Shown here: positions 1 to 64,000 of the stretch, in pieces | Numbering within the stretch: the first letter of the stretch is position 1 | Layout of the letters: each line of letters begins with the position of its first letter | Assembly (NCBI RefSeq): GCF_910592395.1 | Contig: NC_088312.1 | Location: forward strand, 9,610,001 to 9,674,000 | Source: Lineus longissimus | Lineage: Eukaryota > Nemertea > Pilidiophora > Heteronemertea > Lineidae | Length of the DNA: 64,000 nt | Direction of reading: 5' to 3' | The notes under the pieces: model-generated | Seen by the model: the letters and a program-made list of their open reading frames with translations, nothing else | Told to the model about the DNA's origin: nothing | Database searches by the model: none | Made by a program: the position numbers and the translations under genes

Positions 1-129
1 AACTGGAGAGACCAGAAACAGAAGCGATTAATTGATGGACAAGATGTGAAAACAGATTTAATGCAACTGCTTCAGAAACATTTGATACCACTTGTGAAAG
101 CTGGAAATGCAAAGTTTGGACTATTGTGA
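1..129 (+). CDS. C-terminal exon of an unrecognised gene (5' part outside window)
   Basis: Frame 1 is open from the first base and encodes about 42 residues, from NWRDQKQKRLIDG to AKFGLL, then TGA at 127-129. The composition (charged, helical, no low complexity) and a poly(A) signal AATAAA at 257-262 about 130 bp later fit the last coding exon of a gene entering from the left. No acceptor can be placed because the upstream sequence is missing. I do not recognise the family. It converges on STK40, whose stop lies at 1613. Confidence 0.45.
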   Translation, partial: NWRDQKQKRLIDGQDVKTDLMQLLQKHLIPLVKAGNAKFGLL

Positions 130-1612
130 TGATTGAAAGAGACATTTCATATGGACTACACTGTTTGATTTACTGTCTGGGTAAATTGTATACCAAGCGC
201 ATACAAATTCTGTGAAGTAGAGCTGTTGTGTTCGTTTGAATCAATTGATATTTTACAATAAATCGTGCCTGCTTTGGTAGTCATGGGATCAGTTTAAGTT
301 ATTCTCCGATCTTTTATGTTCTGTCTAGAAAAACCTGGACGTCCTAAAGTCAGGCGAGGTGTCTCCTTGATAGAAAGTCGAGATCCCTCTGGAATAAGAA
401 TTTGGTGGCTACAAGGAATGAATAGACATGAGGATGCACAAGTGATTGTGATGGGTGAGATGCTGGATTGGAGAGCAAGACGAGCCAAAAAACAGGTGTG
501 TCAAGCTGTCGGTACAACCTCGCTCACCTCAATGGAAAATAACAGCTCAAAGTCTAATTTATTACAAAAATATTTACAGTTTTATTCACCATTCTGATAA
601 AATGTGAGATAAAATTTGTTGACTCAAACAATAAATGCAACAAGCATGATAAAACACATACATCAAGACAAAATTTTGAATCTTATCAACAGTAATACTC
701 TCTAACAACTTCCAGTATAACATAGTTATAGATAACATAGTTATAGACAACACCTTTCATTCTATCTTATCTTCATGATGAAATACTGGCACAGTACTAT
801 CCACGTTTCATGCAGTTCTGACATATTAGTGATAATTGCAAACCTGGAAATATTTGCATGCCCTTTTTAGCATTTACAGGAATCACGAAAATATACAATG
901 GCAAAATTGAAATAACTATTTCAGTGGTGTCAGAACATTGAATTAAAAGTACACAAATGTTGCAATTTCACAAAACAGCAAAAAAAATGGCCACGGATAT
1001 TTCCAGGTTTTACAGTGAACTCATGAACAGAACAACTTATAGTGGGGAAAAGAGCTGGATTGACATAAGTCCTTGAACTCCATGCAGTACAACAAAACGA
1101 GTTTGAATTTAAGGCATGATCACACATTTTATATCATGTTCCATATTGGTCATGATGGGAGTCTTGAACCAGTCCACAATTTTTTTAACAAGCACTGGAA
1201 ATTATATATCTTGAAGAACAAGTTACCCTCCCTTCCCCCTTATAATTTTACAATGTTTTTTTTTACATAATCCATTCGAGCCTGGTATGAAACAAAAACA
1301 ACATCACAGTAGGACCACACAAACAACAAACATGAACATACAGATAAAATTTGATAAAACTATCTCAAACACTTTCCTAGTCACATTACTCACAGTACAT
1401 ATGTCTATGTAGGCTATTGTATACATGTACCTGTCAGCTTGTCAGCATACACATATTATCAGCTAATTGTTACAAATGAGTTAAACTACTTTAAGAAATG
1501 CGATATGTATAGGGAAATTCATTACATTGGAATACACCAATGCACTGAATTACGGTTTTTAGCCATCAAAGTTTCATCACAATTTCATAACACTAAGTCT
1601 ATTCCGTGAACT
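130..1612. other. Convergent 3' UTR / intergenic interval
   Basis: No coding exon is seen. AATAAA on + at 257-262 can serve the gene ending at 129. TTTATT at 581-586 reads AATAAA on the - strand and could end a STK40 transcript about 1 kb past its stop. Small open frames such as 316-597 (+) lack splice or family support. Confidence 0.4.
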
Positions 1613-4375
1613 CTATAACGGCAGTAAATGTATCTTTGATAAAACCTCATCAGCAGACAATGGCCTTGCATCTTGACTCACTCTTCTGATTGGAGGATGA
1701 CTATGCTGTCGCCGTGGTAACATGTATCGTTTCTCTTTCTCCCCGTCAGTCGGTCCATTGTGCGCTTTGACGAGTTTCGCCTCAAAATTAACGCTGGGAC
1801 TCGCTACTGTGGATGTAGAAGGTTTTGATTCTGTTGTGTCTTCAACAAAGTCTACGTCAGGAACAACTTGAAAAGGCCCAGATTTGATTGATAGCGATTT
1901 CCTGAAAATAATCAGGCAAATAACAATGATATAAAAAATGTAAGTTGTGAGATTTAATTACAATATGCTGGCTTCGTCATGAACCTGTTCTCAGATTATC
2001 ATGAGAAGGTTGATTTGTTTAAACTGAACCCAAATTTGTCCAATGGGTGGTATGAGTAATGACTCATATTGAAAACAGCTGTCTTAAGTATATGCTACTT
2101 CCAAGCAAACAAACAATGGATGAAGACTGATATGGTTGGGACACTTGATCACTTCATATCTTGTACTTGCCATGTAGCAATGATCACTTCCAAATGTTCA
2201 AGGACTTGCGTTGCTGTTAGACGAGTCCTTGGGTCTAGGACGAGAAGCTTCTTGATCAAGTCTGTGGTACTTTCCAACACACGCCCGTCACTGAAAAAGT
2301 TTCACAAGAACGATGCAGTGTTTTCCTATAAGGAGTGGCAGAAAGACAAGTATCGTTTTGGAACAAGCCATTCGTAGGATATAGGGGAAAATGGCCACAC
2401 ATGAGATAAAGCAAAAGAGAAGGCTCCTCCTACAGGGCCGATAATGGAGTTAAGGTCCTTATATGTAGAGGTTCAAAGAAGACATAACTGATAAGGGAAG
2501 TTCTAATGATTCCTTCTAAACTCAACATCAAAAGAATATTTCAATGCACAAATCAAAAAGTTTCAAGCCTTCTTCTTGGTTGCTCTAGACATACCAGTAC
2601 GAGAACTTACTTTGGTATTGTATATTCAGCAGCTTTGATTTTCCTGAAGAGTTCTTGGGGGACACTGTCATAGAATGGAAACTGCCCATACAGCATTGTG
2701 AACAGAACCACGCCAAGAGCCCACATATCACTAGGTTTTCCTAAATATGCTTTACCTGAAAGTAGAATGTGCATCAAATTTACACAATCATCATGGTCAT
2801 CCTGTCCCTAATCCTAATAGTTTAGGGTGTGTCAATTTGGAGCAGTCACAGGTCAAATCACCAATTATCTTGCAAGCACCAGTCAATTGGAAGCAATCAC
2901 AACGACAGATATTTCCCACTCGGAGAACAAAATCATCATTGAGTCAACTTACCACTTAGAACATCTGGGCTGATGTATGCAGGACTTCCTCTCTGATCTT
3001 TTAACAAGTCGTCTTCACAAACCAGATGTTTCCCCAGGCAGAAATTTGTGATGATCACCTTCCTTGACCGCTTGTTCAGCACCATGTTACCAAGCTTTAG
3101 ATCTCGGTGAACTATATTTTTCTATGAAGAAAACAAGATTTAATATGTGATCGGATTATAAATTGAGGTGTTATGGCCCTGTGACTTCAACATGTACCCA
3201 ACTGAACCAAGAGTCTCCTGCTTGCCTTGGCATAGTGAAAACAGATCTAAATCTTGAGTCTCACCTTAAGGATATAACAATCAAAGTGAAGTTATTTGAC
3301 CAAGGTCAGTCTCAAAGGTTGATTTTACTAAGATTTGAAAAAAACTTTGAAAACAATAAAGGTTGTACCTTATGGAGGGCTTCAACTGTCTTAACTATCT
3401 CATTAAAGATCACAATAGCTTCTTTCTCAGCAAGTTTCTTCTCTTTGATAACATGATGCTGCAGATTGATGAGGTCCGAGTTTTTGTTGCTGAACTCATG
3501 CGGGATGAGACAGTCAAGGACGAGACAGAGACGCTTCTTTTTCCTGCCAGTGAGGTGTTCAACTCCATCAGGGCCACCAACATCCTCCCATACTTCATCC
3601 TGGAAGAGTAACATACATCTCAGATTAACCCTTTCAGTACCAAGGACAGCTTGTGCAAACAATGCTTATATTACTTAGGCAGTAATAAATGCAGTCTTTA
3701 TGGCTGCATAGTAAGAGAATTGAAGAACTCAACAGGCAGTGAGCTTCCTTCATGTAATCAATTCATTGAACCAAAAGGGTCTCAGTTTGGCTCCTAAAAC
3801 TTACCTTGAACAGACCATGATGATGTACAACACCACGCTGATCATGCAGTAAAGACAGCAAAGAATATTCAGTGTGCATCAACATCTTCCCCTGTCTGTG
3901 GTCCTGGCTCTCACGACTGGGGTCCTCCATACTCAGGATCTTCAGAGTATAGAAATCATCTGTCCCATCCTTCCTTGCAAGACACTGCACAATACTTCGT
4001 ACTGGTGAAGAACCAAGCCTCGGACCTGATAAAAATAAGAAGTGGCATTGATATTTCAACTCCATCAGATAATGCTTTATTGTTTTTATCAGAACAATCG
4101 CTCCATGATCAGTGCCAATGATCTTTCCAGAGATTACTACTGACGATATGCAGTAACCAGACGTCCTCTGTTGTCAATGATATGTTATTATGCTCACAAA
4201 GTAGCCAGGGTAGAGAATCAGTCAAATTTAGAGAACAGTCCACTTTCTCATGAGACTCACCAAGAAAGTACGGTCCAGCTTTTTTGAGGGGCGGGACCAC
4301 TTTCTCCGTCTTCTGGTGCTTCTTTGGTCGCTCACCACCAGCAGCAGGGGAAGATGCATCTAGATTTCTCTTCAT
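1613..4375 (-). CDS. STK40: Serine/threonine kinase 40 (SgK495/SHIK pseudokinase)
   Basis: Seven exons on - : 4261-4375 (ATG), 3805-4025, 3369-3599, 2953-3121, 2611-2755, 2153-2290, 1613-1901 (stop). All junction phases agree and the product is 435 aa, the length I recall for human STK40. Family-specific stretches are present: SIVQCLARKDGTDDFYTLKI, the HTEYSLLSLLHDQ-GVVHHHGLF block, and HRDLKLGN around residues 194-201. The metal-binding DFG is replaced by NFC (215-217), and the glycine loop is degenerate, as in the known pseudokinase. Lobe-C motifs SPAYISPDVLSG and KPSDMWALGVV follow. The tail carries VVPD (352-355), which resembles the COP1-binding Val-Pro motif of this family. The family acts as a scaffold for the COP1 ubiquitin ligase and in signalling. 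The donor after residue 339 (GTGATC) is weak, but it is the only one that keeps phase. Confidence 0.93.
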
Positions 4376-4986
4376 CGCTCTTTCCAAAGTGTCACATCTT
4401 AAGTCATTTTGGCTTTGTTGGTTGTACTGCACTCTGCAAAAGAACGGACATGTCTTTCTTATTCATTATCTGTAGTAATCTATCCTTTTCAACAAAGACA
4501 AATAAAGCCCAATCAAACTAATGACTAATGTGCATACTCAGAAGATGTCAGAACGCCCAAGCCGACTTCGCTTGCTTAAGCATCATGACTGATCAGCGGT
4601 TAAACTAACTTCTACGAAAAGTCGTACACAACAGAAAATTGAACGGTTCACGGAGTACCCAATTCCTGACAGTTTCTTCCTGATCACTGCTTTGCAATCA
4701 TGTGGTTGTGTTATTAGAACCCATTGTCCGACAACACAACGGAATTCTTCACAGTGCATGCAACAGGTGAAACATGTCTTATCTCGGACACTTAATAACT
4801 AATAGTTAGAGCAATGGTTCGGATCCTATTCGAGCAGTAGCAAAAGTAAAGGCATTTTACTAATGGATGTGCAGATAAATTTTCGAGAAAAGCGGCAGAA
4901 AATTGGAAAAAACTCAAAAAAGAGAAGCAACAAGTATTTACATTTACTTCCTGTTTACTTGCGCCTGCGTAGTCAATGGAGCCAAA
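4376..4986. promoter_or_regulatory. Shared divergent promoter interval, STK40 / MRPL19
   Basis: The start codons of STK40 (-) and MRPL19 (+) are 611 bp apart, head to head. The interval must hold both 5' UTRs and both transcription starts. No TATA box in a convincing place was seen. The promoter call is inference from geometry. Confidence 0.5.
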
Positions 4987-7285
4987 ATGGCAGCCTCCAT
5001 GATCCGACGTGTGGCTTCACAATTTTTCAGAATTTCGCAGAATTCTTGTACGTGGTGATATTTTGAGATTCGAAAATATATCTGTGTAGTGTCCACAATC
5101 ACCAGGCCTGTAAAGATAGTCCTTTTTTCCGAAGATGATTGTGGAAATCGGCGTTTTCAGTGCCGGGAGTTAGAGGTCAATCACTGTAGTGTAAAATGTA
5201 CACGAAATGTACTGTGGGACTAGGCCTACAGGGCGTCCCAAAAAAAACACCGCCCACCTTTTTGCCGACGACAACAAAGAGAGCGTCTCGTCAAGAATCA
5301 AGTGTTTTTCTTCTTGTTTGTCAATTTGCGCAAATCTAGAGAAAAACTTTCCTCTGTAATTCTGACTTTTGCTTGTTAAGTGGAGACTGAGTCCGAGGGG
5401 GCCAGACAGCTCCGGCAGCTCAGCCTGGCACAAACAGGTACAGCTCATGAGCTTGCTCAAATCATCTATGCCACAGGACGTTCTCATTGGGTATCGGAAC
5501 GAAAGAACACACTACATTCAAACATTGCCAGCAATATTTCACAATTTTGACGGGACGATTTGTTATTTTTCATTCATACAGATACCCCAGCTAGAAGTGT
5601 AAGAAAATGGTCGAAAGCTGACAAGAAGGAGTATGTGCTTGATAAAGAGCTGGTGGACAAGTATAGAAAGACGCCACTCTCATCAACACAAGAACAAAGT
5701 GAACCAGAGGAATCTGTGAAGATATCGGTCCCAAACGATTACAGGTAGCTAAAACTTTGACTTTCATCACATGAGCTTTTAGGTCATCAATGTATGTAGA
5801 AGTTTGAAATGATAGATTGTCCGAAGTTGTTCTTCAAATCATTTCCCTGACAGAGATGACAACATCGATGTGGGAGCCTCTTCTTAATATATTATACCCA
5901 TTTCCTTTCATTTTAGATATGTCTATCCAGAATTCCTCCCTAATCCAGACTATAAAATACGAGACCGCTTATGTGAGAAATTAGAGAGAAGAGATATGAT
6001 GCGGAGGAGAGGAGTTATAGATATCCCAGAATTTTATGTTGGTAAGATATTTTTAGTCTTCTTTTAGACAATTGTTTATGCCATTCAAACAATAAAGTTG
6101 GACTTTATCTCAAGAATGGAGACTTAATATGACGTTGTTCATCTTCTGTTCCGTTCATATTGATTCTGTACATCATATCATATTGTTGTTTAAATTTAAA
6201 CTCCTGTGTTACAGGTAGTATTTTGGCAGTAACTGTGTCTGATCCCTATGCACCTGGCCAGACTAATCGGTTTGTTGGACTCTGTATTCAGCGGAATGGA
6301 TATGGACTACGGGCAAGCTTTATACTCAGGAATGTTGTTGATGGAGAAGGTAAGGAGATAACCCTTTGTCAGCAGTGCGAGTCTGTCATGGCTCAGTGTC
6401 ACACGACCTTCCACCCAATCGTTAGACTTGCTCAGTTCATCCCAAATCTAACTGGAATGATGGAAGTTGAACACATAGAACATGTAGCAAGGCAAAGAGT
6501 GCTACTAATTTTGACAAATTTTTTCTCCAGGTGTTGAGATTCTGTATGAATTGTACAATCCAACAATCCAGAAGGTTGACGTGCTGAAACTTGAGAAGCA
6601 TGTGGATGATGAGCTGTTTTACCTGCGCGATGCCCCACAGGAGCATAGCTATATGCCCTTTGATATGGACCCAGTGCCTTTTCAGAAAGGAGCACCAGTT
6701 CCTGTCAGCACAAAAAAGGTTAGTGTGGTCCTATTGTAATGTTGAGTTGTCTGACTGGAGATTCATCTGGTGAAAATTGATTAAAATGTTATGTGTGACA
6801 GTTATAATGCCCTTGAGATAGTGACCCTCCACTCATTTCTTTCCTGTTCCGGATGATTTTAAAATAATATGATAAAAATGAGTGAAATTTCCCGACTTTC
6901 TCATTAATTGTTGTTTGCTAATCAATTTCAGGTTTTACTGAATCCAAGACCCTGGCTAGAACGTTGGGAACGGGCATTTCATCTAAAGGGAATTGAACTT
7001 CCTGAAATCAAAGACACTCTTTTAAAACGAGCAGAGAACTTCCGAAAACCAAACGAGCGTTATGATCTTATGAAACAATACAGGGAAGGTGTCAATGAGA
7101 CAGAACAAGAAATGATTTACAAGGAGGTGCACCTTGAACAGTTAGCTATTGACAATAAGAAGAAAGAGGCACAGAAAGCTGCTTTACAAAAAGCAAAGGC
7201 GCAGTCGAAAGTGCGACGAAAAAAGCGAGCTCCAGCATCAGGAATGCCGTATGGTTTAGAAAACACTTCAACAAAACGAAAGTGA
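4987..7285 (+). CDS. MRPL19: Mitochondrial large ribosomal subunit protein bL19m
   Basis: Seven exons: 4987-5047, 5381-5437, 5582-5744, 5917-6041, 6215-6349, 6531-6718, 6932-7285. All borders are GT-AG and all phases agree, giving 360 aa. The N-terminus (MAASMIRRVASQFFRI) is basic and amphipathic, as expected for a mitochondrial presequence. The L19 core is clear: YVYPEFLP, the RRDMMRRRGVIDIPEFYVG stretch, ILAVTVSDPYAPG, FVGLCIQR and FILRNVVDGEG, then ELYNPTIQ and LYLRDAP-like (FYLRDAP) and PRPWLERWERAF. It is longer than the human protein I recall (about 290 aa). Much of the extra length is a Lys/Arg/Gln-rich C-terminus ending near RRKKRAPASG. It works in the mitoribosome. AATAAA at 7601-7606 fits its 3' end. 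Confidence 0.95.
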
Positions 7286-7600
7286 TATCATTTTGTGTGT
7301 GATGAGGACATTGAGGAAAAATAGGCGTAGATTGTGGCAGCGGAACAGTAGATTTAGCTGCCTCCTTTAGGGCTGAAAGACTGCAGGTGTTGCAGTTCTT
7401 AACGGACTTTCTTGAGAGATCTTTGCTTATGCTGCCACAGAGGTTAAGTAAAGTTGAGAAGGGGCTAAATGAGATTTAACATGTTTGCAATGTTATATAG
7501 TGTAAAGGAGGATTGTCCAAATATGAACATTTAATGCTTTCCATATCATGTTTATATGAAAACAAGCTCCCATCTGCACAACATTTCAGTGGATATAGGA

Positions 7601-7606
7601 AATAAA
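7601..7606 (+). terminator. Polyadenylation signal for MRPL19
   Basis: Canonical AATAAA, 316 bp after the MRPL19 stop and followed by a T/G-rich stretch. Confidence 0.6.
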
Positions 7607-10600
7607 GTCATCTTGTTTAGAAAAATCTTGTTCTTTTCATATTGATACTGCCAGGTCACATACATTTTTTATGGTGCTTATGTCTTTCATGATATGTTTC
7701 CAAACAATTGGTTATTTTTGTTCTGGATGCAAATGACTGGACACAAACAGATGAATAATTTGATATAAGTGAAGCTATATCTTCCACATTCTTAGTCTTA
7801 TGAGGGAGGGGGCTTCAAAGAGAAACCCAAAAAGGTCCTCTTGAGTATCCAACCTAAGATGGAGTGGAATTATGCCTCGGCATTTCCATTTGCTGATGAC
7901 TTTCTGAGTCACAATCAAGTCTGGAGTCCCTGACAACACCAATATCATATTCACAAAATGACAAAAGTTGAGTATAATATCCATCATGTTTATTAATAAT
8001 GATACCAATATGTACATCTGCATTTAAGAATGATAAAGCGCTTTACATTAAGACTACACATTGTTGTACAATCTTACACTAGGGTGCACTTGACCTTTTC
8101 TGTAACAGCGTTCTCAGTACAACAAGGTTATTCCCACATAACAGGGCAGGACACACTTGCTGCTCCTGACAATAGAGCATGCTGGTTAAAACAACACGCC
8201 AGCTGTCTGTCACCTTTCAAATTACGATGCTCAAATACTCGCCATGAAAACGTGAACCACGCGCGTCATATTATGTGAAAGATAACCTTTTTGCTTGGAT
8301 TCAGCCAAACTCATAAACAATCAAACATGAAAGCATTCAACATATCTGATTGAACACCTCCTCCCCCTCCCCTCTCTTCTCCTTAGAATGTATTGGCACT
8401 TAACCGAAATCATTCAGAAAACCATCATTGATAGGTCCTTTTGTGACTAGTCATTCTGTACACAGCACAGCATGATTTTGACTACATAGACAATCTTTGT
8501 GGTGATACAGCACATGTACAATAGAAAGACTATGAGAGAGCTCGGAAAAATAAGCTCACACCAACCTCCAGATGTGCTCTGAAAGGCAGTGTATACATAT
8601 TCAACTGACTGACCCCCTAAAATAGGCTTCGTTTGTTAAAAATAACACAATCAGGGTGACCATAGAAAAAACTGATTTGCCTGGATAGAACAAGGGTAAT
8701 TTCATTCCCAAAAGATAAATTCTTCCTTCTCCAGCTATTTAAAGTTCCAACTGATATAACAAAAATATACCAAAAAATATAGATTAACATCCAATCTTCA
8801 TGATGTTTTCAAGATATACACATACAAGTATACTTTCTTGAAGGTGACAATTTCTTCGCATATCATCTTGCAATAAAAAATCTGATATCTGGCACCAAAG
8901 ACTCTTCAAAATCACTTCTAACATCGTGAAATATTTGCACTGCTAAATATTGACAAATTCTTTCATTTTCGATTGGCAGTAAATTCTGCGTTTGCTGCCA
9001 AAATTGAATAGTTGTGCATAAAACCTGATAAAACTTTAATTTTTGTCCGTTTCAAGTTTGCAATTTACAGCACATTTGCAAAAATAAATAAACTACTTGC
9101 AAAAAATTCATGGCTTACAAGTAACGACCATCACTGCACATTGGTGTCAAAGGTATCTCTTCCCTTATTTAATGGCTCATGCAAGTCAATCAATTCTAAT
9201 AAATATTTCTACCCTCATGAGAGAAAAAAATGTTCATCTGAATAAGCACTTTGTCGAGTCAGAAGGATATATCGATCGGTGTCCATATACAAAAGATAAA
9301 CGTCAATCATTGCAGATACTGAGCTCTGACGACTTTGGTGCTTTTCTCTACAAACCAACTACCTGGCAAATCAAAATCCTCCCTAAAATTGCCAAATGAA
9401 CAACTCTAACGGTCGGACAATCTACAAAGTATCCATACAAAAATAATGCCAATTGAAAAAGCCTATTTCATCACGCAAAATACTATTGATAAAGAAGCCT
9501 GTCCAAGCTAATAAGGACTCACTGAACCCCTTGCCTTCCACGTATCTGCTTCATGCATGACCCTTAGAATGTATGCATTCACAGGTATGTGGTGACGTAT
9601 TACATACAACCTATCAACATTTCTCATATATCTCCAATTCCAACTGAGGTACTCTAAAATTGTATCTACAATGGATATGTACACGATAATCATCAATCGA
9701 TTATTTCACAATTGCTTATAGTACTATTTACAATCAAATGTGTTGGATATCATGAAATACAACAATGTTTATTATGATAATGAAATCACTCAAACCTACT
9801 GCATCAAAGAACACTCAAGAATTGAAATCATCCATTCCTTATACCCGAAGACCGACAAATATGCGCAGAATGATGTTTCAACTGATTCTGTGCAAATGTC
9901 GATAACACATGATTAGTTTTTTTGCTCACTTCATTCACCATATAATAATTAAACCAGCAAAACTCCACTGCCAAGGAAAAAACAAAAGTTTTCTCATTAC
10001 TAAGTAAACTCAAAAGCACGAACTGATGCAATAGATTTAGCAATTGTGTTTTTCCCCAAAAAATATTATCTGCGTAAATTAGAGAATATTTTCAAAATAC
10101 TCTGTGAAAACACAAACACACTAGATACCTAAATATTGACCTCAGAGTACAAAATCAACAGAACACATAAATCAATATAAATTAACTCAAAATCAATTTG
10201 TAATATTATGAATGAAAAGATAGAAGATTATCAGAATACATAAGATCGAAGCACTTGAATTCCATGATTTCAGAAGAGTGCAGAAATGAAAATGCTCGCA
10301 ATGCCAAGATTATTTTAACATAACTCAATACTCCAAAAGCTTATGGAACTCTGGTCGGAAGCAATGATTTCCTGATCATGAAAGCAGAAAATAACCCATG
10401 ACATCTTTGACAACATAATTTAGAAATACAATTTGAACTTTTCAATGTGTCTTCAGATCTACAAAAAAAACATCACTTTGAAGTAATGTTTTATTGGATA
10501 TATCTGATACAATACAAGGTCATAACCCTTGGTCATAACTTTAACAAACGTGAATACAGTTTTCTACACGTGAATTGATGATTTAGTACCGGGGATACAC

Positions 10601-11282
10601 ATAGGTGAAACAGTATAGTTCTTGTTTCCTGAAACATTACATAGGTACCATTTATGATGCTACAACATCAACAGCTTCAACTGACAGTTTTAACTTCAAC
10701 AGTTAACCTATAATGATCGAACGACCAGCCTGAATTTAGTCAGTTACAAATATATAACAGTCGGTTATCTACTCCAAGATCATTTTCAGCCCAGCACAAA
10801 GTGTCGATACTAACAGTAACATGTACAGTTGTCTTATGCTTTAGAATACACCTGAACCTACACAGGTACGACTGGCAAGATGAAAATCTCAAGAGAACAT
10901 TACAACAGCGGTAAAGAGGTGATCCTTAATATTCTCAACAGCCATCATGCCATGGGAGGATGAAAGCAATCAACCCAAAGCTGTCAGTATTCAAGCACAT
11001 TTAGAAAGTAACTGTCCATCCTCTTTCTTCTGTCAAATATCGCGATAGAGCGCATCTCCTCCATTTGTCTCTGAAGCGATTCACAAAACTGTGTAGTAAA
11101 CAAGGACAGGACCGTAGTGGGATAGCCACACTCAGTAAAGCCTAACAACACACAGCACATAAAGTTCTGACATCTGTGCTGTTTGACATAACCAGCAGAT
11201 ATAATGTGATTATCATAACCACAGCGGACAACCATTTCCCTTCAAGATCTGCTCTAGATTAAGCTACGTGGGAAGGTACCTA
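7607..11282. other. Long 3' UTR of ZDHHC14 and convergent intergenic DNA
   Basis: No exon with family similarity is seen on either strand. The final ZDHHC14 exon ends at 11283 (-), so much of this AT-rich 3.7 kb is probably its 3' UTR. TTTATT at 7989-7994 and about 9768 reads AATAAA on the - strand and offers possible ends. Short open frames here look like chance. Confidence 0.4.
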
Positions 11283-14200
11283 TCACACTGAACTCTGCTT
11301 ATGGAACTTGACCGCACCACTTGGAGAAAGGCCACCTTCACTTTGGCTCGTTGTGACAGTATTCTGAAATGTCTTGACCACATTGGGCTCAGGCAGGGGT
11401 GGCAACTTAACTTGATGGTTTGGAACACTGGGAGGTTTACCTGCAAGAAGGGAATAAGCTTCTATATGAAAACAGGGTCAAAGGTCCTGAATGGAGGTAA
11501 CCTTGAGTGTTACTCTGAATCACTCGGTCTCAGAACTGCATGGCCAGCTGGCTTTGTCTCCCAATATTAATCTGAAACTGATGTTATTAGTTATCTCAGC
11601 ATTAATATAAAACTTAAAAGGAGGGATAAAATCTCAAATGATGAAAAATAACTATTACTTCACATGAAATCAAGACGATTTACAAACTTAAAACTAAACA
11701 TTCAAATTATATAATATCAGCAAGACATAAGCATGATTCAAAAGCAACTTTAAAGAGGAAAACTCTGAATTCCAAGTGAAATTTGGTGGGGTTTTAATTG
11801 AATAACCTGGTATTTGAAATAGCATGAGCCAGCCAAGCCAGGCCAAGTGGCGACCAGCAGTGAGATCCACTTGCTGAACAGAACTGAGATGGAGGTGCAC
11901 TACTTGGGGTATAAACTTGGGGTGAAATTCGTTTTAGCACTGCTTTGTCTAAGGGTATGGGTGTGGGTTTTATTTTCGGCTGCCAGACACACGAGTGGGA
12001 AGGGTATGGGTGTGGGTTTTATTTTCGGCTGCCAGACACACGAGTGGGAAGGAGTCTTATGGAGGCATTAGTTTTGTACAGGAAGAAAATGCATCAAACT
12101 ATGAAGAGTAGAATGAGGCATAAGGCAACTACATTGCCAAGAATGGCTAATGGTTATGGAAAGTGTCAACCAATCCCTGGCTAGTGGAATGAAGTTATAA
12201 ACACCAAGCGGTTGAGTTAGGGGAGATGGAGGTATTAGCAGAGAGAGCAGTCCAAGGATTGGACCTGGAACACCCAGCACTGCTACTCACCCGACAAAGA
12301 GAAGTCGCCCATGTTACCATTATGGATAGATAGGCTGTGTAGACTGGGCAGAAGCAGACTCCCCTGGAAACAAAGGTCAGAAGTCAGAGGTCAAGGTCAG
12401 AGTGTTTCAAGGTCATGATACTTATCTATACTTTGATTGTTTAGAGAAATAGGCAGGTTACGCAGTAGATCTTGATATGTCAATGATACACATTGGAGAG
12501 AGAATGAATGAATGACTTAGAAAGAATGGCATCAAAGAATGCTTGGTTATTTTGCATTTTTATAACAAAATGTCAGTAAAACCGTTAGATTCATATAAAA
12601 TCTATCGTCATCAAGAACACGCTAACACATGTTGATCATCAGGAACTGATATCGTCAATCACAGTAATTGTTGGAATTAGATATGGTGATTCGGAAACAT
12701 GCATACTTGCAAATGCTCCTAGACAATATTGATTGAACATTTAGCTTCACATCAAACACCAAGGTACATGGTACAAACCAACTGATTTGAAATGTGTATG
12801 TCTATTGCTGTTTGAAACACTCTGACAAACACCAAAAGCTATGAAAACTGACAAATTAGCCCCAAAGCAGACAGATCAAGAAATCTCTTGAACCTGTAGT
12901 TACAAAATGCTTGATCATTCTCAAAATAAAAAATATGTCTACCAAGACACCCATGGCATGATGAAACAAAATATCCTAAGCTAATAATTATCAACAGCAA
13001 AGCAACCAAAAGTTAAACAAAGCAAGGGCATGACATATGCACAGTGCAATGTGTGCATATGCACAGTGCAATATGTGTGCTTAGTGTAATACATTAAATG
13101 AATGGCTTGGGACTTGCAAGGGGGAGAGATACTAATACTATACAACAGAATGAGGCAAAGCTTTGGTTCTTGTTGAAGGTTCCTCTTCTGTATGACTTGA
13201 GTGAAAGATGTACAACAACAACTACAACTTTTACATTACAATGGCCCTCGGTGAAAAACATCGCACAATATCATTATTGTTATTGCTTGCCATCACTATT
13301 TCTCTGAAGAAAGTTAGCCTATTGAGAAGTATTTGTGTCCCTTTTGAAGGAAAAGAGCAGAGAAAGGTTTAGCATAGATTCACTGTTTATAAAATACAGG
13401 CTGTATGTACAGCACCAACATGTCATACAGTAGAAATTACAATAAGTGGCCGCCGCACAAAATCAGAAAGGACCAAGATTTTTATTGATGCATGGTCACA
13501 GCCAATACAAGTCGCACTTCATCTTTGAAAGGGCCTTTTGTGTTCAATTTCTGGTAACTGTCGCAGAGGGTCGGTCAAGCCATTCAGGAAACACCATCAA
13601 CCCAGCCTCTAATGAAATTGAGGACTGTACCTACTCATTCAGTGGTTTGAATGGATTTCTGCTTCATCATCATGTATGAATAAAAATCTAGCCCTTTTCT
13701 GATTTAGCAGTGGCACTCATTGTAATTTCTACAGTACAAGCACAGGTTTGTCTTAAGGGTCATGCAATGTTTTCAAGGACAGTTTCATACAGGATTGAGT
13801 TGCATTTATAGGCTACCTGATGCTAATGATTCGTTACTTGCAGCGTTGTCTAATTGTTGATCTAGATGAGGAAAGAACACAAATTGAAAGATGAAAAAAA
13901 TGTTAGATCGGTGTCAGGTGAGAGGTGAGGTTCACTTTAGTAGCCACTCTTGGAGTAGAAGAGAAGACAACACATCTCTTATGAAGGTGCTGTCCGCATA
14001 AATGACGATTACAAGCGTGCACAGCCGCCATGGCTGCCACAGAATGTAACGCTCATTTAAACAACGGTGTCATCAACATTGGAAACGGTGCAATCATTAA
14101 ATGACAGTAATATTTTCAACTACTATGGTTATGAGGAACACTACAAAAAACATTAGTTGTGTCGCATTGCATGTTATGACTACTTTCCTCACTTACTCAA

Positions 14201-17200
14201 AACTGTCATTTCAATTTCAGGAGAGTCATGTCGAGGACCTTTTGAGAAAGTAAATGGATATTCAAGTCACAATAAGAAATTCATGAGTCCTGCACCCAGC
14301 CTGTTTTCGTCCCTTGATTCAAATGAGTAGAATTTGTAATGGCTGCTTGTAAAGAACCTTGGCGGCGTCCCCTAATCCACGATACATAATTATCAAATCT
14401 ACCGAGTTTGACTTGTGACGAAAATAATTTGAAATGCAGCAAGTATTCCTCATCCAAGAGATGTCCAATTCCAGTCACCAGCAACAGGCCAATGCAATTC
14501 ACCCCAAACATTCCGCAGCCATACCAAGCACCCGTAATCCTCACACCACACATGACTTACATAAAGAGTCACAAAACAATCTTCCCTACAAATTTGAAAA
14601 TGATACTGAACATGTGGCCATGGCCATATCTTTCACTTGCCCTAATGGCTGTGTGAACAGGCAAAAGTTGGGTGATATCGACCACATAGTAATCTATGAC
14701 TAACTTCAGCCAAAAGCATACAGAACCACTCCTCTATCAAAAGTGCTGTTTTGGGGAAAAACGGATGACCTGGGGAAACGGATTAAACCTCAACCCATGC
14801 AAGCAGTCAAGCTTTCACTTACAATGATAAACATAACTCTTTGTCTCAGGGTCATATGTCACTTTTGGGAGAGTTAGAACATTTGGAGTATACAGCATGC
14901 ATCGGAGAATTCGATGGCTCAGTTGACTATCCAATGACTGTGCGAGTGGTGCACTTAATGATGTGAAATGACATTCGAGGCAGGATTTAAAGTGGTTTGT
15001 TTTGACTAAGTTGATTTTCAAGGACACTGTCACAAGAAGTATAATCTTAGTCCCCCCTACATTGATATTGGTGAAGAACACTCCAATTACGGTAAGTGAT
15101 GGTCAGTAAATTCTGCCAGTGCTACTGACTATGTGATGGTGAAAACTTACCATTAATTGGTGGTAATCGATTATTTGAGTGCGTCTGATAGCCATGGGGA
15201 TCTACACTGCCGTGTGGTGTGGCAGAACCATTCCGATCTGAAGAATTGGACTGAAACAATAAGAGAATTTCAAATCAATATCACTGAATTATGAATGAGA
15301 AAGAAGGAGCTTCCTTAAAATGAGCATTGAAAACACTGCTCAAATGGTAAGTGAGGAAAGACAGAGAATTCAAAGCCTGGATTTCAATCCAGGAAGCACT
15401 TAGATTCAATTCTATTGTGTATATGGATCAGTGATTGACACCTCATCATCTTTATACCACCAAGGTTTTTGCATCTTATCAAGACCCCAGCTACACTACA
15501 AGGGGGTACAAAGTATGAGGTTCAAGATGACACCTCACCTGTGAGTGTGTAACCGTCGTCGACCCATAGTTCTCATGCCGCACATTCACAGCATTACTCT
15601 CCTTGATACCATCAGTCGTCACATTTTCGGGTAGGCTGAGTACAGTCTGCGGCTCTGGAACCACAAATCCTCTTCTATCTAACAAACTGAAGAAAAAAGA
15701 TAACAAAGTTAATTATATTAAAAGCATTTTTTGGATTGTAATTATCCTGTTTACCTATCCAAGTTGACTGGGTGATTTTTGTCTTACAGAAATCGATGAG
15801 AGTCATGTGATTCTGGCTGCCTGCATAGTGTCTTCTGTTCCAGATTTGCTCATGTCACGAACAAGTCTGTCGATTCCCTTAGTCAGTATGCATGAAAAAG
15901 ACTTCTTGTTGACAGAGAAATAAGCTATTCCTTTGAGTTACAGTTGATCACAGTATTGTAAGTCTTCTTCAAAGCTTCTTTACAGGAGCTCCTTGGCAAA
16001 TAAAACAAGTGAGAACATGTTCCACTCAAAGACGCAACCTCTGACAAAATTATTATTGAACCGAATTGTTTCATATCTTATGTGTACTTACCTAGGGGGT
16101 GTAGGCCCGCATAACACATTACAACAATTCAACATCACTGTTCCCTTCGTATAAGGATTAGCATTATCTTGACCACGTTTAGCAGAAAATGTGCCTTTGA
16201 TCTGCAAATAGAGGAAGAACATGTACTGGTACTGGTATTGAGATGTGAAAAGAGTGGCAAGTTAATACTATATTACTACAGTATAACATAGGACAGAAGA
16301 TAGGACATTTCTAACGGCAACAGTTTTGCAAAAGTGAGTTTACAAAATCAAATAGGTTGGGGACGGTCAACCAATAAGTGCATGATACAAAACAAGATGA
16401 ACTGAAAATGATCTTTGTTCAATCTTTTCTCTTGATGACAGTGACATGGGAAAAGGTACTGCATGCTCAAACATTGAAGGATCTAAACTTTTTCATTCTT
16501 TTGGAGTTGCATGAGTTCTGAATATTTTGGGTAGCAATCCTGTAGTGTACCAGGGGTCAGCAGTAACCATACGTCACATACCAGACACCATAGTGGGATG
16601 CTACAATATGGATACCATCTACCAAGTTTCATACAACTATCATAACTACTATTACCACATCGAAAAATTACATGTTGACACCTACAATTATTTTTATCCA
16701 AGTACCGATCTATAAACTAGTTAGCCAGCCATCACTTCATCAGTCTACCCAAAAAAGAAACATTGCTAAGTGTAACAGAAAACAGCTTGGCTGGAAGCTT
16801 TTGTGCAGTGCTGTGTGTTGTCAGCAGAGCCAGGTCATGTGTGCACACTCACTGTTCAAAGTTAGCACATGGCGATCGCTCTGGATGTGATTCTTATTTC
16901 AATATTCAAAGGGTTAAAACTGGACTGGAGGTAGATTTTAGTAGAAGTAGATATAAAATTGATAACAGGCATCAGTTAGAGCAAAGACGGAATTGCGCTC
17001 AAGAAAGGGGGGAAGTTATTCTGTGCTGACCACACAGTTGAGTGGCCTGAACAAAAATTGCATGTTTTTGTAATCATTCTACTTCTAGCCGCCTTGAGAA
17101 TTGTGTCACTCCTTTGCCTTTTTCTCAGGCATGTATCTTTTTCCACCACAAGAGCATTTCTTTGAAAACTTTGTTAGAAGTAACTTGAAACAATTAAAAT

Positions 17201-20200
17201 GCAAACACTGAAGAAGCTCATTTACATAACTGCGTAAAACACCAAAGCAAGCAGTTAAAGCGAACATTGCAATTTTTAAACATGCACTTAGATAATTTGA
17301 AAAACCTGCATTCCGCTGTTTTTAGGAAATGAATTTTCTAACCATCTCGGGGGAAAAAGCTATAAAATTAACATTCGGAACAAGAAAAATTAGGGATTAT
17401 TATATCAAAAGCATGCATTGGCATGAAAATATTGTTGAGATGTGATTACAAGGGGTTTTATCTTTTTTACCACCAATTCAAAGCCTTCCGTGACCAACCA
17501 TTTTACAGCAGTAGCAAGTTTTTGCAATCAACCATCCACACACCCCACTCCAGACAATAAAGGCAAGGTCTTCAGATGGCAGTTAACATACTGTAAACCT
17601 CACGTTTGCTCCTGTATTTTAAAGATAGCTTTGCCCCGCAAAGATGTTCATCTATCAAGAATGGCCATATTGAACCAGGTAAGAAATTTCCATGAAAATG
17701 TAAAATTTTCGGCATTTCCATTTTCTTCATCAATGACTGCAAGGATAGTCACAGCCATGTGAATTGCACTCATTAAATCTCCATAATGTTCCCCGAGAAA
17801 AGTTTAATTTTGGACATTTGAAGCAAAGGCAGTGAGGTTCACAGTACCGGCATTTTATAACTTACGTCCTCATTGGTCGAATGGGCTTGACATATCAAGT
17901 TTGTGTGATAGATCATGAGACCAATCACAGTCCATGATGACACAAACGACACCAGGCCGACTAGGATGGTGAGCAGGTTAAGGTCATACTCAAAAGAACA
18001 ATTTGTCAAACTTAGAGTACACAACACAAGACAACACAAGTAGATGATCCATTATAAAGTAAGAATTGATGGATAGTAAGCTTAACCCATGGAACCTTGC
18101 ACATTTGAATACACGTAGGCCTAATATTTTTTAAATATAGAAAGGCTGTTTCTTGATATGAATGAAATCAGTTGGGAGTACCCGGTAAAGAATATTTCAC
18201 ACTTTCCACAGCCCACTGCTCTTAAGAGGGGATGTTCAAGGTGAGGGATAGTGCAAGCAAACAGGCTCAAGCTCTGATCCAGCGCAAGTATGGACACTCA
18301 GGATGGGAATATTTACAATGAAGGATGGTTAAATACTGTACAAAGAAGTTTTTAAATCATTGTCACTGAGAATCGTTGTATTCAGGGGCAAGATAGAAGT
18401 TGTAATCAAATCAAATGAATGATACCGGTACTCAAATGCCAATAAATCAGAACTGCACCAGATTTTGGAATCATATTTGATATCATCATATTTTTTCAGT
18501 AGGGTAATCAGGATGATTTGTTTTTTATGCTGGAAGTTAGTATTAACTAATAGGCAGGTAAGTTTGTCATAAGGGTTTGATGCATAGGATTTGCTACTTA
18601 TATCATGAGTCTGTTGAACTTCAGTTTATAACTGAAGACCAACCGGTAGCTTTTATCTACAGGCGCAAGCGAGATTGATGCAGACTAGATGAGAGACCTC
18701 TACATGTATAAGTTGAGTTCACTAACTTACACTCTCATTTGTGGATTTTTCTGAGCACAATAACATGGTGTGGTAGACCATCATACCAATAGGACTCCAC
18801 AGGGAGATAAATACTATGAGAATAGTTATAACACTGCACTTGGTTAAGGAATATGATCAACAAACGCCTTGACAAATAGCTAGTCTGTATGTCGCATGAA
18901 ATAGGAGTTAGAGCTGTGCTTACACAAAGCAACTCTGGCGGTCATTCAAAGGAAGCAGGCAAAAAACAAGAACATTTTCAGTGACATTCAGCAGCCTTCT
19001 AAAGAAGGTAAAGAGTAAGACTTCAAAGGCAGCCTAAACCACAACTGACAGTTTACAGAGGATTTGAAGCAATTCAAGACATCTTGTGTTAGATACATGC
19101 ACACACTTACACTACAGAAAGTCAAACAAAACAAAAGGAGCGGGTGCAAAAAGGTTAATAATAGTTCTGATATCTGGACATCTGTCAGTTTCCACTACAA
19201 GGTCAAAACATGAAGGCTTTAGTATCCTTATGTTTTCTATGATTGAAAACAAAGATCCTTTGAGAGTTACAAGATTCAAACAGAGTCAGGAGTAGAACAC
19301 AGATAGAATATTCACACATCTTGGTTAATTTTCACACTACGGTAATTCTAATCTATGAGTCCTGGGTACTAATAGCAAAAGAAATCGCCATCCTTCTCTC
19401 TGATAAACATGAGAGGCTGATTGCTGTTTTTTTGTTTTTTGAGTACCCAGACCATGACAGGACCTGTCGATCAGACTTACATCTTCATTTGTTGAGATAT
19501 CTTGGCAAATGAGGGAGGTGTGAAATCCGGCCATACCGACTGGGGTCCAGAATGATATAAATGTAATGAGAGCTACTACCACAGTGCAATATGTTAAGGA
19601 ATGAACTAAAATATAACAAAGCAAGCAGCAGGCATTAAAGCAAGGAGAAATAAAAATCGACTTGAAACAAAATTATAAACGGAACAGTTTAAAATGTAAA
19701 TTCAGAATAATTCTATTTAATTTCTCTCATATTCTATAACAATGACCTGATTCTTTTCACTTTTAATTGGGTATGAGGACTACAGGAGACAGCATCACCA
19801 TTGTATTCGAGCGAATGGTTGGTATAGTTTTTACACTGAATACCACCAAGTAGCATTTCAACTTCACAAGGAAAATGGAGACGAAATCAAGGAAACGATG
19901 AGCAGAAAAGATTAGCAGGCAAGACAACGTCATAAAACAAACTTTCTTCTCCGATATCCATAACAAATCAAATGTTTTCTAGTGGCCAAGTTTGGGGTCT
20001 ATCAGGAACAGAGGTTGGTACACAAAATTCACAAGAGAGGGCAATTCTTTTGAAACGGGTTAAGGACACTGAACGTTTTAGAAGCAAATAAAGTGTTGAA
20101 GTCAGAGCAGAACATGGAGATGCAAATGCAGAATGTCAGAAAAACAAGTATCAAAAGCAGAAAATGAAGAGGACGCTGGAAGCGGGAAAAGAGAATTTCA

Positions 20201-23200
20201 AAGGTGAAATTTCATCAAAATACAGTCAGCAAGGAAACTCGAGCAAAACTATGAAGAAAGAAAATGAAAATAAACATTCTCTGGACTAACTGAATACAAA
20301 TCAGTCTACTTTTTGTATAGGCTGTTTCATCTAAAAAATTTCTTGTAAAAACAATTTTCTTTTGTAAACCTCCAAGGACTATAAGTGTGAAGCATTCTCC
20401 CTCTATGTGAATAGAAATAGGTAGGTCGCAATAAAGTTTCTCGCTGACACCATTATTGATAATATTGGTCAGTCCATGGAAATTTCCATTCTTAAACTTG
20501 ATCAAATACTGTTTCTTTTGTTATGCTCATCCAGAGAATATGAAAATTGAGCTTGATGCGCAAGGACTTAAACTTACATCCTCATTTGTTGATATACCAG
20601 TAGCGACCAGGAAGGTATGGAAACCCGCCATGCCAACCATCTGCAGTATGACGCAGATGTCTATGATACCAACAATACAAGTGCGACGCAAGTTAAGGAG
20701 GTTTAAGATGTTATTTTTATAAGTGGAACTCGGATGGCTAAACTTGCAAACAATACGAGAAATGAGAACATCTTATTGAAGAGGCTGGACAAAGTCTACG
20801 CTTGAAGAAACAGTCAACTTTCTTGAGCAGGACTGTCCATGTCACCAGAGCAAACCCCTAACCAACAAATCAAAACGAGCAAATTATGAAATCAAGCCCC
20901 TGGGAATTTGTCAAGAATGACTCCATAGCCAAAAGTTGCTGATCACCCTAGGCTAAGTCAAAGCCAGAACCAGGAGGTTGTACAAATTAAGTTACTCGTC
21001 TGATCTTCTTGCCTGGAATCCTCAACAACCAAACACAGAATTCTAAATTCATTCAAGATTACAATAGCCAGGAGACTAGCACTGGGTACATGCAAGACAG
21101 TTCAATACATATACCCGCTTTCAAAATGTAGCAAGTTGTACTCTAAGTCCTCTTAAAGATATTTATTACATCTGATACAGAAAGAGAGATGAGACCAGGA
21201 GAATTATGACATCAGGCAAATCAATTCTTCAGGATATCACGTCTTCATTATGATAGGGGCAGCTTTTTTCCAAATCACACTGTATCTCCATCATTAAACA
21301 TTCGGTCTCCTCACTTTCATCACAGACTCCCACATGTACCAGATATAACAAAACCTTTACGAAACAAAAGTTAACCTAAATATATCCAGTCAAACAATAA
21401 AAAACGTTATCTTATTCTCAAGATCAAGATGACACACACATGCTTTGCACAACAATCATACATGCATTCAGAAATATCAGGCAAGTGGGGATGAGTTATT
21501 CAAGTCCAGGATACCAAGATCGTCACTCACAGGGCCACTGTGTTACATTCATATTGTGCAAATGCATTAAAGGAGACAACTACTCTACTTTCTAAACCGA
21601 AACAGCTCCAGACAACCTTGATTAAATTTGTTTCTGGTACCTCTGGGACATATAGTATATTATCCTCTGTTCACCATCTCTTAATCCATTATTGATACAA
21701 GATATAATCATCCCAAGAGTAAGAGGTGTTCAAATCAAGAGAAATCTGCCCAGGAGCAGAATGCCTGCTGAGGGTACTAATCAGATTCATTTGAAAGTCA
21801 ATATTTTAATTGATATTCCTTCCACCACATACCGTATTTTATGGCATTGCATACCAGTAGATTTGTTAGCACCAATCGAGCTGAAGCAGCAGCGAGTGTG
21901 TATCACTTCAGCTTCAAGTACCAATGATGATTGCCTCGGAATTGCACATGAGCCTTTACAGCATTCTTTTTATTCTCCACTACACGCTTTTTCTTCAAAT
22001 TAAGATCAACCCTCAGTTAAATGACTTTTGGACTCCATTTCCAAACCAAATATTTCTCAACTGATAGAAAACAGTTTGGGACAATATTTTCGTTAAGTTG
22101 GATGTTGGATTTAGAAAAGAAAACGAAACTCGAAATTTACACTGGAATAATTTGAATAATGGAAAAGACAATGAATTGGGATTGTTGAACGGACAAAGTA
22201 TCGGATGACATGGTGGATGCAGACTTACGATTACAGGCTTCAGATGGAATGGGTACAACAATGAACAACTAGGCACAAACAACAAGGCTAGTACATGATG
22301 CAAATACACACAAATAGTGCAGGAGTCAGACAACAATGACTAAAACAATGACTAGACATGTTCAAATGCAAGGCAAGAAGGTCAAAGGTCATGATACTCA
22401 CATCTTCATTGGTTGTTTGGTTAGATGTTGTCAAATACGTGTGAAATCCCGCCAAACCGATAATGGACCAAATGGAAAAGAAACAGACTATCGCTTCTAA
22501 TATAGTGGCAAGGGATTAAGGATAAATGACAGCACAATCACTGAAGAGAGGCTAAACTTTGACAGGGACCATAAACCTAAACATACCCTGACTTTTAACA
22601 TCTAAAGAGGGGAAGAACTAATATGAAACAGCACCAAACGTAAGGTTGAAATTAAAGATTCTGAAAGTGAAGTGCTTGCTATGACCAAGCAGTGAAACAT
22701 GATGTATATCATCAGCCACATAGCACTTTGTAAAACTCTGATTAGGTCCTCAGGGAGTCGCATTGCAGAGTATCTGAAATATGGTATCTAAATGGACAGA
22801 TACCAACTTGAAATGGACAATACAGGTCTCTGTCAGTGTCAAACCATGTGTTGAAGTGGCCATTTTTTGTTCAAAATAGTAAGCCATCTGAAGTTATCAC
22901 CATTTGCATGTCGGCCAGTATGTTGATACTATACATGAAGAAACTACTGGAGTTGACCAATTATCACAATGGTACAGCACCAACTCTATTCTAAGACTCA
23001 AACAAACCATGCAATGATTTCTGACGATTACAGACACACCAAACCAAAGAAAGAAAGCAGGAATCATGAAATCTACAACTTGAGGAATATGTCTAGTCTA
23101 AAGTGCCCCACAACTGAGCCATTAAATCACTGTGATTATGATTGTATGTGACAAAAATCACCGGTTTGCAGATGTCATTGCAAGTGCCCACAACAAGAAT

Positions 23201-26200
23201 CGAATCGCCACTACTAACGATCAATATATAATTCAGCAATGACCTGTTTTATTCATAGACGAGAGATCTTTCATAACAGATATCAGCGATTATAATTGCA
23301 GGTCACGGTGACTTTAATCACTGTTTGCGTGGTGTTTAACTGATAGAGGAAACAAGACCAAAAGCAAGGAAAATATCCAGGAAAATAGCCAGTGACAAAT
23401 TAATGTACCCATCTGGGACTCCACTAGTCTCCATTACCATGATAAATGGGACTAAAACATCCAGCGACTTGTTGTCTCTACTTTGCCTTAGTAAAAATTC
23501 CCTCATTTATAGTTTAGTATAAATAAAGGACCATGCACTGTTAGTATAGGTAATTCCCATGCACCCCCTCCCACATGGCAACTGTCATTAGGTACATGTA
23601 GCACATGTAGCACTTGCAGGCAAAATTTACAGTCACGCTGCCTTCCGACGACTAAATATTTAGTAGATTCACACACAAACACACAGTACACGATTATTAC
23701 TATGCTAATGTGAGAATTGTGTTAAGACAGGCAACAGGTGCTCCAGCTTGATTAGATGATTTACAATAATGCAGACAGGCACAAAGGCTTATAACATACA
23801 TGTACACAGAGATAGAGTAGATCATAGAACTCGAGACAACACTCGTCTATCGCCAGGATTTAATCACAAATACTTTTTTATCACAATCAGAATTTGCACG
23901 AGCCGGGAAAAGATAATGCAAAAGAACACTCAGGCTAGAACAGAACTAGAATAGAATCTTGAACAAGGACTGCAGACTCAGATCAACTAGCTGGTACAGA
24001 CAGTGGCTCCTTTAAATGATGCTAAGTAACAGTAGTTCATGGTGACTGACAGAAGATACAGAGACAACCTGAGGTCATTTACTAGAGGACTAGTCTCCAT
24101 ACATGTAGCAATCATCAAACCTTTTAGATCAGATACAACCACATCTATCTTAACCATGTATCTATACTGCTCCAAATGTAAACCTATTTGGATTTCAATC
24201 ACCAGTTTTCATCATACAGCCCCAAGAGGATATATAGTAGATTCCACAATAAACACACTAAACCATTGAATAGAAACCAGAACAACACTTGAGTATCACT
24301 GAACACTCACGGCAAGATAGCTCCTATTTCAGTGTCAACCTCATTACAACATTCACCAACATTCTTCTACATCATTTTTTAATGGAATTTATCATATATC
24401 GTACAGTGCAGGTAGTCATATTCACAATTGCTATCAGGGGATAATTTTCAAAGCAGTCTATGAAAACTCTAATTCTAAAGCCTAACTATGTGTAATAATC
24501 ATATATTATTTGTAAAGGATATCTAGCAGGTGAGTCTCGCATCGCATGGAGAAAATTCTTTTCCTGTGCACCTGAAATTATATGGAAAAAACTTCAAACA
24601 ATGAAATTACAGTGGAAACCTTACAAAACATTGCTTTAAGTACACTCTGGGATTGCCAGGTCAATCCAACAAGAAGATGATGTTTTCAAATCTCTTTTTA
24701 TCAAACCTACATGTATTAAGACAGAGACATTTGGAGCCAGTTCACCTGAACAACTTCTACTTGACTACTGCTTAGAGCATACAGAACTGACTCACTCAGT
24801 TGCCCATCAACTTGGAAGGCAATTTTCCTCGTGAAAAAAATATAACACAAGGAATTATACTTACTGAGTATAAGATGTGTGATGACGCATGCAAATATGT
24901 ATATACACAACACGGAGAGTGATAGGATGAACATGTAAAAATAACGATAATTCCTCTTGCCGACACAGTTGCCAACCCATGGACAGTGGTGATCGAATCT
25001 CTCTGAAAGAAAAGAATGAAGATGAGCATATAAACATACACATGAATAACAGCTTACATGAAAAGCAGAAATGCGAAAGAAGACGCTCTGTCCTCATAAA
25101 TTATTTGATGAGACTTGCTGACACTTGTTAAGAGTAATTACTGCCTAAGTTCACCAGTCGTGTTGAAAATAACATCTCTCAGGGGTGTTTGTTAGAAGTG
25201 ATTTATACTTACCAACACAGTTATCACAGATGCTGCAATGCGAGGCCCTAGGAGGGCGGAATATTTTACAAGTGAAACAGTATTTCAATTTAACAACTTG
25301 ACCACGGATGACGACTTCTTTCGTGCGAGGTGGTGGCCGATACGTCCCGGGAGACCCAGCAGCAGGGATTTCTAGAATCAATACAAACAAATGTTTCAGG
25401 AGAAAAAAGATAATATGTGACGCAAATTGGCAAGAACTTTGCAACTCTATCCATCTGAACCAAAAAGTCACGACTGTTCCACCATGTCCTTGCCTCAAGA
25501 AAAGTTAATGTTGGCCAATATTCTGTATTCATACATGCATCCAGTTTGTCACAATTACTTTTCTGGCATAACAACATATTATAAAACTAAAAGAACAAAA
25601 TTTCTATTCCCAGCAGCAACAGTCTATTGTCGGCTGCTTCCATAAGTTGATACATTATGTAGACTTTTTCAGTTTATGTATGACAGTGGGAAAAAATCTG
25701 TGCAGTTAAATAGATTAGAAGCACAGTTAGTCAATCACATCTTGCGGATGATGAGTCACTTCTTCAAGGCATGCGCTGGATTTTAAAGGTTATCCGCCAT
25801 TTTAATCAAAAACCAAATTGTTATTATTGCAAACAGGGCATTATTGATAAGACTAGAATACAACTTCTTTAAAAATTATATGAACAGAGTAAAGGAATCC
25901 ATTTGTTTATAATTCAAGCAGAGTTAGAAAATAATTGTAGGACAAACTATTAAACAGTGATAACCCATGTTGGTGAAAGTATTCAGTTAGATGACAACAA
26001 AATTGAGCACCTATTTCCGCTCATAAAACATAGGATGATGATACATAATGCGCGCATAAGAGTGCCACAGCCATGTCAGGTTTTTTAAAAGTTAGCCCAT
26101 AATACAGTTATTGTCAATAGTCATGACAGTGGGATGGAACATTACAACTGCACACATTACATGAGAAATAGATCCAAAAACTAGACCCTTTGGAAAACCT

Positions 26201-27427
26201 TGCCCCAGGCCTAAAGTGTAAAACAAGCTTACCTATTTGTCTTTCTAAGTCAGCTGCTTCATCAGGGGTGGCCCTGGGTATCACCCCTGGATCACTGAAG
26301 CTTGTGCGAAACAATGTAGACATGACGAATATGAAGATTAGACAAGCTATCACTGGTATGACTGGTGATAATTCCGTTGCTAGATATGGACAGCTGTAAC
26401 AGAATTGAAAATGAGATTAAGATTTCTCCCTGTATTTTATCATTTGACATTTGAAAGGAAACTGAGCGAAGCTTCTGTTCAGAATAGTAAAACCACTGAT
26501 AATAAGTAATTGATAAGCTGCTTCCTGATCATCCTGGCCTCCCAACTCCTACTAGCCTACATACGTACTGTCAAGTGTATTGCAGATCTGAGGACCCTAA
26601 GATGTGCAACAGACAACTTTAATATTTACTCTGAATCAAAATGGTTATTGTTTGCCGTTAGGCGTTGGTTATGTTGGTGATAGGCGTGTTCTAACAGGTA
26701 TTTGTCTAGATATTTTAAACATTTCCCTCTCCACCAATTGCACACTAGGGATAGGCCTAGCCCTACCAGTGCCAGTACTAAACAAGAAATGCATTGGCTT
26801 ACAATTACATATCTCTAGGATCTGGTCGTAAACAAGCATAGTGAGACGTGAAAAAAGTTGAGTAGGATGACAAGTAAGACGCTTGAGTCAAAATGTAACG
26901 TTGATGCTGTCAACCTTACTTAATTCTACCATAGCTTGAAGAAGTTACGGACAACGCCATATAATATGGTGGTCATCATCATATGATTTAGGTGGCACTT
27001 CATTAACATTACAGGATGGCGAGTTACAAAGGAAAGCAATGACAACACCAATACAAAGACGAGAACCGTCAGTGACAGGGTCGTCCACACATAAGGGATG
27101 ATAAGCATGGTAAGTGACCTGCGTTGACAACGACAACGTCAATGTGAATGAGTGTCAATCAACTTTTAATTTTACTTACTCGAAGGCAAAGAACAGGCCC
27201 GATGTTACAATGATCAACACACATGTCAGATAGAATATTCCAGTCTGCCGGGCCATCATCACTCTGCCATTGCAGCAGAACTTGTTCCGGCCTGGGAATA
27301 CCTGCCATTTTCGTACAGATTTTGGCATCTTTGTGAGATCTTCCTCGGAAAGTTTGGTAGGCGATTCAGTCAAAACAGGAGTGTAAGACGAATCTTTCAT
27401 GGACACTGGAAGACTTAAACTAGACAT
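11283..27427 (-). CDS. ZDHHC14: DHHC palmitoyltransferase of the ZDHHC9/14/18 group with five alternative TM4 exons
   Basis: Shared exons on - : 27180-27427 (ATG), 26233-26393, 25213-25371, 24865-25002, 24523-24571, [one of five 103-nt exons], 16092-16201, 15539-15686, 15151-15250, 11283-11440 (stop). With any one alternative exon the phases close to 457 aa. Seen: [13 protein letters not shown] then TM1 (about 58-80); TM2 and [30 protein letters not shown]; the Cys-rich zinc domain [18 protein letters not shown] with DHHC at 193-196 and [16 protein letters not shown]3; [10 protein letters not shown] loop; TM4 with TTNED (282-286); NCCNVLCGP; a Ser/Thr-rich cytosolic tail. The family transfers palmitate to cytosolic cysteines at Golgi and plasma membranes via the DHHC Cys. 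Head to head with TMEM242, as in human, which favours ZDHHC14. Most introns are GT-AG; the one after 24523 is U12-type. Confidence 0.92.
11951..12048. repeat. 49-bp perfect tandem duplication
   Basis: Two identical 49-bp copies (11951-11999 and 12000-12048), each starting AAGGGTATGGGTGTGG, in the last ZDHHC14 intron. The identity implies a recent duplication. Confidence 0.95.
12291..12363 (-). other. Possible 73-nt frame-breaking cassette exon (weak)
   Basis: It is flanked by TTTCCAG and GTGAGT on - . If included after 15151 it would add about 14 residues (starting GESASAQS) and reach a TAA, truncating the cytosolic tail. Splice signals only; no family support. Confidence 0.2.
14823..15056 (-). 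CDS. Possible 234-nt cassette exon in the ZDHHC14 tail (weak)
   Basis: Between shared exons ending 15151 and starting 11440, this stretch is open, has acceptor-like GTAG, a good donor GTAAGTGAA, and phase 1 on both sides, so it could be included without breaking frame. It ends near [16 protein letters not shown]. No known homologue in the family tail; it may be a chance open intron. Confidence 0.18.
17866..17968 (-). CDS. ZDHHC14: Alternative TM4 exon E
   Basis: 103 nt. Branch GACCTTAAC (17985-17977), acceptor GCTCAC; AG+C again gives Ser. It reads [20 protein letters not shown], then [14 protein letters not shown], then donor GTAAGT. It shares M-x-Y-HT with exon D and ICQ with exon C, so C, D and E look like a subgroup. 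Confidence 0.86.
18731..18833 (-). CDS. ZDHHC14: Alternative TM4 exon D
   Basis: 103 nt. The branch TTCCTTAAC (18851-18843) is perfect; the acceptor is GTGCAG, so this copy would use an AT-AG border where the others use AT-AC. It reads [20 protein letters not shown], then [14 protein letters not shown], then donor GTAAGT. AGF before His is replaced by MVY and the last residue is Ser, not Asp. Confidence 0.83.
19481..19583 (-). CDS. ZDHHC14: Alternative TM4 exon C
   Basis: 103 nt. The branch TTCCTTAAC (19601-19593) matches the U12 consensus exactly; the acceptor is TTGCAC. It reads [20 protein letters not shown], then [14 protein letters not shown], then donor GTAAGT. It keeps Trp, G-x-AGFHT and the STNE form of the TTxE motif. 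A Pro sits in mid-helix where exon A has Ile. Confidence 0.88.
20578..20680 (-). CDS. ZDHHC14: Alternative TM4 exon B
   Basis: 103 nt, same phase as exon A. The branch TCCTTAAC (20699-20692) is followed 12 nt later by acceptor CGCAC. It reads [20 protein letters not shown], then [14 protein letters not shown], then donor GTAAGT. An Asp lies inside the membrane span and the conserved Trp is Leu, so it is the most divergent in its first half. The half after GMAGFHT is well kept. TTNE has become STNE. Confidence 0.85.
22402..22504 (-). CDS. ZDHHC14: Alternative TM4 exon A (canonical form)
   Basis: 103 nt. Upstream on - is branch-like TATCCTTAAT (22524-22515), then acceptor GCCAC. The exon completes Ser and reads [20 protein letters not shown], then [14 protein letters not shown], and stops at donor GTGAGT. 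It is the copy closest to the vertebrate sequence (LEAVVCFFSVWSIVGL, NQTTNED) and keeps the intact TTxE motif (TTNE) that packs against the DHHC domain in this enzyme family. It lies first in transcription order. Confidence 0.9.
24514..24522 (-). promoter_or_regulatory. U12-type (minor spliceosome) 5' splice site ATATCCTTT
   Basis: Reading -, the intron begins ATATCCTTTA. This is the full consensus of AT-AC U12 introns ([A/G]TATCCTTT). It is the only way to end exon 5 with the correct frame: no GT or GC lies in a usable phase before the in-frame stop. Confidence 0.88.
24523..24571 (-). CDS. ZDHHC14: ZDHHC14 exon 5 (loop before TM4), ends at a U12 donor
   Basis: The acceptor TTTCAG precedes GTGCACAG. 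With the A carried from exon 4 it reads [16 protein letters not shown], matching the loop I recall in human ZDHHC14 (FLNALKDSPAS). It ends in phase 2 (AG), which each downstream alternative exon completes with T or C to Ser. No GT follows; instead the intron opens with ATATCC. Confidence 0.85.
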
Positions 27428-27741
27428 AGATCTCCCAAATATGAATCAATATGGTTCCTTTAATAACTAATTTATGTTTTGAACCCACTAACGGCGTTCC
27501 ATGACGAGTATTTCGGGCAATTTCTGCCATAAATTGAAAGGTTTTCGTTGCAAAATTCGAGAAATTCGTGAATTTCTTCGCAATTTCCCTGAAGTTCCGA
27601 TGTCCACCAATTTTGTGGGGGAAATCAAACATGGCCGTTCGTAGGTGCAAATGACGTCACAGCGTGGAATTCCGTCAATCATCGTTCAGTATCTATTTTA
27701 AGATCATACTCACGTGTCTTTGAACAGTTCATCTACATGTA

Positions 27742-27834
27742 CTACAGGGTGGCCCAGAATTATTTTCCCTCACATAATGGATACACAATAGAATTCTATT
27801 ATGTAAGGTAAAACCTTTCTTGGGCACCCTGTAG
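27742..27834. mobile_element. MITE-like element, 93 bp
   Basis: The left end CTACAGGGTGGCCCAGAA and the reverse complement of the right end, CTACAGGGTGCCCAAGA, match except for one indel and a substitution. CAGGGTG-CCCA ends are typical of small non-autonomous DNA transposons. No coding capacity. Confidence 0.55.
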
Positions 27835-28349
27835 AGTTTCGTGAGTTTCAGTCCTCATCAGCCTCAGGTAGGCCAATGATTTTGACAGGACCCCAGCTGG
27901 CACTATCTGAGCTGTAAAAATGTGGAACTACCCAACATGAGTGATCAAACGATCTCAAAACATTGCGGGTATGACCACATCTTGCGTAGTACAAGTTATT
28001 CCCGCCAAAAAACTTACCGACAGCACCGATAGTGGCGCTCAGGTCACATTATCCCGACTTGGATATAAAAATAGATTTTATGAGAAAATACTTTCCCCAC
28101 AAAATTGGTGGACAGAGGAACTTCAGGGAAATTGCTATTTCTTCCGAATGAACCAATACACGCATGCGCGATTGGCCCCTTATGGTCCTGACAATATTTC
28201 ACAATCCCCTAAAATGTTTAATAATCCCTTATCAACAAGTATGAATCACTTAGAGCAACCATAGGAGACTAGAACATGGTATCTGCGATGTAATTCCCCA
28301 GACAGGATAGCTCTTATGCAGCAATAGTTAGATTTGTGATTCATCCCAA

Positions 28350-28371
28350 AGGTCAGTAGGTCAAAAGGTCA
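28350..28371 (+). promoter_or_regulatory. Triple AGGTCA direct repeat with 2-bp spacers (DR2 x 2)
   Basis: AGGTCA at 28350-28355, 28358-28363 and 28366-28371, period exactly 8 bp, 20 bp before the TMEM242 start codon. AGGTCA is the nuclear-receptor half site and DR2 is a known spacing for RAR/RXR-type dimers. Function is inferred. Confidence 0.4.
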
Positions 28372-28391
28372 GGGCCGATTAAAAAGGCAAC

Positions 28392-29807
28392 ATGGCCAGA
28401 AAAGAAAATTTTGATTTCCAAATTTCTGATCCCTCAAAGGCATTACAAACCGAAATAAATATCGAAGCACAACGACAGGAACGCTTGTCTAAACTGAAAA
28501 GTATGTTTTGATCATTTTACATACGTTGACAACTAAATCTAGCACACTTTATTTGACATTGAGTGCGGTATGTTCATCTCTGGTATACTTGTACTGTGCA
28601 GTGTACTGATTACAGTGTCCTGTCATTGGAAAGCATTGCACTGTTGCAGCTCCAGTACATTACACCGTAGATACGTCTTACATGTATAAGGGTGTGTTCA
28701 ATAAAGCATGATTGATTGGCAGATCTTGCAGATATTGTCTTTAGTCTCCGCATAATTTTGGCATGCCTATGAGTAGGCCTAATCATGTATCACTGACATC
28801 ACTCGTCAGTTATACAGTGCAGAGGTCAGACACAAGTTTACTGGTACTTCAGTGCGACAGTTGTTTCCGCCAACTTCACATTTCCAGGAAAAAGCCTAAA
28901 TTAAAGAATTGCTTTAGATTTCTATTTCTCTCATATATTATAACCCTTGATTGACTGTAAAGACAATATTTTGTTTTCAGGGGCAATGTTCCTGGCAAGC
29001 ATTACTGGCATGTCTGCACTGGTGGGATTTGGCTTCACAGTTGCCTTGGCAAAAAGGAAGGATCCAACCACATTTACCAAGGTGAGGACTTTTGAATATA
29101 CTTAAATTTCTATTGATGGTGTGATACAACAGATTTTGCAAGTTTTTCCCAAGTCACCAATAAGGTCAGTGACTTTGAGTTCACTGGAATTGCATTATAG
29201 TTGTTGGCCTTTTCTCATCTTTGCCTCTTTGTGTTACAGAGTTTGATTGGAAGTCGTGATTTGCCAGAAAGTGGGACTTCATTGGCTCTGCGAGCTCTTG
29301 CCTGGGGGACATTCTATTCGGTTTCCGGTGTCTCCTTGCTCTGTTTTGGTGTATACAAGTTGTCAGGAGCTGAAAGTGTAAGTGTTTACTACTGGATAAA
29401 GTCGAGGCAATGAATAACAGTACCTTTATTGGGCCATCAAGCTTTCATGTCTATTTTGAGGACAATCAAGTTATTTACTTCCCTTTGAAATGGTTATTTT
29501 TGCTAGGTGGAAGGGCAATCTTGAAGCTAACCAGAGGAAGTATTGGTAGGTTGTGGACATCAGCTGTCAGAAGAGCAATACATTACAAATGAAATCTCTG
29601 TACAACACATTGTAATTTGACGGTGAATTTTTCTTGGTGTTTTTCCAGATGAAAGATTTTACTCGCAAGATTCAGTCAATTATGCCAAAAGTTCCCAAAA
29701 AACCTCAAGAGCAGCAGGGAAAGAGTGATTTCAAGACTGTACGTGAACTGGTCAATTATCTCATCGATGAAGATGAGAAGAACAAGAAGGAGGGAAAGAA
29801 AACTTGA
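28392..29807 (+). CDS. TMEM242: Transmembrane protein 242
   Basis: Four exons: 28392-28500, 28981-29081, 29240-29377, 29649-29807; GT-AG, phases agree, 168 aa. Two membrane segments are visible: MFLASITGMSALVGFGFTVA near residues 39-58 and the SVSGVSLLCFGVYKL region. The family hallmark LPESGTSLALRALAWG is almost identical to the human LPESGSSLALRALGWG, followed by MKDFTRKIQSIMPKVPK (human MNDFRSKMQSIFPTIPK). The Lys/Glu-rich tail is longer than in human. TMEM242 is an inner mitochondrial membrane protein that helps build the ATP-synthase c-ring with TMEM70. Possible poly(A) signals: 30069-30074 and 31102-31107. Confidence 0.93.
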
Positions 29808-31753
29808 AGTTGGTCGTTATTGCATGGGAGGAGGATCAGTGGGGTCATGTCATGGCGGGCCTTCACAGGACTGACTTTACTTGCGCCAGCTGTGTGTGAC
29901 TGGTCATACACTGCTGCTTGTGCTGAGATGACTTTAGTTCAGCCAGATTGTCATGACTGCGCTTGACAGGATTGCAGCAAGTCTCAAGATGACTTTGACT
30001 CAATCTGATGTTGTGGTAGGCCTTGACAGGAAATCACCTTGTCTAAGATGGAATTTCTAGCAATTGTCAATAAAAATGGTAATGTCCATCAGATTTGGGA
30101 GAGTGAAAGAAGATTGGCTGCTTTTGGTCCAAATCTGAAAAAATGATGAATGGAAAGTCTTGATGTTTGTGATATCAAAGGCATAAAAGCCGAATCAATA
30201 TTTTCTCCTCATCATTAAGGGTTTACAATGCAAAGACATTTGGGAAAATTATGTTGGAAGAGCAAAATGAAGACCTTTTTGAATTATTGTTTAAGAAACC
30301 TTTTAATGATGAATAAAAGTGTTAAGTTTTTGAAATCAAGTGTTTGTTCTGTAGTACTACTTTGCTTTATGGGAGAAAAGACCTGATGGCGAGACCAGAA
30401 ACAAGATATTGAGTTGTTTCTCTGGAAACGCTCATCACAATGGATATTTGTCCATCTACATGTAATCTTGGTCAGGACATACACATCCATGTATCGCTAA
30501 TCGTCCTCAAATGGGTATCCAGCTTCTTAAGGGCATTCCTGTGATGGTGATTATCCTCATGATGAATCTTCAGGCCTTCAGGAGGGGCACAACCATGTAT
30601 GACTATTCATCCTCATAATCTGAGCGTACACTGGGGATCAAAATGAATATGCTGGGTACCAGCTGCTGGAAATTGATAATAGTGTAGTAATAGATAAGTA
30701 TAGAAAGACAACATGTATATGGTCCAATATCGTGTGACTGACCTGCATATACATGTATATAGGCACAATTAGCACACGTGGAAGCAAGTTTCTCTGAACA
30801 CGCACACACTATGATATCTGTCCGTCGGATGTTCCTGCAGCATTTGGACCCCCCCCCCCCAACAGGACTACTCTTCTTGACCTGGAGACCCTTAGAACAG
30901 TCATCCTGACATGAGGCTTCGGTTCAGAGATTATATTCAGTCATCTGTGTCTAATCAAGACCCATCTACCAACATCATTTGTGCATCATTACATTGCATT
31001 GTAGCTCGTTTCTCTTTTGAGTGGACAAGTCCACACACAACTTGGGACATTCCTGGGACGCATTGCTGCTACTTATAAACCCAAGTCAAAGTGGACAAGG
31101 AAATAAAAAGAACGCTTTTTTTCTTAACTTATCACACTAATTTTAATAATAAACTTCTCATACATCGTAAAAAAATCGCGTCAAAAAAGGTTCCTGGCAC
31201 ATTTCATAGTCCATGCTGTCAGACACAGAATAATTGACTTTAAAGCACATTGAATTCTGGTTTGAATCTTATACCCAAAATATGACAATATTCTCTCAAA
31301 ACTATCACCAGATACAGCAAATAGCTGCGGACAAGGTTACAATGATTCACTAGAGATTCGATTTTTCGTTTATATACTGGACACAAAGATATTTTTCGTT
31401 CCTTATACAATTGTTTTGTAGAGTTATCTGAATACTCAAGACCCATTAACCTGCACAATGTTTTAGATTATTTGCAGTGAATGATGTGTGGACACACTCA
31501 ATGATGAGACGCAGGGAGAGACATCTTTCATCAACTGATTGAAAGAACATTTCACAACCGTATCAATCAACATTGGTTTATTCAGCAGATTATTACGATT
31601 TCTTCTTTAATTTTTTCACAATGCCGGCAATAGCGAACCATACAAGACGTACAAACTGAAAGTTTTCACAATTTTTCGTGAAGGACTGAGTGGTTTCGAT
31701 ATGACTGTCCATCACGTTATAAATACATATGATGAGAACAATGAAGACACCAG
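29808..31753. other. Convergent 3' UTR / intergenic interval, TMEM242 and CCT2
   Basis: No gene seen. AATAAA on + at 30069-30074, 30312-30317 and 31102-31107 could serve TMEM242. A run of about twelve C lies near 30849. The rest is AT-rich unique sequence. Confidence 0.4.
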
Positions 31754-34700
31754 TTACATGCAACGGTCTGGTGCGCGTTGTCGCGGTGCAGCCTTGATGA
31801 TGTCATCAACGCGAAGGATCATTTCAGCTGCTTCGGCGGCACTAAGTAGGACTTGGCGCTTGACTTGGAACGATTCACGAATTCCCATCTTCTCCATGTC
31901 ATCAACTGTCCCATCATTCATGTCTGAAACAAGACAGGGAACGCTATTTCAACAAACAGTACATTCACCAGCATCTGAGTTTTATTTTGGCCAACAAGAG
32001 AAATGCATACAGTCAAAGCTTTTTTCAACAGGAACCAGACTTTCTCACGGAAAAGTCCCTGAATACTTTGAATCACTCCACCGAATGTGAGAGCCCAAGT
32101 GAAATGTAAAAGGGCAATTGTAAGGACCAGCCCACTCCCTAACACTGACATAATCACTGCTGCATGTACATACATAAAACAATCAAACAAGTTGTTATTA
32201 GATGAAGCAGAAGCCTTTACTTACTAAGTCCCATTGTCTTTTCTCCAGCAGTGTGAACAGCTCGGAGTTGAGCCACCAAGTCGGCACTGTCATATCCAGC
32301 ATTATCCGCAATTATCGTAGGCAACTGGAAATACAATGTGGCATATGAAGCTATCAGGGTAACCCATCTCAAAGAGCATATGAAGAATCGGGGTAACCCA
32401 TCCAAAAAAGAACTATATAAAGTTTTAAAAAGTCTACAGATGGCATGTCTCCCACTAGAGCTGAAAGCTAAGTATCATCGAAACTTACCGTTCTTAGTGC
32501 CCTGGCGAATGCCTCCATTGCAACAGCTTCTTTCCCAGCAGTCTTGGCAGCAAGGGCACTGACAGCATTGGCCATCAACATCTCAGAGCATCCTGAGGGA
32601 AGAAAGAAAAACGTTCACCCTGAGTGAGAATAACATCAGAGAGACTAATCTTTCCTTTGTAAATGGTACCCAGGGTTGTTAAACAGTATAAATTGCAATG
32701 TTCCAAGCATCTTCCCGATTATTTCTATGAGCTTTTATTCAATCTTATGATAAGTGCTGTCATGTTATCTCAATAGCCTGCGCCAAGGTGTGATAGAGTT
32801 GTTAGTATTGTAGCTTGTCTCCACACTGTTTTAAGCCATGTTATACATTCAATCAATTCTTGCTCACCTCCACCGAAAACCGTCCTCGTTTCTTTCACGG
32901 TCTGCTGGAGCACACAGAGGGCATCATGCAGAGATCTCTCAGCCTCATCCAGAATCTGTTTGGTTGCTCCACGAAGGATAATGGTACAGGCTTCTCCTAG
33001 TGCCACACCTGAAGTGGTAAGAAATACATGTTGATTTCCAGAACGTGGTCAATGTCGCATTGTGATAAGAGTAAACCATATCATTGAGTTCAAAGAAAAT
33101 GGTTTGGGGGCCATAAATACTACAGGCAACCAAAGAAAGAAGGAATGCCAAGAATACAAAGAAATACAAACATTTCCTTCATATTAAAAACATAAGGAGG
33201 ATGATTGATAACTATAATTACTGATTCAACCAGGTGTCCTACTTACCAGAAAATCTGAGAAGTTTATCCTCTCCAATCATGACCTCTTCAATCGCGTCAC
33301 ACGTGCCAAGCTTGACTGTTTCAGGACTGTCGAATGTTGATGTGATTTCACCACCAGTGACAAGGGCTAAGCGTTCCACACCTTCAAAGTCTGCATGTTC
33401 TATGGCCATCACACCGTTATCGGCAAATAATTGTTCAGGGTAGTTATAGATCAGTTGTCTGGAAACAAAAGAATTATATACAATACATTTAAGGAACAAA
33501 ATGAAATCTGGGTAACTAAGCCAAGGCAATGGGTCCTGCTCTCAATCATGCTGACACCCAAGGCTGGAGGTTCATGAGTCATCAAGTGCCTAACTCGACG
33601 ACCAGTAATGAACTATCCTATTTGGTCTCATTCTCTACTGTCAATCATTTGCACATAGTTTCCAGTAACTGAGGGGTCAGCCAAAATGAGCAGTCAGTGA
33701 GAACGCTTTAACTCGAACCTTTGGTACCGGCAGCTTTGAAAGCACATATAGGACCTATACTGACCTGTTGATGAAGACATTGCATCCATGTTTACAAATC
33801 TTTTGCACCTTTTCCTTCATTTTTTCCTTCTCTGCCAATTCCAATTCTGCTACCTTGGAAACTGCATCTACTCGGACTCGGGACCCGAACACCTTTATCT
33901 TATCCGTGTCCATTGGAGTATTGGCAATAAGAATCTTGCAGTTTTCAACTTTTCGGGGTTGGTTAACACCTATCTTTTTATCTAAAAGGAAACCTGTAAG
34001 ATAGGAAATAACAATTAATAAAAGCTTCCCATATATTAGGCAGAACTGAAATGTAACTCAACAGTCAGCTTGTCACGTCTGTGCTTCTTTCTAGTTGTAG
34101 ATGCCAGGTGGATGTGTATGTCAACATACGCATGTATCAGCATTACAAAAGGAAGGAATCGCATCCAGCATGTGTTTCAAACATCTTACCTTCATCCAAG
34201 TACGAGTCAAGAAGAGATGACCCTAGTTTCTTGATAACTTGAATGGCATCTAAATTTCCGCTACTCTTGAGCCTGAGAATGGCATCAACAGCCAATTTAG
34301 CAAAATGGTCTTTGTGGTTGGTCAGGATTTTAGAACTTAATGTGGTTCTGGCGATGTTCATGAGATCTTCACGGAACTGAACTGGGTCAGTGCTGAAAGA
34401 GAATCGCGTTTGTTGTAAAATGAAATACGGAGAAAATTTCTGCTGATAAATACTGTTGAAGCCAGAAATCTGAAAAGGCAGGGTAAACCTGCTTACACAG
34501 GAGATGAGACACTCACCCATGATCCTGCGCAGCTTCAGCGAGAGCTCTTCTGGCTTCATCCGTAGCCTTCCTCCAGCCAGATATGACAGTCTGTGGATGC
34601 ATCTTCTGCGAGACCAACTGTTCGGCTTCCTGCAAGACAAATTATTTATTATGTAGGGGAACCTCCCTTAGCAGACACATTTCTATTAAGGACACCCTCT

Positions 34701-35608
34701 CCAGTAAGGACACTTAACAGTCCTGAGGTTGTCAAAGATTAAGCCAAAGATTGTATTCTCAAAGAAGCCAAATAACACAGCTGGCCCGACTTACCCTAAG
34801 TAGTTCACAAGCTAAGACTGTCACAGATGTAGTTCCGTCGCCTACTTCATCATCCTGGACTTTAGAAATGTCTGGAAATAAACATATATAAATATGAGTA
34901 GATGACGAAAAGGCCTCAGTTTCTGTTTGGAAGTTTTAGTTTGGTGTATTTTCATCAATGTTAGTGGAATACCACAAATCCCTCCGCATGACAGTAGTTA
35001 AACAATACCTTATCAGTGCTGCACCACACATTTACACATCTATTTGTTGGAGCTTACCACATAATACTTTAGCAGCTGGATTATCCACTCCAATGGCTTT
35101 CAAGATAGTTGCTCCGTCATTGGTCACATGGACTGGATCTTTTGGATCACCAGACTGCAGCACTTTGTCCTGGGGGATAAAGATATTGTAACTTAGTCAT
35201 GGTAGTCAGTCGATCCTTCACTTTTTGAGGGAGTGGGACATGTTCCCCTCCCCCCTTCACACACATAGAAAACAATGACTTGGCAACCAAAGGCAAAGGA
35301 ATTTCATGATTAGCAAGAATCTCAACAACTAATTTCTTAAAATCAATTTTTCAGCCCACTAGTTCGAAATGACAACACTTACCATTCCCTTGGGTCCCAA
35401 AGTACTTTTGATCAAATCACCAATAGCAATAGCTCCTACAAAGGATGACTGAAAGAGAATATAGAAGATATATAGAAGAATATAGAGAATATGAAAGAAA
35501 TACGATTCGTTCTGGAAACAAAAAGTACTGAAGACTTACCAAACGCGCAATCTCTGACCTCTCCTCCTCAGCGCCTGCATTGAGGACTTGAATGGGTTGT
35601 AGGGAATA
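31754..35608 (-). CDS. CCT2: T-complex protein 1 subunit beta (CCT/TRiC chaperonin)
   Basis: Twelve exons on - : 35540-35608, 35383-35448, 35058-35169, 34795-34871, 34517-34629, 34190-34392, 33765-33993, 33247-33458, 32868-33008, 32489-32592, 32225-32324, 31754-31923. All phases agree; 531 codons before TAA, against 535 aa in human, so only about three N-terminal codons are missing (first coding exon not located, probably within 35609-36283). Family motifs: [124 protein letters not shown]. It is one of eight subunits of the cytosolic chaperonin that folds actin and tubulin. The C-terminus ends APDRCM instead of PDHHPC. Confidence 0.96.
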
Positions 35609-36283
35609 CTGCAAAAGAATCAACGTCCTTAGTTACACATTATTTTAAACATGTCTGCAGTCTCATTAACAGTCCTAGACCTTGATCACTATATGAAACT
35701 GGACTAACATGATCAACAATTTACTCATCCCGCTGCCTCTGGGACTCCTGCATGCCTGTGTATACAATGTACATGTTGATAATGTACCGCACAATCATAC
35801 AATGCATTGCACGAATCATTGAATGACTCCGAAATGAGACCCAATATCTTTGCTCTTTATGGACAGTTTCCGAGCCCTTTAAAGCATTGTTTCGGGAACA
35901 AGTATAGTTTAGGCGATTGCATATCACTATATATTAAATGTGTATTACAAAAATATATTCTGAAGGCAATCATTACCATTATTAAGAAAGATAATTCAGC
36001 CTGCAAAGTGAGAAGATCTTTCCAGAAGCACGTTTGAGAAATGTCGTTGTGATCGTCGTTGCAAAAATTCCAGGATGGCCGCATGAGCAAAAACATTAAA
36101 TCAGACCATTTCAATGGTTTAAAGTTTTAAAATAACAGGGCGATTTCTTGAACGATTGGTTTGCAATAAAATAAAAAAGGTGTAAGATGATAAAGCTGGT
36201 AAAGATACAATCAGATTGCGGTGTCGCTTGTGTAATTTTCGGCTGATGTGGAAGTAGGATGCCGTTGTTTGAGAAGAAAAATC
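35609..36283. promoter_or_regulatory. Shared divergent promoter interval, CCT2 / PSMD13
   Basis: 675 bp separate the first placed CCT2 exon from the PSMD13 start codon. It must contain the tiny first coding exon and 5' UTR of CCT2 and the 5' UTR of PSMD13. I checked ATG triplets followed by a GT donor in the right phase but none is convincing. Confidence 0.5.
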
Positions 36284-39200
36284 ATGGCGACCCAAAGAGA
36301 CGTAAGCGGCTTTTTGGCCGAACAACAAACCAAAAATACCGGTGAAATAGCTGCAGAATGGAGTACTATGGAGCAGTTATACAACAAGAAGTAATATATC
36401 TATCGGCCTTCAAATTTTCAGTGTTATCTGAGTGTTACTTTCTGTGCTAGAGCATGTTTTTGGTGCCAGAAATTTTGCTTTGTACATGCTGAATCATTTC
36501 TTGTGTGTAACGTTGAAAATGCACTACAGATGTACAGTGTCAGTATCATATGTACGAGTAACTTCTCACTAGTTTTTTCAAGTTTCTTTTAGAATTGAAT
36601 GATGCGAATGATATGACCTTACGATTTATTGAACATTTGTCCTTCGAAATTCCTATCGGATGTGTTGCCTTTTCTTTTGCCCTCGTCCGTCCATGCAACA
36701 TGCAATAGTTGACACTGTGACAGCGTGCTGTGTCTTGTCTCAGTGATTAAGAACAAACAGTTTCTTGTCTCCCTATTCCGAAAGACAGAATGCCGGGCTT
36801 GGTTTAGAACTCTCGATCAGACTCTGCTTGCAGTTGAAATTGGATACTGGTCAAATCAATATGGCAGTCCGCATGCAGTGCCTATATACTCATTCAATGA
36901 AATCTGACAATCAGAATGATTGGTATGACTTTTCAGTTTTCTGTCTTCTATTTTCAGATTATGGCATCAGCTGACTCTCAAGTTGGGGGAGTTTGTCAAG
37001 AGGCCATGCTTTCAAAAAGGCGAAGAACTTATTGAGGTGTGTCTTGTCAGAAAGGTCAAACAAAACAGTAGAGATATCTCTTGGAAATTTTCTTTTAATC
37101 TCGTGTTCAGTTTACTAGTTCCTACCTTGGGTCCAACCTCAATTTCAAAGTTGAAAATCATTGATACATTCTTTGAGTAATTATGAAATCATCAGTTGTC
37201 ACTTCGATAGCACAGATGGCATTTAGGTTGGAGGGAATCTCCTTCTGATTGACCTCTTTAACTTTGTTGAAACTAAGAATGTAATTTTAAAATGTCCTTT
37301 TTCAGCTATACAACAACTTCTTGTCAGACTTTGAACACAGGATCAACCCATTGGCCTTGTTGGAAATCCTCATTTATGTGGTCAAACAGATGAAAGGTAA
37401 GGAAGAGAATTTTAAGTTATTGTGGACATGGGGAAGTTCGAGACAATTTCAGAAATATGTGATTTGTTCGCAGTGGGCAACATATTTCATCTTTGGGTCT
37501 TATCACAAAAGTAGCTAATGAGTGCAATATAAGTGTGAGCTGGTCGCAATCAAAGCAAGTGTATCTTTTCACCCTTAGAAGTAGATAATAAACTCATCAA
37601 CTTATACCTTATCATTTCAGACCCTCAAACTGCCCTTGAGTTCATGGAAAAGGCCAAGGAAAGGGTCAAGTCCAGTGAAGAAGCCACAATATTATGTATG
37701 ACTGTCATAGCTAATGTGAAACTTCTTCAAAATGATCTCCCTGGCACAAAGGTAAATTTCATGGTTTTTTTTTAAAGAGTGCACTCTGCCTATGAAAGTA
37801 TTTATCTGAATTAAAATCAAATTTTGAATTACCTTTATATTCAATCATCTCTCTTGATGTAAACAAAAATTGTCTCTGAGGGTGGGTGACCTTCAGAAGA
37901 ATTTGTGTTATTCAGTTTAAAAAAATGTCCTTGGGGGTACATTACTATGGGGTGGCATTGTCTAGATAGCAACTTTTCATTGAATAGACATTCATAGAGA
38001 TTCATGATATTTTTCAGAAACTTGTTGAGGAAGCTCAGGCGGTGTTAGATAATATCGATGGAGTGGGACCAGTCCATGGACGATTTTATGAATTATCGAG
38101 TAACTACTACAAAACCATTGGCAACCATGCTGCTTACTACAGAGATGCTCTCCGCTATCTAGGATGTACAGACCTTGAAGATATTCCAGGTAAGATGGAA
38201 TACAGTTTGTTTATCCTAGTCATGTGCCTGGAAAGTATTTTTTGCTTCTGATGCGGTCCTTACCAATACTCCACCAATGCTCCTCTCATTTCCCCCGAAG
38301 TTGGAGTTTGGCTGCCCGAGTGGCAGTGGACTAGAATACAGTCACACATACAATACGATATTAGTTCGTTGTACTAAATGATCTTCATATCTTCCAGAAT
38401 CTGAACAAGTGGAGCGAGCCTTCAACCTCTCATTAGCTGCTTTATTAGGAAAGGGTGTTTATAACTTTGGAGAGTTGGTAAGTCTTACAATCGTCATTTC
38501 CATGTGAATGAAGGTTGATTATAGATAGTGGGTGTAGTAGTGTTTCTGCTAGTGTTGAAATAAAAGGGGTACAAACTTATTTTTCACCAAAAGAGGCTCT
38601 GCTTTTACACCCTCTAAATCATTAAGACCTATATACAGTACTCTATAGTAAGACAGTATAACAAACTTGTTGAAGTTGTGGCATCTATTTTAACTTGATA
38701 TCAATTTCTTTACAGCTTGCTCACAAGGTCCTTGAATCACTGAAGAGCACAGACAGGCAGTGGTTGGTGGATCTTTTGTATGCATTTAACAGTGGCAACT
38801 TGGAGAAGTTTGAAAGTCTTCGTAAAAGTTGGCAGGGACAGGTACAGGTCTTATCTAGATTTCTTTGTTTATGGTTCATCTTTCAAAAACGACTACCGTT
38901 ACAACTTTCTAGAAGTCTTTGCTTCCAAGAATTGCTCTGCTGATAGCATGAGATTGGACAAAAGTGCATGCATCATGACCACTGCACAGAATTTTCAGCT
39001 TGGTGTCCATTTACATTTGGGGTTCTACCCTTCTTTACCAATCATACTTACGTATTTCAGGCCGATTTGGTTGCCTCAGAAAAGTTCCTTCGTCAGAAGA
39101 TCTGCCTTCTCTGTTTAATGGAAATGACCTTCAAACGACCAGCTAACAACAGACAACTGTCATTTGAAGCCATTGCTAAAGAAGCAAAAGTTCCTAATGA

Positions 39201-40004
39201 TGAGGTATGTACAATACATATTATAAGTCATGTCTTTGTTTATCATATCAGTCCAACCTTGCAAAAGTATTCTGACTCATTGGTATCAGAATTGACTGTT
39301 CCATCAAATGTTATACTCTTAGTTTAAAGTCTGATTTTATTGGGAACATTGCTACATTTTAGACTCAGCTCTTCTGTAATAGAAGACTCTAAAAAGTAGC
39401 TTTGAATACACAAAAATGATGACTGACATCTGTCATCTTTCAATTGTTTCAGGTTGAATTACTGGTAATGCGAGCACTCTCACTTGGCCTTGTAAAGGGA
39501 CACATTGACCAGGTTGACAAGAAAGTCCACATGACTTGGGTACAGCCAAGAGTACTTGATCTAACACAGGTAAATAAACAAATTAAACGCACAATAATCA
39601 CCAATACACTTGTCAGTCCATTCAGTAATGGCCATAGTACACAGCACAAGTTGCTCTGAAATCCACCCGTAATCTAGCAGCTACGCTTGATATTGAACAC
39701 CAATTTTAAGAGCAACTATTTGTGGGCACTTCAGCCTTGACAGACAGTAGATCTCCTCAAGTAAACATTGTGAGTTTGAATCCTTGTTTGCTTTGGACTT
39801 ATCATGCCCCTTGACATCATTGAAAACTCTGTATAAAACAAGCTTCCTTCGTTTGCCGTTAGGTTCTTATGTAGTTTTAAACTCATGTACTTTTATTGTT
39901 TTCAGATCGGTACTATGCAGCAACAGTTGAAACACTGGTGTGTAGATGTGAACTCAATGGGCTTGCTGGTCGAGGATAATGCACATGATATCCTCTACAC
40001 TTAG
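36284..40004 (+). CDS. PSMD13: 26S proteasome non-ATPase regulatory subunit 13 (Rpn9)
   Basis: Ten exons: 36284-36390, 36958-37036, 37306-37396, 37621-37751, 38018-38189, 38398-38477, 38716-38841, 39061-39204, 39453-39569, 39906-40004. All GT-AG, phases agree, 381 aa (human 376). Matches recalled family blocks: [97 protein letters not shown], then [16 protein letters not shown] and [16 protein letters not shown]. The C-terminal half is a PCI domain, which holds together the proteasome lid. The start is set by [11 protein letters not shown] aligning with the human N-terminus. AATAAA at 40303-40308 marks its end. Confidence 0.97.
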
Positions 40005-40078
40005 AGACTGGAAACAATATCATTAACATTAGAATATGATGTGCTGAATGGTTGCCATTGCAGGATTTTGACTACTTG

Positions 40079-40143
40079 TGATCAAGGGGAACTAAAAGCT
40101 TGATCAAGGGGAACTAAAAGCTGAAAAGGGGAACTATAAGCTT
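40079..40143 (+). repeat. 22-bp tandem repeat, about three copies
   Basis: TGATCAAGGGGAACTAAAAGCT occurs twice perfectly and a third time degenerate (about 21 bp, AACTATAAGCT), in the PSMD13 3' UTR. Confidence 0.85.
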
Positions 40144-40302
40144 GAACCTTTTCGGTGATGTGAATTTCACTTTCTCATATGGAAATTTCAAGAACACCAG
40201 GACAGTGCTCGACTACATTATGTGTTGCCCATAAATGGTTTTGTCCAAAAGCTAGACTCCTATCTTTCAGTTGTTAAATATCTGTTGATAGAAGAGTCTG
40301 CC

Positions 40303-40308
40303 AATAAA
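40303..40308 (+). terminator. Polyadenylation signal for PSMD13
   Basis: AATAAA, 299 bp after the PSMD13 stop. Confidence 0.65.
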
Positions 40309-40639
40309 GTTAAACTGGACCTTAGACAAAACTTGTTAGCTTAAAAATCAAAGTGTTTGTATGTCGGACTGAAGTTTTTCTCTGTCGAGTTTGGTAAAGA
40401 TTACCAGCAGTGCACGATGAAGGATCTCTATGATATTGTACTGCCTTGAAATATCTTGGTGAGAGCTCTGTGTGTTCTGACCAACTTTGATATTCAAGAA
40501 ATATGTTAAAGATTGTACAGTAAATAAATTTAATGGTGCAGTGATTTGTACTTGTCATATATGGAACAACCACAGTTTACAAACTTTCACATCAAGAGGC
40601 GTAGATTTCAGCCATTGCCCACCAATTCACAGAGCGTAA

Positions 40640-43600
40640 AGCTGTGATGATGTCTTCATCGAGACTTTACATATATTTTTTCCTGAGGCATCCTGTATAG
40701 CAATGGATATCGCAACAGTCTGTCCAACTGATGAGCAGCATGTTATGACGATGACTCCATGTCGGGCCTTCGGTTAAGAAGCCCTTGAATTCCTTTCCTT
40801 AGACATCCGATTTAGATTGCAAGATCAAGTTCAACCGGTCAGACCAGAGGCATGCAGTTCTATATCTTCATGTCAGGTTCTTGGTATCAAGGCCTCATCA
40901 TCTTCTTGGAGATTCCGTGCAGAACAGGACAGATTTGAACAGAAATGCCCAGCAAATGGGAAATAGCCTGGGTGTGAAAATGTCTTCATCAGGCCCTTGA
41001 CGCTCTCCATATCCTTCTCGATACATCCTGAATATAGCATATGCAACCATTCCCAACAATTCAGAGAGAGCTTGGCTGCGACAGTGTCTCCACGTCAGGC
41101 CCGTTCGAAGATTTTTTGCAGATCGTCCTTTTCAGAGACATCCTGTATATCAACGCAGATTGCACAAGTCTGTCCAACTGACGGCAGAGATACAGGTTGT
41201 GACGATGTCTCCACATCGGGTCTCCGAGGTTTTACATAAATTTTCTGTGACATTCTTTATAAAGCATGGCAGTTATGTCCAACTGGTGACACTGTGGTAG
41301 GTTGTGACAACGTGTCCATGCCTGACTCTTATAACCAAGACAATTGAAGTTACACTGTTTTCATGCTTAGAGTACTCTAAGTTTCCTGAGAGGCTGTATA
41401 ATTTGGTCCGAGGACTCGATACCAGCTTTCGGCACGTACTGTGGTGCCTTTCTCAAGTATGCCTGGCTCTTGTCGCTCTCTAGATCCCTTTTGAGACATC
41501 CTGAATTCTGCCACAGAGACAAATGAGACAGAGCCAGCAGGTTGTGACGATGTCTCCATGGTATCCCTTGCTCAACGAGCCTTTATAAATTCATTTCCAA
41601 GACGCCCGCCGTACAGGTGGATTGCAAGAGTATGTGACACTGGTTAGACCAGGGAGACTTTCAGTGCTAGGTTGTACCTGAGTCTTCATGTCTTCCCCCC
41701 TTGGTTACAAGCCTTACAAATCCTTTTTTGAGACATCTGGTATTATTGCAATGAAGATTGCAACATTACATGTATGTCCAACTGAAGTGACAAAGATACA
41801 TCCTGAATTTGGCAAAAAAGGAATTATAGCCAACTATACGGATGCGACAGAGATATGTTGTGACAGTGTATATAAGTCGAACCCCAAGCCCTTGTGTATC
41901 CTCTTCTGAGACTTCTGCACAGGGCATGGCAGATTTCAATGCCCAACAAATCAGACAGAGCTAAGTTGTGACAATGTCTTCATATCAGGCCCTTGACGCT
42001 CTCCATATCATTTTCTAAGCCATTCTGTCTCTGTCTATTGCAACAGTCAGTTCAATGATGAGACAGAGCCAGCAGGTTGTGACGATGTCTCAATGTCAGA
42101 CCATTGGTCAATAAGCCCGTATAGATCCTTTTCTAACAAGTCCGGTACATATATTACAAGAGTATGACACCGCTCAGACCAGGGAGGCTTTCGGTACTAG
42201 GCTGTGACGATGACTTCATGTCAGGCCCACGAGTCTTTACAGTTATATTCCTCAGAAATCCTTACAAAGCAAGGCAATTTGCAACAGTATTGTCCAACTG
42301 GTGAAACAGTGCTTTGTCGGAACCATGTGGCCATGTCGGGCCCTTGGTTTGAAGGCCTCATCATCTTCTTGGAGATTCCGTGCAGAGCAGGACAGATAAC
42401 AGAAATGCCCAGCAAATGAGAAATAGCATGGGTGTGAAAATGTCTTCATCAGGCCCTTGACGCTCTCCATATCCTTACCGATACATCCTGAATGCAGCAT
42501 ACGTAACCATTCCCAACAATTCAGACAGCTTGGCTGCGACAATGTCTCCACGTCAGGCCCGTTCGAAGATTTTTGCCAACTGACAGCAGAGATACAGGTT
42601 GTGACGATGTCTCCACATCGGGTCTCCGAGGTTTTATAGAAATTTTCTGTGACATTCTTCATATAGCATAGCAGTTATGACCAACTGGTGCCACTGTAGT
42701 AGGTTGTGACAACGCGCGTGTCCATGCCTGACTCTTATAACCAAGACAATTGAAGTTTCACTGTTTTCATGCTTAGAGTACTCTAAGTTTCCCGAGAGGC
42801 TGCGTAATTTGGTCCGAGGACTCGATACTAGCTTTCGGCACGTACTGTGGTGTCTTTCTCAAGTATGCCTGGCTCTTACCGCTGGCCAGATCCTTTTTTG
42901 AGACATCCTGAATTCTGCCAGGTGATGATATACCCCACAATTCAGAGAGAGCTAGTGAAGGCTTTACCGTATAGCAACAGTCTGTCCGACCATGGAGGTA
43001 TACCTCCATGGTCCGACTGAGACAGAGCCCAGCAGCATGTTATGACGATGACTCCATGTCAGGCCATTGGTTAAGAAGCCCTTATGAATTCCTTTCCTGG
43101 CGGGACGTCTGATTTAGATTGCAAGATCAAGTTCAACCGGTCAGACCAGAGAGGGATGTAGTTCTATATCTTCATGTCAGGTTCTTGGTATCAAGGCCTC
43201 ATCATCTTCTTGGAGATTCCGTGCAGAGCAGGACAGATTTGAACAGAAATGCCCAACAAATGGGAAATAGCAAGGGTGTGAAAATGTCTTCATCAGGCCC
43301 TTGACGCTCTTATATCCTTCCCGATACATCCTGAGTATAGCATATGCAACCATTCCCAACAATTCAGAGAGAGCTTGGCTGCGACAATGTCTCCACGTCA
43401 GGCCCGTTCGAAGATTTTTACAGATCGTCCTTTTCAGATACATCCTGTATATCAACGCAAATTGCAAAATTCTGTCCAACTGACGGCAGGAGCTACAGGT
43501 TGTGACGATGTCTCCACATTGGGTCTCCGAGGTTTTACTGTGCAGAAATGTCCAGCCAAGAGTATGACACCACTCAGACCAGGGAGGTTTTTAGTGCTGG

Positions 43601-43760
43601 GTTGTGATGATGACTTGTCAGACCCACGAGTCTTTATAGATGTATTCCTCAGAAATCCTGTACGAAGCAAGGCAATTTGCAACATTATTGTCCAACTGGT
43701 GAGACAGTGCTTTGTCGGTACCATGTGGCCATGTCGGGCCCTTGGTTGCAAGGCTGTAAA
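40640..43760. repeat. Degenerate tandem-repeat array, unit about 100-120 bp, with higher-order copies
   Basis: The motif TGTGACGATGTCTCCA, then TGTCAGGCCC, a Pu/Py stretch, GACATCCTGTAT, GCAACAGTCTGTCCAACTG and AGACAGAGCCAGCAGG recurs about every 100-120 bp. Larger blocks are copied within the array: about 40722-41180 resembles 43016-43490 (offset near 2.3 kb), and 41290-41500 resembles 42700-42910. Open frames here (for example 42252-42662 on -) read repeat sequence and are not genes. Confidence 0.85.
42988..43013. repeat. 26-bp perfect palindrome
   Basis: GACCATGGAGGTA is followed at once by its reverse complement TACCTCCATGGTC, inside the tandem array. Probably a local inverted duplication. 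Confidence 0.9.
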
Positions 43761-43769
43761 TTAACATTT

Positions 43770-44290
43770 TCTGATACACAAGATGTGTTATGCAGATTTG
43801 AGTTGATTGTCTCACCAAATCATGTAGCACATCCGGGACAGAATGTGTTATGACTTGAATGTGACACCATAGCTTGGGCACATCTAGGACCGGATGGGGG
43901 TTACTGATCTGACTTGATGGAGACACCACAACGTCATCAAGGACAGGATGTGTCAGGCTAATCTGACTTGATTGTGACACCATATCTTGTAGCACATCGA
44001 GGACAGCATGCGTTTTGCAGATATGACAAGGTTGGACACCACAATGTCATCAAGGACAGGATGTGCTGTGCAGATCCGACTTGATTATGAAGCCATATTT
44101 TGAAGCACATCCAGGACAGGATCTGTCAGGCAGAATGAATTGATTGTGACACTATTATCTTGTAGGACATCGAAGACAGGATGCATTTTTCAGATCAAAC
44201 TTAATTGTGACACCATTACGTTATAAAAGAAAGGATGCGTCATGTATGTCAGACTTGATTGTGACATAGCTTAGGGCACTATTTTTTTAA
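43770..44290. repeat. Second tandem array, unit about 60-70 bp
   Basis: A unit of the form GTGACACCATA-CTTGTAGCACATC-AGGACAGGATG-TG-CAGAT-TGACTTGATT repeats about eight times, directly after the first array but with a different unit. Copies are diverged. Confidence 0.8.
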
Positions 44291-44465
44291 AATACGAATT
44301 GGTCAGGTGGAGTGCCCTTTTGGCTTGTCTTGGAAGTTTCAAGGGTTCGAATGCACACAACTCTGACCGGTCAATTCTGTGAATGTTGAAGAATTATTTT
44401 CTGACAAGGAACCAGTGGTAGACTGCTGGTTCGGGTCAGTGGTCCTGGATAACTGTACCCTCTTT

Positions 44466-44483
44466 GGGGGGGGGGGGGGGGGG
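44466..44483 (+). repeat. Poly(G) run of 18
   Basis: Uninterrupted G18, followed by CAAAGAGAAGAAGAAGG. Its length may be an assembly artefact. Confidence 0.9.
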
Positions 44484-44499
44484 CAAAGAGAAGAAGAAG

Positions 44500-47400
44500 G
44501 TTTCCTTCAGTAATAATTTATTTGGCAACACAAAATCTGGAACTTAAATATTTGATGAAGTAACACTATGCTAAACACAAATCCACCAAGAATATTCCCA
44601 GGATGGAGTGACATGAAATCACAGCTTTACATTATTGACAATACAGACAACATATTGTTCTCATAGACATGAAATATCGACTCTTAAATGAGGGAGGCTC
44701 GGAATGCAAGAGATACCAAACACACTCGAAATAGGCTTAGACATGAAGAATTCATTCAATTTCAGGTGAGATGATCGCAAATCAATGAGATCTGAAAACT
44801 TGGATTGAGGCAGAATTTGTCAAACTCTTTCCTCTTGTCTGAATTTGAGATAGTTGACAGAATAATCCATTGCATTATTTTGAAGTCTGATATATTGATG
44901 AGTAATGCGTTGAAAAATGTTTGAACTCCACACCTGGCCAATTAGGTAAATGCTTTTTATGGCAAAGTTTCAGAGACCTTACTTAGGCGACTAAAGACCC
45001 CCACCCCCACCCTTGCCCCCAAATTCCTTTTAATAATTCAATGAATAAATTTGGAGACAGATTATCATTGAATCCATCTCTGCCAATGCCAACATCATTT
45101 TGGTCGGCACAGACAAGAAGCACCGTCCTCCCTCCTTTTTGAACATTACAATCCAGTGAAACCTACAATATTCAATGTGTCACTTAGTGTTACTAATACA
45201 GAATACTAGAACAGTCACTCTTGAATACAATGAAACAGCTAAGTCTTTAAGTAATCCTTACTACATTCTATCCTCTTTAGAAATCATACACATTCATATA
45301 AAATTATTGCGCTCATCTGCAGAAGATGCAGCGACATCAAAACCTGTAGAAACTTCCATGAATGTAAAAAAGTACAAAAATGCCAGTACAAAAATCTTCG
45401 GCAGCATTTTAATGGTAGGTAGATGCAGTCAGTTTGTTAAAATGTGTGTGCTTTGCAAAAGTGAAGAGCCTGAATGTTGAATAGCTTATCATTGATATTT
45501 GACCACTGAAATATTTCAAGATTGCACTCTGTCATTTATGTACCTGGCAGCAATAATATACAATCTCGACAACTGATAATATCTTTTTATCATGTCATTC
45601 TTGATGCTTCCAGATATCAAGCAATACTCCATTTCACAAATAATTGTCTGAGCCTTTTTCAGAACAAATTGGACCCCTTCTCAACCATGTAGCAATACTG
45701 GAGCATACATGTACATCATAGTCTGTTATAGACAAAGTAAGAGAGCAGCTTCACTGTCAAAAACACACACATTTGATAGGATTCCAAGTGGTTATATCAT
45801 ATAGGAGAAAAGCATTAACCCAAATAACACCCTCAACAGTTCTTTTGTTTTTGCCATAAAACATGGTCTCGTATTTAACCCTGTCAGTTCATTGATAAAA
45901 GGATTACCGTAGTAATTAGAATGTTTAAAATAAACCACGCCACATGAACGACTGTTGAGACGAAGCAGTCTGAAGAAGCAATATGCCCCTCTTGTTCCGA
46001 GGGTGTTGATTTAGGATGAAAGTATATTAAATCATGGTTGGACCATTACAAATGTAACTGAAATAGATAATGTCATAATTATACAGACAGGTTCTAGGAC
46101 GCTGAAAGTCACCTTTGCCCAATCCGCACATGTGGAATCCACTTAATGTTAACACTGAGAGGTTGGTCTGCACCAAGTTTCAAGGTTTTATTTTGATGAA
46201 AACCGTCAACTGCTTGAAACTTATCCATTGAACATTGTTTCAAGGGGGACAGACAGATCTTTTGTCATTTCAGTTATGATGGATGTTGGGCAAATGTAAT
46301 TCCAGATCACCTGTACCATGTAGTATGGGGACAAACAGTTTGTGATTGTACAAATAAGTGTTGTTTAGCGAAGGTTAAGAAATACATACAGAAAATAGAA
46401 CATTACATACCAGTACAAAATATCTACTGAAATAATGTACAAAACCTTACACCAAAGCTTTCATATCAATGACGAAGGGAAGCAAATCTTTATAAGACCA
46501 GGCCAATATAAACACGCACAAAATGGATTGAAAAATACGAAAGAGTTAAGACTTACTACACTCATGTACGTACACAATGATGATATATGATTGAGAAAAA
46601 ATGCACAAAACCATCTGATGATAAAGATGCAGTCAGCAAAGGAAATATTTCTGTCAAAACAGAGGTGGTGTCACATGGCAAATTCAGTTGCCTTCATGTA
46701 TACTGATATCCTGATATCAATCGATAGAAAATAATTCCAAAAGTCATGTTTCATTTTCTGGTTTCATCTGCTACCAAAAATATATAACCGCGCCTTATAT
46801 ATTTTTGCTGCTACTCACAAATGGTTTTGAAAAGATTCCCTGACATGTTTTTTTGTCTGTTTCAGGTCATTATTTTCTACAAAAACAAATAACCCTCTGA
46901 GGGTTTTGGACATGCCACGGTCAAAACACAAGATATGTTCAAAAGATATTGGTGAATGACAATGTTTTCAGCTTTAGGATAACTTCACTGAGATGATGCA
47001 CATGATGATGAACACTGCATCTACATGTAGTACACAAGATTATTATGATCATGCGAAAATGCCTCAGTTGATCAGTCATGAAGAACAGAATTTATAATTC
47101 CAATTCCTTGCTGAACTCACTTTGGTGAATTGGGTACACCACATCAGGTAAGCAAAATGCACCGAGTGAAAGCGCAGCGGCAATTCAAATTAATAATATG
47201 CCAGTTCTGGACCACAATGGACTCCCCGAAATCCCTCTTTGCAGATGGTGAAGTTAAGGGGGTGGTTCTGGCAAGTCTATTGTGTGGGCCGTATAAACCG
47301 ATATATCAATTTTATTCACCACCATAGAAAGTGGAGATTTGCTCAAACTATTCAATTTGTAGTAGTTTATCCACTCTGCAGCATATCAACCATTATTCTT

Positions 47401-50400
47401 CTTCTTTTGTCAGCACCATGCATGTCAATTTTTCTTTTTCCGCAGTTACATCTTGGAGCCAAGACACTCGATCAAGCCACTGAACATTAGGTTCACCACA
47501 AATGGTAAATAACGACAGCACTTCAGGTTTTCTTTACAAAAGATACAGTTGGTCACACCAAAGTCATAAGTCAATGACATATAGGAAATATACCAAAATA
47601 CATTATTTATCAAATACATTTATTTCTCTTTGCAAAGTGGAGACATGAAGTGTCCTTGTTTCAGCCAGTATTTAGGAAATGCATTCACACCATGGATTAC
47701 AAAATTCATTAAGATGAAGCCACGTTACTATTCTCTTGGATGTCTTGGGCGAGATATCTGAACACCTTTAAGACTGATCAAGAGACACAGGGAAGATTAC
47801 CAATCACAGAAAAGTGCCAGAACTCGGAGCAATTTTTCAAATTTAACTCCTTGTATGTCATATTGATAAACTGAGTCTAAGCTGTCTTTTAGCTCACCCC
47901 TCTTACACATTATCAGCACTCAACAGTTTCAGCTGCTTGAATGGTCTTCCCTGAATTTCATTAAACAGTCCTTAAACCGAAATTTCAGACCTTAACCCCT
48001 TGCCTGAGGAAAGAAATGATTCAGTGATGAAAAGATGCGTCTAGTAATTGATAATCTTGTTTTAACTTTTATTACAACGTTTATACGTACAATGAATATC
48101 TTCAGAGTCATTCATGAGATTTGATGAAGATTTAAAAAGAGTCATACTGTGTACTGCATACCTGGGACATTTTTGAGCAGTGGTTTACTAAAACATGGAA
48201 TAAAACGCATAAAATGGCAGACCTGAAAATGCACTTGACTCCAGATACAAATTAACATCACAAGTTACATTCGAACGTATAATTAATTGGTGGTTTGTAA
48301 AATGACAGAATTTCTTTGCAACTGAACTCATCGATAGACTGTCTGCCTACACTTTAAGCAATTTAAATGACTGCTACCTGCGATCACCATTTCATGCGAC
48401 ATAAATCGCTCATTACGGCTGGCTATAGCAGGTGGCTGCGACATGAATCGCTGATGGCAGTGACATGTGATAACATCAAACCCATCAATTATTGGTCTTA
48501 CCCGCAGGTGAGAGATCAGTATGTCGGACAGAGCAGTGATTATGATCGTACAAAAAAAAATTGCTCATTCGCAGGGCCCGTAAGCCATGAAAACCCCCAT
48601 CAACATTCACTTTACAACAAAATTTACTGAATTCAAACACACTGAAGAGAACAGATCATCCAACCAAGGTGTGATCATATTCACGGCCCAAAAATGAATT
48701 TCAACCTCACCATCAGAAAGAATGTACCTTGTCAGTCGCATCATTCTAGTCAATAGCCAATCATGTAAAATTGGACTCCATGAGAAAGTTCAATGGTTTT
48801 GATTTCTTTGGTTATCCTAGCTGAACATTTATACACAACAATCAAGTTACAGCTTTACATCATTCAAAGGGAAGGAACCATAAAAAGCGTTGGCAGAAAA
48901 TATTTTTTGCCAAGTTCCTTGAAAGTCTGAAGGTGTTTGTAAGTGTGAAAGCTGACAATCTCAGAAAAAGTTGCAGATCATATTTGCCAACAACTTCTTT
49001 CAAAGACTCAAGATAACCAGCCACTGGAGGCCAGTAGGAGTCAAGTACAGCTAATCATAAAATTGGAGAGGAATAAGAATATTTCTTACAGACTTTTTAG
49101 GTTCCTTTCCTTAACCCTTTCTCCTAGAATGCCATATCAGGCAGACACCCATCCACAATGTACATCAATAGTCCATCAAGGCATTTCAGGCAGAAAAGGA
49201 CAACATCTTCTTATTCACAGTTCAAACGTTTACCTGAAGTTTCTAAATTAAAATTCTGATTTTTGATAAAATCAACTGATATCTGCCAAAAATAATATAT
49301 ATCCAGTGCGTAAACAATTTCATCAAATTTAAATAGAATGTTCTGGAGGTGGTCATTTTCAGATAAAACAATTTGTCAGAATTTGATCAAAATTATGACA
49401 ACAGAATAAAAATAATGTCAGCTTCTTCAAAACATTTCAATTTCATTTACACATAAATTACTTATTTCACAAATCTTTTCAATTTTATACATAATATTTA
49501 CAGCCAACCTCGCCTCACTCGACGGTGCTTAACTAGAAAACCCGTAGTCGAATTTTTCTAACTTGAGATGTGGTTTTCACAGTATATTTTTCAAAATCTA
49601 ATGTAATTTCTGTTCCCCAAGATCAAGCCCTGTGATTTGCACACGCCATTTCGCGCAAGTCTAACACAACAGAGTCTACCCTATGGGTGGCCTGTGCATA
49701 TTTGAAACATTATGTTCAGTGAAACCTTGAGGCATCAATTGACTACACACTCATACTTCGAAGAACTTTGACTTGGTGTATGGCAGAATTTGGCTAAGTG
49801 AAGTCTAACAGGTGGTCCCAACAGATTCACGGCAGGCGAGGTTGACTGTCCTTTGAATTCCATCGATTAATTACAAATAATTTCATTTCTAACTGAAATA
49901 TTCACACATATGGATTGGATACAACTCATGTCCTTACATTAGAAAATAAAAACTGCAATTCTGCATTCTTATCTCCTCACTCCACCCAGAGTATGCAGCG
50001 GAGTGAACACACCATTCAAAACTAATTCTTTGATTTATTTTTTCAAGCTAACATCAGAGATCAAGAACAGCTTTCCTACATTCCAATGCATTTGATGTAA
50101 GGTTTGAATAATATGACCCAGAAATGCACTGATAGGATATTTTCACCGATCATGGACTACAAACCAATAATCATTTTTAGATTGCCATGGTTTTCAAGTA
50201 TCTGAAGGAAAAAATGGCATTGTGTTTCCATACAAGACTTTGATTCAAATGGGTAGATAAAATGAAATATGACAAATGAAATGAATTTATGTGTACATTT
50301 ATGATGTAATGCAATCCTTCACATACAATTCTCACACTTCAAACTCACAGACTCCAACACAGACAAAACTAATATATTAATACATCAGATATGCTGCTAT

Positions 50401-53400
50401 ACAGGGTGTCACAAAAATATGTCCCAGCCAAAACTGTAAATGGGTTTAATCTGCAATATAGCCTGCCAAAGACATTGGTTGGTCGACTTTTAACTTTTGG
50501 CCCAAGTTGGCTGTAACATTATTTTTGTAACACACTGTATGAATCTATTCACAACAAACTTGGAGTGATCTTGCCACGACAAGATCAATTTATTACAACT
50601 ACAATTAGAACTACAAGATTTCATAATATTTACAAGATTCCACTGAAAAGCTTTTGTTCATAATAAATAGGTCAATTAAGTTTTGATAAATTATTTAAAG
50701 ATTAAATAAGAATAAATACATTTGTGTTTCTACATTTTCATTATATGCTACATCAGATCTGAACAATATACAAGTCTCAAGAACTACACAACGAATACAG
50801 GGCGTCCCAGCAAAATCTATGTTCTTCTCAATTTTTTTCTGGAGCACCATGTACATTGTGAACTATTTCATCCAAAGACCAGTTTAAGTCCAAGGGAAGA
50901 ATTCTTTCATTGTACTTTAGACTGAACAAGGTTGTGCTGACGATGATGCTATGAAACGCTCAGAGTTGCAAGAAATGGCCATGCATTTAACCCAAGAAGA
51001 CACCTCACAATTACTTTCTGGGATCAGTTGAATTATCATACACAAAAATAAGGAGGATTCATTACAAATATAAGGGAAATTCCATTCTATTTCCTGCCCA
51101 AATATGAAGATTTTGTATCTGTCTGCCCTGCCTCCTGAATTTTTTTATTTATATGTTTTCCCTTTAAAATTCAACTGAAATCTCGGCCGTGTTTCATAGC
51201 ATTAAGCCCAGCCACCAACCAGTGAGTTTTAGTCTAATTCTGTGCCTGAGGTATAAGGAAAAGCTCCATAAGTAAATATACTTTATAGATATCACAATGA
51301 ATTCAGTTATTTGTGTGAAACAAAAGGTATTTACAGAAATGGTTAAGAAAACCCGATAGCATTTGTATAAGCAATTACTAATGAAAGCAAAACCGTAAGT
51401 ACAAATGGTCTGTATTGCTATCAATATCCTCCATCAATTTTTCATCATCAAGTATTAAAACTGTTATGGTATGCAAAATGGTCCCAAAGAACTCTTAACT
51501 TTTCCAGTCAAATTATCCCAAGCTAAACCAATCCTTTTAAAACTAAAGTCAGAATGGAGGAAATGAGGAGTGACTTCAGCACCATCCGAGGTAATGTAAT
51601 ACCTTGGTCAAAATTCACCAAAATATTGAATGTATGAAAAGGTTTTTCCACTTAATTTAGTGAAGATCAGGGTTTTCGAAACCATTTTACTTGGACAAGT
51701 CATACTGGACTAGAGATTTTAATAGTACAACTAGAGGACAGACCTACCCTGATATCATGAGTACACCGTCCAGGGACTATTCCAGTTAGAACTCAGTTTC
51801 AAATTCAAGGGGTACAGGTTACAATCTATCTAGATCAGGTTTCTTATTCAAAGAAAGGATAGAACCACATAGGAAACAAGAAGGCTACAGACTAGAAAAG
51901 AACTGCCACATTTTGTTTAGACAGAGTAGGGTCTAAGACAGCACAAGTCGATTGGCCACATTTTGCACTCAGCTCATAATGTATGCCTTGGTAGCCAAGA
52001 TCCTGTCAAATTTACACTGTACTGCAAGACCTTAGATTTGTCAAATGCTAAACCTCTTATCACTGAAACAACAGCACAGGGGAGCTATCAACGATAGAGA
52101 GACATAACCAACTGAGTGACCTAATCAGCTGAATCTCAGATGCTTCAATCCAAACTTGATGGCAACATAAAAGGGCCTACAGAAGACGCTCGCCTTGCTG
52201 TCAATATTACACTGATATCAGCAAAAAAACAAAAAGCTAAACTTCATTCCGAGCTAATGTTTCACCACATTTCAAGTTGATGTTAAACCACTTTTCAAGT
52301 TATGTATAACGGAACCAATAACCGATTGATGGAGCTGTAGTTGGTTATGGTGCTGTAGAGACTTTTCTCAAGAGCACCTGTGGAGGAGCGACTCAGACTA
52401 TCGGCCAGCAGCCAACATGAACTTGAAATGAGGTATCAACTTCATGTCACTTTTCTACCACTGGTGCAAGCATTAACGGCTACTGACATCAATTCCTACA
52501 AATTCTAGATCATGGCACACATGAATTCACTTAGCCCTGAGAGATTAACATTATGCACAGATCGAAGCAACCGTATTCACAGACCACCATGGAAAGAAAG
52601 GTTCGGTTTAGATTTATTGAAGCAGTTTTTATTCCTGGTGTTCAGGTTGGCAAGAAGTTCTAATGACCTAGAGTAGGAGAAAAGCTGCTGATATAATGGA
52701 CCTCCACTTCTATTCCAAGAATTAGCTGTATTCAGACTTGCAAATATTGTCCCAATAGAAAATATCTTAAATTGTGAGTGATATATTGCATTCATTTTGG
52801 CCATGGCCCCTGGTAGAGCAGCGATAAAATATTCAAAGCAGGAAAGCTGGAAAAACAGCAACAATAACCTTGGCTTTTAAAGCAACTATAGAGAAGACTG
52901 CTGCCCTTCTTTGCTAACATATGAGCTACCTTCTACTTGAAACAATGTAACTATGTGTCAGAAGACTGATGCCTCCCAAAGTAGGGAGCGTGGACCTAAC
53001 AAACCAATACCACATTTGAGATTTCAACGGACAATTTTCAGTGAAAAATGCAAAATACAGCTGTGAATTTAAAAACAGAATTTGTGAACACCAAAGGATG
53101 GTTATGACCATCAGGTCTTTAGCTGTGGATTTCAGGAAAGATTACTACAAATATCAGTACTTCCTTCTGACCGCCTGATCAATGTTTCAGGGGAAAAAAC
53201 AACACCTTCACTACTGGTAGTCGTAGAGATGAAGGAAGGACTAGAATTGAATATTATCAACTTCGAATCAACTTCACTGATGTGTATAATAATTTAACAA
53301 GCGTAAGGAAGAATCAGGCACCAATGAAGTTTGATTTATCTTTTTGCTATCTGGTTTGCTGGGCCCAGTTAGCTCATATCAGTGCTGGCAAATAGATGAT

Positions 53401-55060
53401 CGTATATGGGTAGACCGGACGTGGTAAACAAGAGCTTCATTTATTAACCTGAGATACGTGGAATACTATGAAGTATGACATAGACAGTGGCAGCTGTACC
53501 AAGTCAGTTAAAACTGGGGCCTCCAGACTCGACCACTAACACTATCCCATCATAAACCAACAAGGAATTTATCAGATGAACTATTGGACCTATCTGCAAA
53601 AACGCAAAACAACATCGACGGTGTTCATATTATTATGGTCAATCACCGGAGTTGAGTGAGCATAACTCAATACCTGATTAAGAGGAAAGTTACAAATGCT
53701 GCTGTTATCACACAGTGCTTCAAGGTTTTTACAAAATGTAACAGACATTTTGCATCAAATTTGTAAGTGCACATGATTTTCGGACTATGATGGGATAGTA
53801 TAATCAAAACAAAGAGTCCTTCTTGTCATAAGATATTCAACTCTTCGCTGCATCGAGGTCTGGAGGTACAGGAGGAATATCTATATCGTCAATGTTGCAA
53901 TGCCGCGGAGAGTATTGCCCTTCAACTGACCACAAGGGACCAACAAGAACATACACTATACAACGCCTCAAGACAAGGCCAGAGAAGACCAGGGTACATC
54001 AGTTCCTCAATGTATAGAAAGCAGACGCCTTCTCCAACCTAGTCTGGAGTTGAAGTTTAACAATAAATACTTCGACTGTAACAACAGCAAAAATTTCTCA
54101 CACAGACGCTATCTTCACTCTTTAGCCATTTGAAATGACTACAATATCGAAACCAGTGTTTTACAACACTGTTTAAGTAACCTGGTTTCCTGTAAGCCTC
54201 AAAAACGTCGGGACTAGGATTTTCACTCAGCACAAGCATACACTCAGTGATCATTGAACTCAGATGCCTGAATCATTGAGAATTTCCACTCCACGGCATG
54301 AGCTGTGTGACTTTTTATCTGAAGCCTGAATCATAAGACTCTGCTTCCAAGCTTGATTTCAATTCCTTGATACCTTTTGGAAAATGTTTGTATCATTAGA
54401 CTTGGCATCTCACTTAAGAGTCAGAAGTTTATGACTTGGCACAACTTTATGGCCTCTAGCGATGAACACATATTTGGACTGGTTTCTACAGATGATGAGC
54501 TGCACACAGGCACAAATTAAAGAATCATTGACACCGGCCAATTTGTTAGAAGGACACGTGAAGTCTACTTCACTTAAAAAGGTTGTGGAGATACCAGAAA
54601 TGATATGTTTAGAAAGAAAACTGGCACATTTACACTTCATAATTCATAAAGTGTCACATTGTTGCAATTTAAAAGAAACTTAACAAGATTACACAACCAA
54701 CAACTTCATGCAATGGCTAATCACGTATTTATAATGTTGCTAGGATAGTCCAAGTGTCTGTTTACACCTGCAGACGATGAAATCATATATAGCTGCCTTG
54801 GGAGGACTGTCACAAGCAACAAATTTACAAATACAGGCTGACATCTCATTGTTATATATAGAGAACCAATAAAACAAAGTTCATTTGTTTAATAGGCACT
54901 GGAAGGGGTTGGTGTGAATACCATCCAGCAAATTGCATTTGATCAAGGTCAAGTATGCAGCTCATCATCAGTACAGCACCACAGGTGACCCAAGTGACAA
55001 AAAGAACATTTTGAAACTTGGCCACCTCGAGTCTAAATCATCCTAAGGTAGTTTAATCTC
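44500..55060. other. 10.5-kb interval without recognisable genes
   Basis: No spliced gene could be supported on either strand. Part may be a long 3' UTR of the - gene ending at 55061. The only structure noted is the MITE-like element at 50402-50538 and a lone related end near 50798. The open frames (at most about 100 codons) have neither splice nor family support. Confidence 0.4.
50402..50538. mobile_element. MITE-like element, 137 bp
   Basis: Left end ACAGGGTGTCACAAAAAT; reverse complement of the right end ACAGTGTGTTACAAAAAT; 16 of 18 match. No coding capacity. The related sequence ACAGGGCGTCCCA occurs at about 50798 and near 5230. Confidence 0.6.
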
Positions 55061-58000
55061 TCAAGTGTCCATCATTTCTCGACACCGTAAATCCACGCCC
55101 TCGTCGACAACATCGTCCTCTTCTTCCTCGTCGTCATCAATGATGTCATCGTCATCAATGGCGTCATCGTCAAACAAATGTTCATCAACGTCTTGATCAT
55201 CCAACTTTTCGCTGTCATATTTGAGGGTGGAATTGTACATTTCGTGTTTTTCTGACTCGTTACTCGCGTTACTCTCACCGTCACTGTTTCGGTCAGGTGA
55301 CGACTTTCCTGAGGGTTTCTTACAGGCATTGCACGGCTTGAAGAGGCTTGGGTCGACTACGACTTCACCATTTGGACCCTTGAAGATTATTCCACAGCAG
55401 ATCTGTGTCCTGAAAATGGAAAAGAAAATGTTTGTCAAGATTATATTTCAAAGCAATCTGTTTTCAGTTTTCGAAGACACTCAGGTTCACCTCTATTGTA
55501 CTTCAGCCAATAAAAGATACTATCATCTATCACCAGCTTCAATCAAACCTAATTATCTCCACATTAGTTGTCACTTCCACATTGACCATGGTGACAACTG
55601 ACTACTCCAAGTTGTAACAAGTCTAATAAAGCAAATGAAAATGACGTAATGTCCAGCTTTCAGGATATGAAATGGACAATGATATCATTGAACCCGCATC
55701 CCTTCAACTTTATCAAAGCTTCCATTTTGTCCATTAACACGGGATTGACAACAGCTCACGTTACAACATAATGAAAATCAACTCAGATTGCTAGGACCAG
55801 TGTAAGATCAATGACAACCCTAGGGTATCGTGATACATGAATAGCCCGAGATGACCAAGAGGTCAGAAGGGCACAAAATGAGTTCAGGTCACAAACTGGT
55901 TGATAGGTGGTAGCACATGGAATGATATCGAGGTCAAATCTATTGATCTGAACTCGAGGGGAAAATCTATAATCTAGGTGTATATGCATTGTGAAAGTAG
56001 GCTCATGCGTGATCATTCTGATACTTTAAGTGGCAATACAAAGGGCCAAGTAAAAAACCTTGTGATCCGTGACAACCATTAATGTACAAAATATGATCTG
56101 GTACTTCACATTCATATCTTTTCCTACAATCCAACATTTCAATCAAATTAACAACCGCCCACAAGCTGGTGTTGATCTATTGATGACTAATATTTTTCTT
56201 GGAATTTTTCTAATGAGGACAGTCAGAGAGTTGGCTGGTTGTCAGGTATTCAGTATTTGGATTTCCTGGCACGCAAGGCATACTGACCATTCATTGATTT
56301 CGTTCAGAGTACATTGCAGATGGTATACATGGAAATGATTATGAAAGGTATACCAGGTGAGGATTTCCCAGATAAAGCTTTTGAAGCATCTCAAAGTAGT
56401 TTCAAGTTTTACAACAGCTGATTGATACATGTAGTAGTGGCAATACATGAACTATGGAGAATCATCCATTATTTCCATTATGAGGATAGTCATTTGACAG
56501 TTGGTCGTCAAAACCACTAATCAGTATGGGGAATCTTTCTAACACAATGCAGATTTGACAATCAGCTCCGATAAACCATAGTCCTGTCTATTATTTCTGT
56601 ATTTAACTGTCATAGCTGGTGTCACTGTTTCTCAAGTCAACAGGCAGAACAGACACCTTTGTTTCATATGTGGGGGCAACCAACAAACTAGATGTCGGGG
56701 ATTGAAACCTCGTCCAGCTGCTGCAACAACTTACTTTTTCCAATATGATAAGTCAAGGAATGAACTGAACTTGTGCGCTGACCGCCTCCCGGCTGGAAGC
56801 TCATTGGAATCGTCTGATAGGTCACTGAATGTAGGACTGGGGGGTTGGTAAGCTGAGGATCTTGTCCGTCGTATATGGAGTTCAGGATCTGAAAAGAGAT
56901 ACGGGATGAAGGTCTTATGATCAGGACTAATACTGTGCATACTGCTTCGACATGTTTCAGCAGGTCTAGAGGAGCCCTTTTTTCCTGCAATGGACCTCAA
57001 GCTTAAAATGTTGACATAGTATTTGGTTGTTAAAGTATTTGAGTATCACATAGACGACCAATCATACTTTGTCTGCATGTTCCAACCCATTTTTCTATTC
57101 ACCAGGTAGCTATCACAAATAATGCGATCTTGACAGAGAGAAGAAGCTGGCCAAAATGTTTTTCCCCAACATGATTTCCAAGTACATGTACTGGATATAT
57201 ATTGTATCAATATCATAATGGATGATGATGTACTTGGCGAAGTACTGTACATCATGAATTCTGTATTGCTGCTGGCTCAATACTAATGTGCTAATATTGG
57301 TGGTAATTTAACCATGTTACCATGTTAAGTCCATTACAAAGGATTGCGGCAGGTGTACGATTCTAGACAGCAGCTTGAGCATTTGCCACTTTCAATTTAT
57401 GTTGCAAAAACATTATATTTAGTTGGCTACGCATAGAGGAAGTGTGTGGGAATCAAAAATTTGTGGTTGCGACATAAATGTCAACATAGATTCAATTTTT
57501 GACCTACAATCTTTAATATTTAGATGGGCAATGTCCACAACAAATTCAAGTCAAGTTTGACAGACAAGTACTAGTACACAAGTGGGTTTGAATTGCAAAT
57601 GTTTTGATCTGATTATAATCTGGCTATGACAACACCGAACAGTCGGAATAGGCCAACCTGTCAACAACGCATATTTGGCTGTGACAGACAAGTACACAAA
57701 TACATGTACACAGGAATTGGGACATCTTTTGTTCTGGTTTACATTCATGGGGAGGGAAGTGTGTTGGCTGCCGCAAATTAATGCATGATCAAACACTGAG
57801 TATTTGAATTCATATTCATAATGGGACCAATCACCATGATAGAGTGGACATCGATGTAGGAGATGTGCACACATCAACATGCAGGTGCATGCTTGAGAAT
57901 ATTCACACATCACGATTTTTTTTAATTTGAGTATCCAAGATAACAAAGGTGCATTCATTGAGGGTCAAACAGACACCTCCATACTTCAGGTCATTCACAC

Positions 58001-60842
58001 AAGCTATGTGGGGGAAGAATGTTGAAAATCATTGTTTGTTCCAACACAAAACGACAAAAAATCATGCAGGTCAAGCGTTTTCAAAGTTACAATTTGGCGA
58101 CCTAGAAAATTGCTTCGATGTTACGCTGTTGAGGAAAACTTCACAAGAACAATGGCTAATATTTATAAAGACTAGTAAATGCTTTTACTACAGTTTTCTA
58201 CTGAGATGGCTAGTGTAAATGTACATGAAGTTTAAAGTAAAAGCATTTACTAGTCTTTTATAAATATCAGCCATTGACTTTGAACAAAAGATGTTAACAG
58301 CATTGTTTTGTGTTCATGCACCCAAAGGCTTGCATGCACCCAGTGCATGCTAAATACAAAACTTGCACATGTCAAATGTTTGGGTTCTACATGGATCATT
58401 GCCAACTGTGATAAGTTTGACACTATAGTTCTGATTGAACTGGAATTTCAGGCATTTTTATGCCAGGAAATAGGCCAACTGGTTGAACAAACCAAATTCC
58501 TACTTCAGCAGGGCCAGTGGGTCAGTAAAGTTGACAAATTTACTGATTGGCCTAATTAATGAGAATCAAAGCTCCTGGAATCATATCAGCTAGGCAGAAG
58601 CAGACACCACTGAATGCCTTTTCCTCCTAACATATCAAAGAAAAGTAAATATAGTTTGTATCAAGTATAGATTGTTTGCTTGTCTACCTGCAGGCAAAAT
58701 GCGCAAGTTCAGGGTCAGGTTAAAATTTCATCCCACGGAACAAAGTGAACGTGGCAAAATATTGGACAGGTCTCCTCTTTTTTACCAGCTCTTTGACTGA
58801 TTACATCATATATTGGACAGGTCTCCTCCTTTTTACTTTTTTTTGCTGAATCTAATATGATTGTGAATGCCGCGCCTAGGCTCTGTCATCAATCATTCAG
58901 TGGAAACTATCATGTTTACTCGATGCACTCAAAAGGATTCTGCCTTGGGTGATATTTTTTTCTGGTAGCTTCCGATTGTAATATTTTGTGCGAGTAATGC
59001 AAAGTATCGATGTAACACAAACAGAATGACAACTGAGGAAGTGGAAAACTTGCCATCTACAAGTTTAGAAATGATTTGAATGCAGGCAAAACGATTTCTG
59101 TTTCAACACTGATTCAATTGACTTGCCATTCACTGACAACTACACCATACTGTAAATGTTTGCTTCAAGGTCAAGTGGATGTGGGAACTGTGTCAGAATT
59201 TTACTCAGAAGAAGAAACAACTAATAAGAGGGCCAACACTTGTATGCAATGCAATAGAACTGAGACAAATGAGATGGAGTAACTTCCTTCGATCAAACGC
59301 ACTCAGCCACAAGCAATTTAAAGGGATCTCTTACACAGCAATCAATTACTTGGGTGGCAATTTATTACGAAATTCGAGATCCCAGTTTCTGATGCTGACC
59401 CGGTAAATAATCAATTAAGTCAATAATAAAGCCTATGGGAATTAAGAATGGAACTGACTTATAAGACTATGCCAGAACTACCTCCAATCAAGTTGAAGGT
59501 AAGATGGAGAGGTGTCAATGTCATGTGTGTTGGCTGCGCAATAAGTTACAAGCTAGACTTTGCTGACCTTTACTTTCTTAATCTTAGGCTGCTACTGAAA
59601 TCCTAAACAAATTTATCATTCAAGAATGCTCCTACTTTACTATGCTTGTTTGCATCTAACCTTCAAAAGGTTTGTAGCACACTTGCATGCCACTAAGCTA
59701 CTGGCAACTGGCAACCTGTCACTCGTCACTCATACAATAAGCCATCAGTCATTGTCCTCACTGTCATGGCCAGCCAATAAAACCAGAGTTGAATTCAGGC
59801 TAATCCTTTATCTCCCTATTGTCTGCAGCCATGTGATTCCGGTATTCACCAACAGCCTCATGACTATCATCATCCTATGAATATGTAGTGCGTGTGAGTA
59901 GAGATGAACTGCACATGACCCTAGCTTTCACATGGTTTCCTTACAGTGTTCAGGTCATGTTTGACGCCTGCTCTGACCTGGATTGTTCCCTGACCTGGAT
60001 TGTTCGGGTCAGATTGTTGGCTCTGACCAAGTAAATCTTGGGGTAAGAGTGGGGTCAGCCAGACACAGGGTCAGCTGTGAGTTACCTTTCTCTGCCAGAG
60101 TTCAGAGACAAGAGTATTACATTCTGGGCATAGGTTCATCACCTGGATGGCCAGCAACCTGGTTAATGTAATGCATTGGTTATGACCACGTATAACGATC
60201 TTCATAATTTACCTGCTACAACGGTAGTTGTTATGACGGTAGGCCTACCTGCATATCAATCAAACTTATTCCATCTGATTTATTTATCAAAACACAGAAT
60301 GATTTCCGGAATCTATTCAATTATGAAACAATATGGGCTGGTGCTCATGTTTCATTTACGTAGACCAGAGTATTGATATGGACTTGTTATGAATATGGTG
60401 GTGATTTCATAAATGACCAACTCGGAGATTTGGAGCATACAAATTTTGATGAGGGTGAAAGATATCTGAAATCATTTTTCGCCATGACTGTCGCGTATGG
60501 GTTTGGTCCAAGCTGTCCTCAGCAGGTCAGTGAACCAGCCACTTAACCAGATTCTCTGTCATAATGTCACAGCTTTGCTCTCTTGACATTTGAAATACCC
60601 TCACAGCCAACTTGGCATAGAATGAGTGTAAACACTTTGCAGACCCAGACAGCCTTTCAGCTCTACCTACCATAGACAATCTCCTCTGAGCATCTTCTTG
60701 AGAAACCATTTAAGCCTGTGCCCTGTGAGTGTTTCCTCCGATGCTTATGCTTATGTTTCTTGATCTTCTTCTGCATACTGTCAGCTTTGCTCTTGATTTT
60801 GATGATGGACTTGGTCCCTGGGCCTGCCCTGGCGTCCACAAC
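55061..60842 (-). CDS. Unrecognised protein with a His/Lys-rich block and an acidic C-terminus (3' exons)
   Basis: Three linked exons on - : 60707-60842, 56735-56888, 55061-55409 (TGA). Phases 0, 1 and 2 agree. The first encodes TKSIIKIKSKADSMQKKIKK and then a KHKHKHRRKHS block; the second a Ser/Pro/Arg-rich stretch (RRTRSSAYQPPSPTFSDLSD); the third TQICCGIIFKGPNGEVVVD, a CNAC pair, and a long Asp/Glu run before the stop. Acceptors are good (TTTTCAG twice); the donor at 60706 (GTTTCT) is weak. I do not know the family. The basic block and acidic tail suggest a nuclear or nucleic-acid-binding protein if intracellular; a possible upstream signal-peptide exon (61548-61748) would say otherwise. 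Confidence 0.45.
58152..58274. repeat. Inverted repeat with 38-bp arms and a 46-bp loop
   Basis: ATGGCTAATATTTATAAAG... at 58152-58189 pairs with 58236-58274, with one substitution and one indel. It lies in an intron of the unrecognised - gene. It could be a small foldback element or a hairpin RNA source. Confidence 0.8.
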
Positions 60843-61547
60843 CTAGACAATGGGAGAGAAGATTTAGACTTTGATTGAGAACAAGAATTGGAAGAGTTGC
60901 AGTTATCCCGATTTAACCTTTAGGGGATTCCAATATTCCCAGCAGGGAGAAATCCTTTGGAGTGTTGATATCATGTTCAGACCATACCTCAAGTTTTGTT
61001 ATGGATGAAGAAGCTTGAGAAGGGAAGGACTGATTCATTTTCATTCCAATCCTTATCATTTGCATCTCAAAAGTTGTGTTTTTTGAGTAAATTATCTAAT
61101 GAATAAAATTGCTGAATCTTAAACAATGTGATGATTCATAACCATGGCAATCTCTTCATTCCCTGTTTACGATTAGAGAATGCAACAACAGATTCTATTC
61201 ATTAATACAATTATGCAAATATGACATCCTTGAACGGAAGCATTCGGTGACATTGCTTTCTACACAATGCCCAACATACGTGCGCATGCAACTCTACAGT
61301 ATACATGCGCACACTGAGTGAGCGGCTGCATAATGTAAACTCCTTGGCAGTGACAGCTGATCGATACTTGGCTCAATGCCCATCATTATGCTGCAGTCAG
61401 CGAATGCATGCACTTAGCATGCACTAGGAGCATGTGAAGCATGCATCAAGTGTGTACAAAGCTGCTTCTGCGCTGATAGCTTTCCGTTAGATCTGCTGGG
61501 CTAGGCTATGAGATTGTTTGCGGATTTTTTTCATCAGCAAGATTTAC

Positions 61548-61748
61548 ATATTGAACGGTATACAGGCTGATGAAGTGGTCGATGAAGTACATTTCGCAGA
61601 AAGCAAGCTTTTTACTTGGATCTGTGTTATTACTGTTGCTCATGCGAGTTGGATCCATGCAGTCAAGTAGGCTGCTGGGATGGGGCTGTGCAGCTATGGC
61701 CTCGGTGAACAGCTGGGCTGCCATTAACATAATTAATATGTTCCACAT
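61548..61748 (-). CDS. Possible first exon with signal-peptide-like start (weak)
   Basis: ATG at 61748 opens MWNILIMLMAAQLFTEAIAA, which looks like a signal peptide, then 47 more residues to a donor GTAAAT in phase 0, matching the acceptor phase at 60842. With the three downstream exons this gives a 279-aa model. Support is only phase and composition. Confidence 0.22.
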
Positions 61749-63666
61749 TCGCCAACCTGCTTATGAGTGTCTGTTTACATCATTGTGACATCAAAGCTTT
61801 GAAATACAGCCATATTGTCAAGAAAATAACAATATTTTGAAGCGAGTGGTGAGCTGTCATCCTGACTCCCATGGTTTCATACCACATTTTGCTTTAACCA
61901 GTGTGAAGAAAGCAATGAAGTCTTGAGAGGTCACAGTCTTGAGAGATGGAGAGCTTAAGTCTCTCCCATCCACTATCCAAAATTAGAATAAAGATAAACT
62001 TGGGGGTTTTTTTTACGTTTCTCCATCCAATTATCAGTGGATGATTGAGGACATGAAAGTGATAAGCTCCTAAATCAGGGGACACTCATTGATAGATCTT
62101 TTCATGAATCACCTCAATTTCGGGTATGAGTAACCAAAATCAGGGTCAAGGATAAACTGGCAACATGTCAACCTGATGAGTTGTCTTGGAGTATAAACTG
62201 CTGCTGCTGGAACATCTCCAAGACATGGTGATGACGATGATGGCACATTCAATGGTCATGACTGATGTCAAACGACACTGCTTGCATCAAGGAGATCAAA
62301 AGACAAAATATCAGTTTCCATGGTTATATAAAAACCAATTAAGAATGCGGTCTGACGTAACCAAAAAATGACCACCCATCAGTGATTCAGCCAGTATCCC
62401 TGATTACAAATACCCCCTTGTTCCGGCACAACTCACTTGACTTGTAGATCTTTGAATTAGAAATTAGAGTAGACCTCCTCATTAGGCTGCGAAAGAGGTT
62501 CCAAAAGTTACGAATTCTACGCATTCCATTTGCATCCAAGGGAAGATGTGGCATTAGCCATTATCACTCTTGTCTACCATGTACAATGCACGGATATTAT
62601 TTCTACCTCACTGCCGCTTTCAACTCAAGATGACCCCTGGTAATTTCAGGAATGACACACAGGACATCAGGCAGAAGGTCCTTTCATCCCCTTCCCACTT
62701 ATCAGGATAACCAGGTTCAGTCAAGACTGATTGCATTAGGGAGGCAGGGAATTTAGCCCCTACAGGAAGCCATTTTGCGGTAACCCCTACACGAACCCTT
62801 GTCAGGTCACAAAGGTCACGAACAAGGGGGTTCATGTAAGGGTAGATGTCATCTGAGGTGTGCTAGTTTGTATAAAAACACCAATAACGCAACTATAGAA
62901 ATCAGACTCTAGATGTTTAAAATCCGTAATTCATACAGGATTTCCTATTCAATTGTGTGGCTTGCCAACATGCGATCATAAACATGACCATGTAATGAAA
63001 ATTTTGTGAATAGATTACGCATGGATTGAAAGCTATGTCGGATGCATGCGTATTGCACATTATGGGGACCAATCAAATTTGTTTTCAGCGTTGTCATGGC
63101 GATATGAGTCAGGCTGAAACTCTTGGAGAGTATGAAGAATGGCCTGCCAGTTCACCTCGATAGAGAAGTCAATATATTCCCAAGGATAAAATGGGTCACT
63201 GAGCTAGGTATACATACTCACATACTGCAAGTTGAGTGCTCAACATCTAATGTAAATAACGGCCATGTTTATCATGATGGCAGCATGCCAACATTATTAA
63301 CATGCCATACATGTACCCAATCATGTTTTCACACAAGCTGCGCCCAGCTTCTGTATACAGCTGAGGAGATTAAGATCTTCAAGTAGAAGCTGAAGTTTCT
63401 GCATCTGATATGCATCCAACCAACCAAGCAGAAAAACGAATGCCTCATACATCTGCAGGGGTTCAAAGTAAAGAAATTCCATTGAGGTGGGGCGTATGTC
63501 ATCCTTGAATGAGTGGAGCTCTCATTTCCACGCTGCAGTGAAGGATACTGATTTAAATGAAGAGAATAGCTAGCTTTTTCTTCATCACTACTGGCTGATA
63601 TTTCATATGCATTTGCAATATACGCAACAGTTTGGATCCTGATCACATTTGTTCATGATTCCTAAC

Positions 63667-63861
63667 CGGCTCCATTGGCTTGTATTTGAGTTTTTCCTGA
63701 ACAACATCCTCGCAGGCCAGGCATGCCAGGGTCATCCAGATATGACACTCGAGATGTCCCACAGCTTGCATAGCTTGACAAAGACTAGGCTTAGTGATTC
63801 GGTCCATCAGTTTCATATCATCAAAACACAAATATTTTCCTGACCTGTACTGCAGCTTTGT
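63667..63861 (-). CDS. Possible internal coding exon (weak)
   Basis: A 195-nt open stretch with acceptor GTTAG and donor GTTAGG, phase 0 on both sides, reads GKYLCFDDMKLMDRI and later HLECHIWMTLACLAC. It could join the exon at 60842 instead of the signal-peptide exon. Family not recognised; both splice sites are mediocre. Confidence 0.2.
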
Positions 63862-64000
63862 CTAACTGCACAACAGCCATAATCAAATTTGATGTAATTA
63901 TGCAGCCACCATATCAATAAAATCGGCCGTGCTTTGAGTACAATCAAGTATTAGTATTAGCTCATGAATGCCATGATAGTTTTCATGCACACAACAAAAA

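Follow-up and report, generated by a model that had tools for sequence, protein, structure and literature searches.

A putative array of five mutually exclusive exons on a single U12 donor in a ZDHHC9-like gene of Lineus longissimus

Exclusive splicing through incompatible splice sites has been described for the JNK genes MAPK8 and MAPK9, whose exons 6a and 6b (7a and 7b in later assemblies) are kept apart by U12 versus U2 sites (PMC8329584, PMC3584512), and for TMEM87A and TMEM87B, in which exons 11 and 11a, located at a minor intron, are reported as a mutually exclusive pair with tissue-dependent use (PMC6717393, PMC8329584). In the survey of Hatje et al., U2/U12-incompatible clusters accounted for 5 of 629 human exclusive-exon clusters (0.79%) (PMC5740500). 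Insect clusters of the Dscam type hold many tandem exons of which one is used (PMC9013439), and RNA pairing between docking and selector sequences has been described in exclusive splicing (PMC6071210). Here we describe a palmitoyltransferase gene of the nemertean Lineus longissimus in which one U12 donor is followed by five homologous exons, 6a to 6e. The array probably represents five mutually exclusive exons, with exclusivity enforced by U12/U2 incompatibility together with frameshift; the use of 6b to 6e and the exclusivity itself are deduced from the genomic sequence.

The gene and its five variant exons

The gene lies on the minus strand of the window, the 64,000-nt stretch of DNA analysed here, whose positions are used throughout. 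When spliced via the AT-AC site and exon 6a, it yielded exactly (457/457 residues) the RefSeq protein 'ZDHHC9-like isoform X3 [Lineus longissimus]', the labelled representative of a 90%-identity protein cluster with 7 member sequences. The coding part of exon 1 from the ATG (27180..27427) matched the N-terminus of this protein exactly, and agreement with it extended over exon 2 (26233..26393), exon 3 (25213..25371), in which the DHHC cysteine-rich domain (PF01529) begins, exon 4 (24865..25002), which carries the DHHC motif and the third transmembrane helix, exon 8 (15539..15686) and exon 9 (15151..15250), up to the terminal coding exon 10 with its stop codon (11283..11440). Two exons common to all products flank the array, namely exon 5 upstream (24523..24571; 49 nt) and exon 7 downstream (16092..16201), both with U2 acceptors. 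All exon coordinates given in the initial annotation were correct. The DHHC domain PF01529 was detected in 5/5 predicted isoforms, with the match at protein residues 164-288, and the closest solved structure was that of human ZDHHC9 (8hf3), which scored 463 bits against 193 bits for the runner-up. Judged by domain and nearest relatives, the gene is a ZDHHC9/14/18-type S-acyltransferase.

The variants, each encoding 35 residues, comprise exon 6a (22402..22504; donor GTGAGT), which is the conserved animal form and the one present in RefSeq isoform X3, followed by 6b (20578..20680), 6c (19481..19583), 6d (18731..18833) and 6e (17866..17968), all four with the donor GTAAGT. They are adjacent and homologous (34-54% amino acid identity, 40-59% DNA identity), measure 103 nt each, start in the same phase (AG/N) and end in phase 0. 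The introns between them span 647-1721 nt, a spacing that makes steric exclusion between variants unlikely. At codon positions 1, 2 and 3 the five exons showed identities of 0.52, 0.66 and 0.36, with position 2 most and position 3 least conserved, which is the pattern of protein-level constraint. Exons 6b to 6e are open across all 103 nt with zero net length change and retain G268, H273, L276, T283, N284 and E285. They also alter residues that do not vary in other animals, such as W264 in 6b and G271 in 6d and 6e, and given these broken invariant positions it is possible that their function has been lost. In an AlphaFold model that was weak overall (mean pLDDT 56, pTM 0.49) and was used solely for the helix beneath the exon, a helix was predicted at residues 250-278, and the variant exon corresponds to residues 252-286. 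The earlier proposal that all five exons encode the same helix region in the same phase was borne out; the TTxE motif that it assigned to every exon occurs in 6a only, and 6b to 6e read STxE.

A profile scan of the window, using a profile built with 6a to 6e themselves, scored these exons at 75-114 bits and revealed no sixth or degenerate copy, the next score being -25 bits. A further U12 branch site lies between 6b and 6c, at position 20065, but no exon-like sequence follows it. Among the database proteins seen, only exon 6a was represented and 6b to 6e occurred in none; a protein database search with the exon 6e region alone returned no candidate.

Splice-site classes around the array

Exon 5 is followed by atatccttt, and the 5' splice site at 24514..24522 (minus strand), ATATCCTTT, matches ATATCCTT at 8/8 positions. 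It is common to the five variants and is, as initially described, a perfect U12 AT-AC donor. The U12 branch-site consensus is TTCCTTAAC, expected about 10-15 nt before the 3' splice site. Scored against its 9 positions, the branch sites of 6c (19593..19601) and 6d (18843..18851) are both TTCCTTAAC itself (9/9), that of 6b (20692..20700) is CTCCTTAAC (8/9), and those of 6a (22515..22523) and 6e (17977..17985) are ATCCTTAAT and GACCTTAAC (7/9 each), whereas the best match at seven other acceptors scored was 5-6 of 9. Measured from the second branch A to the intron end, the distances are 11, 12, 10, 10 and 9 nt for 6a to 6e, the last falling just below the expected range. The acceptor is AC at 6a (22505-22506), 6b, 6c and 6e, and AG at 6d. 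Site scoring thereby confirmed five exons with a U12-like branch site, an AC (four) or AG (one) acceptor and a GTRAGT donor, as well as the U2 acceptor of exon 7 at 16201, which lacks a U12 branch site (best match 6/9) and carries a run of 10 pyrimidines; the branch-site distance needed correction, from the 10-14 nt first given to 9-12 nt. By sequence, then, the exon 5 donor and the exon 7 acceptor differ in class, and every variant exon is flanked by both classes.

Not every feature separated the classes. Pyrimidine content was 0.76 at the acceptor of 6a and 0.71 at that of 6b, no lower than the 0.71 of exons 2, 3 and 9 with their U2 acceptors, and the variant donors (7/9 to the U2 consensus) were not better than the other donors of the gene (6-8 of 9). 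Single U12 motifs were also no commoner in the window than expected by chance: ATATCCTTT was found once over the two strands together (0.98 expected), and CCTTAAY 13 times (15.9 expected). The whole signature of branch site, acceptor and donor around an open 103-nt exon was found at 5 places in the 64 kb, which are exons 6a to 6e, as compared with a mean of 0.01 and a maximum of 1 in 200 simulated windows. With exon lengths of 60-159 nt allowed, the scan gave 6 hits, the sixth being a 94-nt alternative acceptor of exon 6d; the simulated windows then averaged 0.35 hits and reached at most 6. Genome-wide, the pattern TCCTTAACN{6,12}ACN{90,115}GTRAGT had 37 matches, compared with 179 for the reversed control. 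The sole same-strand pair within 20 kb was 6b and 6c of the present array; this pattern misses 3/5 exons and is weak evidence on further arrays. U12-type splicing requires the RNAs U11, U12, U4atac and U6atac; a genome search covering the first three found genes for each above cut-off, with three for U12 (109-112 bits), two for U11 (97-98) and one for U4atac (88), and an Rfam scan of the window at gathering level gave zero matches.

AC acceptors are not normally used in U2 splicing. The AG acceptor of exon 6d, in turn, could be open to U2 use and may be the weak point of the array. Because 3' splice sites usable by both spliceosomes are known to exist (PMC8329584), the lock may leak at this exon.

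Proposed enforcement of a one-of-five choice

We then considered all 32 subsets of 6a to 6e between exons 5 and 7. Only the 5 single choices remained open, and the other 27/32 met a stop; the reading frame is therefore a second lock, independent of U12/U2 incompatibility. This raises the alternative that exclusivity is kept in practice by reading frame and nonsense-mediated decay, with the U12 sites merely inherited with the duplicated exon and adding little. The uniform 103-nt length and the stops in 27 subsets fit this reading, as does the finding that exon lengths indivisible by three characterize 60% of human exclusive-exon clusters, against the 0.79% with U2/U12 incompatibility (PMC5740500). 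We nevertheless regard it as unlikely: U12-type branch sites are retained at 5/5 exons despite the low DNA identity among them, and 4/5 acceptors are AC, not normal for U2, so mixed products should hardly arise at all. Slightly less probable still is that exon 6a alone, perhaps with one more, is used and the remainder are decaying copies. The database protein contains only 6a, and 6b to 6e alter residues that are invariant in other animals, but against decay stand their intact frames, the six residues that they keep, their U12 branch sites and GTAAGT donors, and the conservation gradient across codon positions.

Docking/selector pairing belongs to Dscam-type clusters, and a choice enforced by competing RNA structures of this kind appears very unlikely here. 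Our scan was crude, with one genome, 12 shuffles and 12 measures (six weakest-of-five and six mean values), and a single mean value beat all 12 shuffles, that of the five downstream flanks against a site between exon 6e and exon 7 (-20.5 versus a best null of -19.9 kcal/mol). In addition, 4/4 weakest-of-five values for intronic docking regions exceeded the null mean strength by 1.3-2.0 kcal/mol. On the other hand, 11/12 measures fell within the range of the shuffles, including all six that required pairing at each of the five exons. The initial statement that RNA docking is not needed agrees with this mostly negative scan but is not proved by it. An assembly or annotation artefact, in favor of which nothing emerged, is barely credible, since the exons differ at 41-60% of bases and the genome matches of at least 84% identity to exons 1-8 (7 of the 37 matches obtained) all fell at a single locus.

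In the exclusive-exon model that we favor, the minor spliceosome would join the single U12 donor after exon 5 to any one of the five U12 acceptors, and the major spliceosome would then join the U2 donor of the chosen exon to exon 7. Skipping would require a U12 donor to be paired with a U2 acceptor, and double inclusion a U2 donor with a U12 acceptor, mixed pairs that neither spliceosome would normally make. Zero-exon and multi-exon products would thus probably be left unspliceable or dead-ended, and leaked combinations would run into an early stop. The anatomy supports the originally proposed one-of-five choice through U12/U2 incompatibility; incompatibility does not, however, pick the exon, and the proposal is qualified further by the second lock of the frame and the possible leak at 6d. 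Exon choice would presumably be made by exon definition, with U1 on near-consensus donors aiding the minor spliceosome, and presumably also by regulators. Each product would carry its own fourth transmembrane helix and its own approach to the TTxE catalytic motif, and we infer that 6a to 6e differ in function. The array may have originated from an exon with a U12 intron on one side and a U2 intron on the other. If this exon was duplicated in tandem, branch site and donor included, each copy would have been exclusive from birth, with no docking structure required.

Comparison with other animals and with known exclusive arrays

Protein pairs with substitutions confined to the same 35-residue block were found in Mytilus edulis, M. 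trossulus, Ostrea edulis, Magallana gigas and Pomacea canaliculata (RefSeq, UniRef), and swapping in this exon is therefore not confined to nemerteans. The mollusc ZDHHC9/14/18 versions, known here from proteins alone, number two or three and are conservative, 5-8 substitutions apart, whereas Lineus 6b to 6e are far more divergent. Isoform X2 of Tubulanus polymorphus, the other nemertean found, leaves the animal consensus at positions 261, 275 and 282, like Lineus 6b to 6e. Its assignment as an exon 6e orthologue was rejected, as identity favors 6e (22/35) and BLOSUM scores favor 6c (118) and 6a (113) over 6e (107). A Solemya gene model reads SLTLAT ahead of the exon, and the Lineus DNA ahead of 6c reads SLTYCT, spanning the U12 branch site and AC acceptor.

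If the array operates as proposed, the minor spliceosome would be able to run a multi-way switch, there would be a reason for retaining a minor intron at this position, and the idea could be tested by minigene. The array would also supply natural helix-swap variants of a palmitoyltransferase in which the catalytic Thr, Asn and Glu are constant. More tentatively, and with slightly less than an even chance in our estimation, the single U12 donor may be a five-way selector hub, an exon flanked by U12 and U2 introns may be pre-adapted to form exclusive arrays of any size by tandem duplication without docking, spiralians may use this on the ZDHHC9-type fourth helix, and the four radically altered nemertean helices may place several substrate or acyl-chain specificities under minor-spliceosome control.

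The cases of spliceosome incompatibility that we found in the literature pick between two exons, and big exclusive arrays are otherwise tied to RNA docking. MAPK8 and MAPK9, as described, have two exons in the mirror layout, in which the competition involves a pair of U2 3' sites and a pair of U12 5' sites, whereas Lineus has one U12 5' site for five U12 3' sites and a U2 donor on each exon. TMEM87A and TMEM87B are likewise described with two exons laid out as in MAPK8/9, unlike the five of Lineus, and the docking pairing of Dscam-type clusters is without clear signal in the Lineus array. Collectively, the principle of incompatibility is already known for two-exon cases, and five alternatives on one U12 donor are, as far as our literature searches reach, new.

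Splice sites and singularity of the array

Assembling the minus-strand gene with variant a, the first of the five homologous alternatives (exons 6a-6e) between the shared exons 5 and 7, yielded a 457-residue protein identical over its full length to P0001, the annotated record 'palmitoyltransferase ZDHHC9-like isoform X3 [Lineus longissimus]'. Proteins carrying each of the five variants scored 126-134 bits against the DHHC domain (PF01529), and the closest solved structure was that of human ZDHHC9 (8hf3, 463 bits). We searched 391,118,348 bases in 30 contigs; the assembly report, in the part consulted, gives 391 megabases, mostly in 19 pseudomolecules (PMC8593623). Among the best-scored candidates, residues 1-372 (exons 1-8) returned 37 rows, of which the seven with at least 84% identity all fell at the locus of the array gene, and exons 1-8 matched other contigs at no more than 63% identity.

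Immediately 3′ of exon 5, atatccttt matched ATATCCTT at 8 of 8 positions. Branch-site matches to TTCCTTAAC reached 9/9 in variants c and d, 8/9 in b and 7/9 in a and e; the best match at seven other acceptors of the gene (exons 2-5 and 7-9) was 5-6/9. The second branch adenosine lay 11, 12, 10, 10 and 9 nt from the intron end in a to e, respectively, and the acceptor dinucleotide was AG in d and AC in the other four variants. Every variant donor read GTRAGT (7/9 to the U2 consensus, with the gene's other U2 donors at 6-8/9), and the exon 7 acceptor was of the U2 type, with a pyrimidine run of 10. Since the pyrimidine content over 17 nt overlapped between the variants (0.59-0.76) and the other exons (0.71-0.94), it did not separate the acceptor classes. 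From a to e, the variants lay 2018, 3842, 4939, 5689 and 6554 nt from exon 5 and 6200, 4376, 3279, 2529 and 1664 nt from exon 7, with spacings between neighbours of 1721, 994, 647 and 762 nt.

Taken singly, the motifs were not enriched in the window, with ATATCCTTT observed once against 0.98 expected and CCTTAAY 13 times against 15.9. The complete signature, including an open exon of 103 nt, occurred at five places in the window, namely exons 6a-6e, against a mean of 0.01 and a maximum of 1 in 200 first-order Markov windows. Widening the exon length to 60-159 nt gave six rows (null mean 0.35, maximum 6), the sixth being a 94-nt alternative of variant d. A block profile scored the five variants, all included in building it, at 75-114 bits, and no further place exceeded -25 bits in its scan. 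Pairwise identity among the five exons was 40-59% for nucleotides and 34-54% for amino acids, and 0.52, 0.66 and 0.36 at codon positions 1, 2 and 3; synonymous distance was saturated, and thus without a value, in 7 of the 10 variant pairs.

Proposed constraints on exon choice

Under the proposed mechanism, the shared U12 donor would be usable a single time: joining it to a given variant would remove the variants upstream, and joining the U2 donor of that variant to exon 7 would remove those downstream. Disagreeing choices would leave a U2 donor facing a U12 acceptor in a transcript that could not normally be completed, so that both spliceosomes would have to agree on one exon, most simply through exon definition across it. 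The incompatibility is not absolute, as the consulted part of one study describes 3′ sites common to both spliceosomes, for example in MAPK12 with mutated U12 snRNA (PMC8329584); we would expect leakage at variant d, given its AG acceptor. Minor-spliceosome RNAs scored above Rfam cut-offs in the genome, with three U12 genes (109-112 bits), two U11 genes (97-98 bits) and one U4atac gene (88 bits).

The reading frame is a second lock on exclusive choice. When all 32 subsets of exons 6a-6e were spliced in silico, the five single-exon choices remained open through the end of exon 9, and each of the other 27 (no variant exon, any of 10 pairs, 10 triples or 5 quadruples, or all five) ran into a stop, which fell at codon 273 when every variant was skipped and at codon 318 in the remaining 26. 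The quadruples regained the frame by length and met the stop nonetheless. This common position arises because the last codons of all five variants share AAT GAR (Asn-Glu, with AAT as Asn284), which holds TGA in the shifted frame.

RNA docking was scanned for pairing of the U12 intron start, the region between e and exon 7, and exon 7 with the flanks of the five variants, on the upstream or the downstream side, against 12 shuffles of each docking region. All six weakest-of-five values fell within the shuffled range, with stronger pairing than the null mean in the four intronic cases. Of the six mean values, one lay outside that range, for the region before exon 7 with the downstream flanks (-20.5 versus a best null of -19.9).

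The exchanged block in the protein and in other animals

The variant exon encodes residues 252-286, and the AlphaFold model shows a helix spanning 250-278 (pLDDT 94 at 251-260 and 82 at 261-270); elsewhere the model is poor. G268, H273, L276, T283, N284 and E285 did not vary among the five variants or across the homologues compared, although the block-finding pattern itself requires T283 and restricts 284 and 285. Asn284 is written AAT in every variant, and the TGA that the Asn-Glu codons contain in the shifted frame halts any double-exon product. C259, F261, Y275 and T282 (99% conserved) were altered in every one of b-e; among residues fixed elsewhere, L269 was altered in b, c and d, F260 and W264 in b, and G271 in d and e. 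Residues 271, 272 and 275 align to DHHC20 Ser229, Tyr230 and Trp233, which touch the transmembrane substrate helix in simulations, and T283 aligns to Thr241, which contacts the DHHC aspartate, according to the consulted part of that study (PMC10622425). We infer that the variants would remain catalytically active, with changes in the substrate or acyl groove.

We compared 13 protein pairs, hand-picked from the search list. In five mollusc pairs, one per species, substitutions were confined to the 35-residue block, with zero outside: Mytilus edulis X5/X7 (6), M. trossulus X4/X2 (7, with 17 gap columns), Ostrea edulis X6/X7 (6), two UniRef entries of Magallana gigas (5) and Pomacea canaliculata X2/X6 (8, with 31 gap columns). 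With substitutions restricted to the block, these protein pairs point to swapping of the exon in bivalves and a gastropod as well, whether inherited from a common ancestor or arisen repeatedly. M. edulis X8, whose C-terminus differs, carries a third version of the block (two pairs, with 7 substitutions within the block, 5 beyond it and 38 gap columns). Of the last six pairs, two shared an identical block, and four had at least 29 substitutions outside it; these four join proteins of distinct or unnamed species, or include what is probably a paralogue. Lineus and Tubulanus were the only nemerteans among the matches, and Tubulanus X2 has V261, T275 and A282, departures resembling those of variants b-e.

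The block was present in 136 of 137 fetched proteins, three of which were flagged for an odd context. The Pinctada model P0053 misses exon 5 and enters the block internally, and the context in P0108 (Saccoglossus) is apparently natural. In the Solemya velum model P0032, the usual DSPAS context is missing and the sequence runs VSLTLA-TIVEAI; just before TIVEAI, the model seems to translate across a U12 branch site and an AC acceptor. When Lineus DNA is read straight into c or d, the in-frame U12 branch site TCCTTAAC yields SLT; variants a, b and e, with other spacings or branch sites, give no SLT on read-through. Among the 63,339 tripeptides of the fetched set, 24 are SLT, and its presence in P0032 may hint indirectly at an old AC acceptor. 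A T preceding the block is no such sign by itself, being found also in P0108 and human ZDHHC9. Footprints of this kind might aid the detection of mis-annotated AT-AC introns.

Neighbouring features and precedents

Elsewhere in the window, protein-kinase-like exons lie at 1600-4462 on the minus strand (PF00069 piece at 2939-3121), with an upstream frame that presumably resembles STK40. A ribosomal protein L19-like gene at 5000-7300 on the plus strand (PF01245 piece at 6133-6534; 22.8 bits, cut-off 22) we take to be mitochondrial L19, and CCT/TCP-1 chaperonin pieces at 33758-34667 on the minus strand (PF00118 at 33758-34057 and 34146-34667) to be the beta subunit. The plus-strand stretch at 37500-40100, with a PCI-domain-like piece at 38947-39324 (PF01399, 20.5 bits, under the cut-off of 22), presumably belongs to PSMD13. 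A FAM60A-like piece (PF15396, 38.8 bits) followed by an acidic run occupies 55064-55447 on the minus strand, and tandem arrays fall within 40079-44152, with period 22 at 40079-40145 and period 113 at 43851-44152.

Among the open-access papers that our searches matched, titles and abstract openings mentioned neither a five-member U12 array nor a U12 array in a ZDHHC9-type gene. Exclusive splicing through U12/U2 incompatibility is itself published, as the consulted parts of several papers set out (PMC5740500, PMC8329584, PMC3584512, PMC6717393, PMC6865273); the literature consulted cites Letunic 2002 and Chang 2007 as original reports. Another DHHC gene, ZDHHC8, is described as having a U12 intron, of the GT-AG type (PMC2831892).
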